Assembly (NCBI GenBank): GCA_000697665.1
Contig: KL197714.1
Span: 848,728-912,727, forward strand
DNA length: 64,000 nt
Origin: Jaapia argillacea MUCL 33604
Taxonomy: Eukaryota; Basidiomycota; Agaricomycetes; Jaapiales; Jaapiaceae
Reading direction: 5' to 3'
Each line of letters opens with the position of its first letter. The stretch's first letter is position 1. The position numbers and the translations under genes are program-made. Below, in pieces: positions 1 through 64,000 of the stretch. Under the pieces are notes generated by a model, which did not search any database, was not told where the DNA came from, and saw only the letters and a program-made list of their open reading frames with translations.

Positions 1-309
1 CACTTTGATTATCACACGTCCTGAATCTTCAACATAGGCCAACTTTTGGGAGGTAGCAACCTGTTCCGTGACATAAGTGACGTTACCTGGAAAGCATCAA
101 AGCCCTGATCAGGGGGGTCATCACAACGAGAGACAAGACCGAGACTCACCCCAAGTGAGGTTATCGTAAGACCCAAAAAAGTCCCATCCATTGAAGAAAG
201 TCTGGCCAGAGTAGTCCCTGATGAGCTGGTACGGAGGCGAGGGCTGCGCAACGGTGACCGGAGACACAACAGAGAGCGCGAAGAGAACCAATGCAGCGAA
301 CATGGCCAT
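1..309 (-). CDS. GH16 family glucanase, 5' end (partial)
   Basis: This is the N-terminal part of a secreted endo-1,3(4)-beta-glucanase-like protein of glycoside hydrolase family 16, truncated by the left edge of the window. Exon 1 runs from 309 down to 150 and exon 2 from 86 to the edge; the intron between (87-149) has GTGAGT and CAG ends and restores the frame. Residues 1-20 form a hydrophobic signal peptide beginning MAMFAALVLFALS. The mature start (YQLIRDYSGQTFFNGWDFF) followed by NLTWGNVTYV matches the conserved opening of fungal GH16 proteins, which act on cell-wall or extracellular beta-glucans. An upstream in-frame Met at 408 would add 33 residues before the signal peptide and is less likely. 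The catalytic ExDxxE region lies outside the window, so activity cannot be judged. Confidence 0.8.
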
Positions 310-2260
310 TGACGGTTTCCCGACGAGACAATCAACGAACGAGGATGTGGGAGATGAACAAGCCCTACAAGCGCCCAACGTCGTCCCGTCCGCAAACTTA
401 TGAAACAAGGAACCAGAAAGTCAGAGTTAGAACGAAGCGCAAGAATAAGTATGGACTAGCTCTTTATCGGTTGGCCTCATTATGTACCCCCCAACCTAAA
501 TCGCCCAGAGAACGCCGAGCGATCGGGACTAACATCCTGGATGTGTCCGGGGAAGAGAAGGTCGTGATTAACCGCCTCATGTTCAATGGCAAGGCGATAC
601 AATGATAGCGCGAAACAATGGCTGTGCTTGATATTGAACTATTCAGTCACGTGCACTTCAATGAGAGATACAGATAAGCAGCTGCTGACGGACGAAACAA
701 GGACGAGGAGGACACACCCATATGCGCAGAGGTATTCAGAGAATTGGGCGTTCCTGATTGTACGACATCGTACCTCGTTGTAGAACAAAGATAGTCCCGA
801 CTATTTATATCATTACATCTGGCCCGGAATCAGCGTTAAGCTCGAACGAGATGATTGATGGGGAAGGATCATCGCACAAAACCCGCAGCCGAGGTTAAGG
901 GTGTTACATTTATATGCACAGGTATGGGAAAGGGGCTCTATATAGTACACCCGGGCGCTGGGGGGAGGCAAGTCACTTACACCATGAGGCAGTCGGAAAG
1001 CGGAAGAAACTTACCGCCAGGCTTGTTCTGATTCCCTCTCAAAAGTCTACATCAACCGGATCGGGACCCTTCAATTTCATGCCAGACACCAAGAGCGATT
1101 GCCAAGAACAGACTTCCGCTTTTGACGCACAGTCACCAGCTTGGCGATCTGCATTGCGCTACAAGACATGTAGGAGGGAGATCGTCGTAGCCATAACACG
1201 CAATGCCCAGATGATGGTTTAAGAAACGCCGACGAGGGCATTCGTAGGACACCTCCACGAGTAGAACCCAGAGAAAGCGATCGAAGAATGGAAGCCGCAA
1301 AGCAAGTTTTCCGATGAAACTGCTCTGGGGAGGTGTTTCCTTCGTAGTTGTGAGAGGATAAGCGTCGCGTTGATGGTTGCTATTTTACAAGGCGATGATG
1401 AGAAATAAGGACTGAACAAATAGGTACGATGAAATGCTTACAGGTATCCCGTCGGTTGCTAGTGGCCGTCACCGCCAATCTACGTCCTTCACGAACCCTA
1501 GCACGTGACATCTGCAAGTGACTCTGCAATGGCATGGGACAAGGTTTGTGCGGAAGAAGATCAGAGTGGCGCAAATATCCAAAGATCCTGGGTTGTGTGA
1601 ACCTGAAGGGGTTGCGAAGGCAGGCGGAATGCATAGGTAGCAGTCGTGAGGCCAACTCCATTGTCAAGGAACGCGAAACGTACCCAGCAGGGATACTCTC
1701 CTCGTTTCCAGGATACATGCAGAGTCCAACTTGCAGTAGAATCTTTACGTTCGTGATCAAGCCTGACCAGTTATCCAACACTCCGAATAATGAGACAGGG
1801 TATGCTCCGAATGGGGCCGGTTGGGGTAGTTCGACGGAGCAAAACCGATATTTGGAGATGGTCTCAAAGGTCAAACATATTGACCCTTCCTAGGTCCGTC
1901 CATCTGGTAGGATGAAAAAACACGGTGCTAGGAGGGCGCAGACTCCTAGGTCACAATGAGCATCGAGTGTCCGCCATGGCACGTGGATGCGTATCAGCCG
2001 GAATCCACAACGGATAGAGGGTAGGATTCAGACTGGTGCAATTTTTGCTCAGCTGTCTGAAGGTGTTCGCAAACAAGAGGAAATTTCGCTAAAATTTGGC
2101 AAGGACTGGGGACATACACAAAAGAAACAAGTTGAAGGTTGGCGCAAGGTGGGCATCAGCAGCACTGGGATGAATTCGTGGCGCGTGTATCGGCGTTTCC
2201 CGGAGTCGACTTTCGTGCCAGAAACCACAAAAATCCAGCAGCTCTCAACCTCCCTTCGTC
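310..2260. other. No recognised gene
   Basis: Almost 2 kb without a gene I can support. Two overlapping open stretches (1380-1874 minus, 1534-1893 plus) cover the same bases in opposite directions. Neither resembles a known family nor shows consistent splice structure. The 300-500 bp next to each flanking gene probably hold the promoters of the GH16 gene (leftward) and of the subunit k gene (rightward). Confidence 0.5.
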
Positions 2261-2693
2261 ATGTCTTAGTGCGTTCCCTGCTCTTATTTTTCTCGCCAGC
2301 GTTATTAACGAAGTTTGGTACCAGCGTAATCTTCGGCCGTGCCATCAAACCCGAGTTCCTTGCCATTGGTACACTGTTAGGAACGACAGTCGTCGCAATG
2401 TCCTCGATGGGTGGCAAGAAGGAGGCTGCTGGACAAACAATCCAACAAGTCAAGGAGAGCGTCAAGATTGACGCCAGCTCAAAGTGCGTTTGTTACCATC
2501 CTTGACCGTGCTCCGACGTGTTTTCGGTGCTAACGCGTGTTTTGTTACCCTGTACTTTGCAGAGAGGAGGAAGACTTGTAAGTGCTACTCTACTGTTTCT
2601 TGCTTCGCAAAGGTCGGGTATTCGACGACTGACGCAAGGTTTGATAGTATCAAGAAGTTCATTGCGGACGCTGAGAAGGACTCAAAACACTAG
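2261..2693 (+). CDS. ATP19: ATP synthase subunit k (Atp19-like)
   Basis: This small membrane subunit belongs to the Fo part of mitochondrial ATP synthase and is associated with the dimer form of the enzyme. Four coding exons are inferred: 2261-2268, 2325-2483, 2563-2577 and 2639-2693, giving 78 residues. The first exon has only 8 coding bases (ATGTCTTA) and the third only 15. All phases join exactly. The product opens MSYVIFGRAIKPEFLAIGTL, which matches the fungal subunit k start (short lead, GR-x-I-K-P-E/H, then one hydrophobic helix). Its tail ends in FDSIKKFIADAEKDSKH. The single membrane helix covers about residues 13-31. Simple ORF reading would miss it because the start codon sits on a micro-exon. 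Family assignment rests on motif recall. Confidence 0.75.
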
Positions 2694-2989
2694 TGGGAGA
2701 TTAGTCGAGCTGGGTGGTTTGCTGCGTGTAATAGACTTGGAGATGGAGTAGATCTGCAACACACAAACCTCTCTCTTTCCTTCCCCCGTCGTATCTCGTC
2801 ACCTTGAGCACCAGCTTTACCCGACCTTCCCATCATCACATGGTTGCAATCGTTGCCATGCGATGTCGAGACTCGATCCTCCGAAACATCTGAGAGTTGA
2901 TCAGTTTTCGTATCGTAGAAATATAAGACCCCTAGTTTTCTTCAGACGCTCACGACGGCTTTGCGTTGAAAAGTAAATGCCAACGCTGA

Positions 2990-5368
2990 ATGCCCGACGA
3001 GCTAGCCACTCATTACATCCGAATCTATCTTGAACTCCAACTCCATCTCCAAACTCTCGCTAATGCCCAACTCTCCCTCGGTCCACTACCACCCATAACT
3101 GTCTCTACCCTCCAAATGAGCTCCAATCATTCTACTTCATCTGCTACCACTACTATGCCTAGTGAACGCCATTCTTTGAATCATGGGCCGCGCCCATTAC
3201 ATCTCGTTCACAGTAACAACGTAACAAGCAACTTGGATCTCACATCCTCTGTTCCGGCAACAGCGCCTCTCATTCATACAACTCCTTCATCACAATCTTC
3301 ATTCTACGCTTCACCATCACCATCACCCGGTCCTACACCTTTTTCCCCGACTTCGTCATTACTGTTTTCGCCTCCGGTATCTCCGCCTGCTGTAGGCGGT
3401 ACTGGTCCACGCAAAACTTCCCGTCGACAATCTTCGATATCATATTTTTCGAGCAATCATGATAGGGAGTTCCCCCCTACGACTCCTTTACGAAATGGAC
3501 ATGCTCATGCTCCTTCGGGATCGTCGTTGACGCGAAGTACTTCGCTTGGTGTCAAGTCCGGTGCGACCGTCTCGGGTGTGTTGAAAGTGGAAGCGAGGAG
3601 AGCTAGTACGGACTTGGTTGACTCTCCTACTCCTGGGGATCGTGGGCCTCTTACTCTGACTGAAAAGTACGTTCGTTTTTCATCGGTGTGTTGACGAGAG
3701 ATGTTAATGGCGTTGTGGATGTGCTTGTACGAAAAAGGCACGCAGACCTCCTCCATTTTATCGCCCAAAAAGAATCCAAATGTCTCGAACTCCGGTCTTC
3801 ACTTGCAAAAGAAGAAGACGAACTCCTCCAACTGAAGAAGAAATGGGAACGGATCGTTAACCGTGGATTCCAACGTTCCCATGGAGTGCTCAATCACTCC
3901 GTCTCCATCTCTGGTAACAAATCCAATTCGAACAACGGAGGAGGGGGAATGGGGTTTTCGAAAGTACCTTCCGCGAGTTCGGGAAACGGGGTTGGGGGGA
4001 GTGGGAGTGGGAAGGGAGGAGGGGCGGGGTTGGAAGGGTTTAAGGAGAGTGTACAAGGTGTTGGAAGGTTTTTGGTTGCTGGTTTGGGAGAGTTGTCAGC
4101 GACGCACTCATCATCACCTGCTTTGCACCACTCGCATTTACCTTCACCTTTATCATCTCATTCCCCTACTCCCACCCCTTCCACGCCCCCGTCACGACAA
4201 GTACGACGTGGTCATCATTCGAGTTCTCAGTCTCATTCTTCGGTTTCGACTGCGTATACGACTACGGCTAGTACGACTAGTTCGTCGAACCCCAGTCGGT
4301 TGTCTCAGGGATCGTTGACTTCGGGTGGGGAGGAGGATACTGTGTCTCTGGTTCCTGAGGAGGAAGAGGAAGAGTGTTCGAATCTGATGATGGGTCCTAC
4401 AACTGAAGTGCGTTTCAATCTAAGTTGACTTGGGATTTTGTGAGACTAATGGGTTGGTGGGCAGGAACCTATGGGTGTGGTTACAAGCACAGGTACCCGA
4501 AGGAGTTTGGATGCAGTCGGCGAAGAAATGCCAACTTCAAACCCGAACGCCAAGATCCACAGGAGGAAATCAAGAGAGGTTCAGCCACTCCCTCCTTCTC
4601 CTTCCTCACCTCCCTCTACCTCCGACAACAACCAAATGTATACGGACTCGCCTACTATCAAGGCATCCTCTTCGTCTGCTGCTGCTAAGAGGTTGAGTGG
4701 GAGTATGGGAGCGGGGTTGCCGCCTGCTAGCTCGATACCTGGATTGGGACCTTTGGGCTCTGTGCTTGTGGGGAGTGTGGGGAAGAAGTGGGAGGAGTTG
4801 CAGAAGGGGCCGACGTGAGTGTTTTTCAGACTGTTTGTTATTTGGATGAGAGGGCTTCGTCGGCTTTGGCTGCGCTATGCGTTACGCAGATCATTCTCGG
4901 TATTCATTTCGCTGTTGAGCTGCGGACTGGCGATCATGGCGCCTTTTACGCGTCTTTTTCATTCTCTTTACGTCGCCTTTCGTCCCACCCTCGCTCCGAT
5001 GCTGATCATTACTCCCTAACAGGTTCACCAAGAACCAAAAACGAGCTTCGGTGCTGTTCTCGGACGTCTCGCAGTCGATATTCGCTGCGTTCGCTTCACC
5101 TGGTCATATCCATCCTCCTTCATCTTCTTCGCCCTTGACCAACTCGCCAGACCCACGTTCCTCGCTCTCGCTGTCTTCTGCTACGCCGTCGCCCTTGACC
5201 ACCCACGCCAAAGGGACGTTCATGTCGTCACTGTTGGATGATGATGATACATTTGATGGAGGGTTGGGCAGTGTGTTGATGCCGGATACTATGAAACCTC
5301 TTGTGCCGACTGCGAGACCTGTGCAGGTGAAGGCGAAGCAGGATGACGATGATGATTGGAATTGGTAG
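2990..5368 (+). CDS. DUF4048-like coiled-coil/disordered protein
   Basis: Four exons are inferred: 2990-3666, 3738-4407, 4465-4814 and 5023-5368, coding for 680 residues. The recognisable core begins at the first junction. It reads TEKHADLLHFIAQKESKCLE and continues into a charged heptad-like stretch ending in LKKKWERIV, which resembles the core of the fungal DUF4048 family. The N-terminal third and most of the rest are low-complexity Ser/Thr/Pro. The C-terminus ends in an acidic DDDDDWNW tail, which may act as a binding peptide. Acceptor 3737 was preferred over an earlier AG because it gives a 71-nt intron and a cleaner core; the other would give a 32-nt intron. The third intron (208 nt) is unusually long for this window. 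Molecular function is unknown; a vesicle or cytoskeletal adaptor role is only a guess. Confidence 0.7.
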
Positions 5369-6427
5369 GCGTCGTTCGTTGGCTGTCGTTGATCTCTATC
5401 GTTATTTTATTTTCTGATATTTGGAGGGAACCGTTGGAGAAATGGACGATGGGGCTATTCGTCACTCCTTGCATTTCGCACAACTTCGGTCATTTACACA
5501 CATTGCATCTGTTCTAGTTCTGTTCGATAGTATACCATCTGGAGTTTTGGATAATACACACATTGAATGTGCCGTAGTGTGGTGCATGGTCCTGCTGGTT
5601 ATTCGGGGACCCCGGGCGAGACGCGAAGAAATTCATTGCATGTCTCCCTCGGCTCGTTTCTCTGCTGCATTCATATCGTCGAGGTCTATGAAGGCCCAAG
5701 TTTACAATGGTAGGATCTATTGCTTTATCGTGGGCCATCTGAGATAGTTGCCCTAATAATGCAATGGAGTGACTTGTGCTGGGCTGCTTCGCACGGAAGA
5801 CCCCGATTGAGGGATGGACACTTGCCATTGTGCCTCGAATGTCTGCGAAGTCCTGTACCAGCGCCTCTCTTGCGCACAGCTCATCCCCCTACTCCCGTAT
5901 AACTCCGTTCCCCGCCTACCCACCATTGGCTTGCAATTCCTGTCAACTAGCCGCCGGGTCGATCTTTGCGCGGTAACACGTTGTGAGGTACTGCTTTTAG
6001 GCGCAAGGCAGGCCTTTCAACATCTCGGACTCGGAAGGTCCTGAGAGTCGTGCCCTGTTGGAGGCAGTGTTCGGCCTTGTAATATCGTCAGACAAGTGAC
6101 AAGGTTCCCGGGAATCGTTTGGAATCTTGGACCCACTACAGCAGCCCCCCTTATGTTGCACTGTCATCAGTGATCCAGTTGAGAGGTCGTTGCTTGTTTC
6201 CTGTTTCTGTGTTTCTAGTTTGGGGTTATTCCTTTTTCTTGTAAGTGGCGTCGTCATGTCCCTCTGTATATAAGCCAAATGAACTTCCGAGTCAAGGTCT
6301 CCTGCTGCGCGTTCACTTTTTTTCCCTCTTGCCATCTCGGGCCTCTCGAATCACCACTGCCGCCCGGGGGACACTGCCACCCCACCTCTCCGTTCGATTA
6401 AGAGGTTGAAATCGAGCTCGTGAAACC
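5369..6427. other. Intergenic, promoter of the next gene
   Basis: About 1 kb between two co-directional genes. No coding stretch with family similarity or coherent splicing was seen. The last 250 bp hold a TATATAAG element and pyrimidine-rich stretches expected of a basidiomycete promoter for the gene starting at 6428. Confidence 0.5.
6267..6274 (+). promoter_or_regulatory. TATA-like element
   Basis: TATATAAG lies about 155 bp upstream of the start codon at 6428. It suits a TATA box with a leader of roughly 100-130 nt, but no transcript data are visible. Confidence 0.35.
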
Positions 6428-8445
6428 ATGTCCTATATCACCCATCCCCAATACCAGATGTTGGCAACCAGACCTCCTCCTATGGGCTGGGTGGGCGCTT
6501 GGCCTCCACCAGTTGGCTGGGGTCCACTCCCACCAGGATTTCCGGGACCTCCTCCTGCTCCCACAGGCGTACCGGTCAACCCCAATCAATGGGCTCAAGG
6601 CCAATGGGTCTTCAATCCAGCATTTCGAGCGCTAGCGTACCCTGGCCTCGGTCAGCCGGGCGTCCCTCCAAACTATCCCGTTCAGCTTTTATCGCAATGG
6701 GCGGCTCCTTGGCAGTCGTGGGGCGTTCCACAGAATCAAGTCCCCGCCGGCGCGAATGCCAATTACAATCCGAACAAGAGGGTGCCGAGGCCTCCTGACC
6801 CTAGTTATTGGGAGACGAAGCTTACAGATAATGGATTGGGGTTGGAGAACATGCATATTAGGTGTGTTGGTTATCGGTGTGGCTCTGGATGAGTGCTGAT
6901 GGGTATTCGGTGTAGAGCTGATGACCCTGCTCCTACCACCGATCTCCATGTTCCTGAAACTCCTTGGACGTGGGCTCCACAGGGACTTCCAGATAATAAT
7001 GATCAGGGTAGACGCGCGTCGAGTTCTCGGGATACCGCACAAGATCAACGAGTTTCACAGGGTCAAGGTCGTCCTCAAGATCAAAGTCGACAGTCTTCGT
7101 CATCTTATCCACAACAATCGTCCCAGCAACAATCATCAAGTAGACAATCTTCCTCATCGTACCCACAACCTTCGTCGTACCCACAGCAGCCTTCGTCTTC
7201 ATATCCACAGTCGGGCTCGGGGTCTTTCCCACCTCCTACATCCTTTCCTCAACCTTCGTCGTATGATTCCCAGCGACCATCTCCCAATCGTGCTTCTCGT
7301 TCGGGTGAGCCATCCCCGACAGACCCAGGTCGTAGACAAGTCTACGAATACCCAACCTATCGCTCCTCTTCATCCCGCTCACCAGAGCCAAACTCTCGTT
7401 ATCAAGACCGAGATCGCCGCCATCATACAGACCCTTCCCCACAATCCCGAGATTCTCTGGGAGCCAGCAGTCATCACCATCGCACTTCCACACAGCCCCG
7501 AACACCCACCCGCTCATCCTCTCGAGAACCAGAGACTTTCACTGCCAAACGAGAACTCCAACCAACTTTCTCTCCTAATATCATTCGCACACCAGGTCAT
7601 ACTCGTAATGCGAGTTTGGATGGTGATGGGAATCGGACTCCGACGAGAAATGGGGTGTCGTCGTCGTACCAATCTAATAGTCTTGGACCTATCGCCGAGG
7701 CGAGTTCATCGAGTCAATATTATCAGTCCCGACAGGCAGCTCCACTACGCGCTGCTGCAACCGTACCTGCCGATGCATTCATCCCACCACCAATGGTGGG
7801 CTCCTACCCTTCCCGTACGACAAACCCCAACCCCATCACCAACTCCTCTCGTTACACCGACGAGCCCGATTCGATGCTGAGCCCATTGGCAGTGACCATC
7901 CCTCCACAAGGCCCTCCTCAAGCCCGTCCACTCGCACGTCATCATTCCGAACCTCCAACCGACTATCGTACAACTCAAGAAGCTCCTGTAGCACAACGAC
8001 GTAGTGATCGGTCTACACCACATCCTCGTGGTAACCCTTTCCCCCAACCGCCAGTCGATCGATCCCATCAGAGTGTATATGGTTCGATGCCCACGCCGAG
8101 CGCTCAGCGACCCGCTGTTTCTCCTCGACGACGCCTTCGGAAGGGCTTTTGGAATCGTCGTGGTGATCATCTTACGCATGATGGGTTCATCGTGTATGCT
8201 CCTCCAGAGAGAGCGAACCCGTCCGAGTTGAGTGATTATCCATCTACGCTGGATGGGTACCGGAATCATAAAGGGGAGTTTATGAGATATGATCCGGCGA
8301 GGCAGGAGTTGCCAGAGTCTATGACCCTTCGTGGAGAACCTCCTAGAATACCTTATGCAAGTGTACGTTGAATATCCCTTTCTGTTCTTGTTCGCATATC
8401 TGACAACGTTCTGCACAGTTTATCGAATACGTCATGGGCGTGTAG
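6428..8445 (+). CDS. Proline/serine-rich protein of unknown function
   Basis: Three exons (6428-6861, 6916-8362, 8419-8445) code for 635 residues. Residues 1-120 are extremely rich in Pro, Gly and Trp, with repeated PPPxGW patterns. A short folded-looking piece follows (about 125-170, PPDPSYWETKL to ETPWTWAP). Residues 190-520 are Ser/Gln/Arg/Pro low complexity with tyrosine-containing SSSYPQ repeats. About 80 residues near the end (RRRLRKGFWNRRGDHLTHD and onward to SMTLRGEPPRIPYA) look conserved rather than disordered. The final exon is only 27 nt and ends FIEYVMGV. The Y/Q/S-rich middle is typical of proteins that phase-separate or bind RNA, but that is inference. No named domain was recognised. 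It converges with the ligase gene on the other strand 202 bp downstream. Confidence 0.75.
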
Positions 8446-8647
8446 CATCGCTCGGTTTGCGAAGCGTGTTTTGGTGCACGTTGATGTTGTGTTACTTATG
8501 GATCAGTCGCTATCAATTTATCTGTTCATAACGCAGAGTGCAACTACAGTGAAATACAACAGGATCCGTATATAAGACGAAGAATAAGTCAATCCAATCA
8601 GCAAGCACATAGGTAGAGTTGTGAGTAGCATAAGATCTGGAAAACTT

Positions 8648-11600
8648 CTATAGGCCCGATCCACCATGCATAAGTTCCATGTGGTCATAAATACCGTCAC
8701 CCTTGGGGAATGTCTCGAGACAGACCCAGCAGGTGTGAGTTTGGCACCGAATGCATGTCATATGGTTGCATCCTTCGGCCTTTTCGATGAGTGACTTGCA
8801 CCCAGGGCAGGGTTTGACATTGTGCGTATCTGTCCATTCTTTGAACAGGGCCTCGTACCCGTCCTCCCGATCGGCGCATGTGATGTCTTCGTGATATTCG
8901 ACATGACAGTGGGGACAGATTCGAATGAGACATGAAGGACACTGCACGACTGTACCCGGAGGAGCCGTTCGGTAGATTTCAGGGCAGTCCGGTGTAGGGC
9001 AGTAGTAGAACTCCGATGGATGCGAGTGAACATGCGAGAGAAATGCTGAGTGTGCAACCTTCTCGAAGTCGCGGGTCGAAAGGTGCTTTTGAGCGACGTG
9101 GAGGGATATTCGGGAAGAGCATGTTGCTTCATACCCCAAGCACGCCAAGGGGAACATCGTATCACTGGCCGAAAGGAGATACGAAACAAGGCAAGATTTG
9201 CACCACGAATGGCCACAGGACAGGGTCACAGGGACGGTCGGTTCGCCGAGACAGACTGGACATTCAGCGTCGGTCAGGGACCTGTTACCAGGATGATCCT
9301 CTTGAAGCCGCGTAACGACTTCCTGAACTGAGTCATGTAGGTTGTCATCTCCCCGGACGATCAGAACACGTCGAGCGGAGTCCAGCCTAATGTTTTCGGG
9401 ACCCACCCGCTCTTGCAGGGACAAGATTTGAGGATCCATGAAGACACGAATCAGTCGCCCAACTAGAGGAATGATCCGAATCTTCAGGTTTCGGAGTCGG
9501 GTAACTTCAGCTATCAGTATCTCCCGAACCTTTGCCCGATTAGAGGCTGGACCGAACAGCGTCAACTTTCTTATCCTAGGATCGATCTGGATATCGAGGG
9601 GACGGTTCTGCCGCTCTACGCCCCGCAGATAGATTACACCTGCTTGCGTGGCGAAAAGTGGATCCCACACAAATTCCCCATCTTCCCTCACGTCCTCCCC
9701 ACGAAGGAGTGTCTCGAATCGATTCTTCAGCCTACTGAGAGTCGAGAGATCATCGCTCATTAACCTGAGGAACACAGGAGGAGTGCAATTTTGGTCAGGA
9801 TTCCCAAAGTGGAAGGAAATGGTGCTGGAGTCATGTGCGATGAGAGCCAGCTCGCGGAGTCGGTCGATGTCGTTCCTCAACAGAGCGAAGATATTGGCGG
9901 GAAGTGTGTACGATAGCGATTGAACGTGAGTTGTCCGGAGAGGCCTATTCCCAATCGGCTTGTGTCGATAGTCGGAGAGAGCCTGTGCCGCAGCTTTCGC
10001 GAAATGAGGAGCCATGAAGTAAGCGCGGGCGTGGACTAAGCCGCCTGGATAAGGGGGTGGGGGCACGTCGAAGTTCACAACATCGCCGTGCTCCTCCAGC
10101 AACTCTCGAATACTCCGGATGGCATCCTTCAGCGAAGAATAGTTGGGACGCTCCAACATGGCGCCTTCATTCCTGCCAAATTTATTGATATCCTTCGTGG
10201 TAACGTTGGTGGGGAGGTCATCGAACCGAACATTATGATCGCCAATCATGGGCAAACCGTCGTACAACTTGGCTCTTACCCAAGAGCCTCGCAACTCGAG
10301 CCCGTTTGCTGCTGCGACTACTTGTTCAGCCTGTCCAAGGGAGGAGTAGCCAGCGAATGCGGTTACACTTGGGGCTTCCCAAGTGACTTGTACACATGTA
10401 TTCTGCAATGAGCCAGTCCCGCCGTGCCAGTTATTGGGAGGCATGCGAGCAGAGATGGTATTATCGAAGATCTGGCATCCATTAAGAACGGAAGCGGCCT
10501 GTGTGGCGTCTGCAGCATTGGCGAACTTTGCCCTAGCAGTCGAGGACATGGGGTCTCGATTCACTTTCACCGAGGTCACATCACCAAACGGTGCCAGAAC
10601 GTCATGGAGGTCATGCGCTTCGGTGTAGTTGGGGAGGTTGCCGATTATGATCCAATGTGATTCCGCCCCAGTCGTCACTTCTTTGACTTCAAAACCGGGA
10701 CCAAAGTGAACTTTGGTAGATCGAAGGAGTCTGAGGGTCAACGTCTCAGAGGGTTTCCTCACAGGGTGAGATGTTGAACGATGCGAATCCTACATTCGTT
10801 CGTCAGTTCTGGAGGGGAAGAATTTCAAGAGAATCACTTACTGAACCAAACTCCGAACCAGACGGCTGACGCTGCGCAGGGCGACCCGTGGCGCTTTGTT
10901 CAACCCGTGTGGATGGGAGCGATGGCTGATAGCTAGGATGGGAAGGGGTGGGACGGGGGTGAGGAAAATGGGGTGGAGGGTCATGGCTACGAGGAAACGA
11001 AGTGAAGGGGGTTCGGTCGACAGATCGAGGGGCCGAGGGAAACTTCTGGCGAACGAGTCCGGGAGGCGCACTGAGATCTTGAGGGAGAGAGGGAGCACGG
11101 GCCGGGGCCAGCTTCTGGTCTGCCAAACTGGGCGGGGCGGCGTTCGAGCTGCACGAGTAGGTCTGACGCTCCTGTGGACTACAATGCTCAAATTTACACC
11201 AGCGCCCATTCTCACACACCCCTCGAATCCAGTTACGGCACAAGTGTGGGGGTACCTGGAATCTTGAGGGCTCCAGAGCTACGGAATGTACTTGTCGTGA
11301 CCTGGGCCCAAGCACGGAAGACAACGGGGTAGGGTGCACTTGAGGTTTTATTCTTGGTTTGGGCGGAAGGATGGGCAACTTGACTGTGGGATTGGGATAA
11401 AGAAACTGATCCATCTCGTCCGAAACGCAGGGTTTTGACCTAATTACCTCGTCCCCAAGAATCCTCGTGGGCGAATCCGACAACGGAGAATCCTGAAAGC
11501 CAGTCAGACACAGAAATACAGTTTAATATCGGAGCAACGAACTCGGCTGATGATAGCCGTTCTTCTGCGTCGATTGCGTCCATGCCTTGTCCAACGCTGT

Positions 11601-13458
11601 TGGCGGGGCAGTTTGACAGTCACATCCTCGCCGGTTTCAAAGATCGACCAAGTAAGTGACTCCATATGCTCCCATTTCTCAGGGGGTGGTCGTGTGGCGC
11701 GACTGGCAGGCGTCGATTGAGCCTTCTATGGACAGTCAATCGAGGTCGTGTGAATGTCAACAGTTGACTGACCTGGACAGATCCTTTTTGCTGCGGGCCA
11801 AGTGCTTGCACGAGCTTGTCTTCGACGTCGATGGTAGGAGGGGGAGAGATCTTGTGAGATTCCATTGGGCGACTTTGTATGGGCTTGCCTTCAGCTGGAA
11901 TGGTTGCCAAACTGGAAGGTATCACCTCAATCTGGCGGGGCAACGCCACGCCTAAACGAAGGGGACCGCGCCCAGCATTCTGCGATTTAGGCGCCAAGGT
12001 CAAGTCCCGACGGTTCAACAGAGGGGAAGTCGATCCGCTCTCTACTCGCATTGTTTTTAATCCGAGCGACGTTTCTGATGGGTGGGGGGCGTGAGACGAT
12101 GCAACAGGCCCCTCAGCTGGGTGTATTCTATCACATTTCTGCCCCTTTGAGCATTTGTTCACCAGGAAATCGAGGCAGAATTGTGTCTTGTCTGTATTCC
12201 GATTTTGGATTTGATGGGATACAGCGGGAGATGATTCAACACTCTGGGAAAAATTCTAGCGGCTATCAAAGATGTCCAGGAGCAGAAGAAACCTACTTGA
12301 TGGGGTTGTGCATTCTTTGATTGTTGACTTGCTTGTCGCGGAGCAGAGTTGCCATCCTCGACCGCGTGATTCCCCCCTTTGCGAGGATCGTCAGCAGTAT
12401 AAGGAGGAGGAGGGTCTCTGCAATCAGGCTAGAAATAAGTATAGGTGAGTGCCAATTGCGGGTATGGAGGGCCATGAGCGAGTCGACGTACGGAGACCTC
12501 TTCAGAGAGTCTAAGATAACTCGCACGAGTTTTGAAACCAGGGTGAATTCGATCACATCTGCGACCGTGCGGGCAGGCTCCCCTTGTGAAACGGTGGCAG
12601 ATTTCTGCCGACTTCCCCCCGCGAGACTATGGAAGAGGGACGAATGAAACATGGGATAAGGATGGTCCTATACAAAGGTATATGAGAATCCTTACATTTG
12701 ACAGCGAGTCCACTTGCTTCTCCAATATTTGGAGGGTGGATTTCAAAGGATCAGGTTTCCGAGGGAGCGGTACAATAAGCGGAGTGGGTTCTGCTGGGAA
12801 TTTATTTCCCTTTACGAAAGTATCCTGCTCCCGTTGATAGTCAGGTTAACTAGACATTGTAGAAGAAACTATGCCCATACGATGGTTCTTTGGCGGTTGA
12901 ATCGATCAATGTAAACAGGTGGGTTCTGGGCGAGCGACGTAAATAGGGGTCAACTCGCAGATAAAGGATGGTAATCACAGGGGGGAGAGACGACAAGTGA
13001 TCGTCTTTTTTACATCGTCCTCGCAAGTGTTCAGGGCAAATTTTGGTCACAGAACCAGCCTAAGAGGCCGTAACTCGGACCTCTGCCGTACATATCGGCA
13101 AATTGAAGAAACTCACCTGCAGACTTTGGTTTCTCGCCGAAGCAAGCTCCATAATATGGGCAGATAACTCTGCGGCAGAGTTCTATGTCCCCTGGGAATT
13201 CCAACAAATACCCAAGCCCCTCTGGGCAGAAAAGACACTCGGGCAATGCTCGTTGTGGAGTGGCGACGAGTAGAATGCCAAGCGTCAAGTTCAGTCCGGG
13301 TGTTTATGCCAATAACGATGAACGTTTGGTGAGCGCCAGTGCATAGGGTGGGGAGAACAGGGTTGTGATGCTGACGCCACCCCCAAATTGGGAACCTCGA
13401 GATCGGACGAAGTTGCATCCGACCAAATTGCCATATTTAGCAAATCACCCTTTAGCAT
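8648..13458 (-). CDS. RBR-type E3 ubiquitin ligase with CCCH fingers and RRM-like region
   Basis: Eleven exons, all meeting in phase 0: 13458-13324, 13182-13117, 13059-12979, 12925-12881, 12824-12696, 12626-12492, 12428-12297, 12186-11773, 11725-11543, 11492-10842 and 10789-8648. The product has about 1370 residues. Three canonical CCCH fingers (C-x7-C-x5-C-x3-H) are visible: CHRFTRGACPHGRRCDRIH (~162), CLDFLVNKCSKGQKCDRIH (~245) and CRNWIRGVCENGRWCKFEH (~525). A fourth near residue 75 (CPEHLRGRCKKDDH) lacks one Cys. An RRM-like stretch lies at ~700-760 (WIIIGNLPNYTEAHDL). The C-terminus is a full RING1-IBR-RING2 from residue ~1167, with the predicted thioester Cys in KAEGCNHM (~1331). RBR enzymes take ubiquitin from an E2 onto that Cys and then onto a substrate; CCCH and RRM parts suggest RNA-linked targeting. 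The start (13458, or in-frame 13434) and the first intron are the least certain parts. Confidence 0.85.
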
Positions 13459-13533
13459 GAATCTTCATTGCATAAATCGTCAGCCTTGCTCCCTGACATC
13501 GTACATCCCTTCCACCCTTCCAACTCCCGTCCA

Positions 13534-14307
13534 TCACTCAAACCCCTCCTGCTTGATGCGACATCGCAAACAGCCCTCGATCTGCCTCACTTTGACCCCG
13601 ACAACATGCCCAAAACACCGCTCCCAACCCTGAAACTGGTTGATCGCCTCAAGTAGTCCACTCGTCTATGTAGAGACAGTCAGGAATCGGGGACAGCGAA
13701 TGTACGCGAAGTAAACACTCACAAAAACATAACCGAGCTTCATGCGCTCCATGGATGTCACGATCTCCTCGAGGGTCTGCAAAAGTTCTTTCTCATTCTG
13801 TTTGGCGTGTCAGTCGCTCCATGCTGAACGTGGTTTTGGAAACGTCCTCACCGTGGGGGAATTCTCCTGCGACGCGGTCCGAAGCCGGGCTGCCCATCCT
13901 TTGACGACATACAAATCTGGTAGTCGGCCTAAGGGCGTAGGGCCCGAGGCCTGAAATTCTGTGTAAATGCGTCTCTTGGCTGGGCTAGCCGGTGGCAGGG
14001 CAGGAGCCTGAGACTCTGATACGACCCTCCTACCCTTGAGGGTTCGCCTGCTGGGCGACATCATCCCCCCTCCCAGAGTATTCTAACGATACATCATCAA
14101 CGTCTCGGTACGTGGTCTACTTCTAGGAGTTGTGGGACTTACCTGTCTTTTATGAGGCGTTGTCGGTCTGGATAGGACGGCCTCTTGCTCGTCAGGATCA
14201 GGGAGAAAGAGGGGCATGTCCTTCACCGGAGGTTGCCCGAGTCCAATTCCGTACGGCCTGCGTACGGATGAGGAGGAGGAAGAAGATTCCTTGGCTGCTT
14301 TGGGCAT
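13534..14307 (-). CDS. Small protein of unknown function
   Basis: Four exons (14307-14143, 14082-13852, 13797-13723, 13665-13534) join in phase 0 and give 200 residues. The N-terminus is a serine run followed by a basic, proline-rich segment with SPTK/R-like and TPxxR sites (RPTTPHKRQ, MMSPSRRTLKGRR), such as cyclin-dependent kinases phosphorylate. Exon 3 codes for an amphipathic helix (NEKELLQTLEEIVTSMERMK). The final 43 residues contain two Cys close together (EGCLRCR) and are not recognisable. It lies head-to-tail only 76 bp upstream of the ligase start and on the same strand. A nuclear or mitotic role is conceivable from the basic TP/SP motifs, but nothing identifies the family. The last exon is the weakest part of the model. 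Confidence 0.55.
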
Positions 14308-15084
14308 CTTTGGCGAGGATAGTTGAAGATATTAACAATTATAATTAGGAAAAGGAATTGAAGAGAAAGGAAAGTGGGGGGAAGTTTCTGTTGCGCTCAC
14401 CTCAAAGCACTTGCCGCTCATTTAAGGACCTTTGGGTGTGGCCCCTCGCTCGCTTTGATTCTCCTTGGGAGAGTCCGTGGGTTGTGGACTGTGCAGCCAC
14501 CCCATTGTCCTGCCACCGGTGAGTCCACACTGGATTTCCAATGCAGCTTCGACAGTCCACGGCCGACGGCCGTTGTGGACTCGAGGCATTCTTCGGTTCT
14601 GTCAGACGTCCACGTCACGGCCTTTCATTCAACGCGTCCCGCTCTGTAGGCTGCCTTCCCTATTGATTTTGAAGACAATCGACCCAGCGTCCCAGCGTTG
14701 CGTTTTTGTTCTGCAGACCACGAAGAGAGTTCGATGTTGACTCTCGTACTGGAAGTTTGTTGCACTCAGCCGTTCTTTTGAACACCTGCCGCAATACGAG
14801 CGGCGCCCTGGGTGAGTATTCGTGGCGATGACCTTATTCTGCCTTCACTACGACTTACTAGCTACAGAGAACAATGTTGTTGGGTACACATCAAATTTTG
14901 CTGTTCAAACTTTCATTGATTCCTCATGGGAGTAGAATAATGCCAATAACAATAGTCCAGCATGGGTACATTGGGCCCAACCTCCAAATTTATTAGTCTC
15001 TAATACTTGAGGAATGCTGGGCGACAAACAACGAAAGCACAACGGGCAACACAGTTTCGAGCGACAGTTAGAGAGCCTGGAGAG
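14308..15084. other. Intergenic, nothing recognised
   Basis: This 777-bp gap runs from the end of the KAR5-like gene to the start of the small gene at 14307, both on the minus strand. It should contain the small gene's promoter and the KAR5 terminator. I see no open stretch with recognisable content. Confidence 0.5.
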
Positions 15085-17640
15085 TTATAGCCATTCAGAC
15101 GAATGCGAAGGAGCAAGTAGCCTTGACGGAATCCGAGAGACACGAAGCCTTGACCGCGAGTGTGAAGACAGAAGACGAGGATCTGGATAAATCGAGCTTG
15201 AATGGTAGTGCTCCGAGCGTGGTAGCGAGGGACGTGTAGCGTGGATTTCCCTGGGGATGTCATACACACTTGGGAAGGACGTTAGCCAGGATAGGATCTC
15301 TACGGAAGCCTGCGACGCGACAGGCGTGTCACCTTGATACAGTATCCACAGAGGCTAGGGGCCGATTGCGTTGCGAAAGCCATCGTCTGGATGATAAAAA
15401 AAGCAAGAGGGCGCTCTTCAAAAGCCAAGGTACGTTATTATCGCCCGGTAGTGAATGATCAGGGTGAAACGAGAGCAAACCAACCATGAGAGATGAGAAC
15501 AAAGATCGAACCAGATAAAAGCCTAATTGCAAGAAGAGCGAGATGAAATGAAAGATTGGAAGCCGCCCAAGGTATTCCAGGTATGAGGAGTCTACTGTAA
15601 TGGCAACGTTTGGTCGAGGACGTTGACGATCAGATTTCTGCGTTGAAGGTAGAACGCACCTCGTAAAATTACTTCCAGCATCGGAAGAAGGGTACTTCTC
15701 CACCAGCCTCCGAGATAGACGGCGTAGGAGTTCTGATAGACCCCTTGTGCTTCAAGCCCATGTCTCAGTGCGACGGCGGTTTCGTTGATCCTCTCTAGCT
15801 CTACGAAGGTACCGACGGTCAGCTGATCAATCGCTTCGCTAAGCCGGTTAGCAGACTGTGTCGCTTCTAGCTGAGTGCGTTGCGCTAGCTTTGCTTGAGC
15901 TGAGTGGATCTCCAGCTGTGCCGAGGTAGTCGAGGCAACTTGTGCAAGCTGGGAGATCGCCTTGATAAAACAAGGATGATTAGATTGGCCTAGACGGAAA
16001 GAGAGACATGGGAGACACGAGCCTGTTGCATTGATGTAAATTCAGCTATTAGCGAATACCAAACTTGCGCAGCATTTTCCTACGGAAAATATTGATCATT
16101 AGCCTCCGACGTCATGACGACTGATGACGCACTGCTATTCGAAGGGAGTCTTGATTCTGCTCGTAGACGGGCAAAAGAACGCTGTTCAGCTGGGATGACA
16201 GCAAGCTGGAGAAGGACGGGACGAGCATCGCCAACGACTCAGCGTGCTAGAAAGGAGTTTTAGGTCAAACAAAACGAAGCAAGACGAAGGTTTTCTAGCC
16301 TGCTTGGAGATCACGCCTAGGGTGTGCTTCGCCTATATAAGTGGAAGAAATCATCCCAGTTACAGGATTGAAGATAATATATACCTGAAGCAACGAATCG
16401 AGATGGTCATTTTGGCTTTCCTGACGAAAGTCTCGAAGGGCGGTGACCAACACATCCAGCGTCTGGATTAACCATATTCAGAGCGGGATTCTCGGGAAGA
16501 CGTTGTCACTAAATCACTAACCGTCTCAATACTTCCCCCAATCTTGGCTACAGCATCTTTGGACGTGGTTTCAATGGTCTCACTGGTCATATATAAGAGA
16601 CCCAGAGCACTTTGGATTTCCTGGAGGGTACCACACATATGGTCAACGGGCGCGTTGTCAAGCAAAGAACATAGTCGTTATTCACCGACCTCTCTAGTCT
16701 GCTCCCACCGCATCTGAGCCTCGTCTGTTTTCTTTTCTCTTTGCGCCATCAGCCGGATCAGTGCAAGCTTCTCTAAAGTTGCGTTCCGATAAATGTCCTT
16801 GGCCGTATCTATTGAAAGATCATTTCATCGGGCCTTGAAAAAGTGCATGGTTGAGCTCACCAATATCGTTCCATCTTCTAAAGGCGTGACACAGTTGAGC
16901 TGATGGAAAGACATCAATTTCAGTCACCGAGTTCGACACCTTCACTGCACTCACGAACTTCGCGTAGATAACCTGAGTAGCTTGACCAGAACTGCGCACT
17001 TCTCGAGAGTGCCCTGTGAGACCACCTCATCAGTTCACATCAGAGTATGCGCGCATACATTCACCACGTACTCGACACAATCGTGGTGAGAACCATCGCC
17101 AGCGTCAAACCAAGAAGAATCGTGCGAGAAGGTAGCACATTCCATAGGAGCGGAGTGATGACGTGCTGTGGCTATCTCGCATAAAGTAAGAGAAAGCGCG
17201 GCTAAGGTAACTTCTGTCAATTCGTGTCACCGTACAGATGATGGATGACTCACCTTTGATCCTCTCATCCTCATGCATATCAAGCTCACTGCATCGCAGG
17301 CGAAGAGAGCCGGCAGCTCGCTTAAAACAATCGGGTTTGCGGGAGTACTCGTCCAGAGCATCTGGGCGGGTATTAGGGGATCATTATGGGGAACAGCGGG
17401 TGACAGAATTTCAACCTGTCTTGAGAAAAAGTGCGTCCAATTCCGTCTGGCTCAGGTCTAGCTCGGATCAGCTCAGGAAAGCGACGGGTTAATGGGCCCT
17501 CTATCACCTTGAAGTGATTCAGAGCCCTCGATCAAACGATGTTCCGAAGGTACGGAGAGCTTTGGCCTAAGCCATGATACACCTGTGACCACATCCGAAA
17601 AGAATAAAGAGGAGAGAAGCAGATAGTGCGGAAAAATCAT
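15085..17640 (-). CDS. KAR5: KAR5/Tht1-like nuclear fusion protein
   Basis: Fifteen exons code for 557 residues: 17640-17508, 17457-17416, 17361-17254, 17213-17072, 17013-16955, 16899-16861, 16808-16690, 16620-16522, 16462-16385, 16246-16133, 16079-16017, 15960-15660, 15594-15485, 15415-15333 and 15268-15085. KAR5/Tht1/GEX1 proteins sit in the nuclear envelope and are needed for fusion of haploid nuclei. A signal peptide (MIFPHYLLLSSLFF) is followed by the family's Cys-rich domain. Its parts include KPDCFKRAAGSLRLRC, LSLTLCEIATA, PMECATF, SRSAQFWSSYSGYLREV and PQLCHAFRRWNDI. A long coiled coil spans ~190-380. Hydrophobic segments (GRLPIFHFISLFLQLGFYL, SALLLFLSS) and a basic Ser-rich tail follow. 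The 69-nt intron at 15484-15416 is open in frame, so a 23-residue longer form is possible. The donor after exon 11 (GTCTCC) is weak. In a dikaryotic fungus this gene would act just before meiosis, which is an inference. Confidence 0.88.
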
Positions 17641-19186
17641 GGATTTTAAGACGTCAATGAAATGTGTGGAGTGAATGAGATTGGAAGGAGAGGGAAGGAG
17701 GAGGTCGACGTGTTTAGAATCACGTCGCGTAGCGTGAATTCAGTATCACCTGACGGAAATTCTATTATTTATTATTATGTATTTAAGTATTATTTGATAC
17801 TCTGCATTCATGTTTGTTGATTTACTTTGCGAACTCCACGTCGAGCCGGCGACCCTCTTGTAATATCACCATCTGCTCATTGAACTTTGCGACTTGGCCA
17901 GGTTGCATCAAACACATGCTTGAGACTCTCGCTTGCTGTCGTTTCTCTCGGTGCTCCCCACTCAGCTGATCGACAGTTTCGGGGACGTGCCGCCATGTCG
18001 ATACCCAATTCCACGTCGTCTCATCCGCCTGCTTTGGAGAACTGACATAAGAAGCCAGCCTTTGACATTGCCATATTCTGCTACCTTTCCATCATCGTCT
18101 TATCTTCGTTGTGAGCGCGCCGACATGGTGAGCAGTTAATTTCTCCCTCACCCAATCCCTCGTCCCAGCCGAGGATTCTCACCGATTGTATCCTGCCAGC
18201 GGCTTGTCGCCACCGCTCGCAGCCCGCCATCTTGACCTCCTGATGATCTTTCTTCGTGCCCAAATGATGTTAACTTCACACCTTCCGAGAGACTCACGTC
18301 TCGATGAAGCGTAGACCAGTCTGGCCTTCTGGTACACTCCTGTGGAGGAACCGTTGGGCGGCCTGGTCAAGAACGGAAAGCTGATGGGCATACAGACAGT
18401 CGATTAGGTGTTTTCACTCCTCATGTCGAAGCCACCTTTTTTAAGGCAGTTTCGTGCAGGTTTCGTGTGTAAGGTTCTTAGCTTTATCTGTTACTCGTGC
18501 AGGAGCCGTGGGTCTGGTCGAGTTCTTTCGATGCGGGACAGTGTATTATGATGGTCGATCTTCTTTTATTTGAATTATTGCTCATTCTGTGGTTCGACCC
18601 TATGTTCTTCCATTACTCATGATGTGAATTTTACAATGCTGATACACTCTCAGAGTCCTACGAACCAACTCTGACGAACGCCCGCATCCACCAGGGACTA
18701 CAGTTCTCGTTCGTGCTCTGATCCAGTGCCGATTCTTCTGCTTCTCCATTTACGAGTTATGGAGCTTCTTCCTCGACCCCGCATCATCCATTACCGGCTC
18801 CGCTATCCAGAGCTTATGGTCTCTTTCATCCTTCTTCTGCTTACTGAGTTGATGAGGGGCTTTGGTACCTTTCGAGCTACGTCGGGTGATCCAACACCGC
18901 CACGTGGGCCACTTCCGTCTGGAATCCGTGCAAGCTGACCTTCCCTTCATTTTTGCTTTACATCTTCCCTTCGCTGTCTCTACCGTAGGACGGGGTGCTA
19001 AAAATATCCACCAGACCACGCTGCTCGCACTGAAGAACCTCCTGCAGCTTCTCAATTTCCGAGTTTCTTGGCTATCTCCCGTTCTCTCCATATGATTCGA
19101 AGGTCCAAAATAATATACTCCCGAGTATAAGAAACGCAGATACGTCGGCGTCGAAACACGCGATCTTTCCCAATTGCCCATTCGCG
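17641..19186. other. Intergenic with a possible small-gene tail
   Basis: This 1.5-kb gap separates the divergent KAR5-like and carboxypeptidase genes and should hold both promoters. One stretch, about 18317-18407 on plus, reads as the last exon of a small protein (LAFWYTPVEEPLGGLVKNGK, then a stop seven residues later) after a TAG acceptor. I could not find upstream exons that join in frame, so I do not call a gene. Confidence 0.35.
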
Positions 19187-21284
19187 ATGTTGCGCCTTTC
19201 GCAGATCGTTGGAGGCTTCTGTGTCTTTGCAGCCCTCACTTTGTCGTCGGTCCAAGCCACGCCCCTCGCGGAGACGAAAATTACCAAGAGAGAATTCGCT
19301 TCGGAGGTTTATGGTGCGAATTTGCGGTACGTCGTCGACTCCGGGATCTGTGAGACCACACCTGGCGTGGGCCAGATATCTGGATACCTCGATGTTGGGT
19401 ATAACATGTCCATGGTGACTTCAATCTTCTTCGTTTAACGAGTTGTGATCCTAATCCCCTTATTCCAGTGGTTCTGGTTCTTCGAGGCTCGAGAGAACCC
19501 AGAGACAGCGCCTTTTACTCTCTGGTAGGCATACAGCCTCGGTTTCGTGAATCTGACCTTCTCAGGGTCCTCCTACTCCAGGCTGAATGGTGGTCCCGGC
19601 TGTTCCTCTATGATTGGCTTGTTCCAAGGTCCGATTGTCTTGACCACAGTCACTCCACTCCGTCCTGACAAATACTTACTTCAGAAAATGGTCCATGCCA
19701 TGTTACTCCTGACGGGATGAGCACCTACATCAACCCTTACAGTTGGAATACCGTTAGCAACAGTCAGCCCTACAATATCCTTAGTCCTCCCTCCAATACG
19801 TTAACAGTCTCGCAGTGATCTACATTGACCAGCCCATCGGAACTGGATTTTCTTACGGAACGGACACTGTCAACAGCACCGAGTCAGCAGCTCCTTTTGT
19901 CTGGACGGCCTTCCAAGTCCTCTTTGAGAGTGGTGAATTCGCCAAGTACCAGAGTCGAGAGTAAGGCTTTCTCGATGAGAACTTCGGATCCCAAATTGAT
20001 CCTTCTCTCTTTCAGGTTCGTCTTCGCCACGGAGAGTTACGGCGGACATTATGGACCTGCGTTCGTCACATACTTTGACGAACAAAACGCCAAGATAGCA
20101 AGTGGAACTCTGGAGGCCGAGCCTGTCGTCGTAAGCGCTCTCATGATCAACAAGTTACCACTCAGCTCCTCGCGTCTTGATCTCCTTCTGAATTCTGTTT
20201 TTCGTCAGCGGCTGGTATGATCCTTTGTTGCAGAACGAAGCCTACGTCACTTTCGCTACCTACGCTCCCGGTTACGGTCAGCTCCAAAACGATACTGTTC
20301 TCGCAGAACTCAACGAAGCCTTCTACGGACCTGGTGGGTGCAAAGAACAGGAGGAAGCATGCTACGCCGCTGGCGATTCAGACGCATCCAATATGATATG
20401 CGGCAATGCAGATAACTATTGCGTACGTTATCCCCGCAACCCATTGCGAAGTTGTCCTTATTTCGATTTTCAGATCGATTACGTTTTCGTCCCCGCTGTT
20501 GGGGATCGCGATTCGGACGACTTGAGGCAGAACGCCAGCGCTCTGTTCCCACCAGAGTACTATGTCAATTATCTGAGTCTACCTTCAGTGATGGAAAGCA
20601 TCGGCGCGGAGACCCAGTACGGGGAGTGCCCTGATGCCCCGTATTATCTGTTTACAAACACAGGAGATGTACGTTTTGAATGGTGTCTCGAATCTGATCT
20701 ATGTTTAACACACTGACTGCAGGACGCGAGGACGTGGCTGCCGCAACTTGGAGCACTCGCCAATTCGGGGTTGAAGATGCTCATCTGGGTAAATCTTCTT
20801 GCTTTAGTCCAACTGAGTGTTGCTGACGGACAATCAACTTAGGCCGGTGATGCTGATATCAAGTAATCCCAAGCTTTTCTTCCATCCCTTATCTCCTCAC
20901 CCGATTTGTCGGTTTTGCCAGCTGTAATTGGTTGGGCGGCCATGCGTCCGTTCTGGCCATGGATTGGTACGGTAGTGCCATCCTCCACAACACGCCTTTT
21001 ACCAATATGACAATCGACGGCAAGGCGGTGGCTGCGATTCAGAACGTTGACAACTTCTCGTTTGCGTATGTGCGATATTAACCCTTCAATGTCGGGAAGC
21101 TGATGTCGGTCGGTCTGCGCTGTGCAGGAGGGTATACGAATCAGGTCATGAGGTGGTATGTACCATTCGCTCAGTTACTGGCTTGCGAGGTGCTAATCGA
21201 TTTCGTTAGCCGGCATTCCAACCCCAAGCCGCTCTGGAAATCTTTACTCAAGTCATTGCGGGAGAGCAACTCCATTCGGTGTAG
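19187..21284 (+). CDS. Serine carboxypeptidase (peptidase family S10)
   Basis: Thirteen exons code for 477 residues: 19187-19414, 19469-19524, 19582-19628, 19685-19762, 19816-19960, 20016-20153, 20209-20422, 20474-20668, 20723-20788, 20843-20862, 20922-21065, 21128-21155 and 21210-21284. S10 enzymes release C-terminal residues from peptides in acidic compartments or outside the cell. A signal peptide spans residues 1-24 (ending VQATPLA). Family landmarks in order are WFWFFEARENP, LNGGPGCSSMIG, NPYSWN, the nucleophile elbow ATESYGG with Ser at ~192, the Asp segment GDADINCNWLGG (~392-400), and ESGHEV with His ~451. The triad is complete. The elbow has Ala-Thr-Glu instead of the common Gly-Glu before Ser, as in a fungal subgroup. 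N-glycosylation sequons are present (NDT, NAS, NMT). The 3' half is duplicated as a pseudogene at 24.2-24.9 kb. Confidence 0.92.
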
Positions 21285-21760
21285 AATGGTGCCCCACTGG
21301 TAGATTAGGGTGGGAGTACGACCTGACAGACAAATCAGAAATATTGGTGGCTTGTGTACGTAGCGAGGCGAAATCCAGGGTCTCATTTCGCCAGTCCCAT
21401 ACTTCCTCTAGCAACTGAAGCAGGCATTTGCGACAAAGTTGTTAACCAGGCCACATTCGTTGTGGCCCCAAAGGAAGTTGGCCCAATGGAGAACAACCAC
21501 CCTCCCCCAAATATCCCTCGAACGCGACCAACATGCCGGCGCTGCCACGTACAAGAAATCTTACTTCCACGCAAGTTGAGCCATCTTGGGGAGTGACAAA
21601 TCAGGACAGCAAGCAAATCTCAACAGATAAGACCAATGCTTTGAAACCAATCACAACAAAATACATCGTACAGACGAATTGCAGTTGAATGCAATGACTT
21701 TCTTCCCCAATTTCCCACCCAGCCCACTGAACAACTAGCATACACAACGACTTTCAATAT

Positions 21761-22660
21761 TCAAATGGCCAGTTCCCAGGCGTCACCACTTCCGTTCACC
21801 CTGATAATGTCCTCGACATACACGGTTTCTCCATTGAGCCCCTTAGACACCTGAGTCCTAGCCTTGAACCCATCTCGAAGGTCAGCGAACCGAATGTCCG
21901 ACCGATTGTCAAGACCGTTCGAAGCGACGAGGTCACCATTGCTGGCGCGGCCACGGGGGCCAACAAAAGCGGTTTCGGAGATCGAGATGGTAATCTGGTC
22001 GCTGCCGATGATAACGGCGGAACCATCGCGCAAGTTGTTGTCGTGGTTGAGGAGTTGGATGCGGAATCGGGTGCGACCGACGGTGGAAACGACGAGTTTG
22101 TCGATAGCCGAGCTTTGAGGGCTCAAGCAGAGCTGGTCTGCTCCGGGGGAGAACCAGTACCTGCGCGGGTCGGACTTCGAGCGGATGAAGAACCTAGTAG
22201 AGAAGCGCCGACGAGAAAACGAGGCCAAGTCAGAATTCGTCTGACGTGTAAAATCCAATTCAACCCACCAATTCCCACTGATGTTGTCCGTGACGTAGGT
22301 CTGAGGGATAATGCTCAAGTCCCTCCCGCCCTTATCGTTGAGCAACGTAAGGAAGAATCGCCCTACGAAGGCGCGCGAACTGGTGGTGAAATCGCCTCGG
22401 GTGAAGAAATCCCAAATATTGATCAGGTTGGCGTTGTGAGTGTAGAACTGAGGATTGACTCGGGTCATGCTGCTGGCCCATGGGCTAGGAGGAGTGGAAA
22501 CGACGCGCCACCACTCGTCGCAGACGTCCTGGCTAGCGAAGGTGAGCAAAAAGCGCCAGGTATTGTCATCAGCAACCTGGCATGAGAAAAAAATCAGCAT
22601 CGAGGATTCAAAGAATGATGTGGGACCGACATTTTGGACGTATGCGTAGAAGGGGCTCAT
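21761..22660 (-). CDS. Unrecognised ~256-residue protein, paralogue 1
   Basis: Three exons (22660-22631, 22576-22269, 22193-21761; 30, 308 and 433 nt) code for 256 residues. The protein opens MSPFYAYVQNVADDNTWRFL. It has no signal peptide or membrane segment. A Trp-rich first third (CDEWWRVV, NIWDFF) is followed by alternating hydrophobic residues suggestive of beta strands (FFIRSK, RYWFSPGADQL, RTRFRIQLLN). The C-terminus contains DQITISISETAFVGPRGR and ends SGDAWELAI. A beta-trefoil or lectin-like fold is possible but only inferred. Similar hypothetical proteins occur in Agaricomycetes as far as I recall; no function is known to me. Both introns lack stop codons in frame. A naive reading therefore runs through them and can begin at an upstream Met (22759), which I reject because the ten-residue first exon is shared by all three copies. 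Confidence 0.8.
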   Translation of the reverse strand: MSPFYAYVQNVGPTSFFESSMLIFFSCQVADDNTWRFLLTFASQDVCDEWWRVVSTPPSPWASSMTRVNPQFYTHNANLINIWDFFTRGDFTTSSRAFVGRFFLTLLNDKGGRDLSIIPQTYVTDNISGNWWVELDFTRQTNSDLASFSRRRFSTRFFIRSKSDPRRYWFSPGADQLCLSPQSSAIDKLVVSTVGRTRFRIQLLNHDNNLRDGSAVIIGSDQITISISETAFVGPRGRASNGDLVASNGLDNRSDIRFADLRDGFKARTQVSKGLNGETVYVEDIIRVNGSGDAWELAI

Positions 22661-22732
22661 GACTGCTAGGTATGGAAAGTACTGGTGCTGGTGGATGTGT
22701 TGTGACACTGATGAATGCGCTCTGGGGACACC

Positions 22733-22741
22733 CTTTATATA
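22733..22741 (-). promoter_or_regulatory. TATA box of paralogue 1
   Basis: TATATAAAG on the minus strand lies 73 bp before the start codon at 22660. The same element in the same sequence context precedes paralogues 2 and 3, which supports it as a core promoter. Confidence 0.6.
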
Positions 22742-23499
22742 CAGCGGGGAGGGGGGCAAGGTTGACCAGTGTTTGCCTCGGATTGCCTGTGATTGTCAGG
22801 CCAAGGACAGGTTCCTGTTGATAATCACATTCATGAAATGTTGCATTTCGGGGGAGGAAGTTGTACTCACCAGACGCGAGTCGCACCTGGAAGGGGAGAT
22901 ACGACTTCCCTTACCAAGACGTCAACTAGGACCTGGAACGTTCGTGAACCTTGACTACATTACATGGCCAGACATGACATCGGGTGGCGTACACTGCGAT
23001 GGATCACATGAGGATAGAACCAACACAAAGAACCATCTTGCCAATTCCAACGAAGCCATTGAGAAAGGTGTGTACATGCGTCCAATGGAACGAAGACTCG
23101 CCATGACAAGACTTCCGATCCCCATCACCGGAGATGAAGAATGGGTGATACATGGAGAATACAGTGGCTAAACTTGAACGTGTGAACGGGAGAACATGGG
23201 AGTTTGAAGGCACAAGAACCCACCGTATGACAATGACGCGCGGTCGAGTTCACCCACAGGTCGTAGATCGGATGGACCAACACCACACACATTTCAAAAC
23301 TATCTCGGAGACTTCTCATTTGGTTTGCTTTCAAGTTCTTTTTGGGGCGACGCGAGTCCTGGGGTGGGAGGAACGTGAGGATGGTAGCTTTTATCCCACT
23401 GGGTTTTGATGCACCTGATCCGATGACTGTCCTGCCAGCCTCTTGTCGGTATGGAATGGCCTTCCGTATCACCGACAAGTTGTGTAGTACTAGTAGTGG

Positions 23500-24200
23500 C
23501 TTGACGTTGACATGTACCGCGAATACGTTGTATTTGCCAAAACGATAAGTGCCAGAAGAACTTAAATAATAGAAAGATTACGTAAGTACTTATTTATCGA
23601 TCGCCAGCCGCTTTTTCCTCCATGACCGAAGCCCCTCCGTGTCTGCGCAACTCTAAGATTATGAACGATCCAATGCTTTCTGCATGACAGACTTTTCAGT
23701 CACCAAGTTGTTCATAGGGTGTAGGAAGTGTGCGGAACAGAAAATGTAACTGATCACTTATTGGATGAAATAGTAATATGAGTTCGGGCTCATATTGTAG
23801 GATACCCTAACCCCGATGTCCTCCTTATGTCCACTGCTTCTCGACTTCCTGGACTGGCGGTCATCGACGACTATCAATCGGTTGGTTGTCCCCTTGAACT
23901 TAACCAACACGTAAAGTTTACCCCTGGGCCTGATGTTTGACCGAACAAGGGGGATCAGCCGTCTTGCTTTCACAGTTGTCAGTCCTTGTTCCTTACTCGA
24001 ATCCTCGTTCATTCCAGTTTGGCAGTCCGTGTGCGTAGGATTCGATCATTAGTTGTACCTGGCTGGTGGGGATCACACGTCATGTCACGGCGAGTTTTTG
24101 TTGCGTCGGACCCATGCGCATAGCTGTCTCGGGAATTTGTCAGCTGAAGGTTGGTTGATTCCATGTGACCCGAAGTTTGGGATTCATCGTCAGCCCAATG
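23500..24200. repeat. Duplicated non-coding block, copy 1
   Basis: About 700 bp with a diverged second copy at 27590-28325. Shared landmarks are TGCGCAACTCTAAGATT, CAGTCACCAAGTTGTTC, CGATGTCCTCCTTATGTCCA and GATCACACGTCATGTCACGG. No coding frame was seen in either copy. It ends where the carboxypeptidase pseudogene begins, marking the duplication junction. Confidence 0.75.
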
Positions 24201-24202
24201 GT

Positions 24203-24930
24203 GTTCCCACCAGAGGACTATGTCAATTACCTGAGTCTACCTTCGGTGATGGAAACGATCCGTGCGGAGACCTAGTCCGAGTTCCCCGATGCTCCGTATT
24301 ACCTAATTAAAACCACAGGAGATGTGCGTCTTGAATGGTGTCTCGAATGTGATCTACGTCTCACACACTGACTACGGGACGCGAGGAAGTGGCTACCGCA
24401 ACTTGGAGCACTCGCGAATTCGCGGTTGAAGATGTTCATTTGAGTAAGTCGTCTTGCTTTAGTCCAACTGAGTGTTGTTGACGGACAATTGACGTAGGCC
24501 GGCGACGCTAATATCAAGTAATCCCGAGCTTTTCTCTCATCCCTTGTTTCCCCAACCGATTTGTCGGTTTTGCCTGCTGTGATTGGTTGGGCGGCCATGC
24601 GCCGGTTCTGGCCATGGATATTGGTACGGCAGTGCCACTCTCCACAACACGCCTTTTATTAATATGGCGATCGGCGGCAAGGCGGTGGCTGCGATCCAGA
24701 ACTTCTCGTCTGCGTACGTGCAATATTAACCCTCCGATGTCAGGAAGTTGATATCGGCCGGTCTGCGTGATACAGGAGGGTATATGAATCAGGTCATGAG
24801 GTGGTATGTAACGTGCTGAGTTACTTCCTTGCGAGGTGCTCATCAATTTCCCTCAGCCGGCATTCCAACCCCAAGCCGCCCTGGAAATCTTTACTCAAGT
24901 CATTGCGGGGGAGCAACTCCATTCGGTGTA
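24203..24930 (+). pseudogene. Truncated serine carboxypeptidase pseudogene
   Basis: This is a copy of exons 8-13 of the S10 carboxypeptidase at 19187-21284, including the intervening introns. It starts abruptly inside exon 8 (PPEDYVNYLSLPSVMET) and has no first half, signal peptide or nucleophile Ser region. Within what remains there are premature stops, for example GACCTAG shortly after the start near 24271, and small indels, so it cannot make enzyme. Intron and flank similarity show that it arose by DNA duplication, not retroposition. The intact gene lies 3.7 kb upstream. Confidence 0.85.
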
Positions 24931-25331
24931 GAATGGTGCGACACCAGTAGATCAGGTTGGGATTATGACCTAACAGACAAATCCGAAATATTGGTGGCTT
25001 GTGTACGTGGTGAGGTGAAACCCGGGGTCTCCTTTCACCAGTCCTACACTTCCTTGAACAGGCATGTGCAACAACCTTAATCACCATGTCCAATACTTGT
25101 TGTGGTCCGAAAGGAAGTTGGCCCAACAGAACTCAATTACCCCACTTCAGAATCTCTTAAAAACCCAGAACACAAGCAAATATCAACAGATACGATCAAT
25201 GCTTTGAAACCAATAGCAACACAATACATTGTACAGACGAATTGCAGTTGAATGCAATGACTTTCTTCCCCGATTCCCGCCAGCCCACTAAACAACCAGC
25301 ATGCACAACTACTTTCAATATTCCTTCGGGT

Positions 25332-26221
25332 TCAAATGGCCAGCTCCCAGGCATCACCACTTCCGTTAACCCTGACAATGTCCTCGACATACACGGTTTC
25401 TCCATTGAGCCCCTTAGACACCTGAGTCCTAGTCTTGAACCCATCTCGAAGGTCAGCGAACCGAATGTCCGACCGATTGTCAAGACCGTTCGAAACGACG
25501 AGGTCACCATCGCTGGCGCGGCCGCGGGGACCAACAAAAGCGGTTTCGGAGATCGATATGGTGATCTGGTCGCTACCGATCAGGACGGCGGAACCATCGC
25601 GCAAATTGTTGTCGTGGTTGAGGAGCTGGATGCGGAATCTGGTGCGACCGACGGTGGAAATGACGAGTTTGTCAATAGCCGAGCTTTGAGGGCTCAAGGA
25701 GAGCTGGTCTGCTCCAGGAGAGAACCAGTACCTGCGCGGGTCGGACTTCGAGCGGATGAAGAACCTAGTAGAGGAGATAACGAGGCCAAGTCAGAATTCG
25801 TCCGACATGGAATATCCAAGGAAACCCACCAATTCCCGCTGATGTTGTCCGTGACGTAGGTATGGGGGATAATGCTCAAGTCCCTCCCACCTTTATCGTT
25901 GAGTAGCGTGAGGAAGAATCGCCCCACGAAGGCGCGCGAGCTGGTGACGAAATCGCCTCGGGTGAAGAAATCCCAAATATTGATCAGGTTGGCGTTGTGA
26001 GTGTAGAACTGAGGATTGATTCGGGTCATGCTGCTGGCCCATGGGCTAGGAGGAGTGGACACGACGCGCCACCACTCGTCACAGACGTCCTGGCTGGCGA
26101 AGGTAAGCAAAAAACGCCAGGTGTTGTCATCAGCAACCTGGAATGAGGAATCAATCAGCATCGAGGATTCAAAGAACGGTGTGAGACCCACGTTTTGGAC
26201 GTATGCGTAGAAGGGGCTCAT
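25332..26221 (-). CDS. Unrecognised ~256-residue protein, paralogue 2
   Basis: Three exons (26221-26192, 26137-25830, 25764-25332) have exactly the same lengths as in paralogue 1 and code for 256 residues. The product differs from paralogue 1 at scattered positions only, such as INPQFY for VNPQFY and DLVVSN for DLVASN. The reading frame is intact throughout and both splice sites are kept, so it is probably functional or very young. It lies in the duplicated block with its own upstream region, including the TATA box at 26314. It faces leftward like paralogue 1, towards the carboxypeptidase remnant. Function unknown. Confidence 0.8.
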
Positions 26222-26313
26222 TATTGCTGGGAATGGAAAGTGCTGGTGCTGGTGGATGCGCTGTGGTGCTGGTGGATGTGTTATGACACTGGTGAATGTA
26301 CTCTAGCGACGTC

Positions 26314-26322
26314 CTTTATATA
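26314..26322 (-). promoter_or_regulatory. TATA box of paralogue 2
   Basis: TATATAAAG on minus, 93 bp before the start codon at 26221. It sits in a stretch (CTTGGCCCCTCGCCGCTGTA) shared with the paralogue 3 promoter. Confidence 0.6.
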
Positions 26323-27589
26323 CAGCGGCGAGGGGCCAAGGTTGACCAGTGTTTGCCACAGATTGCCTGTGATTGTCCGGTCAAGGACAGGTTCCTGTTG
26401 ACATTCATGAAATGCTGCATTTCAGGGGAGGGAAGCTGTACTCACCTGACGCGGTCGCGTCTGGAAGGGGCGATCCGACTTTCCTCCCTCGGACGTCAAC
26501 TAGGACGTGGAAAATGCGTGAACTTTGACTACGCATCTCTGGTGGCGTGCACTGCCATGGATCACATGAGAATATAACCGGCACAAAGGTCCACCTTGCC
26601 AATTTCCAGAAATCCGTCGAGATAGGTGTGTACATGTGTCCAACGCAATGAAGACTCGCCATGACATGACGTCTGATCCCCATCACCGGGGATGAAGAAG
26701 GAGCGACAGGTGAGTGAATCTTGGGAATACGGACCGCCATACTTGAATGTTTGAACCAGTGAATATGGGACTAAGGCACAAGAACCTACCGTGAAAATGA
26801 AAACGCCGATCCCTCTTGTTCGGTCGAACATCAGGGGTATTACCCTTCACGCTTTTGTCGAGTTCCAGCCTCCAGTGAAAAGTCCAATCGATTGAACTTC
26901 ATGAATGATTGCTCTTCCTCGTAGAAGTCCATCATCCCGGGATGGAGATGTCCATTTCATTGACTGCGGACCCAAGTGTGTCTTGCATGTCGGTGGGTCA
27001 TATTCCCAGTACGCAGTGTACGAGTCAGTTCTGCTGAGTGGAGACTTGCGCGCCCAGACTCCATTGTATCCTTCAAAACTGCTTCGGGGTTGGTCTATAA
27101 GAAAACCTTAACTGTCACGCTGTATCGTCCACTTCACTTTGCCCAGACTATTTTCAAGGTCCCAAATCCTACCAGCACCTCGCCATGGAGGAAAATGTTG
27201 TCCGAGAGTACTAAACAGCCCCAATCCACAGCAAGAGAAATGAAAGAGGACGGAGGCAGACAGATTTGGTCACACCCAATCACAAACGTCGCGAGCGTGT
27301 GATAGTCGTAGCTGTTTCTCGCCGTTATAGGACCAAGGTGGTGATGTCTAACCGCGGAGGTAGGTTCGGAGCAAGCCTGTCTCCGGGCCCCAGTGAGGGT
27401 ATGATACATCCGACGCCGTGGAGATTCAAGATTGCAAGGAAGCAGGTTCAAACAGCATAAGACACAGAAGACAGTGAGTTTCGACGTCAGGTAGGAGAAA
27501 CACGGATCGAAGGTTTTGATGCGAGTGGTGGGAGGACCATACTGTTGTATGATTCAACACTACCAGGAGGTGTGGCCCGTGAGGATGGC

Positions 27590-28325
27590 GGCTCCTGACG
27601 TTGACATTTACCACGAATATGTTGCGTTTTGAAAATGATAAGTGCCTCAGGAGTCTATTAGTAATGGAAAGGTTAAGTATTTCCTGTATCGATTGCCAGC
27701 TGCTTTTCCTCCACGACCAAGGCCCCTGCTCCCGTGCGCAACTCTAAGATTCCTGGGTCAATGATTCTATGCTTTCCGTTTGTTTGACAGACTTTCCAGT
27801 CACCAAGTTGTTCGTGTACAGAGTGAAGGATCAACTTGCGGAAACGGAAATGTAACAGATTACTTATCTGATGAAATTAGTAATTCAAGTCCAAGTCGTA
27901 ACTTATTACGGATACCCTAACCCGATGTCCTCCTTATGTCCACTGCTTCTTGACTTCCTGCGCTGGCAGCCATCGACGACTTTCAATCGATTGGATTTGT
28001 CCCCTTGAACTTAACGAACACGTAAAGTGTACCCCTGATGCTTGACCGAACAAGACGGATTGGCCGTATTACTTTCACAGTTGTCAGTCCTTGTCCTTAC
28101 TCAAATCCTCGTTCATTGAAGTTTGGCAGTCCGTGTGCGTAGGATTTAATCATTAGCTGTGCCTGGCTGGCGGGGATCACACGTCATGTCACGGCAAGTC
28201 TTTGTTGCGTCGGACTCGTGTGCATAGCTGTCTCGACGACTCTCGGGAATTTGCAAGATGAACGTTGTTGCTTCAATACAGCCCTCCATGTGACCCAAGT
28301 TTAGGATTCATCATCGCCCTATGGT
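27590..28325. repeat. Duplicated non-coding block, copy 2
   Basis: Diverged copy of 23500-24200 with several small indels. In copy 1 the block runs into the carboxypeptidase sequence; here it runs into the promoter of paralogue 3, which points the other way. The right end is therefore an inversion or insertion breakpoint. Confidence 0.7.
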
Positions 28326-28569
28326 GCAATCCTTTTGTGTTTCGATGTGATGTGGTCCAGGTTTGTGAGCTTGGACTTCTTGAGGGCCCAGGTACCATGT
28401 CGGAGCTCCCTATTCCCGACAGGACAGCGACAGCGACAGGTAAGCACAACTTCTTGCCTCCCCCAAAACGCAGCAATTCATGAACGTCAATCTACAGGCA
28501 CATGTCCTAGACAGGACAGCTACGGATAATCTGAGGTAAACACTGGTCAACCTTGGCCCCTCGCCGCTG

Positions 28570-28579
28570 CATATAAAGG
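28570..28579 (+). promoter_or_regulatory. TATA box of paralogue 3
   Basis: CATATAAAGG, 92 bp before the start codon at 28671, in the same context as in paralogues 1 and 2. Confidence 0.55.
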
Positions 28580-28611
28580 ATGCCCCCAGAATATATTCAC
28601 CAGTGTCACAA

Positions 28612-28650
28612 CGCATCCACCAGCACCACAGCGCATCCACCAGCACCAGC
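28612..28650 (+). repeat. Short direct repeat in the 5' leader of paralogue 3
   Basis: CGCATCCACCAGCACCA occurs twice in succession just before the start codon. Paralogue 2 has the same doubled unit in its leader (about 26240-26280, minus) and paralogue 1 a shorter, single form. The unit lies between TATA box and ATG, so it is probably in the untranslated leader. Confidence 0.6.
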
Positions 28651-28670
28651 ACTTTCCATTCCTAGCAATC

Positions 28671-29578
28671 ATGAGCCCCTTCTACGCATACGTCCAAAAC
28701 GTAGGTCGCACGCCGTTCCTTGAATCATTGATGCTGATTGATTCCTCATTCCAGGTTGCTGATGACAACACCTGGCGCTTTTTGCTCACTTTCGCCAGCC
28801 AGGACGTCTGTGACGAGTGGTGGCGCGTCGTGTCCACTCCTCCTAGCCCGTGGGCCAGCAGCATGACCCGAATCAATCCTCAGTTCTACACTCACAACGC
28901 CAACCTGATCAATATTTGGGATTTCTTCAACCGAGCCGATTTCGTCGCTAGTTCGCGCGCCTTCATTGGAAGATTCTTCCTCACTCTTCTCAACGACAAG
29001 GGTGGCAGGACTTTGAGCATTATTCCCGAGACCTACGTCACGGACAACATCAGTGGAAATTGGTGGGTTTTATCTCGATTTCACAAGTGTTACCGTCAGG
29101 GATGCTGACTTTGGGTTGGTTCGCTATTGGCGTTTCTGCTCCCAGGTTCTTCATTCGCTCAAAGTCCGACCCTCGCAAGTACTGGTTCTGCCCAGGAGCA
29201 GATCAGCTCTCCGTGAGCCCTCAAAGCCAGTCCATCGACAAAATCGTCGTTTCCACCGTTGGTCGCACCCGATTCCGTCTCCAGCTCCTCAATCGTGACA
29301 ATAACTTGCGTGATGGTACGGCGGTTCTGATCGGCAGCGACCAGATCACCATCTCGATCTCCGAAACCGCTTTTGTTGGCCCCCGCGGTCGCGCTAGCAG
29401 CGGTGACCTCGTTGTTGCGAATGGTCTTGACAATCGGTCGGATATTCGGTTCGCCGATCTTCGAGATGGGTTTAAGACTAGGACTCAGTTGTCGAAGGGC
29501 CTCAATGGAGAAACCGTCTACGTCGAGGACATTGTGAGGGTGAATGGAAGTGGTGATGCCTGGGAGTTGGCTATTTGA
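28671..29578 (+). CDS. Unrecognised ~256-residue protein, paralogue 3
   Basis: Three exons (28671-28700, 28755-29062, 29146-29578) again measure 30, 308 and 433 nt. The product has 256 residues and starts MSPFYAYVQNVADDNTWRFL as in the other copies. It is the most diverged of the three (NRADFVASSRAF, YWFCPGADQLSVS, RTQLSKGLNG) but fully open. Its second intron is longer (83 nt versus 75 and 65 nt in paralogues 1 and 2). It is inverted relative to copies 1 and 2, so copies 2 and 3 are divergent. No function is known; keeping three intact copies suggests a dosage or variant effect. Confidence 0.8.
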
Positions 29579-30561
29579 TTTTGTAGTTCAGAATTTCCAA
29601 GGGGTTCTGGGGATTGGGTTCAGGAGGGGAGATAAGTTGCCATTCTGCATTCTGTACAATGTGTTTTGATTACTTGCGCGATGATAAAGTCTACGATGTT
29701 CCAGTGAGGTTGAGTGATCCGCCGTTTTTCGGCCACGTGGCCTGGATTGTGATGGCCGACTGATCGGCATTGACTCCGAGTCCACAAGAAATGCCAGGGA
29801 GTCCGAGTTCGTTCAACCTTGAAGATGGGTTACGACGCTGCCCTCGCCAAACCTTGCCATTACTCTCTATGTCAAAGTCAAACCCGAGCAGTGGTGTTAT
29901 CTCGACCACATTGTCCTGTGACGACACGCTTTGCGCACGCTCTGTTCACCTGGACCGCAGACCCGGGTACACGTTTCCACTCACTGGATGGTCATCCCAA
30001 CCCTTGAGACGTTCCTGCCTAATCAAGCATCAACAGGAAATGCGCTCCCTCTACTGCATGGCTATCCAAAAATGATCCCAAGGGTTTTTATTTTGTGCAA
30101 AGGAGGGACGTGACTTTGTCGGTACCAGTCGTTTTAGCAAGCCATGTCTTTTCGGATGAAAGAGGGGTAGCGTTCTCGCAAAAGACTTTTCGAATCCTTG
30201 GGAACTGGAGCTCCAGTGGACTTCGATATGGGACAACCCAGACGATTGTAGGACAAACCGGGCGCTTGTCGTCACCTTGTGTTGGACTTCGATCAGTTTG
30301 GTCGTGACCTGAAAGCGAAATCGGAGGTTTTACTCCACTGAACAGGGCTCAACAAGGCTGAGGTCGGCGTCGTGTTGAACCCTCTCGACGCGTTGGCCTT
30401 GTGTTCATTGCACCCGTCGCCGTCTCCACGCTCCCGATCGACCAATTCCACAGCTTGCAAACAGAAAATCATTTTTGCTGTCTTATAAAAAGGCGTCCAT
30501 GGAATTGATTTTCCAGCACTCACTACCTCCTCCGTCGCACCAGCACTTCGACAAAAACACA
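29579..30561. other. Intergenic, nothing recognised
   Basis: Nearly 1 kb after paralogue 3 with no similarity to the duplicated block and no coding stretch I can support. The last 100 bp contain CTTATAAAAAGG near 30480, a possible TATA box for the gene at 30562. Confidence 0.45.
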
Positions 30562-30938
30562 ATGGCCTCGCAAGAATTGTTTTCCTGGACCTCCCAAGAT
30601 CCCCGCAACAGCAAGATATTCAACTCATGGGGAGTTGAATATCGCTTCAACGTTAGTATTTCTTCAAAACCCTCCCCCGCATTTATCAATTTTCCTGTCA
30701 GACGGAGGTCGCCCCCAATGGACAAACTATAACCACCGTCTACAGGACATCTCAGCTTATCCTCATTGCCACCATATTATTCTTTCGTTATCGTATCGTA
30801 TCGGTGCCGCAATCAGCTATCGAGAGGCTCAGAGATGTAGCGCTGCGTAAACCTGCTTCTCCGAAAGAGATCCGAGAAGTGCTACAGCAGGTTTACCTCG
30901 TTGAACTGGATGGAAGTAAGACGCGTTTTGAAATTTGA
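30562..30938 (+). CDS. Small 108-residue protein, unknown
   Basis: Two exons (30562-30651, 30702-30938) join in phase 0 and code for 108 residues. The N-terminus (ELFSWTSQDPRNSKIFNSWG, then TEVAPNGQTITTVYR) recalls the start of fungal DUF6593 proteins, which share a DPRN motif and a tract around GxTxT. A hydrophobic segment follows (LILIATILFFRYRIVSV) and then a charged helix (AIERLRDVALRKPASPKEIR). The usual DUF6593 C-terminal YxWK motif is absent. It could be a short, diverged member, a membrane-anchored small protein or an unrelated gene. The 50-nt intron has good ends. Confidence 0.5.
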
Positions 30939-31182
30939 GTGTCTACGGGTTTCATCAACGAGATTCGGGCGCTGTGCAGTGCTTCAGGATTTGGTTTCGG
31001 AAGTTGCATGAATAGGAGTGAGGATGCACCTTCGCTTACCGTATCAGTCCAGGTGCCTCTTGATATACTCCGTCCATGACTTTCATTCAGTCTTATTTCC
31101 TTCTCTTTGTGCTTCGCATACGAACTCCTTAGGCTGATCATACACGCTATATCATAGTTGAACATCCAACCAACATCACCGC

Positions 31183-31495
31183 AAACCCTCGCCTCAAATA
31201 CCCCTCACTTGATCTCCATCATCACAAACCCAACGTCGACAAAACCTTCCTCCGTCAATTCGCAGCTATCCTCCGCACCGTATTCCTCGCTTAACTTCAA
31301 AGAGTTCGGAATCGCTACCCTCCATTTGTTCTTCCTTGTGCCACGCACTGTCCTCAGCGTCGGAGTCGCGAAATTAGATGGCATTCCGGGAGGATTGTTA
31401 GGGATTTGGTTAGTTAGTAGAATCCTACTAGCGCTTACACCATCCCTGACAATAACTCATTCTAACCCGTCGATTATACTCCCAGATGGATCTTG
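31183..31495 (+). pseudogene. Relic of a peroxisomal ABC half-transporter (ABCD family)
   Basis: Two neighbouring open stretches in different frames match adjoining parts of the N-terminal membrane domain of ABCD transporters, which import very-long-chain fatty acids into peroxisomes. The first reads KPNVDKTFLRQFAAILRTVF and the second NFKEFGIATLHLFFLVPRTV, followed directly by LSVGVAKLDG. A single frameshift near 31290 separates them. After about 100 residues the resemblance fades and a stop follows at 31496. The nucleotide-binding domain with Walker motifs is not present in the window. This is a decayed fragment, not a working gene. Confidence 0.55.
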
Positions 31496-31688
31496 ACGTG
31501 AAACCTACGTCCTCGCCATCGTTGGAGCTTCCAATGCCCTCTACGCTCGGATTTTACCCAAGCATCCTGCGTATTCAGTGAGCCATTCAGGCGTGGAGTT
31601 AAGCAGTGAGGGACGAACCGATCGGCCTTCTCATGACATCAGGGCTAATGCCACCCCTAAGTTATCCCGGACCCCTCTTCATCCCATC

Positions 31689-32755
31689 ATGAGCTGCGAC
31701 AATCCAAAATGCCCTACCGAGCCCCAGGCTGAGTTCAAGCAGATGAGGTGCGCTGGATGCCAGGCGGCCTACTAGTGAGCCCACCTTACCAGACTCTCAA
31801 GTATTGCTGACCGCGGCCAACCTAGCTGCTCCAAAGACTGCCAGACGGCGTCCTGGCCCATCCATAAAAGAGTTTGTAAACTGGCTCGTGAACAACTCAT
31901 TGATGGGTTGAGGCTCGTTCCGAGGTGGGATAGAGGTGATGGAGGGGAGTATCCGTGGCTTCGTGTGCGTCTTCTATATCTGACCGTCAACGACTCGTGG
32001 AACCGACAGAGGCAAACAGTCTTTGGTGGTTAACATTCGGATGGCGAGCGGAAAAGAGATTGGACATGTGAACGTCCAGATCATCAACCCCTCCAAAACG
32101 CAAGGTTTTTTCGACGACCTTGATTCGAAATCGCAGGTGAGCAATGGATTAGCTTTGGTTCCTCAGCCTGTATCTTAGTCCATTGAAGGAACTCGCAAAG
32201 TTGGCTCTCCTGTTCGATGACGAAGGACACTTACTTCCAGGAGTGGGAAGTGCGGGGACAGGTTGCTGGAGACCAGAGGACTTTTGGAACGACGGTGACA
32301 TTGTGTATGTCGAGGAGATTGTCGTTGAGAGCAAGTATCGAGGAATGGGCGTTGGGTCATGGGTTTACCCAAGGTTGCTAGAGTTGGAGGAGCTGAAGAG
32401 GTTCCATTTCTTGATCGCTTGGCCTACCGTCCTGAATCATCTGGAGCTCGATAGCGGAGCGTTTAGCGATGCGTCCCAAGAGGCAAAGGATGCTTTCCCA
32501 AGGAAGTTGGAGCGTCTTGCTAAGTTTCATAGGAAGGTAAGTGAGGGGTTTACTAGGTCGATGAACGGCAAGTCACCTCCGGTTGCGCTGTAGGTTGGGT
32601 TCCGGCGATTGGGGAATTCGTTTTTCTTCTGCTTAGCGAAGGATGAGCACCATGCTTCGCGAAGCATCCCGGCAGAAGATGATGCACTGTACGAAGACCC
32701 TCCCCTACCTCGCACGGTGAAGGAGAGCGCACGAGTGTTCCTCGCCGACCACTAA
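31689..32755 (+). CDS. MYND zinc finger plus GNAT-like acetyltransferase protein
   Basis: Five exons (31689-31774, 31826-31964, 32020-32136, 32189-32536, 32594-32755) code for 283 residues. Residues 3-48 form a MYND finger: CDNPKC, then CAGCQAAYYCSKDCQ, ending HKRVC. The middle, from ~75, reads as an acetyltransferase-like fold: GHVNVQIINPSK, FFDDLDSKSQELAKLALLFD, a glycine-rich GVGSAGTGCW turn and IVYVEEIVVESKYRGMGVGS near 165. The last piece carries the R-x-x-G-x-G acetyl-CoA-binding signature of GNAT enzymes. The C-terminus returns to the fold with VGFRRLGNSFFFCLA. MYND fingers bind proline-rich peptides, so it may be an acetyltransferase recruited to a partner. Substrate unknown. Confidence 0.75.
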
Positions 32756-33265
32756 CGATTATGGCCTCCATTCAAAAATGCTTCGTATCCTGACGAGTAG
32801 GTGTATAGTAAATATTAGGAGTTGCGATTTTGTCGATGTATTTCGTACTATCGTGAGCGGACATCCTCACTCAGCTGAAACCGCCAAATGCTGGTGACCA
32901 TCCCTGCAAGGAATTGAAGACTTGATCCCTTTCACTTGGACATGACGACCTTGGGCAAGGGGACGAAGACAATCAAAGATGAATCCTATTTCCCTCGGTC
33001 GCAGCCTCGCAGTGCACATAAAAAGAACCAGAGACAGTCACATCGACGATGGGTCATCGTTGGAGCCAAGCCCTGCGCCCAAATGCGAGTGCGCAGTCAG
33101 TTGTCAGGCGCAGCGTTGTTCCATGTATCGCCTCGAGGACTGCGAAATGATATAAAGTCGAGAGAGAACAGGGCTGAAGGGTTGAATCAAAGACTCCCAC
33201 ATAGACGTTGAACGACAACGACAACACCGACAACGACAACGAAGACTCAACGAAGCCACTGAACA
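32756..33265. other. Intergenic, fimbrin promoter
   Basis: A 510-bp gap between co-directional genes. It contains ATATAAAG at about 33150 followed by an A/C-rich leader with repeated GACAAC units before the fimbrin start. No coding stretch was seen. Confidence 0.5.
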
Positions 33266-35782
33266 ATGACGACATATCATCGGGCATCAGGTCCTTCCTT
33301 ATTTGGCAACACCGCCCAGCAACGGCTGCGTCCTCCACAATCCAATCGAACTACCCTTCCCCCAACTCTCTCATCATCATCGCCCGACATGCAAGCGATA
33401 CGACTGCAGAAAAAGTACCCCGAGGTCTCTCGGGAGGACATGTTTGAATTTATCAACCGCTTCAAGTGAGTTCTTTGCAGTATTGGCCGGTTCAAGGGTT
33501 CTTGACGCTTTGTCGGTTCGTCAGTGCGATCGACATCAATTCAACTGGTCGAGTTGACAAGTCTGCTGTGCTGCAATCTCTGCAGAGCAGCGGGGAGTCT
33601 TACGATCGGGTTCGAGAGACCTTGAAGCATGTTAGTGTTGATTCAAGTGGCAAAGTTGAACTGGAAGATTGGGTTGAGGTCAGTGTCCGATTTGTTATGT
33701 ACCTGCTGTGGGATGCCAATCACGTTGTCCTACAGTTGAATGTTAAGCTTCGGTCCGAATCGAACGTTCTTCAGACGAAGAAGGGCAAAGTTACCGTCCA
33801 AGGTTCCAATGCTAATGTCAGTCATACAATTAACGAAGATGAAAGATCCGAGTTCACGAATCATATCAATTCTGTGAGTCCATCTTCTTGATACTGCTGT
33901 GATATCTCCTGATGTTTTACAGGTCCTCGAAGGCGATGCCGATGTTGGAGACAGGATCCCCATCCCTACCGCTACGATGCAGCTCTTCGACGAATGTCGA
34001 GACGGCCTCATCCTCTGTAAACTAATCAACGACTCCGTCCCCGACACCATCGATATGCGTGTTCTCAACAAACCCACCGGTCGCAAACCTCTCAACGCCT
34101 TCCAAATCACAGAAAATAACAACATCGTCATCACCTCGGCCAAAGCTATCGGTTGCTCCGTCGTCAATATCGGTTCCTCTGACATCGCAGAAGGAAGGGA
34201 ACATTTGATTCTGGGTCTTATCTGGCAGATCATTAGGAGAGGTTTATTGAACAATGTTGATATTAAACTTCATCCGGAGTTATATCGACTTTGTGAGGAG
34301 GGAGAGACGATTGAGGATTTGTTGAAGTTGACTCCGGATCAGATTTTGTTGAGGTGGTTTAACTACCATCTCAAGGCAGCGGGGTGGAAACGGAGGTGAG
34401 TGATGGCCTTGGACTGGAAGTTGGATGGGTGATCTGACTGTATGCGCAGAGTCAACAACTTCAGCCGAGACGTGTCAGATGGAGAGAACTATACCGTCCT
34501 CTTGAATCAACTTCAACCAGAACACTGCTCGCTCGCTCCGCTACAGACCAAAGATATTAAGACACGGGCTGAGCAGGTACGTCTCCCTCCACAATTTGAC
34601 ATCTCCATGTTTTTGACCCTCTTTCATTCAGGTGCTCCAAAATGCTGGTAAAATCGGCTGTCGCAAGTACCTTACCCCCGCATCCCTCGTCTCCGGCAAC
34701 CCCCGCCTTAACCTCGCTTTCGTCGCGAACCTCTTCAACACCTATCCAGGCCTCGAACCTCTCGATGAACAAGAAGCGAAAGATTACGGTGTCATCGAAG
34801 ATTTTGATGCTGAAGGCGAACGAGAAGCTCGTGTCTTTACACTTTGGCTCAACTCTCTCAACGTCGATCCAGCCGTTTACAACCTCTTTGAGAATATCAA
34901 AGATGGTTTAATCCTCATTCAAGCCTTTGACAAACTCCTTCCTGGATCAGTCGTTTGGCGTCGGGTGTCCAAGCCCAAGGCAGGTGGTGTCACCGCCAGT
35001 TTCTCGAATCCCGAACAGGAGGGAGAGGAGGGCGAGGATTTGGGTATCACGCCGAATCAGCCACAGTTGTCGAGGTTCAAATGTGTGGAGAATACGAATT
35101 ATGCTGTTGAGTTGGCGAAGCAAAATGGGATGCATATGGTGGGGATTCAAGGAGCTGATATCGTTGATGGGAGGAAGACGCTCGTTTTGGGACTTGTTTG
35201 GCAGTTGATGAGGTGCGCATTCATTCCCGTTTATATATTCATGTGGACTGGACTAAATTTTTTGTATAGGTTGAGCATCACCAAGACCCTTACTTCGTTG
35301 TCGAAGACGGGACAAGGTCGTCCCATTAGCGATATGGAGATGTTGAAATGGGCAAACTCGATGGTTCAGAAAGCGAATGGGAAGACCGTCCGGTCGTTCA
35401 AGGATCCATCGCTTACGACTGGGATCTGGTTCCTCGACTTGTTGCAGGGGATCAACCCTGGTATCGTCGACCCCAGCATGGTGATCAATGTTAGTGATAG
35501 TGGGGAATACGAGGATCGTAGGCAGAATGGTGAGTTTTTGAGATAGTGCGGGTTGCTGGGCGTTGAACTGATAATTGTTGGACTTGTTTAGCGAAATTGG
35601 CCATTTCCATCGCTCGTAAGATGAATGCGCTCATCTTCTTGGTGCCAGAGGATATTGTCGATGTTCGACCTCGACTTGTGAGTTTCCCTCCCCCTCGTAC
35701 TTCTTCTCACCGTTCTCAGATTGAGACCCTATAGATCATGACGTTCGTTGGAAGTCTGATGAGCATCGCCCAACAACAATGA
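33266..35782 (+). CDS. SAC6: Fimbrin/plastin, actin-bundling protein
   Basis: Nine exons (33266-33465, 33525-33678, 33736-33873, 33923-34395, 34450-34576, 34632-35212, 35270-35529, 35592-35677, 35735-35782) code for 688 residues. Fimbrin cross-links actin filaments in endocytic patches and cables. Two EF-hand-like segments lie at about 55-118 (NAIDINSTGRVDKSAVL and VSVDSSGKVELEDW). Four calponin-homology domains follow, with the family landmarks DECRDGLILCKLINDSVPDT, HLILGLIWQIIRRGL, ENIKDGLILIQAFDKLLPG, GRKTLVLGLVWQLMR and a final IFLVPEDIVDVRPRLIMTFV. The last exon has only 48 coding bases. N-terminal ~40 residues are Ser/Pro-rich and specific to this protein. Everything needed for two actin-binding modules is present. 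Confidence 0.96.
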
Positions 35783-36278
35783 ATGGCTAACAGAAGACCT
35801 TGACGATATGATTATTGACCCAAGATTTGTAACTCTGTGAGGATATATGCTTGTTGTCATGAATGTCGCAGACTGGGGACCTGTATGAGAGGATTTGTCG
35901 CGCAATGTAGTCTGTACTGGTACTTGAAGCAAATAATTGGATGGAGATTGGAGTATGTTAACTGGTCGGAGTTGTATGCCGTGAATCGTCCTGAACCTGG
36001 ACTTGCACACTTTGCTCCTAGACCACATACGTCTACACCTGCATGTCTGGCTGGGCTATATTTGTCTGCTCCTCCTCACCATGCGACTACGCTTTGCTAC
36101 TCGGCAGGCGACGGTATCCGCGCTGAGGGAATGCAACGTCCAAGAGAGCCTGTGAACGACGTCATCGACTTCACGGCTACTCCGCCCAACATGCTGCCAA
36201 GATTGTGCTCTGGGAATCCGTCTGCATCCTTGTCTTTGTGTTTTCTCGAGTGTTAGAATCCCTTTCTTGTGATCTGGC
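35783..36278. other. Intergenic, nothing recognised
   Basis: About 500 bp between fimbrin and the uniporter gene, both on plus. It should contain the fimbrin terminator and the uniporter promoter. No other feature was seen. Confidence 0.5.
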
Positions 36279-37674
36279 ATGGTTCTGAAACTGGCCCCTC
36301 TTTTCTGTCGGTTCACCTGGCACTGTCCGCCTCGCCTGAATGGCTACCAGTCACTCTTGCTCTTCAAGCGCCCTTTAACGACCGCCCAAGAAACTGAGAA
36401 CACAAATGCTAGTCACTCAAGGTTTCTTGCAGAGGCTTCGCCACAGTCACGGTGGAAAGAAGGTGCTGGAGAAGTCGGAAAAGGTGGGATGGAGCCGACT
36501 GGAGAGGACTTTGATACCTTGACGGAAGGAAAGGGTTGGTGCTCTGCTTTCATTCCGTGTATCCTGGAGCGCTGACGACTTTCTCTAATATAGGCAAGCT
36601 CTCCCCCACATCCTCTCATTTGTTCAAGTTGATATTACCTCTCGGACTCTTCACTTCCCGCAACGAACCCAAGTCTGTCGCGAATGCTAGCAAGATTCCT
36701 CCTCCAACCGTATTCCTCCTCCATCCATCACAGCCCCTCTCGCATGTCTCTAGACTCATACTGGCGTCTTTATCGCCCGCCGAACCCTCCATCTCGTTTC
36801 GCAGTCCTTCACATCGCGGCGATCGACATTTCCAGTGGTCGAGCTCGACTGATCTTGGGGACTTTATCCGGGACGCTGCTCAAACGCACGAGTTCGAGAT
36901 TTGCATCTCCAATTCACCGGGTGCCGTTTCTGGGTTTCAACAGAAGAGTTCCTCTGGAGAACATGATGGTGCAGAGACTATCATCCAGGTCGAGGTTCCG
37001 ACATTTGCGGACCGTACGAGATTCCTCAGACGAAGGCTCGATGTAGTAACACGCGAGATGGACGAGATGAATAAGCTGAAACATCAATGTGATGCCGAAG
37101 CTCGGCGAGGTGCGAGACGTGTTGCTGTTGGTGGGTTTGGGTTGCTCGTTGTCTACTGGGGTGCTGTTGCTAGACTCACTTTTTGGGATTATGGATGGTG
37201 AGCCATGGTTTTTTGTTGTTATATGCGCTTGAATGATGAGTTGAATGGTTGTAGGGACATCATGGAGCCCATCACGTATCTATCTGGTTTATCCACCGTG
37301 ATACTTGGATACCTCTGGTCAGTGCCGCTCTTTTGCGTCGTCTCCCCCATTGGTAATGACATGTGACCTGTAGGTTCCTATACCAAGGCCGGGAAGTCTC
37401 CTACTCCTCCCTCCTTCACCAGTCCATCTCATCTCGTCGCGATACCTTATACAAATCGCGAGGCTTCGATATTGATCGTTACCTCGACTTGGTTACAGAG
37501 GCTAAGGAGATCAAGAGAGAGATTGGAAGGATTGCGCAAGATTATGAGGGGAGGAAGAATGGTGATGAAGAGGGGGAGGAGGAGAAGGGCAAGAAGGGTG
37601 AGGAGAAGGTGGACGATGTGGATAGAGAGGTGGAGGAGGAGGAGGAAAGGGGTGGGGATAGGGAACGGATGTGA
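36279..37674 (+). CDS. MCU: Mitochondrial calcium uniporter pore subunit
   Basis: Four exons (36279-36534, 36594-37197, 37255-37317, 37374-37674) code for 407 residues. MCU forms the Ca2+ channel of the inner mitochondrial membrane. A basic N-terminus suits a mitochondrial presequence. Two membrane helices, RVAVGGFGLLVVYWGAVARL and TYLSGLSTVILGYLWFLYQG, flank the selectivity loop WDIMEPITYL (Trp ~287, Asp 288, Glu 291), the DIME signature. The TM1-loop border lies on the intron at 37198-37254. The matrix coiled coil is present before TM1 (RRRLDVVTREMDEMNKLKHQ). The C-terminus is a long run of Glu, Lys and Asp. Fungal MCUs usually lack EMRE and can conduct alone; whether this one is gated cannot be told here. 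Confidence 0.95.
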
Positions 37675-37907
37675 GGATTTGAGGATTTGAGAGGGAGTTG
37701 GTTATGGTACGACTCGGACCTTGATCGTTATTCATTCAGACACGCCAGGGGATACCTACATTTTGTGGGATGCACACGTCTGCATGCGAAATCATCGCAA
37801 CGTTTTCTACTGAACGTTTCTGTGATATACGGCAAGCTCTTGAGACCGGCCCGCGAAGCCTTCCCTTCACTTCTTCTTGCTTTCCATCCACGACTTGCTA
37901 GCTCTCC

Positions 37908-40152
37908 ATGTCATTCTCTGATCTACAAAATGAGAGGCAGAACAGACAGCCTCAGTCATTTGTGAAACCAACCAGCGAAACCTCATCTTCACCCAGCAAC
38001 AGTGGAACCTCCATCGCCTCTGCATCTCAGACAGTGGTTTCTGCTGATGGATTGTACCAAGTCCTTCCAACCCTCGTCGAGATAAGGCAGACACCTTCCT
38101 CAGGCAGAGGGATCTTTGCCAAAGAGAAAATCAGCCGTGGTATGTGTCCAGAATGGAAGGGCAGATCGTAAAGGTTTGAAAACTGATCATGCATAGGCTC
38201 AATCATCATCTCTACGAAACCCCACGTCAACGTCCTCTCCACCAAGTTATTGGATGCCTTCTGCTCGGCGTGTTGCGCTCCTGCTCCTCCCACTGGATTA
38301 AAGAGGTGTACGAGATGTCGAGCTCTATGGTATTGTAACGCCGTGCGTTCTGCTTCATGCCCCAAGTACCTCGGTGGGATTCTAATTCAATTACTTTAAA
38401 GGCTTGTCAAAACAGTGATTGGACGATGCACAAGCATGAATGTTCGGCACTTCAGAAATGGGCAAAGTCGGCGCCTAATGAAGACGTTGCGATTCCTAGC
38501 GATGCGATTAGAGCTATGGGTAGGATGTTGACGAGGAAGAAGGTTGAAGGGTTGGATAGCATTTGGGTGAGTTTGTATGATGTTTACTTTTCAAATTGCA
38601 GAATGATTGACGAGTTTGTGGTGTGGTGATCTGACAGGCTAAGGAGGTGGATGGGATGCAATCTCGTGCGTGGCATCTTCAGTATGCGTTCGAGGTGCGG
38701 TGAGATGGTGACGTGGCTCCAGATAGATCATCTATGCCGACTTCAGCGTTCGAGTCTCATACGCAACTCTCCCATTTCCTAGTAAAGTATCTGGGAGTCT
38801 CGTCACCTTATGAATTGGCCCAGTATGGGATTGCAGCAGTTGCCGATCTCGTCGATGTCATCTCTCGAGTACGTGACATTTAGCCCTATCTCTCTTACAA
38901 ACATTCTGACGATTCGTGGTCCCCCTACTAGTTCGTCACGAACACTGTTACTCTAACAGCCCCTGATTTGACTCCGATCGGGATAGCGATATCACCGCCC
39001 ATCGCACTGATCAATCACTCTTGCGATCCAAACACTGTTATAGTGTTCCCTCACGCAGCGGATGTCCCATCCAAAGACGAGCCGTTGATGCAAGCTGTTG
39101 CTATCAAGGATATTTCGCCAGGTGAAGAGGTCCGTCGCATTTCCCGTACGAATCGGTTTAAAAATGGAGGGATTGACAACTCCCACTAGGTCACGGCGTC
39201 ATATATTGACACGACGTTACACCGTCTTGGTCGACTCCAGATGTTGAAGGAATCGTACAACTTCGATTGTCAATGTTCTCTCTGCTCGGACACAACTGGC
39301 CTGGACCCGAGAGAGTCGATGTGGTGTCCTAAATCCTGTGGAGGCATGTGTCCTGTGCCTACAGAAGGTAAGCCGGTTGATTTTCGTCCTTTTCCATCAT
39401 CACTCTGAGATGTGTGCCATAACAGAAAATCCATTGGCTCGGTGCGTGAAATGTAAAGCGGCAGTTTCTTCGACAGATGCTGTGTTGGATGCTCTTCGCG
39501 TCGGACAGGAAGCTCTTGATAAGGCTGCATCAGTTCAATTCGCAGGTACATCGGATATCTTTGGTCAGGTTGGGTTACCGATAATGAATCGACGTTTTGT
39601 CTAGATATCGATAAGGCGAAGCAGTTGACCTCAAACATGAATCCCATCCTAACCTCAGCAGGACTAACGCCCTCCTGTCATCCCCTATTAGCCATGACCC
39701 GTTTGCACCAATCTCTCCTCATCGCAACCCTCCCTCATCCACCTACGCAAGACCACCTCGACGAGACCATTCGAACCGCGACAAAGGCCATCACAGGTCT
39801 TTCCAGCGTTCTCACTGAAGGTCACCCAATTCGCGGCATCGCACTTGCCGAGCTTGGCAAACTCCTCATAGTGGACGAACCTGAGCCTCTAGACCTCTCT
39901 TCCCCTTCTGCGGTCGAGGAGAACAAGAAAAGATACCCTCCATCTGGCCCGCCTAGGCTGAAGTTGGCTTATGATACATTGGTCCGGGCAAGGAACGAGT
40001 TGTTGATTGGGTTTGGGAGCGCGAGTGATGGGGGGCAGGTTGGGAGGGATGTGAGGGAGTGTTTGGTCAGGGTTGAAGCCGAGGTGGGAACATGGAAGGA
40101 AGGGGTGAAGGAAGCGCTTGCAGATTCGTCGAGACTGAAGAAGGTGGGCTAA
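37908..40152 (+). CDS. SMYD-type SET/MYND lysine methyltransferase
   Basis: Nine exons (37908-38139, 38197-38342, 38402-38566, 38638-38665, 38747-38868, 38932-39129, 39190-39367, 39426-39545, 39605-40152) code for 578 residues. A SET domain is split by a MYND finger, as in SMYD proteins. The N-terminal SET piece reads IRQTPSSGRGIFAKEKI. The finger is CSACCAPAPPTGLKRCTRCR, then WYCNAACQ, ending HKHEC. The C-terminal SET motifs are LINHSCDPNT near residue 259 and SPGEEVTASYIDT. A post-SET Cys cluster follows (FDCQCSLC, then WCPKSCGGMCPVP). The last 180 residues look helical and TPR-like, as in SMYD2/3. Such enzymes methylate lysines of histones and other proteins using S-adenosylmethionine. The 28-nt exon 4 is the only odd part. 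Confidence 0.9.
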
Positions 40153-40265
40153 GAACTTTAGTACACTCCTGGCATCTGCGAGGTAGAACTTCAGATATTC
40201 GATAATTTATCGAAGAGGTTCACAGAATATATATCGTGATGCTAGAGTTTGCCGCAGATCAAGTC

Positions 40266-42263
40266 TCACTTTTCTAGGAGCTTGTATGCTTTTCCACTTT
40301 TCCCCAAAAGAGCTTCGATGATCTTCATACCCTCCATCACCTTCTCCTCCTCTAACCTCCTTCCAACAACCTGGATACCGACCGGAAGTCCATGCATGGC
40401 CTCTGCATCATACAACTTGTATGCTCCTGATTCGATAGCGTTCCTAGCCTTGAAAGGTAGTTTCAAGGCATCCTGATGACGATCTACGCGAGTGATGGGC
40501 ATAACGCCTGCGGAATAATCAAGCTATCTCTAGATCATTAGCTGCACGATGAGAACGGAGGGTACTGAAAGGGAGAACTGACCACGTTATAAAGGAAGGC
40601 ATACAAACAATTGGTGAAGCCCTCCTTCATACCGCCATGAGGCACAGCAGGCAACGCGTTTGGCACCGTCAACACAAAATCTACACCAGTCGTTTGCCAC
40701 ATCTCAAACCATTTCCCTCTATACTCCTCTCGCTGAGTGACCAGAGCGAAGTATTCTTCCGCCGTCTTTTGGGAGAAGTTCTCGACTAAACCTGCGTATG
40801 TTTCATCTCTGCGAATGTGGCGCAGATAGAGCACGTAAAGCCATTTGAGCCACCGGGGAAGGGTAAGCATGCGAAGACCTTGGAGAACGCCAACGTCATT
40901 GGACTCTCCTGTTAGTATTCGTCTTGATCCGGCCATATCTATTATGGCAGGCAGGGTGGGCGCATGACTCAAGCTGGATAATGCACGAACTTACAAGAAT
41001 CTGCGACGAGCTGCGAGCCGATCTTGAAACCCTCATATGGACTCGGAGGGTCTCTGGATAGAGCATTAATTCACTTGGTTCTGGTGGCATCCTCAATAGG
41101 AACTCACAGTGTCACTACTTCGTGCCCATACTGCTGCAGTATTGAGACAACGTCGCTCAATGCGCGTCTGCACGCTGGTGAGGGGTTAATAACCCCTGCA
41201 GACTAAAGTGAGCAATTATGTCGTTCATGAGTGGAGAAGCGCACCATCATCCCATATAATACCCCATTTCAAGGTCTTGTTTGCGAGGTTCACGTCTCTC
41301 CATGGAATTGGAAGACACTGGGAAAGGTGACATTCAGAGCAGTGCACAAAACCAAACACAGGCGAGGGAGTCATACAGAATGATCATACTCCCAAGGGTT
41401 CATGCTCATCACGGCCTTCCAAACAGTCTCCAAATCTTCCAAGGTCCTCGCCATGGGTGAATAGGATACCAAGACGCCTTCCTGCCCAGGGGAACTAGTA
41501 AGGTTTCCGCTTCGTACGAACCGTCCACTGGATGCCTTGATAGTGTATACGCCAGAGTAATGTGATGGAACCCGTACAGAACCCGCGACATCTGTCCCGA
41601 TTCCAATCCTCGACCCTCCGTATGCAAGTAGAGCAGCTTCTCCTCCCGTCGATCCCCCTGGAGAGAACTTGGAGTTGTGAGGGTTCGCAGTTCGACCGAA
41701 GACGTCGTTGGCGCATTCGTAGGAGAGAAGAGTGATGGGGTTATTAGTCTTTACGAATGGAACGGCTCCTGCATCTTTGAGAAGCCTGACAATAGCAGAA
41801 TCATTCATGGATGGTTTCCCGACCCATGTGGCGTATCCAAGCGATGTATCAAATCCGGCTACACACACGGTATCCTTCAGACTGACGGGAATACCGGCTA
41901 GGGGACCTTGTTTGTTACATTCTTCGGCCCATACCTGGGCCTTGGATATCATGACTTCCGTCAGGCAGTTGGTCTCTTCGTGGGCTTTCAGGGCTTTCTT
42001 GCCATAGGCGAGAAGAACATCGCTGGGAGATAGGTTTCCTTGTTGCACTGCGGATACTGTTTCAGCGACGGGTTGATTGAGGATCTTGGCATCGTAGGGC
42101 GTTACAGAGTAGTGAAAAGGATCCGGAAGGGCTTGAATGCGGTCCTTTCGCTCTTTCTGCTTTGAAAAGCTAAGAATGATGATGAAGGCGCTACGTTGAA
42201 GGACGAGAGCATAGGGGATGGAACTGACCAGGCGTTGCGGTATGTTAGATACGAGAGTAGCAT
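40266..42263 (-). CDS. Amidase (amidase signature family)
   Basis: Seven exons (42263-42229, 42169-41377, 41317-41245, 41195-41108, 41053-40995, 40938-40583, 40523-40266) code for 553 residues. The Ser-cisSer-Lys triad is visible: Lys in GIPVSLKDT (~110), cis-Ser in SPGGSTGGEAAL (~185) and the nucleophile Ser in GTDVAGSVRVPS (~209). The C-terminus carries GLPVGIQVVGRRLEEEKV, typical of fungal acetamidase and fatty-acid-amide-hydrolase-like enzymes that hydrolyse amides to acid plus ammonia or amine. The first 12 residues (MLLSYLTYRNAC) come from a 35-nt exon and could form a membrane-touching lead. The choice of start rests on a clean 59-nt intron behind it. It ends 113 bp from the convergent methyltransferase gene. 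Natural substrate unknown. Confidence 0.92.
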
Positions 42264-43701
42264 GGGTTCTCACAAATACTATCTTGTTGCAGATAGCACT
42301 TTATATCCATGGGAGATAGAATTCGGACTGCATGAGAAGGGGCGTTCCGCTCTGCCGCGAAGAACTGGTAAATTACCATGACATGAAAGCGTGTGAGAGT
42401 CATGGGCAAAGAGGTCGGGAGCTCCAAACATAGCATGGCTTACATAGTTTAGGGACTCACATCAACTTGGTGCTGATACAGAGACTTCCAGTGGAGAAAG
42501 CCTCGAGAACTCAAGATTTTGGCGGTCGTGGAAGGATGTGTGCAAGTCTGATATCATCGTGACGTCCAGAGAATTCTACCAAGGGGATTCTCTAGAACGA
42601 AACGCTGCTCTGAGTGGGTACCCCACAACCTCCAGCCTGTCCAGTAAACGGTGGTATGCTCGTCAGATGGAGCGCCATTCGGTAACAAAACGAGACACTG
42701 ATGGGCGATCCAGTAACGACGGTCTGTAGGGCCACAAAATCCTCGGCCAACGGCCATCCACTGATCCAATGGATAATATTCAAGGTTGGATGTCCAGATT
42801 TCGATGAAGAACTCGAGAGGAAAGATTGACTATGACGGCGCTCGAGCAGCGAAAAGTTGAATGCATTGGACGTGTCGGCATCTCGCGGACTTGCTTCGTC
42901 GCTTTGACACAGGATACTATGTCTCTATGAGCACTATAGTACTGTCGCCCTTTCATAAACCGTTGGGCCGTTCGACCCTTCACCAGCCTTCAGTTCCGTC
43001 GTCCTCTTTGAACCAAGGAGAGCCCTCCACCCTGGACTTCGGAACGATTCTCGGTCACTTGGATACCCTGTGTATGGGCCGCGAGTCTTTCTTTTCTTCT
43101 TTGCTTTAGCTGGTACCCTTTATAATTTGGCCGTCCGTGTCTCGGGAATAAAGCTTTCACTGAGTCAATACGGTCCATTCTTCATTTCTGAGGGCGCCTC
43201 CGAGCATTGGGAACCTCAGGGCTCGGGGACTTGTCAGTGCTACCGTCGGCTACAAGTCGGCTATGATGCCCTCGCTGCACGTCCCATCTCCCTTTCTTGA
43301 CACCCATCCAGACCGTCTGCCTCATGTTGGGCTTAACGTAAGGTTACCCCGCAACGGTGCGCTTGAGAAAATGGAAGATTCATCCTTTCGCCAATGATCA
43401 TCACCACACACCATCGTTTTCTCTGAAGCAGCCTTCGCCCAAGGACCGGCACCACACCACGACAACAAACAACAATGAATAAAATGGTAGGGATACATCG
43501 GTAATCATGACAGTCTAATAGCGATACGGAAACAACAAAAGCAAGGGTAAGTACATCATGTCGAGTAAATATTCATAACACTCATCATCGTATTGGGGTA
43601 TCCAAACACCTCTGCTGGAAATCCACCTCCAAATTCATGCCCATCTCGTTCCAGCGCCCTCGGGGTATATGTCCGAAACATCACCAACCAACCACCCAAA
43701 T
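42264..43701. other. Intergenic, nothing recognised
   Basis: This 1.4-kb gap contains the amidase promoter, with ATATAAAG on minus at 42299-42306, only 36 bp before the start codon. The rest has no coding stretch I can support. The right end is the 3' region of the long disordered gene at 43702. Confidence 0.5.
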
Positions 43702-46655
43702 TCACGACCTCATCGACTCCCCATCCCCACCGTGTCCATGGCCATATCCCATCTCTTCTCCGTGCCCATGACTCCAATGGCTTGCAGAACGGCTGTGGCG
43801 ACTCTCCACAGGACTATGGCGGCTCTGAGAAGGGCTATGGCGGCTCTGCGAATGGCTATGGCGACTCCGTGAAGGGCCAGCATGTAAACTGGGATCCGGA
43901 ATATGATGGCTCACAGTCGAACTCCCACTATGTCGACTCGGAGCTCGACTGTGATAACTCTCCGCGGGACTGATCCTGCTCGGCACATGACTTGGGACGT
44001 GACTATGTCTCACCTGAGTCACCTGCCTCATTATCCCATCATCATGCTCGCCAATACCATTCCCAAGTAACCCTTCCTCTTCCTCACCACTCCTGGGCCC
44101 TTCATCCTCATCATCAAACCCAGGTTCCCCATCACTCCCACTATGATCGTGATGATCCTCATCACCATCGACGAGTCTCCTCCCAACCCTCCTCCTCCTC
44201 TCAATCCCCCTACTTCTCGATCTCTCAATGGGGTCCCTACCGGAAGGCGGAGGCCTACAAACCATCCTCCCAAGTCCTTCAACAATCCTAGCTCTCCTCT
44301 CCCTAGGAATATCAGGTCCCTTCTTCAGCTTCCTTCTCTCCTTAGCGTCGTACCTCTCTCCGCTCTCCCCGGTAACAATCATCATCCCGTCTCCACCTTC
44401 CCTAGGCTGCTTCTCATCTCTCCTCCCCATCTGCCCTTGTTCCCTCGCTCTCTGTCTCTCAAAATGTCGTTGATGCGCCAATGCACGCGCTTCTTCTTCT
44501 TCACGTTCGTCATCCGACAACCTCTTCGGTCGACGAGAAGACGAACCGAACCCGAAAAAACCACGTTTCTTCTTTGGTTTCTTGACTCGTTCACCTCGGT
44601 CACGTCCTTCGCGTTGTTCAGGGTCATTCTCAGCTTCTGCAACATATAATGGGAGAGGAGGGGGAGGAGGGGTGGGGGAACGATAAAGCACGACTGGAGC
44701 TATGAATCCTGTTTCGTCGGGTTGGCCCGGTAAAGGTGGTTGTGGATGTGATGGTGCCTCGGCTTCGTGAGGCATTGGAACAGGAGGAGCATCGCGATGT
44801 GATTGTGGTTGAGATTGCGTGCGGGAACGTCGAGGTTGGGATTGGGATTGGGATGGGTTCGATGGGTGACGGTCCCGAGAGGGAGGAGCTGGTGGGGGAT
44901 CATCTGCTTGTTCGATGACGCTCTGATCTCTACTATGTCCTCTATTCGCCCCATCAGCATGCCCACCACTCCCACCACTCCCGGCTCTCTCCCTCTCTCT
45001 CTCCCTAGCTTGTTCACCAGGCCATCGACTCCGATGAATATCGTGCGTCTGTCTTGGTCCCGCTCCTCTCGGTAAAACCTTTGGATGCTCCCCTCCCCCT
45101 CCTCCTCGATCATGTGTCTCCTGACCTGCCCCACCTCGACTCCCCCCACTAATATTCCTAGTCCTCTCTCCTTCCCCTCCTCCTCCACCGAGATGCCAAT
45201 GAGTCCTATGAACGTCATTGGTATGCCTCATACCAGCACCTCTCGGCAAAGTCTTTTGACCACCTGATATCCCCCTTTCCCGACTCGGTTCCCTTGCAGC
45301 GGGATGACCAGCCGTAAGGTCGCTGAGACTCGGATCTCGAGGAACGGGCCATTGGGATCTGTGGATGGCTTTGGTGCGGGTTGACACATGGGCTGTGGTT
45401 CCAGGCGGATGGTAGTAGAGATCCGCATCTCTTCGAACTTCTTGACCTCCACCTGGCGCACGAGGTTGGGTTGGGGTTCGCTGGGGGTATTGAGTTTGGG
45501 GTGGAGGTATAGGTGCACCGGCAGAAGTCGTTCGACTCCTGATGGGCGGCGCACTAGAGTACCTTCGGCCATTTTGATTCTCGTCATATCTGGCTGGAGG
45601 TGGGATGGGAGCTGGTGCGCCGTATTGTGGCTGTGTCACCTGAGGATAGTTATGCTGAGCGCTAGCGTTTCGTAACCTCCTCCTCCATTCTTCTTTTCTC
45701 AGTTCCAACTCTGCAGCTCGCCTCTCTTTCTCCTCATCAAGCATCTCGTTTCTCAGCCCTTCGATCAATCGATCTCTGTCTTCACAGTCCTGACGATGAG
45801 CTTCGAGGATGGCCATTCGCTGATCAGGGTACACGGTCCCACTTTGCATCAATCGCAATAACTTGACTTCGGCGCGAGCGGCCTGATCGTGGAGACGTTT
45901 GAGGGCTTCGGCGCGGGATGCTGGTGGGGGGAGTGTTGGAGAAGAGGGGGAGGAGATGATGGAGGGTGCACGACGGGGAGTTAGGGGTGCGCGGTATGGT
46001 TGGAGGGAGGGGGCGCGGCGGATTGAAGGGGCTCGGGAGGGTGGACTTGGAGGAGGTATCATGAGGGGTGGTTGGTCGTCGTCATATTGGTGGGTGGCGA
46101 ACTGGACGCTTTTTTTTGTTCCTCTCTGCAGGGTTGATTGAGGATATGAAGGAGAGTCGGTCAATCACTATGACTACGACGAAGAAAAAAAACCAAAACG
46201 GAAGAAGGAGTCACAAGACTCACCCGTTCGAGATTTGCTTCGAGTGGTGAAGCTAGTCCGAGAGTCTTTTCAATGGTGATCCTTTCTCTCTGGGTAACAT
46301 AACTCCAGTCACCAATCCTCAAGCCAGCATCCTGCAATCGCTTGTCCCATTCCTGCCTCGCTCGAATCATGAGTTCATCATCCAAAGCTCGTTCCACTGC
46401 ATCCTTATCCCTGTCCAACCTGCCATCCCTCCCCCCGTGATGCAGTAGATCATCGTAGTTGTTATTGGAGGAAAAAGAATCCGAGTTTGGAGAACCGATA
46501 TTCTGATCTAGTTCTTGGAATACTTGGGCTCGTTGTGCGTCTCGTTCTTGAAGGTGGTGGGCCAGCCAGCCTTCGGAGAAGTCACGCCACTGGTTTCTGA
46601 AAAGCGAGGAGGATGCTGCGTCGGGTAACGTCGACGGACCTGCAGGCGACGACAT
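43702..46655 (-). CDS. Cluster gene A: helical N-terminus, disordered protein
   Basis: Two exons (46655-46224 and 46125-43702) code for 951 residues. Exon 1 (144 codons) has a W-x2-F-x3-W motif (QWRDFSEGWL) near residue 22. A helical block of the form EW-x3-L-x7-DW-x3-T lies near 100 (RQEWDKRLQDAG, GDWSYVTQRE). Both recur in the neighbouring genes B and C. Exon 2 begins RGTKKSVQFATHQYDDDQPP and is almost all low complexity. It contains repeated RAPSIRRAPS proline-arginine runs, a coiled coil (RHDEEKERRAAELELRK region, ~230-300), Arg/Gly-rich segments, acidic patches and a His/Ser repeat tail (SRHSPSQSRHSP). Long stretches of this exon are open on the opposite strand too because of codon bias; those are shadows. 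Function unknown. It lies 244 bp downstream of gene B. Confidence 0.7.
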
Positions 46656-46899
46656 AGTGCGGACGAAAGTTGTACCAGACGGTGAGCACAATGTGACTAT
46701 CAATGCGTCGCCGTCATTGAGTGACCGAAATGGAAATCGCCACGTGAGGTGTGACTCGATCACGTGCTTTATTTAATTCGATTTATTCGGATTTATCTCG
46801 AATTCTTCGATCTGTATGAAAGCACACTCGAACAAGTTGAACTAGTGCTCAAAGGTGTCTCCGATTGTTTACATGCAAATGAAACCGAGCTCCACAAAG

Positions 46900-49096
46900 T
46901 TAGAAACGAGGAAGGTTGACACAGAGACACGACGCCTGCTGACCATCCCTTTCACGATTCCGAGCTGACCGCCTCTCCTTCACCTTGTCCCACCTCCTCA
47001 TCCCCCGATCCAGCATCGCAACAGCCAATCGATACCCCAGCTCACCACCAGCGTGTCCATCGGGGTACGGCACCAGCCCCATATATCGTTCCGCAGCGGG
47101 ATGGACCCTTTGAGTTTGTGGACCAAATCGTGCAATGTCGCCCGTCACTACCAGACCGTCGGGATCGCCATCGTCGCTGTGGACTACTGGAACGTACCCG
47201 AGCTGGCCTTCTCGAGCGAGAACATCGAACACAGTGTCGGGCTTGACACTTTCTTCAGAGGTCTCGCTCGATGGAGATCTCCGGTGAGTGCGCAAGGTGG
47301 GTTGGATATGGGTGGGCCTTGCCTTTTCGCCTCTGGGTTGGTTGGTTGCCTGATGTTGATCTCGAATGCGTTCCGAAGGTCTAGGAGGGGCCTGTTGAGG
47401 AATCGGTTTCTTAGTCGGTGCTTCTGGGACAATCGGTGCTGATCGTAAGGGGGCAAGGGGAACATGTTGTCGAGGAGCCGATGGCTGAGTATTGGCCCTC
47501 GGTCTACTGGGTCCTGCTTCAGCTTCGCCGAGAGAGTGTCTCACAGCTTGTCCAGCTGGCGCTGTCGCTGCTCGGAGTGGTGGCGGACGTTGTTGGGTAC
47601 GTCCATCCCCAGGGCTCGTCGAATTTTGAGCAGGTCTTACATTCAACCTATCCTCCAACTTCCTCCCTCGAACATTCCGATGCTTCAACAAATCTTCCAC
47701 AATCCACCCACAATCATCCTCATCAACAACCTCCCTCATCTTCCTACCCATCTTCTTCGCCAACCTCTGAATAGAATCCTCGTGCCTTTTTATCATCCGC
47801 TTCCTGGTCGTATCATCCAAAGCTTGCATCGCAGGCATATTCATCGTTTGGATGAAATCGACATCAGATTTGGACGCTTGGTGATGGTATTCGAGGATGA
47901 TGTGTTCGAGGAATTCATCGTCTGTCGGTTTGAGCAGGGAAGGTGATGAGGAGCGATGTGGAGCTTTTGGAGGTGGTTGGGGAGGTCGAGACGACTCATC
48001 GTTCCTACGAGGTAGTGTGTGATGTCGAGGTGGGTCAACCCGAAGCCCTGGCTGTGCTTGGGATGGCTCACTGCTCCTACGATCACGTACAGGTCGGGTG
48101 CCTTGTTGCACAGTAGTAGCCTCGTGTCGATCTCGATCGGTTCGAGAGGGTATAGCTGCTGCAATGGACATGCGAGGAAGAGTAGGTCGCTCCCTGGAGG
48201 ATTCAGGGCGTCTCTCTACGGGTAATCTGGATGATTCACGAGCAGCTGTGCCGGGTCGTTCCGAAGGCGATTGTTGAGCCGGGTGAGTGGGCGACTGAGA
48301 TGGGCGTGTAGATTCCCCATTCCTACGTGAAGGCGAGGGATTGGGACGACGCTCAGGCGGTTGGGCGGTAGATTCACGGCGTGTGCGTGAAGAATCTTCT
48401 CTGCATTCGACTCGTGGTACTGGCATGGGTACTGCATTACTGGGTTGACTCGTGGGTTGTAGACGATGTGTGGGGACGCTCGAGGAACTCTATTGGTGAA
48501 TAGTAAACTTAGCTTCAGATCTCATAGATAGCGTGAGCGGTAGATCTCACCTCGAGATGTGCAGCTGGAAAACTCCCATCTGCCCTGCCTCGCGTTTCTT
48601 CCGCTCGAAGGCCTGTTGGCTGAGCTTGTAAAGTCGGGGGTTGAAGAGTCCTAGCCATTTCTCTGCGCTCTTCTTCGGTCATATCCGTCCAATCCTCCTG
48701 AACCAAACCCTTCTCCTTCAACTTCATTTGCCACACGTGCCAGGCGAAATCATTCAGCTCGATCGCATGTCGAGCAGCCTTTTGGTTAAAGCGCTCCAAG
48801 TCAGCTTTGTACTGGGAAAAAAGGCGGGATTTCTCCTCGTAGGATGCGGGTGCTGGAAGGGAGTTGGCCCTTTCGAGATTTTGGGAGTATTGATCCCAGA
48901 TACGACGTTGATAGTTAGTTCGAACAGCCTCCTTCTCCTTGCGCTTGTAATCGTACCAGTTGAGAAATACTTCCCATTGGGCTCGACATTGGTGAGATTT
49001 CATGTTTGCGTCGAGGTAGCCGGGTGGGGGGGAACGTGTGCGACGAGTGGCAAGGTGAGTACGAGGTAGATTCCGGCGAGTATGATCTGGGGGCAT
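46900..49096 (-). CDS. Cluster gene B: helical N-terminus, disordered protein
   Basis: Two exons (49096-48551 and 48489-46900) code for 711 residues; an in-frame Met at 49111 would add five. Exon 1 (182 codons) has the same N-terminal plan as A and C. AQWEVFLNWY comes first, then a long charged helix, then FAWHVWQMKLKEKGLVQEDW with TDMTEEERREMARTL. Exon 2 is Ser/Pro/Arg-rich. A central conserved-looking helical stretch (FLEHIILEYHHQASKSDVDF to DCGWIVEDLLKHRNVRG) and a folded-looking C-terminus (VFDVLAREGQLGYVPVVHSD, ELGYRLAVAMLDRGMRRW) interrupt the disorder. No known domain recognised. It is transcribed in the same direction as A and C. Confidence 0.7.
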
Positions 49097-49919
49097 GTTT
49101 CTTTGCCGCACGAGTTACGAGATGGATAGGACGTCGTTGATTTCGCCAGGGGAGACGGATAATGTTGGAGCAGGGAGGAGAACGGATAGGTTTTATGTTT
49201 CGTTAGGACATACTAGCCAGGGGTGTAGGTCCCAACGAAAGGCTGAAAGGTCGTGTATGTGACTAGGGTTTCTCATAGGGAGAGTAATTCGGAAAGGCCT
49301 CGAGCTCGGGCATGCAGGTAGGCAACGTGGTGAAAGAAGACACCATGCCCCCAATCGATTTCAGTTTGCCGTGAACATGATGAAGGAAAGTTAGCGCTGG
49401 TGAAACACGAGCAAGAGATAATTAGCGATAGGGTGTGATATTATGCGTAGATAGCCAAAGCCGGGGTTTGGGTCATGAATCATAATACACATGATCCTGG
49501 CATTTTAGCGCTGGTGATTGCAGTGCATACGATGAGAGCTTGACGCCGTCCGTCTCAGCTGAGGCTGGTGGAGGAGGACACGCTCGGTCAACCAAATTCG
49601 GGTCATGCTCCTTTCGACAGGACTGTCAATCACGACTTCGCATCGCTGTTTTTCAGCATCCTTGCCCTCGTCCTTATCACTCATCGCATCCCTGATATCG
49701 ATGCTCTCCGAGCATGCCTTTTGTGTGTCCCCAACCTACGCACGAGAGTAAACCAATCGCTGAGGCGATGTTAGTTTCAAAAGGCAGATCCACTCGACTC
49801 ATTATGCAGTGTCCATCCAGACGATCCCAAGAATAATAGCAATTATCGCCGACCATACAGTAAGTGAACCAAAACCATTTCAACCCAACCCATCGTGAAA
49901 CCTATCATCCTAGCCAAGA
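49097..49919. other. Intergenic, nothing recognised
   Basis: An 823-bp gap between cluster genes C and B on the minus strand, holding the promoter of B and terminator of C. No coding stretch or repeat was noted. Confidence 0.45.
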
Positions 49920-52900
49920 CTATCTCCGCAGTCGCGTCAACGTGGGTGAAGCCGCCTTGTTCTTGCCCTTTGCTTCGTTCCCAGCGCCTGCAGCTCCGCG
50001 AGTGGGCGTACCAGGCTTTTTCTTCTCTGCACCTACCAACGAGTCCGTTCTCGTCCGACCTTTTGCTGTCGTAGGAGCGGGAGTCGCAGCCGCAGCAGCC
50101 CGCGTCGTCGTGGGAGACGGAGCCGCAGTCTTTCGCTCCGCTGAAAGGACACGCTTCTTCTCCTCGGTCGCAGCTGCCTCTTTCTTGACCGCCTCAGTCG
50201 ATCCTTTCTTCGCCCATGCTTGCTTTTGTGTCAGAGCCTCCTTCGCTGCAGCTAGTTCAGCTTGAACTCTCTGGTGTGCATTCGTCGTCAAGGTCGATTC
50301 TTTAGCCATCGATCCTCGTGAGAAAACTTCCTGCGGAGGTGAGGCCCTGGCTGACTGCCACAGACGATCGTTGTCTTCCACAGGAGATTCCACGGGGCTC
50401 GACTCCTCATCCGCCACAGTTGGATTGAAGGGATTGAATCGAATATCTCGTTCAGCTTCGAACTGCCCACCCATCATCCAAGGCTGACTTTGACCGTCGC
50501 CCAAAACCGACGCCATTGGGAGCGAAGGTGGCTCCTCACTCTTCCCTCCACTAGGTGCTCCCGCGGCGACGAGGAAGTCAAAGAAAGCGGCCCCTTCTCC
50601 ATCATCTTCCTCCTCGTCAGAGTCGATAGCAGGAGGTCGCCAGAACTGAGGCATTGCAAGGCTGGGAGAAGGTTGCTTGATACCATCGCCTTCGTCTTCG
50701 TCCTCTGCTTCCTCCACATCAGGAACGACTTCAACGACTTTCTTTCCGACATCCTTCTTAGCAGAAGTAGCCGGTCGCCATATTTCCGGCATCCCGTTAC
50801 TCGGCGAAGGCGCTTTGTTTCCCTCCACACCCCCCTGGATGCTCTCAAGAACCGACAGGGCTTTAGCGTCCTTCTTTCCGACGTCTTTCTTCGCAGGAGC
50901 AGCGGGGCGCCAAAATTGGGGACCTGACATGCTGGGAGAAGGTTGCTTGAATCGCGCCTCCTCCATATGTACCTTCTCCGGAACCACAGAGACTTTCGTG
51001 TCCTTCCCAGCATCCTTCTTCGTAGAAGCAGCAGGTCGCCAGATTTGGGGATTCATAGCAACCGGGGAAGGTTGTTTAAACCTCTCTTCGTTCTCCTCCG
51101 GAACATCAACGACTTTGGTTTCCTTCTTCGCAGAAGCACCAGGTCGCCAGATTTGGGGATTCATCGTGACCGGGGAAGGCTGTTTGAATCTCTCTTCGTC
51201 CTCCTGCACCTTCTCCGGAACATCAACGACTTTGGGTTCCTTCTTCCCAACATCCTTCTTCAAAGCAGCGGAAGGTCGCCAAACCTGTGGCGACGACTTG
51301 AACCTGTCTTCCTCGTCTCTTTCTGGGACTGAAACGATCTTGACGTCCTTCCTCCCACTAGTGACCTCCGAGGTATTCGTGGCTGATGATAGCCTCCGCA
51401 TTTTCCCTTCCGCCGCCTTCTCCACCGCCGCTTTCAAGTTCTGACGACTATCCGCGACTCCTCGTTTTTGCTTTCCGACGGCCTCAGTTACTTTGCTTTC
51501 GTGCATGGCGTGCACCGAACGCGTAGAATCTTCATTCTTGATCCCAGCACCGGGCCTCCCTCTCATCATGTCGGAAGCACGAGGAGTACCAACACGTGCA
51601 ACGGGTTCGAGACGTGTGGCTTTGAGAGGACGATCAGGCTCCTTCTCTTTGCGGGATGGTGTCGAATCGCGTGCGGGTAGATGGCGTGCGGTTTCCACGG
51701 TCGGTTTGGCTGGACCTGGTGTCGGTTTGATCTGCCATCCGGTCGTCCTCGCAGGTTCTGCATGTTTGGGAGGCTCCGCGCGTCGCACTGGCTCGACATT
51801 ATGGACGGGCTGGACGGGTTTCGTTGGCTCTTTTCTCCCTCCTTTCACAGCCTCATACTCCGCTAGTCGCCGATTCTTCTCAACATCGTTGGCGTCCGTC
51901 CTCTGTTCATCGAGATAGGTGACCAGCTCCCTCATCTCCTTCTCGTGCTCGGCTATCAGAGACTGCTTCTTCTCCTCATCGGTAGCTTTATCCTTGTCGT
52001 TCAAATCTCGATAGAGGCGAATGTCGAGTTGTGCTGCGTAGTGGTGGTAGCGGCGTATCTGCTTCTCCTTGGTCTCGAATTTGAACGTGAAGAACTCTGA
52101 TTCTTCGTAGGTCTTGTCGTAACCTTCGATGAGTGCGACTGGGATGAAATGGCGGGGATGACCGGTCAGCGTTTCGACAGGTTTAATGGAGGGTCTGGGT
52201 TCGATGGGTGAAGGAAGCGGGACGGAGACGTTCTGTTTCTCCTTGGTGTAGCGCACGAAGGAGCTTTGCGAGTACGTGCTTGTCCCGCTTTGGTTGGTTT
52301 CCGTCCTCTCGATCGCTTGGGCCTCCCGAACCCACCTCACATATGCCGGGTTGTGAACAGGATCAGTGGGTAGAGGTGGTCGCAGGTTGATTGGGGCTTT
52401 GTGCTAGATTACATACAGGTATGCCACCGCGTTTCTTGAAAGTAATTCACGACTCACCGAGCTCTTGTCTTTGGAGTTCCTTCCGAGGGTTGCCGGATCC
52501 ACTGTGACGTGAAAAGGGGCTGAATGTTCCACTTCGGAGTAGGACGAATCCTCTTCTTCCTCTCCCCACCCGTTACGTGTCGCAGAAGAGGAGGCAGCAG
52601 TTCGACTTGACTCGGAGTCTTCATAATCGTTTAACTCCTCTCCTGTCGTCAGCGATAGTGCCTTCTGAACAGCCCTGATCTCCTTCTCCGTAATGTCTGT
52701 CCAGTCCCTCATCTGGAAGCCAAGTATTGCGAGTTGGACCTTCCACTCGGCTTGAGCTCGAACCGCAAAGTCCTCTTCGACGACCTTTGCAATATTTCGT
52801 TTATCTCGTTCGTACTCCGTTAGTAGAGACTGGATGTCTCTCGTCTTCTGTTTGCGATGCATCTGTTCTATCAGCTCTGTTTCCATTTCCTCCTGGCGCG

Positions 52901-53000
52901 TACCCATTTCAGCCCTCTGCCCTGAGAGCCACTCTTCAAAGACATTCCACAACTGACGAATCTGCTCAGAAGGAGAGGGATGCTTTTCGGATCGAGACAT
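49920..53000 (-). CDS. Cluster gene C: helical N-terminus, WRP-repeat disordered protein
   Basis: Two exons (53000-52458 and 52403-49920) code for 1008 residues. Exon 1 (181 codons) has the shared elements QLWNVFEEWL near residue 20 and AEWKVQLAILGFQMRDWTDI with TEKEIRAVQKALSL near 110-130, then an acidic stretch. Exon 2 starts HKAPINLRPPLPTDP and has a helical block around 240-330. It then has a strongly basic/acidic disordered region with six copies of a P-x-(V/I/F)-W-R-P motif, mostly followed by KK(D/E). The C-terminus is Ala/Thr/Lys-rich (ATPAPTTAKGRTRT) and ends LTRLRR. It faces away from gene D, so C and D share a 1.45-kb divergent promoter region. Function unknown. Confidence 0.7.
50629..51295 (-). 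repeat. Tandem WRP motif repeats inside gene C
   Basis: Six protein repeats of roughly 30-45 residues are read on minus from 51295 to 50629. Their cores are PQVWRPS, PQIWRPG, PQIWRPA, PQFWRPA, PEIWRPA and PQFWRPP. Most are followed by KK(D/E) and a Val-rich (KVVDVPE-like) spacer and then an FKQPSP-type lead. DNA between repeats is similar enough to suggest internal duplication. The Trp is invariant. Confidence 0.8.
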
Positions 53001-54453
53001 CCCGACAGTCTAGTATATGACGATTAGAGCTTTCTGGACGATCTTTCTGAACTGCCGATGGACGCTGAATTTTTGCTGGATATGGTAGATAGTCAAGAGT
53101 GCCTCGATGCACCATGAACTTCCAGCACGCCTCGTGTTTGTCTGTCTGCAACGTTAAGCGGACCGGATGAAGACGGACATAATTGGGCGACTCGGGGATA
53201 TAAGCGGATATCGATATCTCATTGTTGTGGGCTAGATGATCAGCATGGTGCACTATGGTAGACTGCCAGCTGAAAACGACTAGCACAAGTCAACCTTCCA
53301 ATGAGCAAACTGAAGGAAGACCAGTTGAAGACGCCGTAGGAATCCTCACCGAATGATTCCGACAACTATTTACGAAATCAGAACGGATATCCGTGGGGTG
53401 TGGGGATTGTCCATGCGACTGGACCCGTTTACATCGCTACGTCAGGCGATTCACATCAGGTCGAGAATTCAGATGTGTGGACACAGAATTGGAACTCTGA
53501 GAAAGTAAAGCATATGGTTCGACTCGAAGAGACGTTTAGGAGTCGTCTAGGGCACCAACACTTCTTCGACGTCATTCACAGGGACGAGGGGGAGCGAGAG
53601 CTGAAATGGGGAATTTGAGATGGCTGTTCACCAAGACGTCGGTTACCGCCACTTGATGGCGAGCGAAGCTGTTGAGGCGAGTTCGGGCCGTAGAAGAATG
53701 TATTTGGGGGTGCAAACAGGCGGGAAGAGAACAAGCAACGAGACGTTTATGCCACATCACTGCCATTGACAACAAAACGAAACAAAATTCTACACAGGCA
53801 GCGCAGCAGAAGCGCCACGGGTCACAAGCCCGAAATAAGACAAGCCGGACATGTCGTTCTCCGACGAAACGCAGCATGGGGATGGGCGTAGGCTGTTTCA
53901 TCTCGAGGTCCGTCTCGTCTGACGGATCTGAAAATAAGTCTGGTAATAGACAGCCAGGACTGTATTATTGAACTCTGAGCAAAAAAAAGAGGAGGAATGG
54001 ATTGGCTTACGGAGCTTACCATATATGGTGTGCTTGATATCTGAACTTGTAGTCTCTTGTAGTGGAAAGGATCCGAGCTTGGGGCTTGACTGCAGCCATC
54101 ATATTCGATCAAAGGTCGTCGATGGCCTATCCCATTGTCTAACATCGGCAATATTGGAGGTAAGTTCTTCCACATCGTGCAGAACGACGGAGGAGGGCTA
54201 AGATTTCATTTCAGGCGAATCGGAGCTGTTAGGGCGCGTGTAGGCTACACGAGGCTCGATCAACCTCAGGGACTCGGTCAGTCGTCACACCTCCAGTACG
54301 GCAAGCCCTAAACTGTCCACCGCCATTCTCTGTGTCTTCGATTTTTCCCACCTTGTTAGCTCGTGTCTTATCCTCCATACCCAAGTCTCACATTTCTACA
54401 CGTATCGTGTGCTCCGCGTCCGATACCCCTACTAGCACTCCCCCCGTGCTTTC
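53001..54453. other. Divergent intergenic region between genes C and D
   Basis: A 1.45-kb region between the starts of gene C (minus) and gene D (plus). It should carry both promoters. No coding stretch with coherent splicing was seen on either strand. Confidence 0.5.
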
Positions 54454-57400
54454 ATGGCCACTTTGGCGGCTAGACCTACCCAACCCGTCATCAGTGCAAG
54501 GATCCTTGCCGATTTCGAGCCTGACGACCAATGGAAACACTCGCTTCGCAGGGAGATCGAGGCCAATCTTGGTACCATGGTCGCGGATGCAAAGCAAGAG
54601 CTTGAAGATAAGCTGAGGGCTGCTCCTGTCGACGAAGACACTCGCGAACGATTGACTCGCGACCATATGCAGACTATGGCCACCATCCGTCGCATTGCCG
54701 AAGAGCAATTTCAGGCCGCTCTTGAACGCGAACGGCAGGAGCGCCTCTGGGCTTCAGGTCAGTTGGCAGAAGGAGAGTGGTCAGAAGCTTTGAAGAGGGA
54801 GCAGCAGGCGATCTATGACAACATCAAGAAGGAGGGTGAGCAGTCACGATCGAGAAGTAATACCGCCTCTGGACCTCTGCCCAATACCAAAGAAGTCACC
54901 CCCCCACCTCCATCTGATGTGTCCGCCCCATTTGTAGAACCAAGTTCCAGTCCTATCACCCGACCTCCCATCCGACATCGTCGTCAATCAGAGACGCCCA
55001 CAATTGAAGAAGGTGGGATAGTATGATCTTGTACTTGTCAGCCATTGCTAACGATGATAACAATTGGTCTAAAGGAGTAGTATCTGGAGAGACGATGCCA
55101 GAGCGCTGGATACCCGCTACATCTCCTGATTTTACTGAACGTCGACGAAGTCGGACTCGAGAGGAGGATGGAATGGCTGCTCGAAGGCCTAGCACTGGTT
55201 CTGTGATGAGTGCAACCTCAATACCAGAAATATGGCGACCGAGCATACCTCTCGCCGAGCCATCCACAACAACATCTAGGACTTTTGCTCAAGCTAGTTC
55301 GACTTCGGAGGGTCTAGACAGGCGAGCCAGTGTCTCTAGCATAGGCAGAGCATCTGTCGTCTCAGTTTCGGATGCTTATCAAAGGCAGTCTCCAGATCGA
55401 GGTGGTGCCGCCCCTTCGGAAGCTGAGAGAGAAAGGGCGGCGGTCGAAGCTGCCGAAGTCCAATGGAGTGGAATTGCTCGGTCTCGAGACCGTCAGAGTA
55501 AGTCTGGGGTCGACATGCGACATGTTAGCGGGGATATTCGAAACGATGAGCGTCCTATTGTGGCTAGCCCGACCTCCAGTGCTCCAGCAGTGTCACCTCG
55601 TTCCGTTGAGAATCAGCGGCCGTACTCATCGATTATCGCAAGTAGACCCACGGCTACCAACGACAGGACGTACTCGGTGGATGAGGGTTCACGACCCTTG
55701 CAAGCCAGTCCGAATTCGAAAGGATGGCATGGCCCCCGATCGCCAGAAGATAGACGTTACGACTCTGCAGTTTCATACTCACCCGAGGATCGTCACAGAG
55801 TATGGCGCCCACCCTCTACCCAGGATCTTCGTCCTGTCGACTCCCCTCAGCGTACCCACCAATCAAATTTGACTGCAAGCAGACCCATCCCCACGAAGCG
55901 TTCATTCACAGTCGATGACTCCTCCCGCCAATCACAACCGAGTTCAAGTGGTCGAAACTTGTATGGTCCTCCCCTGCAGGATGGCCGCTACGAACGCATC
56001 TCGCCACCCGAGGATCTCTCCAAGAAGCGATCTTTCACGACCGATGAAACCAATCGTCAACCTCACGCGGGCCCAAGCGGGCGAGCCTCCTACGGACAGC
56101 CGCCTCAGCTTGATAATCGTTATCACAGAATATCCTCTCGCTCACCTCCTGATGAACCTCCCCGACCCTGGCAACCCCCTTTGCGCTCCCAGCCTTCAAT
56201 CCAAGAATCAATTGGAGAAGGCCACTATCGCCCGAGTCAACTTCCGAGCACAGCGAGCAGGCCTATCCTTGGTCGACGGCCATCCGCATCAGATGACCTG
56301 GGATACCAGGCAAGCCCTACTTCCAAGGCATTCGTCGCCACCCGAGTCTTACCTGAAGACGATCGCTCCGTACACTCATCCTCTCCCCGATCTCCTCCTG
56401 AAGATTATAATCCGGCCTGGAGAGCTCCGAGTCTACGATCGCAGTCGTCTCTGCGCGACGTACGATACGGACCACCTTCTGCAAACCCATCCGAGCCGCC
56501 AATACCGGACATCTTCGATGAAGCCGATGAACTTTCAGAAGAGGAATCTGATGAGGACTTAGGGGAGTGGCAACAAGGTAGCAGTGCGGAATCTGAGGTG
56601 GAGTCCGACGAGGAAGCTCGAATGGAGGAGGAAGCTCGCCGTGAGGAAGAGGAGAGACGGCAGGAGGAAGATAGGAAGCGAGTGGAGGACGAGAAGAAGC
56701 GTAAGGAGCTCGAGCTGAGGCAGATGGAAGAGATGAAGCGGAAGGAGGAAGAGGTTAAGCGAATGAAGGAAGTAGCAAAGAGGAAGGCAGAGGAGGCGAG
56801 ACGGCAAGCGGAGGAAGCCAAGCGTCGAGAGGAGGAAGCCAAACGGATGGAAGAAGAGCTGAGGCTTCAGGAGTTGGAAATGATCCGGCAGCAGGAAGAG
56901 GCAAGACGATTGGCGGAGGAGGCGAAACTGAGAGAGGAGGAAGAGGAGCGGCTCAGAGAGCAGGAAGCAATTAAGAGGAAGGAAGAGGCTAAGAGGAGGG
57001 CTGAAGAACAGAAACGCAAGAGGGAAGAAGCCAGACGACAAGCCGAGGAAAGGCGACAAGCCGAAGAGGCGAAACGCCGAGCTGAGGAGGAGGAGGCTAG
57101 ACGTTTGGCTGAGGAGGAGGAGGCGCGACGCTTGGCTGCTGAGGAGGAGGCGAGACGTTTAGCTGAGGAAGAGGAGGCGAAACGTTTGGCTGAGGAAGAA
57201 GCGAGACGTCTGGCAGCGGAAGAGGAGGCCAGGCGTCTGGCAGAAGAGGAGGCAAGACGTTTGGCGGAGGAGGAGGCGCAACGCCAAGCTGAAGAAGCAA
57301 AGCGTGTGGAGGAGGAGCAACGACTGGCAGAGGAAGCGAAGCGAAGAGAGGAGGCAAAAGCGAGAGAGCAAGCGAGGTTAAAGCGGTTGGAAGAGCGGAG

Positions 57401-58949
57401 GCAGGCAGAGGCTGCAAGGCGTAAAGAGGAGGAGGAGGCAAAGCGAAAGGAGGAGGAGGAGGAGGAGGAGGAGGCAAAGCGCAGGGAGGAGGAAGAAGAG
57501 CTAAAGCGAAAGGAGGAGGAGGAGGAGGAAACAAGACGCAAGGAGGAGGATGCAAGACGCAGGGATGAGGAGACAAAGCGTAAGGGATGGATGAAAGAGC
57601 GGGAAGCTTATCGCAAGAAAGAGGAAGCTAGACAACGGCAAGAGTCTCTGAAGCGTAAGGAGGAGGACAAGCGACGTCGGGAGCAGGAGGCTAGACATCT
57701 AGAAGAACAAACGCGCATCCAGGAGCAAGAAGCGAGACGCATAGAGGAGGAAGTGCGGCAGAAGGAAGATGAGGCGAGGAGGCAAGCGGAAGAAGCTAGG
57801 CGTCAGGCAGAACAAGCCAAACAAGAAGCGGAAGAGGCAAGAAGGAAAGCAGAGGAGGCGAGCCGCAGGGAGGATGAAGCGAGGCGCAAAGAGGAGGCTG
57901 CCAGGGTGAAGGAAGAAGAAACTCGCAGAAGAGAGGAGGAAATACGAAGGCGAGAAGAGGAGGTCAGACGACGCGAAGAGGAACTGCTGCTCAAGGAGCA
58001 GAAAGTGCAACAGGAGGAATATCGCATCAGAGAGGAGGAGCTTAGGCTTAGAGCCGAGCGCCAGAGACAGGACAGCTTCGGGAACTCGTCTGATGGCAGA
58101 TATTCCGCGAGTCAGTGGGCAGGACTTCAGCGCAGTGGATCCACGAGCAGTTCTGCAGGGGACCGAACTAGCACGTCCAGCAAAGCAAGTTCGACATCAA
58201 CGTGGTCATCGAGTACCTCGGCCACGAGCAATTCAGCCGCGAGTAATACTTCCCCCACTCGTCAGAACGGCAATGGACCCAGTTGGGCTTCGTGGACCAA
58301 TGCTAGTCCTCCGAACTCGAATTGGACCAACGCCAGCCCTCCCAATTCCAACCGACCTCCACCCCCACCTGCAGGAGGTTCTTCTAGTACAACGCCTAAT
58401 CAAAGATCTGGTGGCGCATCCAAGACGGCATCACAAGGGGGCCCCAGTTCATATTCCTCGTCGAATTCCTTCTCGGAGGCGGAGTGGACACGAAGGCAGG
58501 AGGAGCAAGCAAGAAAGCAGCAGGAGCAGTTCCGTATGGAACAAGAGCGTCTTGAAAGGGAGCGACAGGCGAAGATGTCTAAAGTGTTGAGTAAAGAGGA
58601 CGTGATCCAGCTATACCAGAGGCACGAACGACAATGGGGGATCATCAACGGTGCGGAAATGCTCACTTGGGACAGCTTCCCGTGGCCCATGTTCAAACGT
58701 CCAACGTCTCCGGAAGACATCACGACCGTCGCTATCGGTGCCTATGTTTTGTCGCCTCATTACCCAGGCGACAAAGTGGGGAAGGACCGTATCAAGGAGC
58801 ACATAAGGCGCTGGCATCCAGATCGCTTCGAAACGAAATTGCTGCCGAAGGTCGTGGAAGGTGATCAAGAGAGGGTGAAGGAAGCTGCGGGCGTGGTTGC
58901 AAGAGGATTGAACGAGCTGCTGACGCGGTCGAACAGTGTATTTGGATGA
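54454..58949 (+). CDS. Cluster gene D: giant charged-helix protein with NFKBIL1-like C-terminus
   Basis: Two exons (54454-55012 and 55075-58949) code for 1477 residues. Exon 1 holds a helical N-terminus (DDQWKHSLRREIEANLG, then RERQERLWASGQLAEGEWSE) that loosely follows the block seen in A-C. Residues ~190-680 are disordered, with MPERWIPATSP, IPEIWRPSI and VWRPPS motifs like those of gene C. Residues ~680-1190 are an uninterrupted run of Glu/Arg/Lys/Ala predicted to form a very long single helix or coiled coil. A Ser/Asn-rich linker follows. The last ~115 residues are folded: IQLYQRHERQWGI, LTWDSFPWPMFKRP and IKEHIRRWHPDRFETKLLPK (HPDRF near 1434). This order resembles the C-terminal domain of NFKBIL1 and has a J-domain-like HPD. 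Function unknown; a scaffold or spacer is likely. Confidence 0.8.
56620..58080 (+). repeat. GAGGAGGC-rich repeat coding for the charged helix
   Basis: About 1.45 kb of purine-rich sequence made of imperfect units such as GCGAGACG plus GAGGAGGAG. It codes for (E/A)EEARR(L/K)AEE-type repeats. A pure (GAG)n-like run occurs near 57455. It is in frame throughout exon 2 of gene D, and the reverse strand is open in all frames as a shadow of the codon composition. Confidence 0.85.
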
Positions 58950-60953
58950 TTCGAGGAGTAAGCTTTACTTTTGAGTACGCGGACGGGCTTACCTGAACTT
59001 ATCTATGTAGCTCTCATCATTGTACTATGATACCCATTCACACTATGTATGATTACCATCCTGAATATAGCATATCGCAGTCTCTCAAATATTTGTGTGG
59101 CGTTAGTGGCGGGTGTTGAGAAAGGACGTTTTGACGGCGGTAAAAATTTCTGATAGTAACGAACATGAGGGAAGGTTGCAAGCAGAAACTACGGCGGTTG
59201 CTTACAAGTGGACTTGGATAAATATGACAGGATATGACAGGCAGTAGACAGAACACAGCAACTCCAGTGACCAGTTTGAGACAAGTGACAGACCTTTCAG
59301 GAGTGCTGGGCGGAGCTATGCTCGGACGCTATAGCGAGGGGGGTTCAAGTTGGACGAATCCACTAGATGGAGTCAGAAAGAAAGCTGAGACGGTGGTAGA
59401 GGGTATGAGTCGAAACCGTCTGCACTGTATTTAGAGTGGCGATGGCAGTTGTAGATCCTTGTTTGTGGCCTCGGCCGAATACGCCTGTCTTTGAACGGCT
59501 CTCCAGGTCTCCACTCTCACTCCCTATCCTGTATTCCGGAAATGTCTTTTCTCCTGACATTGGTCAAGGGTCAAGGGCATAGCAGCAAACTACCTTGTCG
59601 GTCCTCAACCGCCATCTGGGTTGCTCCCTCATGCCTCGGGAACTGTGTGCGGTGGATGACACCCAAGCAGGGTTATTGCTGAGCCACACTGGCGATTGTT
59701 CGGAGTATGAGGGCCTCTGCGCTCTTTTCACAGTCCAAGGTTTATTCAAGGTTTCGGGAACTGTCACCATTTGGATTACTTACTACTTTGTGGTGACGAT
59801 ACTTTTGTAAGTCCCATCTGGAAAGATCGCGTCCTTTCCCGGCCAGTGACAGACGGTGGATTTGTTCTGCACCATCGCAAGATCAGGTAAGTTCTCTCGC
59901 ATCGATCGCTCATCTTTTCGGTTTTGTCCCGAGAAATTCACCAATTTAGAGGATTCAGATCAGCGAGATCTGAATCGCTATCGTCGCTATTGATTGTGTT
60001 TGAATCCCACTTTCTCTGAGCTTTAGGAACTCGACAAATTGTTCTTCTCGTTTGGCCAAAGTGTGTTTGTGTGCTCCCACCGTTTTGCGCATTTTGTGCT
60101 CCAACGATGTTTCCCACATACCTACCTGCTATCCACATCCATTCCCGGCCTCCACCTGCGCCGAGTAGCTCATTTTGGGAAGGACCCAGAACTACAAGCG
60201 TCCACAGCAGCAAGGTGAATTTTGAGGATCAGATGAAGTTGGTTGAACACTTGCTCACATTGGCCTCGCCACTGTATGTCTCGCTTTCTCTCCTCCTTTC
60301 GCAAGAGCTCGAGTACACCTCGATACCGGAGAGTATTGGCATCCATGCCAGAGGGCTTGTGTAACTGTCCCACCGAGAAGCGCTTCTCGTTGTCCCGAGT
60401 CGAGGGATTCCTGTTTCTCCACCCCCACGTAGCGCCCCGAAGTCGGGTGTCTATCCATGCGTTTTTAATAAGCCCACGGGCACTGGATTGCGACCACTTA
60501 TGATGAGATCTAGGACCAGACGAACCCGAAAGCACGATGGTTTCGCCAACCGACTCCACGAATACAATGCCGAATTCTGGTGGCTTTTCAGAGTTCTAAT
60601 TTATTGTCCTTCAGGGCAGTTCTGGTGTCTGATCTTCGACTTGTACCTCAGTGCTGGGATCCTCAGTAACGTCTTCATCTCTCGAGATCCATATCCGTCC
60701 AAGGGCGCTATGTGCTGTGTGGGTGCCGATTATCGAATCAGGTCTCCAATTCCACCTGCGTGCCTTCTCGTCAAATTCGACTTGCGGATGCCGATGGCCC
60801 CATGCTTAATGTTCGGTCCCGCGTTCACGTTCAATCGATGCCATTGACCATGGCGACCACAAGACAGAAGGGTCCCAGTGAAGATCGTATCATTCCCCAA
60901 TCCTCACTTGGACATTCCTCAAAACCTCATGCGGCCCAGCTACAAAAAAAGTC
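58950..60953. other. No gene recognised; weak candidate exon
   Basis: Two kilobases downstream of gene D. One open stretch on plus, 60107-60273, reads FEDQMKLVEHLLTLASP after a Pro/Ser-rich start. It could continue into STPRYRRVLASMPEGLCNCP (to a stop at 60503), but the intron needed would be only ~34 nt, shorter than any other here. I therefore do not call a gene. Confidence 0.35.
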
Positions 60954-62870
60954 TCAATAGAGAGCAATAGCTAGCGAGGCGGACGCCCCAAGCATCCAGT
61001 AACCCGAATTCAAGGGCTGCACTTTCAAGCGTAGAGGAACAAAGCCGTCGGGTTGAGCGGAAGAGAGCGTGGAAGTGGACGGGGAGCCGTCTATACTTAG
61101 ATGGATACCGTCGGAGCAGACCATTACGGTCAAATAGGAACGGTCACCCTTAGCCAATGGCGTAAATCTCAGTTGCTTATCGGTGAGCCAAAGCCTTCAT
61201 TAAGCAGGACAGACAAAAGAAAGGAATGGACTGGAAGTGTACGACACAACCCCTGAAATATTGGGTATGAAGGGAAGCATAGACGATGGCCAATCAACAA
61301 GAGCGAGATCACCGAGAAGAATCTATCCTGAACGACTCCGCCGAGATGAGTGGGGTTGGGGGTGAATATTGATAAGCACGGAGAGACCAGTCGGCGGGGA
61401 TTCTGAAGAGATGGAGCAATGGGTTGGTCCGCGGTTCATCCAGAATGATGATGGCAATGGAACAAACGGACACCCTGCCAAACTGCTCAAATGAGGTGAA
61501 CGGCCTTTGCGATTGATAATCAAATGCATGGAAGCATAGAGTTTGATTATCTTGTGTGGGCGTGTCGTAGGAGAGAGTTCGGAAGGCTGAGGTTGAACTT
61601 GACGCCTGATATCGAGGAAAGAACCCGGGAGGGCCAGATTGGCGTACTTGAGGAAAGTTTCAAGTTTATTTAAACTAGAAAGAGCTTCAAGCAGAAGGAA
61701 AGAAGGGGTAAGGGGATGAGGTCGAGGCTTAGAGCTTGAAGCTTGGGGTCGTAAGCAGGAAGTCTCACTTGTGGGGAGCATTGTCCTTCTAGAAAACCAA
61801 CTGAGGTGAGGTTACGAATAACCACCGACCACGAGCATGGAAATCCCTGGATGATGATCATTCCAACAAACCCTAGACGTCACATTCGGTACCGCTCCTG
61901 CCAAGCTGTACGTTGAAGACATCAATCAGTATGCAAACAGGTACTGGGAAACAGGTTACTCACCGGCACCGGTGAAATACCTACCCCTTGCTAAAATCGG
62001 AGCCGCTCTTTCCTAAATCACCGAAAAAGATCCTTGGCGGTGGCCGAACGGGGTAGTTAGAGGGACGAAAGACGGTAAGTGAACCACGTATCACCAAGCA
62101 TAGACGCATGGTTGGTCTGTCAGTACGGCATTTAAACCATGTTCCTGGCTGTTCGCCGCCGCCGACGTCGTGTCAGGCCCGGTCGAAGGATAAAAGCCGT
62201 AGATACCTGGGGCCTGAATGTACATGCGGTAAGGCAGAGGTGTTGATGGGAGAATGTCGTTGCTTGCGTTGGACAGGGGAACAAAAAGGTACAGATAGAA
62301 TTGGAACGTCGGGTGATTTCCGGGATTTTAGAAAGTACCTTAGGGTGATGTGGGGTAGCTGCTGATTCAATTCACCGTCTGGCAGGGAATGTATACCCGG
62401 CTGATTGTCAATGCGAGGGAACGAAAGGTGGTGAAGAGGAAAGAGAGATCAAGGTGGTCGACGATATGTCTTCATGTGAAATTGAGGAGGGACTCCCATG
62501 TCAACTTGAATATCACAACGTGGTACGTATCTAGAGTCTGGACAGTGGTGGCGTGGCTCTCCGCTGTGCTGCTAAGTAGTTGTGATTTATACATCTAGTG
62601 GTAGCGAACCTTCCATCCGAGACGAGCGCACTGTGATCCTGACGTTGAAATTCAAAGTGAGACTGCGTGGTTATCGCTCCCACAACATTGCAATAACTGT
62701 GCAAAGGCAACAAGTTCGCTGAGGTTGAACATCCAACAAATTCAGCCGCAATTGCGAATGACCCCACGTATCGTCATGATGCACATGTCGATGAACAGTT
62801 ACCAACCTCCAGGGACGAATTGACCGCCAATTAAGTACCCCACGCCTTTGATCGTTGTGTTCCTGCCACA
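60954..62870 (-). other. Candidate exons of an unrecognised minus-strand gene
   Basis: A stretch ending with a stop at 60954 reads DKQLRFTPLAKGDRSYLTVM and ends in a hydrophobic tail (YWMLGASASLAIALY), as in tail-anchored or GPI-type proteins. Upstream, minus 61640-61309 is open and contains FHAFDYQSQRPFTSFEQFGR and PADWSLRAYQYSPPTPLISA, which look like real protein. A second frame over the same bases (61781-61323) is also open, so the choice is unsure. I could not join the pieces with convincing introns. Between 61.9 and 62.87 kb I see nothing. Confidence 0.3.
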
Positions 62871-64000
62871 TCACGATGATGGAGGAGATGGTCTGGCCAA
62901 GCGGATTATGGGTTTGGCTGAGAGAAGAACGTGAGTAAGGTTGGGAAGAAAGTTACCAGAGTGGCGATGGCCATGCGTTACTGATTGCCCCAGATTCTCT
63001 GAGCGAGGGGTGGTGGCACACGAGTTCGGAATGTCGGGAAGGGACGAATTGTTCGTGAATTGGTTTTGAACCTTTTGGTTTAGGGTATTTGGGGGGAGGG
63101 GCAATAGAGTGAAGTTTGGGGAGTAAGGAGTTCCGGCGCTGAATAACTCCAGCTTGGGGAGGGACGAGGGTGAAGTGAAGGGCTGGGGTGAGAAGGGAGA
63201 AATTAAAGGAATAAACATGGACTCTTCTGGACGACTCGCAGACAAGTAAGAAGTGTAAGAAGTGGCACCAGTGTCAGGATTTGGGGTGGTGCAAGTCAGA
63301 CATCGTAGGCTGGATTCGAATAGAAGCGAAGGTGGAGGCCACTTTGAGGGTACTTGTGCTGAACGTTGACATAGCAACAGCCCACGAGCGAGACTGGAGG
63401 TGATAGCGAGCTTATCATCGATGACAAGACATGCAGGGACTTTCGTGTGTGGGGTTCCAGTATGTCTGAGTCAGAGAGACACGTGAGAATGGGCGAGAGT
63501 TCGGCGCGCGAACCGGTTGAATAAGACAGAAGCCAAAAGAATGGGAAGGACGAAAGTAACGTTAGGTTCTCGCTCTCCAGAAGAGATGGGATCCATTGAC
63601 CATGAATGGATGTCACCACCCAACGAGAACCAAACAAGGAAGATCGACGTATCTGCTGCAATAGCGAATGAGAGCTCGAGTTATGAAGGCTTGAAGTATT
63701 GCAACAGTGGAAACGATAGAATGGCAACCAAGGCGAGGAAGGGGATGAAGGTAAGATATACTTGTAAAGTCACTAGTTCGCTAGGCCGGCAAGGCAAAGG
63801 GAATCGGAATAAGTCCACAAAGAAGTCCAGTACGTGCACCCGGCTTGAAGTAGGGTAACGGCGACATGTGGAATTCGAAGGCCTGGGTGGCTGACTGGAG
63901 GGTGGCTAAGGGTATTGCTAGTCCGTTTCCAAGAACGGATCTTGAACAAGGAGAAGGCCAACGTGAAAATTGACAGTCTGTTCCTGGTAGCAGAAGGGTT
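62871..64000 (-). other. Candidate exons of an unrecognised membrane protein, perhaps partial
   Basis: Several minus-strand open stretches change frame at plausible introns: FHVGLLLVQDPFLE near 63930, FEFHMSPLPYFKPGARTGLL with LCGLIPIPFALPA (63885-63785), VYLTFIPFLALVAILSFPLL (63765-63690), and VTFVLPILLASVLF (~63550). These are hydrophobic and spaced like membrane helices. A Ser/Pro-rich stretch to 62871 could be a cytoplasmic tail. The start would lie beyond the window. No family is recognised and splice sites are not settled. Confidence 0.3.

What the first reader, a model, noticed from the sequence alone, without database searches (positions are those of the whole stretch)
43702..58949. 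Cluster of four related giant disordered proteins with a common two-exon plan
Genes A, B, C (minus, head-to-tail) and D (plus) fill 15 kb. Each has a short first exon of 144-186 codons followed by one intron and a very long exon. The first exons of A, B and C share W-x2-F-x3-W (QWRDFSEGWL, QWEVFLNWY, LWNVFEEWL). They also share a second block of the form EW/AW-x3-L-x7-DW-x3-T-x2-E. D has a looser version. The long exons differ almost completely. A conserved head on rapidly diverging bodies suggests a multigene adaptor family, perhaps a structural complex or a recognition system. No known family came to mind.
Basis: partly seen in the sequence, partly recalled or inferred. Interest (0 to 1): 0.75.

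Follow-up and report, generated by a model that had tools for sequence, protein, structure and literature searches.

The report
Helical-head gene cluster beside HPD gene
In a fungus of the mushroom class, three neighbouring genes and a fourth on another contig share a conserved front part, predicted to be helical, joined to long tails predicted to be mostly disordered, and sit beside a larger gene whose widely conserved end module carries a chaperone-type His-Pro-Asp motif; they likely form a scaffold, but no function has been shown.

Summary
The core observation holds and can be sharpened. The genome is Jaapia argillacea (Agaricomycetes). A, B and C are spliced gene models with homologous first-exon heads: each is found by a profile of the others at E 3.1e-8 to 7.6e-15 among 2857 ORFs. 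A fourth member, E, lies on another contig. The head is predicted to be a long helical hairpin and had no significant match in Pfam, NCBIfam, PDB or the protein searches.

Corrections: the spacing is W-x2-F-x2-W in B, C and E (x3 only in A). The long exons are not wholly different: B and E, probably C, perhaps A, share a second module; B and E a third. D is another kind of gene. Its head is only a tentative distant relative; the rest is a linker with a WRP motif shared with C, a 496-residue charged stretch, and a C-terminal module with an invariant His-Pro-Asp, found across Agaricomycetes.

Best reading: A-C and E are likely co-assembling scaffold proteins, perhaps partial copies of D, with D a tether that would recruit a chaperone. 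The family is shown; assembly, origin from D and chaperone recruitment are inferred. Clustering in other species could not be tested.

The parts
46224..46655 (-). Gene A exon 1 (144 codons); head = residues 18-137 at 46245-46604
   Evidence: Gene model; head homology
43702..46125 (-). Gene A exon 2 (to stop); uncertain second helical module residues 211-300 at 45658-45927; rest P/S/G/T/Q/N-rich, compositionally disordered
   Evidence: second module borderline
48551..49096 (-). Gene B exon 1 (182 codons); head = residues 34-160 at 48617-48997
46900..48489 (-). Gene B exon 2; second module residues 366-475 at 47611-47940; third module VFDVL-REG-LGYVPV-DPDGLVV at about 47140-47247; both shared with gene E
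52458..53000 (-). Gene C exon 1 (181 codons); head = residues 11-124 at 52629-52970, predicted helical hairpin
49920..52403 (-). Gene C exon 2; probable second module residues 276-375 at 51822-52121
   Evidence: leave-one-out only E 0.24
50634..51290 (-). Gene C: six copies of P[QE][IVF]WRP, spaced 36-46 residues
54454..55012 (+). Gene D exon 1 (186 codons + 1 base); tentative head-like stretch residues 21-130 at 54514-54843
   Evidence: against it (three-member profiles)
55075..58949 (+). Gene D exon 2; linker with PEIWRP (55221-55238) and looser WRP-like sites within 55104-56426
56598..58085 (+). Gene D residues 695-1190: 496-residue E/K/R-rich stretch, 10% hydrophobic, no strong heptad period; long helix is inferred from composition
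58572..58946 (+). Gene D C-terminal HPD module (PWP core, RWHPDRF)

Best explanation
Genes A, B and C are a tandem family with homologous first-exon heads, predicted to be helical, on tails predicted to be mostly disordered, with one dispersed relative (E), and they likely act as co-assembling scaffold proteins beside D, a gene with an Agaricomycete-conserved end module that may share their ancestor. Shown: head homology of A, B, C and E; the second and third modules of B and E; the WRP motif in C and D; the invariant HPD of D's end module. Inferred: (1) A-C arose by copying D's front half (head and WRP linker) without the rod and HPD module, then diverged fast; (2) the hairpin heads are the surfaces by which these proteins bind themselves or each other; (3) the tails recruit partners by short motifs, C and D docking one partner through WRP sites; (4) D's charged stretch is a long stiff tether that would present its HPD module to an Hsp70-type chaperone.
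For: Heads; predicted hairpin from a three-row alignment, pLDDT 84, pTM 0.68, helices 2-39, 45-81, 94-103. Relative E with the order head, second module, third module; a putative phase-0 intron in the linker after its head. WRP: six strict copies in C; in D's linker one strict copy (4 of 20000 shuffles reach it) and three by a relaxed pattern (0 of 20000; pattern chosen after seeing D); other ORFs hold 0 strict and 7 relaxed in 219,673 residues. A genome-wide DNA pattern for some of its codons gave 6 matches, 5 of them in C. HPD invariant in 58 aligned rows, D plus 57 of the 120 listed relatives; D in a clade of 74 of 128 rows. D's head resembles A and C (z 3.5-4.2) but not B or E (z 0.2-0.5). 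No ORF in the stretches around the other nine HPD genes matches the head profile better than E 10.
Against: With three-member profiles D's head falls to E 0.15-0.18 or is not listed; pairwise it is no better than ordinary charged helices; its intron phase differs. No Pfam DnaJ match to D's module and no J-domain chain in Foldseek's list. Nothing tests binding, location or expression. The heads had no relative in the protein searches.
Confidence: 0.27

Rival explanations
1. A-C (with E) are a lineage-restricted orphan family, fast-evolving tandem duplicates with their own unrelated function; D is merely a neighbour whose charged helix resembles their heads.
For: D's head does not beat charged-helix controls pairwise and is weak or absent with three-member profiles; different intron phase; D's module lies in a widespread Agaricomycete clade while the heads found no relative outside this genome.
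Against: Full profile match of D's head at E 2.6e-4 with 0 of 4000 shuffles as good; WRP motif shared by C and D.
Confidence: 0.38
2. D and its paralogues are RNA-processing factors like vertebrate NFKBIL1, whose C-terminal HPD module acts in splicing complexes rather than with Hsp70; A-C would be accessory nuclear proteins.
For: The C18 paralogue (L035) has a DDEEYAEW ... IPWP ... RFHPDKF layout that I recall from NFKBIL1 (recall, no call); a reference title inside PMC10082069 (passages) links NFKBIL1 to alternative splicing.
Against: No NFKBIL1 sequence was available to compare; no Pfam family, so no ankyrin repeat, in D at E <= 0.01.
Confidence: 0.2
3. The head resemblance is only a common helical-hairpin composition, so A, B and C are not a family.
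For: The predicted fold is a generic helical hairpin with no specific PDB match; the first motif alone occurs 16 times in 2857 ORFs.
Against: Similarity far above plain and heptad-preserving shuffles and above 55 charged-helix windows; leave-one-out recovery; B and E share two further modules.
Confidence: 0.03

Closest known systems
J-domain (DnaJ/Hsp40) proteins
   Same: D's C-terminal module has an invariant His-Pro-Asp between two predicted helices; the top PDB sequence match of its paralogue profile is KIAA0730 protein 1iur (a J domain, by recall) at E 0.01, followed by a DNAj-like protein at 0.15.
   Different: No Pfam DnaJ match; no J-domain chain in Foldseek's list; unrelated receptor chains score nearly as well (E 0.17), so that match is weak.
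NFKBIL1 (IkBL)-type C-terminal module
   Same: PWP ... WHPDKF layout (recalled, not tested).
   Different: D has no Pfam ankyrin match and a long charged stretch.
Agaricomycete HPD-module proteins of unknown function, e.g. NEOLEDRAFT_1074426 of Neolentinus lepideus
   Same: D's module is 73% identical to it and D lies in the same clade.
   Different: Only relatives of up to about 1.75 times the module's length could be returned, so the rest of D was not compared.

Membership tests
A/B/C/E head family (defined here) | A, B, C, E: both W motifs and match to the head profile | tested here: met
A/B/C/E head family (defined here) | D: match to the head profile | tested here: inconclusive
   E 2.6e-4 and 0 of 4000 shuffles with four members; E 0.15-0.18 or unlisted with three; fails pairwise controls
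A/B/C/E head family (defined here) | D: both W motifs | tested here: not met
   D's first exon is not among the matches of either pattern
J-domain proteins | His-Pro-Asp between two helices | tested here: met
   Invariant in 58 rows; helices on both sides in the model
J-domain proteins | Match to the Pfam DnaJ model | tested here: not met
   Not among the matches at E <= 1 for 10 modules and 5 relatives, nor for D
J-domain proteins | J-domain fold | tested here: inconclusive
   Confident model (pLDDT 91, pTM 0.81); no J-domain chain in Foldseek's list; second look uninformative
J-domain proteins | Stimulates Hsp70 | not testable with these tools
   Needs biochemistry
NFKBIL1 family | Ankyrin repeats before the C-terminal module | tested here: not met
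   No Pfam family at E <= 0.01 in D exon 1 or exon 2
NFKBIL1 family | Sequence match of the C-terminal module to NFKBIL1 | not testable with these tools
   No NFKBIL1 chain among the 60 of 69 PDB matches shown; resemblance is recalled

The most novel reading that the evidence does not exclude
The cluster encodes a self-contained, chaperone-serviced scaffold: A-C are rapidly evolving partial copies of a conserved Agaricomycete tether, D. All are held together by hairpin heads, C and D dock one partner through repeated WRP motifs, and D brings Hsp70 in to remodel the assembly. That would be a new type of fungal structural system with an old hub and species-specific arms.
Probability: 0.1. Interest if true: 0.7.

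Novelty: new variant of a known kind. Interest (0 to 1): 0.4.

Why it matters
Mushroom-forming fungi carry many conserved but unannotated gene families (PMC10949477, passages seen). D's end module is widespread in the class, keeps a chaperone-type motif and matched no model in the Pfam copy used here; one of 120 listed relatives bears a precomputed accession, PF26405.1, which one search did not reproduce and which I could not identify. It is a testable unknown. A fast-diverging family beside a conserved gene that may share its head gives a handle on how disordered scaffold proteins arise.

Full report
Setting. The window lies at C6:848728-912727 of a 43.7-Mb genome held in 95 contigs. A gene about 7 kb past the window's end (L027) contains, letter for letter, protein P0006, which NCBI names JAAARDRAFT_125793 of Jaapia argillacea MUCL 33604. 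The organism is therefore J. argillacea, order Jaapiales, class Agaricomycetes.

Gene models. Splicing the ORFs gives A 951 aa, B 711 aa, C 1008 aa on the minus strand and D 1477 aa on the plus strand. The introns are GT-AG by reading, phase 0 in A-C and phase 1 in D; there is no transcript evidence. C and D are divergent, start codons 1.45 kb apart. No Pfam family at E <= 0.01 and no NCBIfam family at E <= 0.001 was found in the exons of A-D or in E (D's exon 1 without its last, split codon).

The head family. Heads of A, B and C align far above plain and heptad-preserving shuffles and above all 55 control windows, which are overlapping pieces of charged, helical-looking sequence from D's rod and the HPD paralogues. 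Single-head searches of the genome found one further member, E, at C5:381606-383540 (L025:3607-5541), matched by B's head at E 1.8e-14. E also carries B's second module (46% identity over 93 residues) and a third module (57% over 57 query residues). In leave-one-out profiles over 2857 ORFs of the window and 13 fetched stretches, each head is found by the other three at E 3.1e-8 or better. The two W motifs co-occur in 4 of 2857 ORFs, these four (the T-x2-E part of the second motif was not in the pattern); the first motif alone has 16 matches, so it is weak evidence by itself. E probably has a 66-bp in-frame intron of phase 0 in the linker after its head (a reading of the sequence).

Second module. 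A 90-110-residue stretch of the long exons: B-E z 32.5, B-C 7.0, C-E 5.7 (1 of 500 shuffles as good), A-C 7.9, A-E 5.6, A-B 1.2. Leave-one-out profiles find B (8.6e-12) and E (7.8e-18), but C only at 0.24 (best domain 0.0073) and A at 0.071, where an overlapping frame inside A's own gene scores better, 0.011. Against the 55 controls B-C, B-E and C-E hold up from both sides; from A's own side 4, 24 and 48 of 55 controls reach A-C, A-E and A-B. I count it as certain in B and E, probable in C, uncertain in A.

D's head. Its first exon matches the four-member profile at E 2.6e-4, the next ORF being at 4.6, and 0 of 4000 shuffles reach its score. Against that, three-member profiles give D 0.18 (without B), 0.15 (without E) or do not list it at E <= 1 (without A, without C), and 20 and 15 of 55 controls score as high against D's head as A and C do. 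I call the relation tentative. No ORF around the other nine HPD genes matches the head profile better than E 10.

Linker and rod. C carries six copies of P[QE][IVF]WRP at 36-46-residue spacing; D's linker carries PEIWRP and looser sites. The strict motif is reached in 4 of 20000 shuffles of D's linker; a relaxed pattern, chosen after seeing D, has three matches and is reached in 0 of 20000. Residues 695-1190 of D are 34% E, 31% K/R and 10% hydrophobic, suggesting a long charged helix (inference).

D's C-terminal module. The genome holds nine other places with this module (read): seven at E 2.1e-9 or better, C25:114953 at 0.0015 and C6:1168831 at 0.011. Four lie on C20 in two pairs (about 7 kb and 1.5 kb apart), and one lies on C6 about 12 kb from D. 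A ten-row profile found 425 proteins at E <= 0.001, the window's own included (120 listed); every listed row that names an organism names an Agaricomycete, by my own knowledge of the names. In a quick tree of 128 rows D falls in a clade of 74 with SH-aLRT 100, with Neolentinus, Plicaturopsis, Stereum and many others, while the nine other Jaapia copies fall outside (few columns, many open forks, several long branches). H82, P83 and D84 of the query are invariant in 58 aligned rows. All eight D-clade relatives that I read, chosen mostly for a longer front, keep an EW ... QQE-x-FR-x-EQE stretch before the module, as D does. The model is confident (pLDDT 91, pTM 0.81). Pfam DnaJ does not match and Foldseek listed no J-domain chain; the profile's top PDB sequence match, 1iur, is a J domain by recall, at E 0.01, with unrelated chains at 0.17. 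I therefore say HPD module or J-like, and do not file it as a J domain.

Mechanism. The predicted hairpin heads, tails disordered by composition, a repeated short motif and a rod ending in an HPD module fit a scaffold or tether whose parts meet through the heads and recruit partners by motifs. None of these steps is shown. The gradient of head similarity (D nearest A and C, none to B and E) fits A-C having come from D's front half; the intron phase and the three-member profiles do not.

Limits. No other fungal genome could be searched for gene order. The protein searches need shared exact words, and the head-profile search admitted only short proteins. No expression or binding data exist here.

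Noticed in passing
window 20416-29587: A gene-like unit in three copies (about 20416-23249 +, 24053-26846 +, 28149-29587 -); matching ORF pieces are 41-98% identical; the seven ORFs of this region that were scanned have no Pfam match at E <= 0.01. Probably a local duplication, unrelated to A-D.
   Followed up: partly
window 8648-10789 (-): Protein with an RRM followed by RING and IBR fingers; weak CCCH-finger matches (E 0.006-0.009) in adjoining minus-strand ORFs up to 12255.
   Followed up: no
L029, L030 and L031 (contig C20): Four HPD-module genes in two pairs on contig C20, with coiled-coil-like stretches in front: a second local expansion of the D-type module.
   Followed up: partly
L035:4845-6098 (C18): HPD-module gene whose layout I recall as NFKBIL1-like (DDEEYAEW ... 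IPWP ... RFHPDKF), possibly the NFKBIL1 orthologue (recall).
   Followed up: no
P0101 in the list: The only listed relative of D's module with a precomputed Pfam accession (PF26405.1); the Pfam scan here did not reproduce it and I could not identify it.
   Followed up: partly
L033:1 to about 5365 (C25): Long run of N directly downstream of an HPD-module gene, so neighbours there cannot be read.
   Followed up: no
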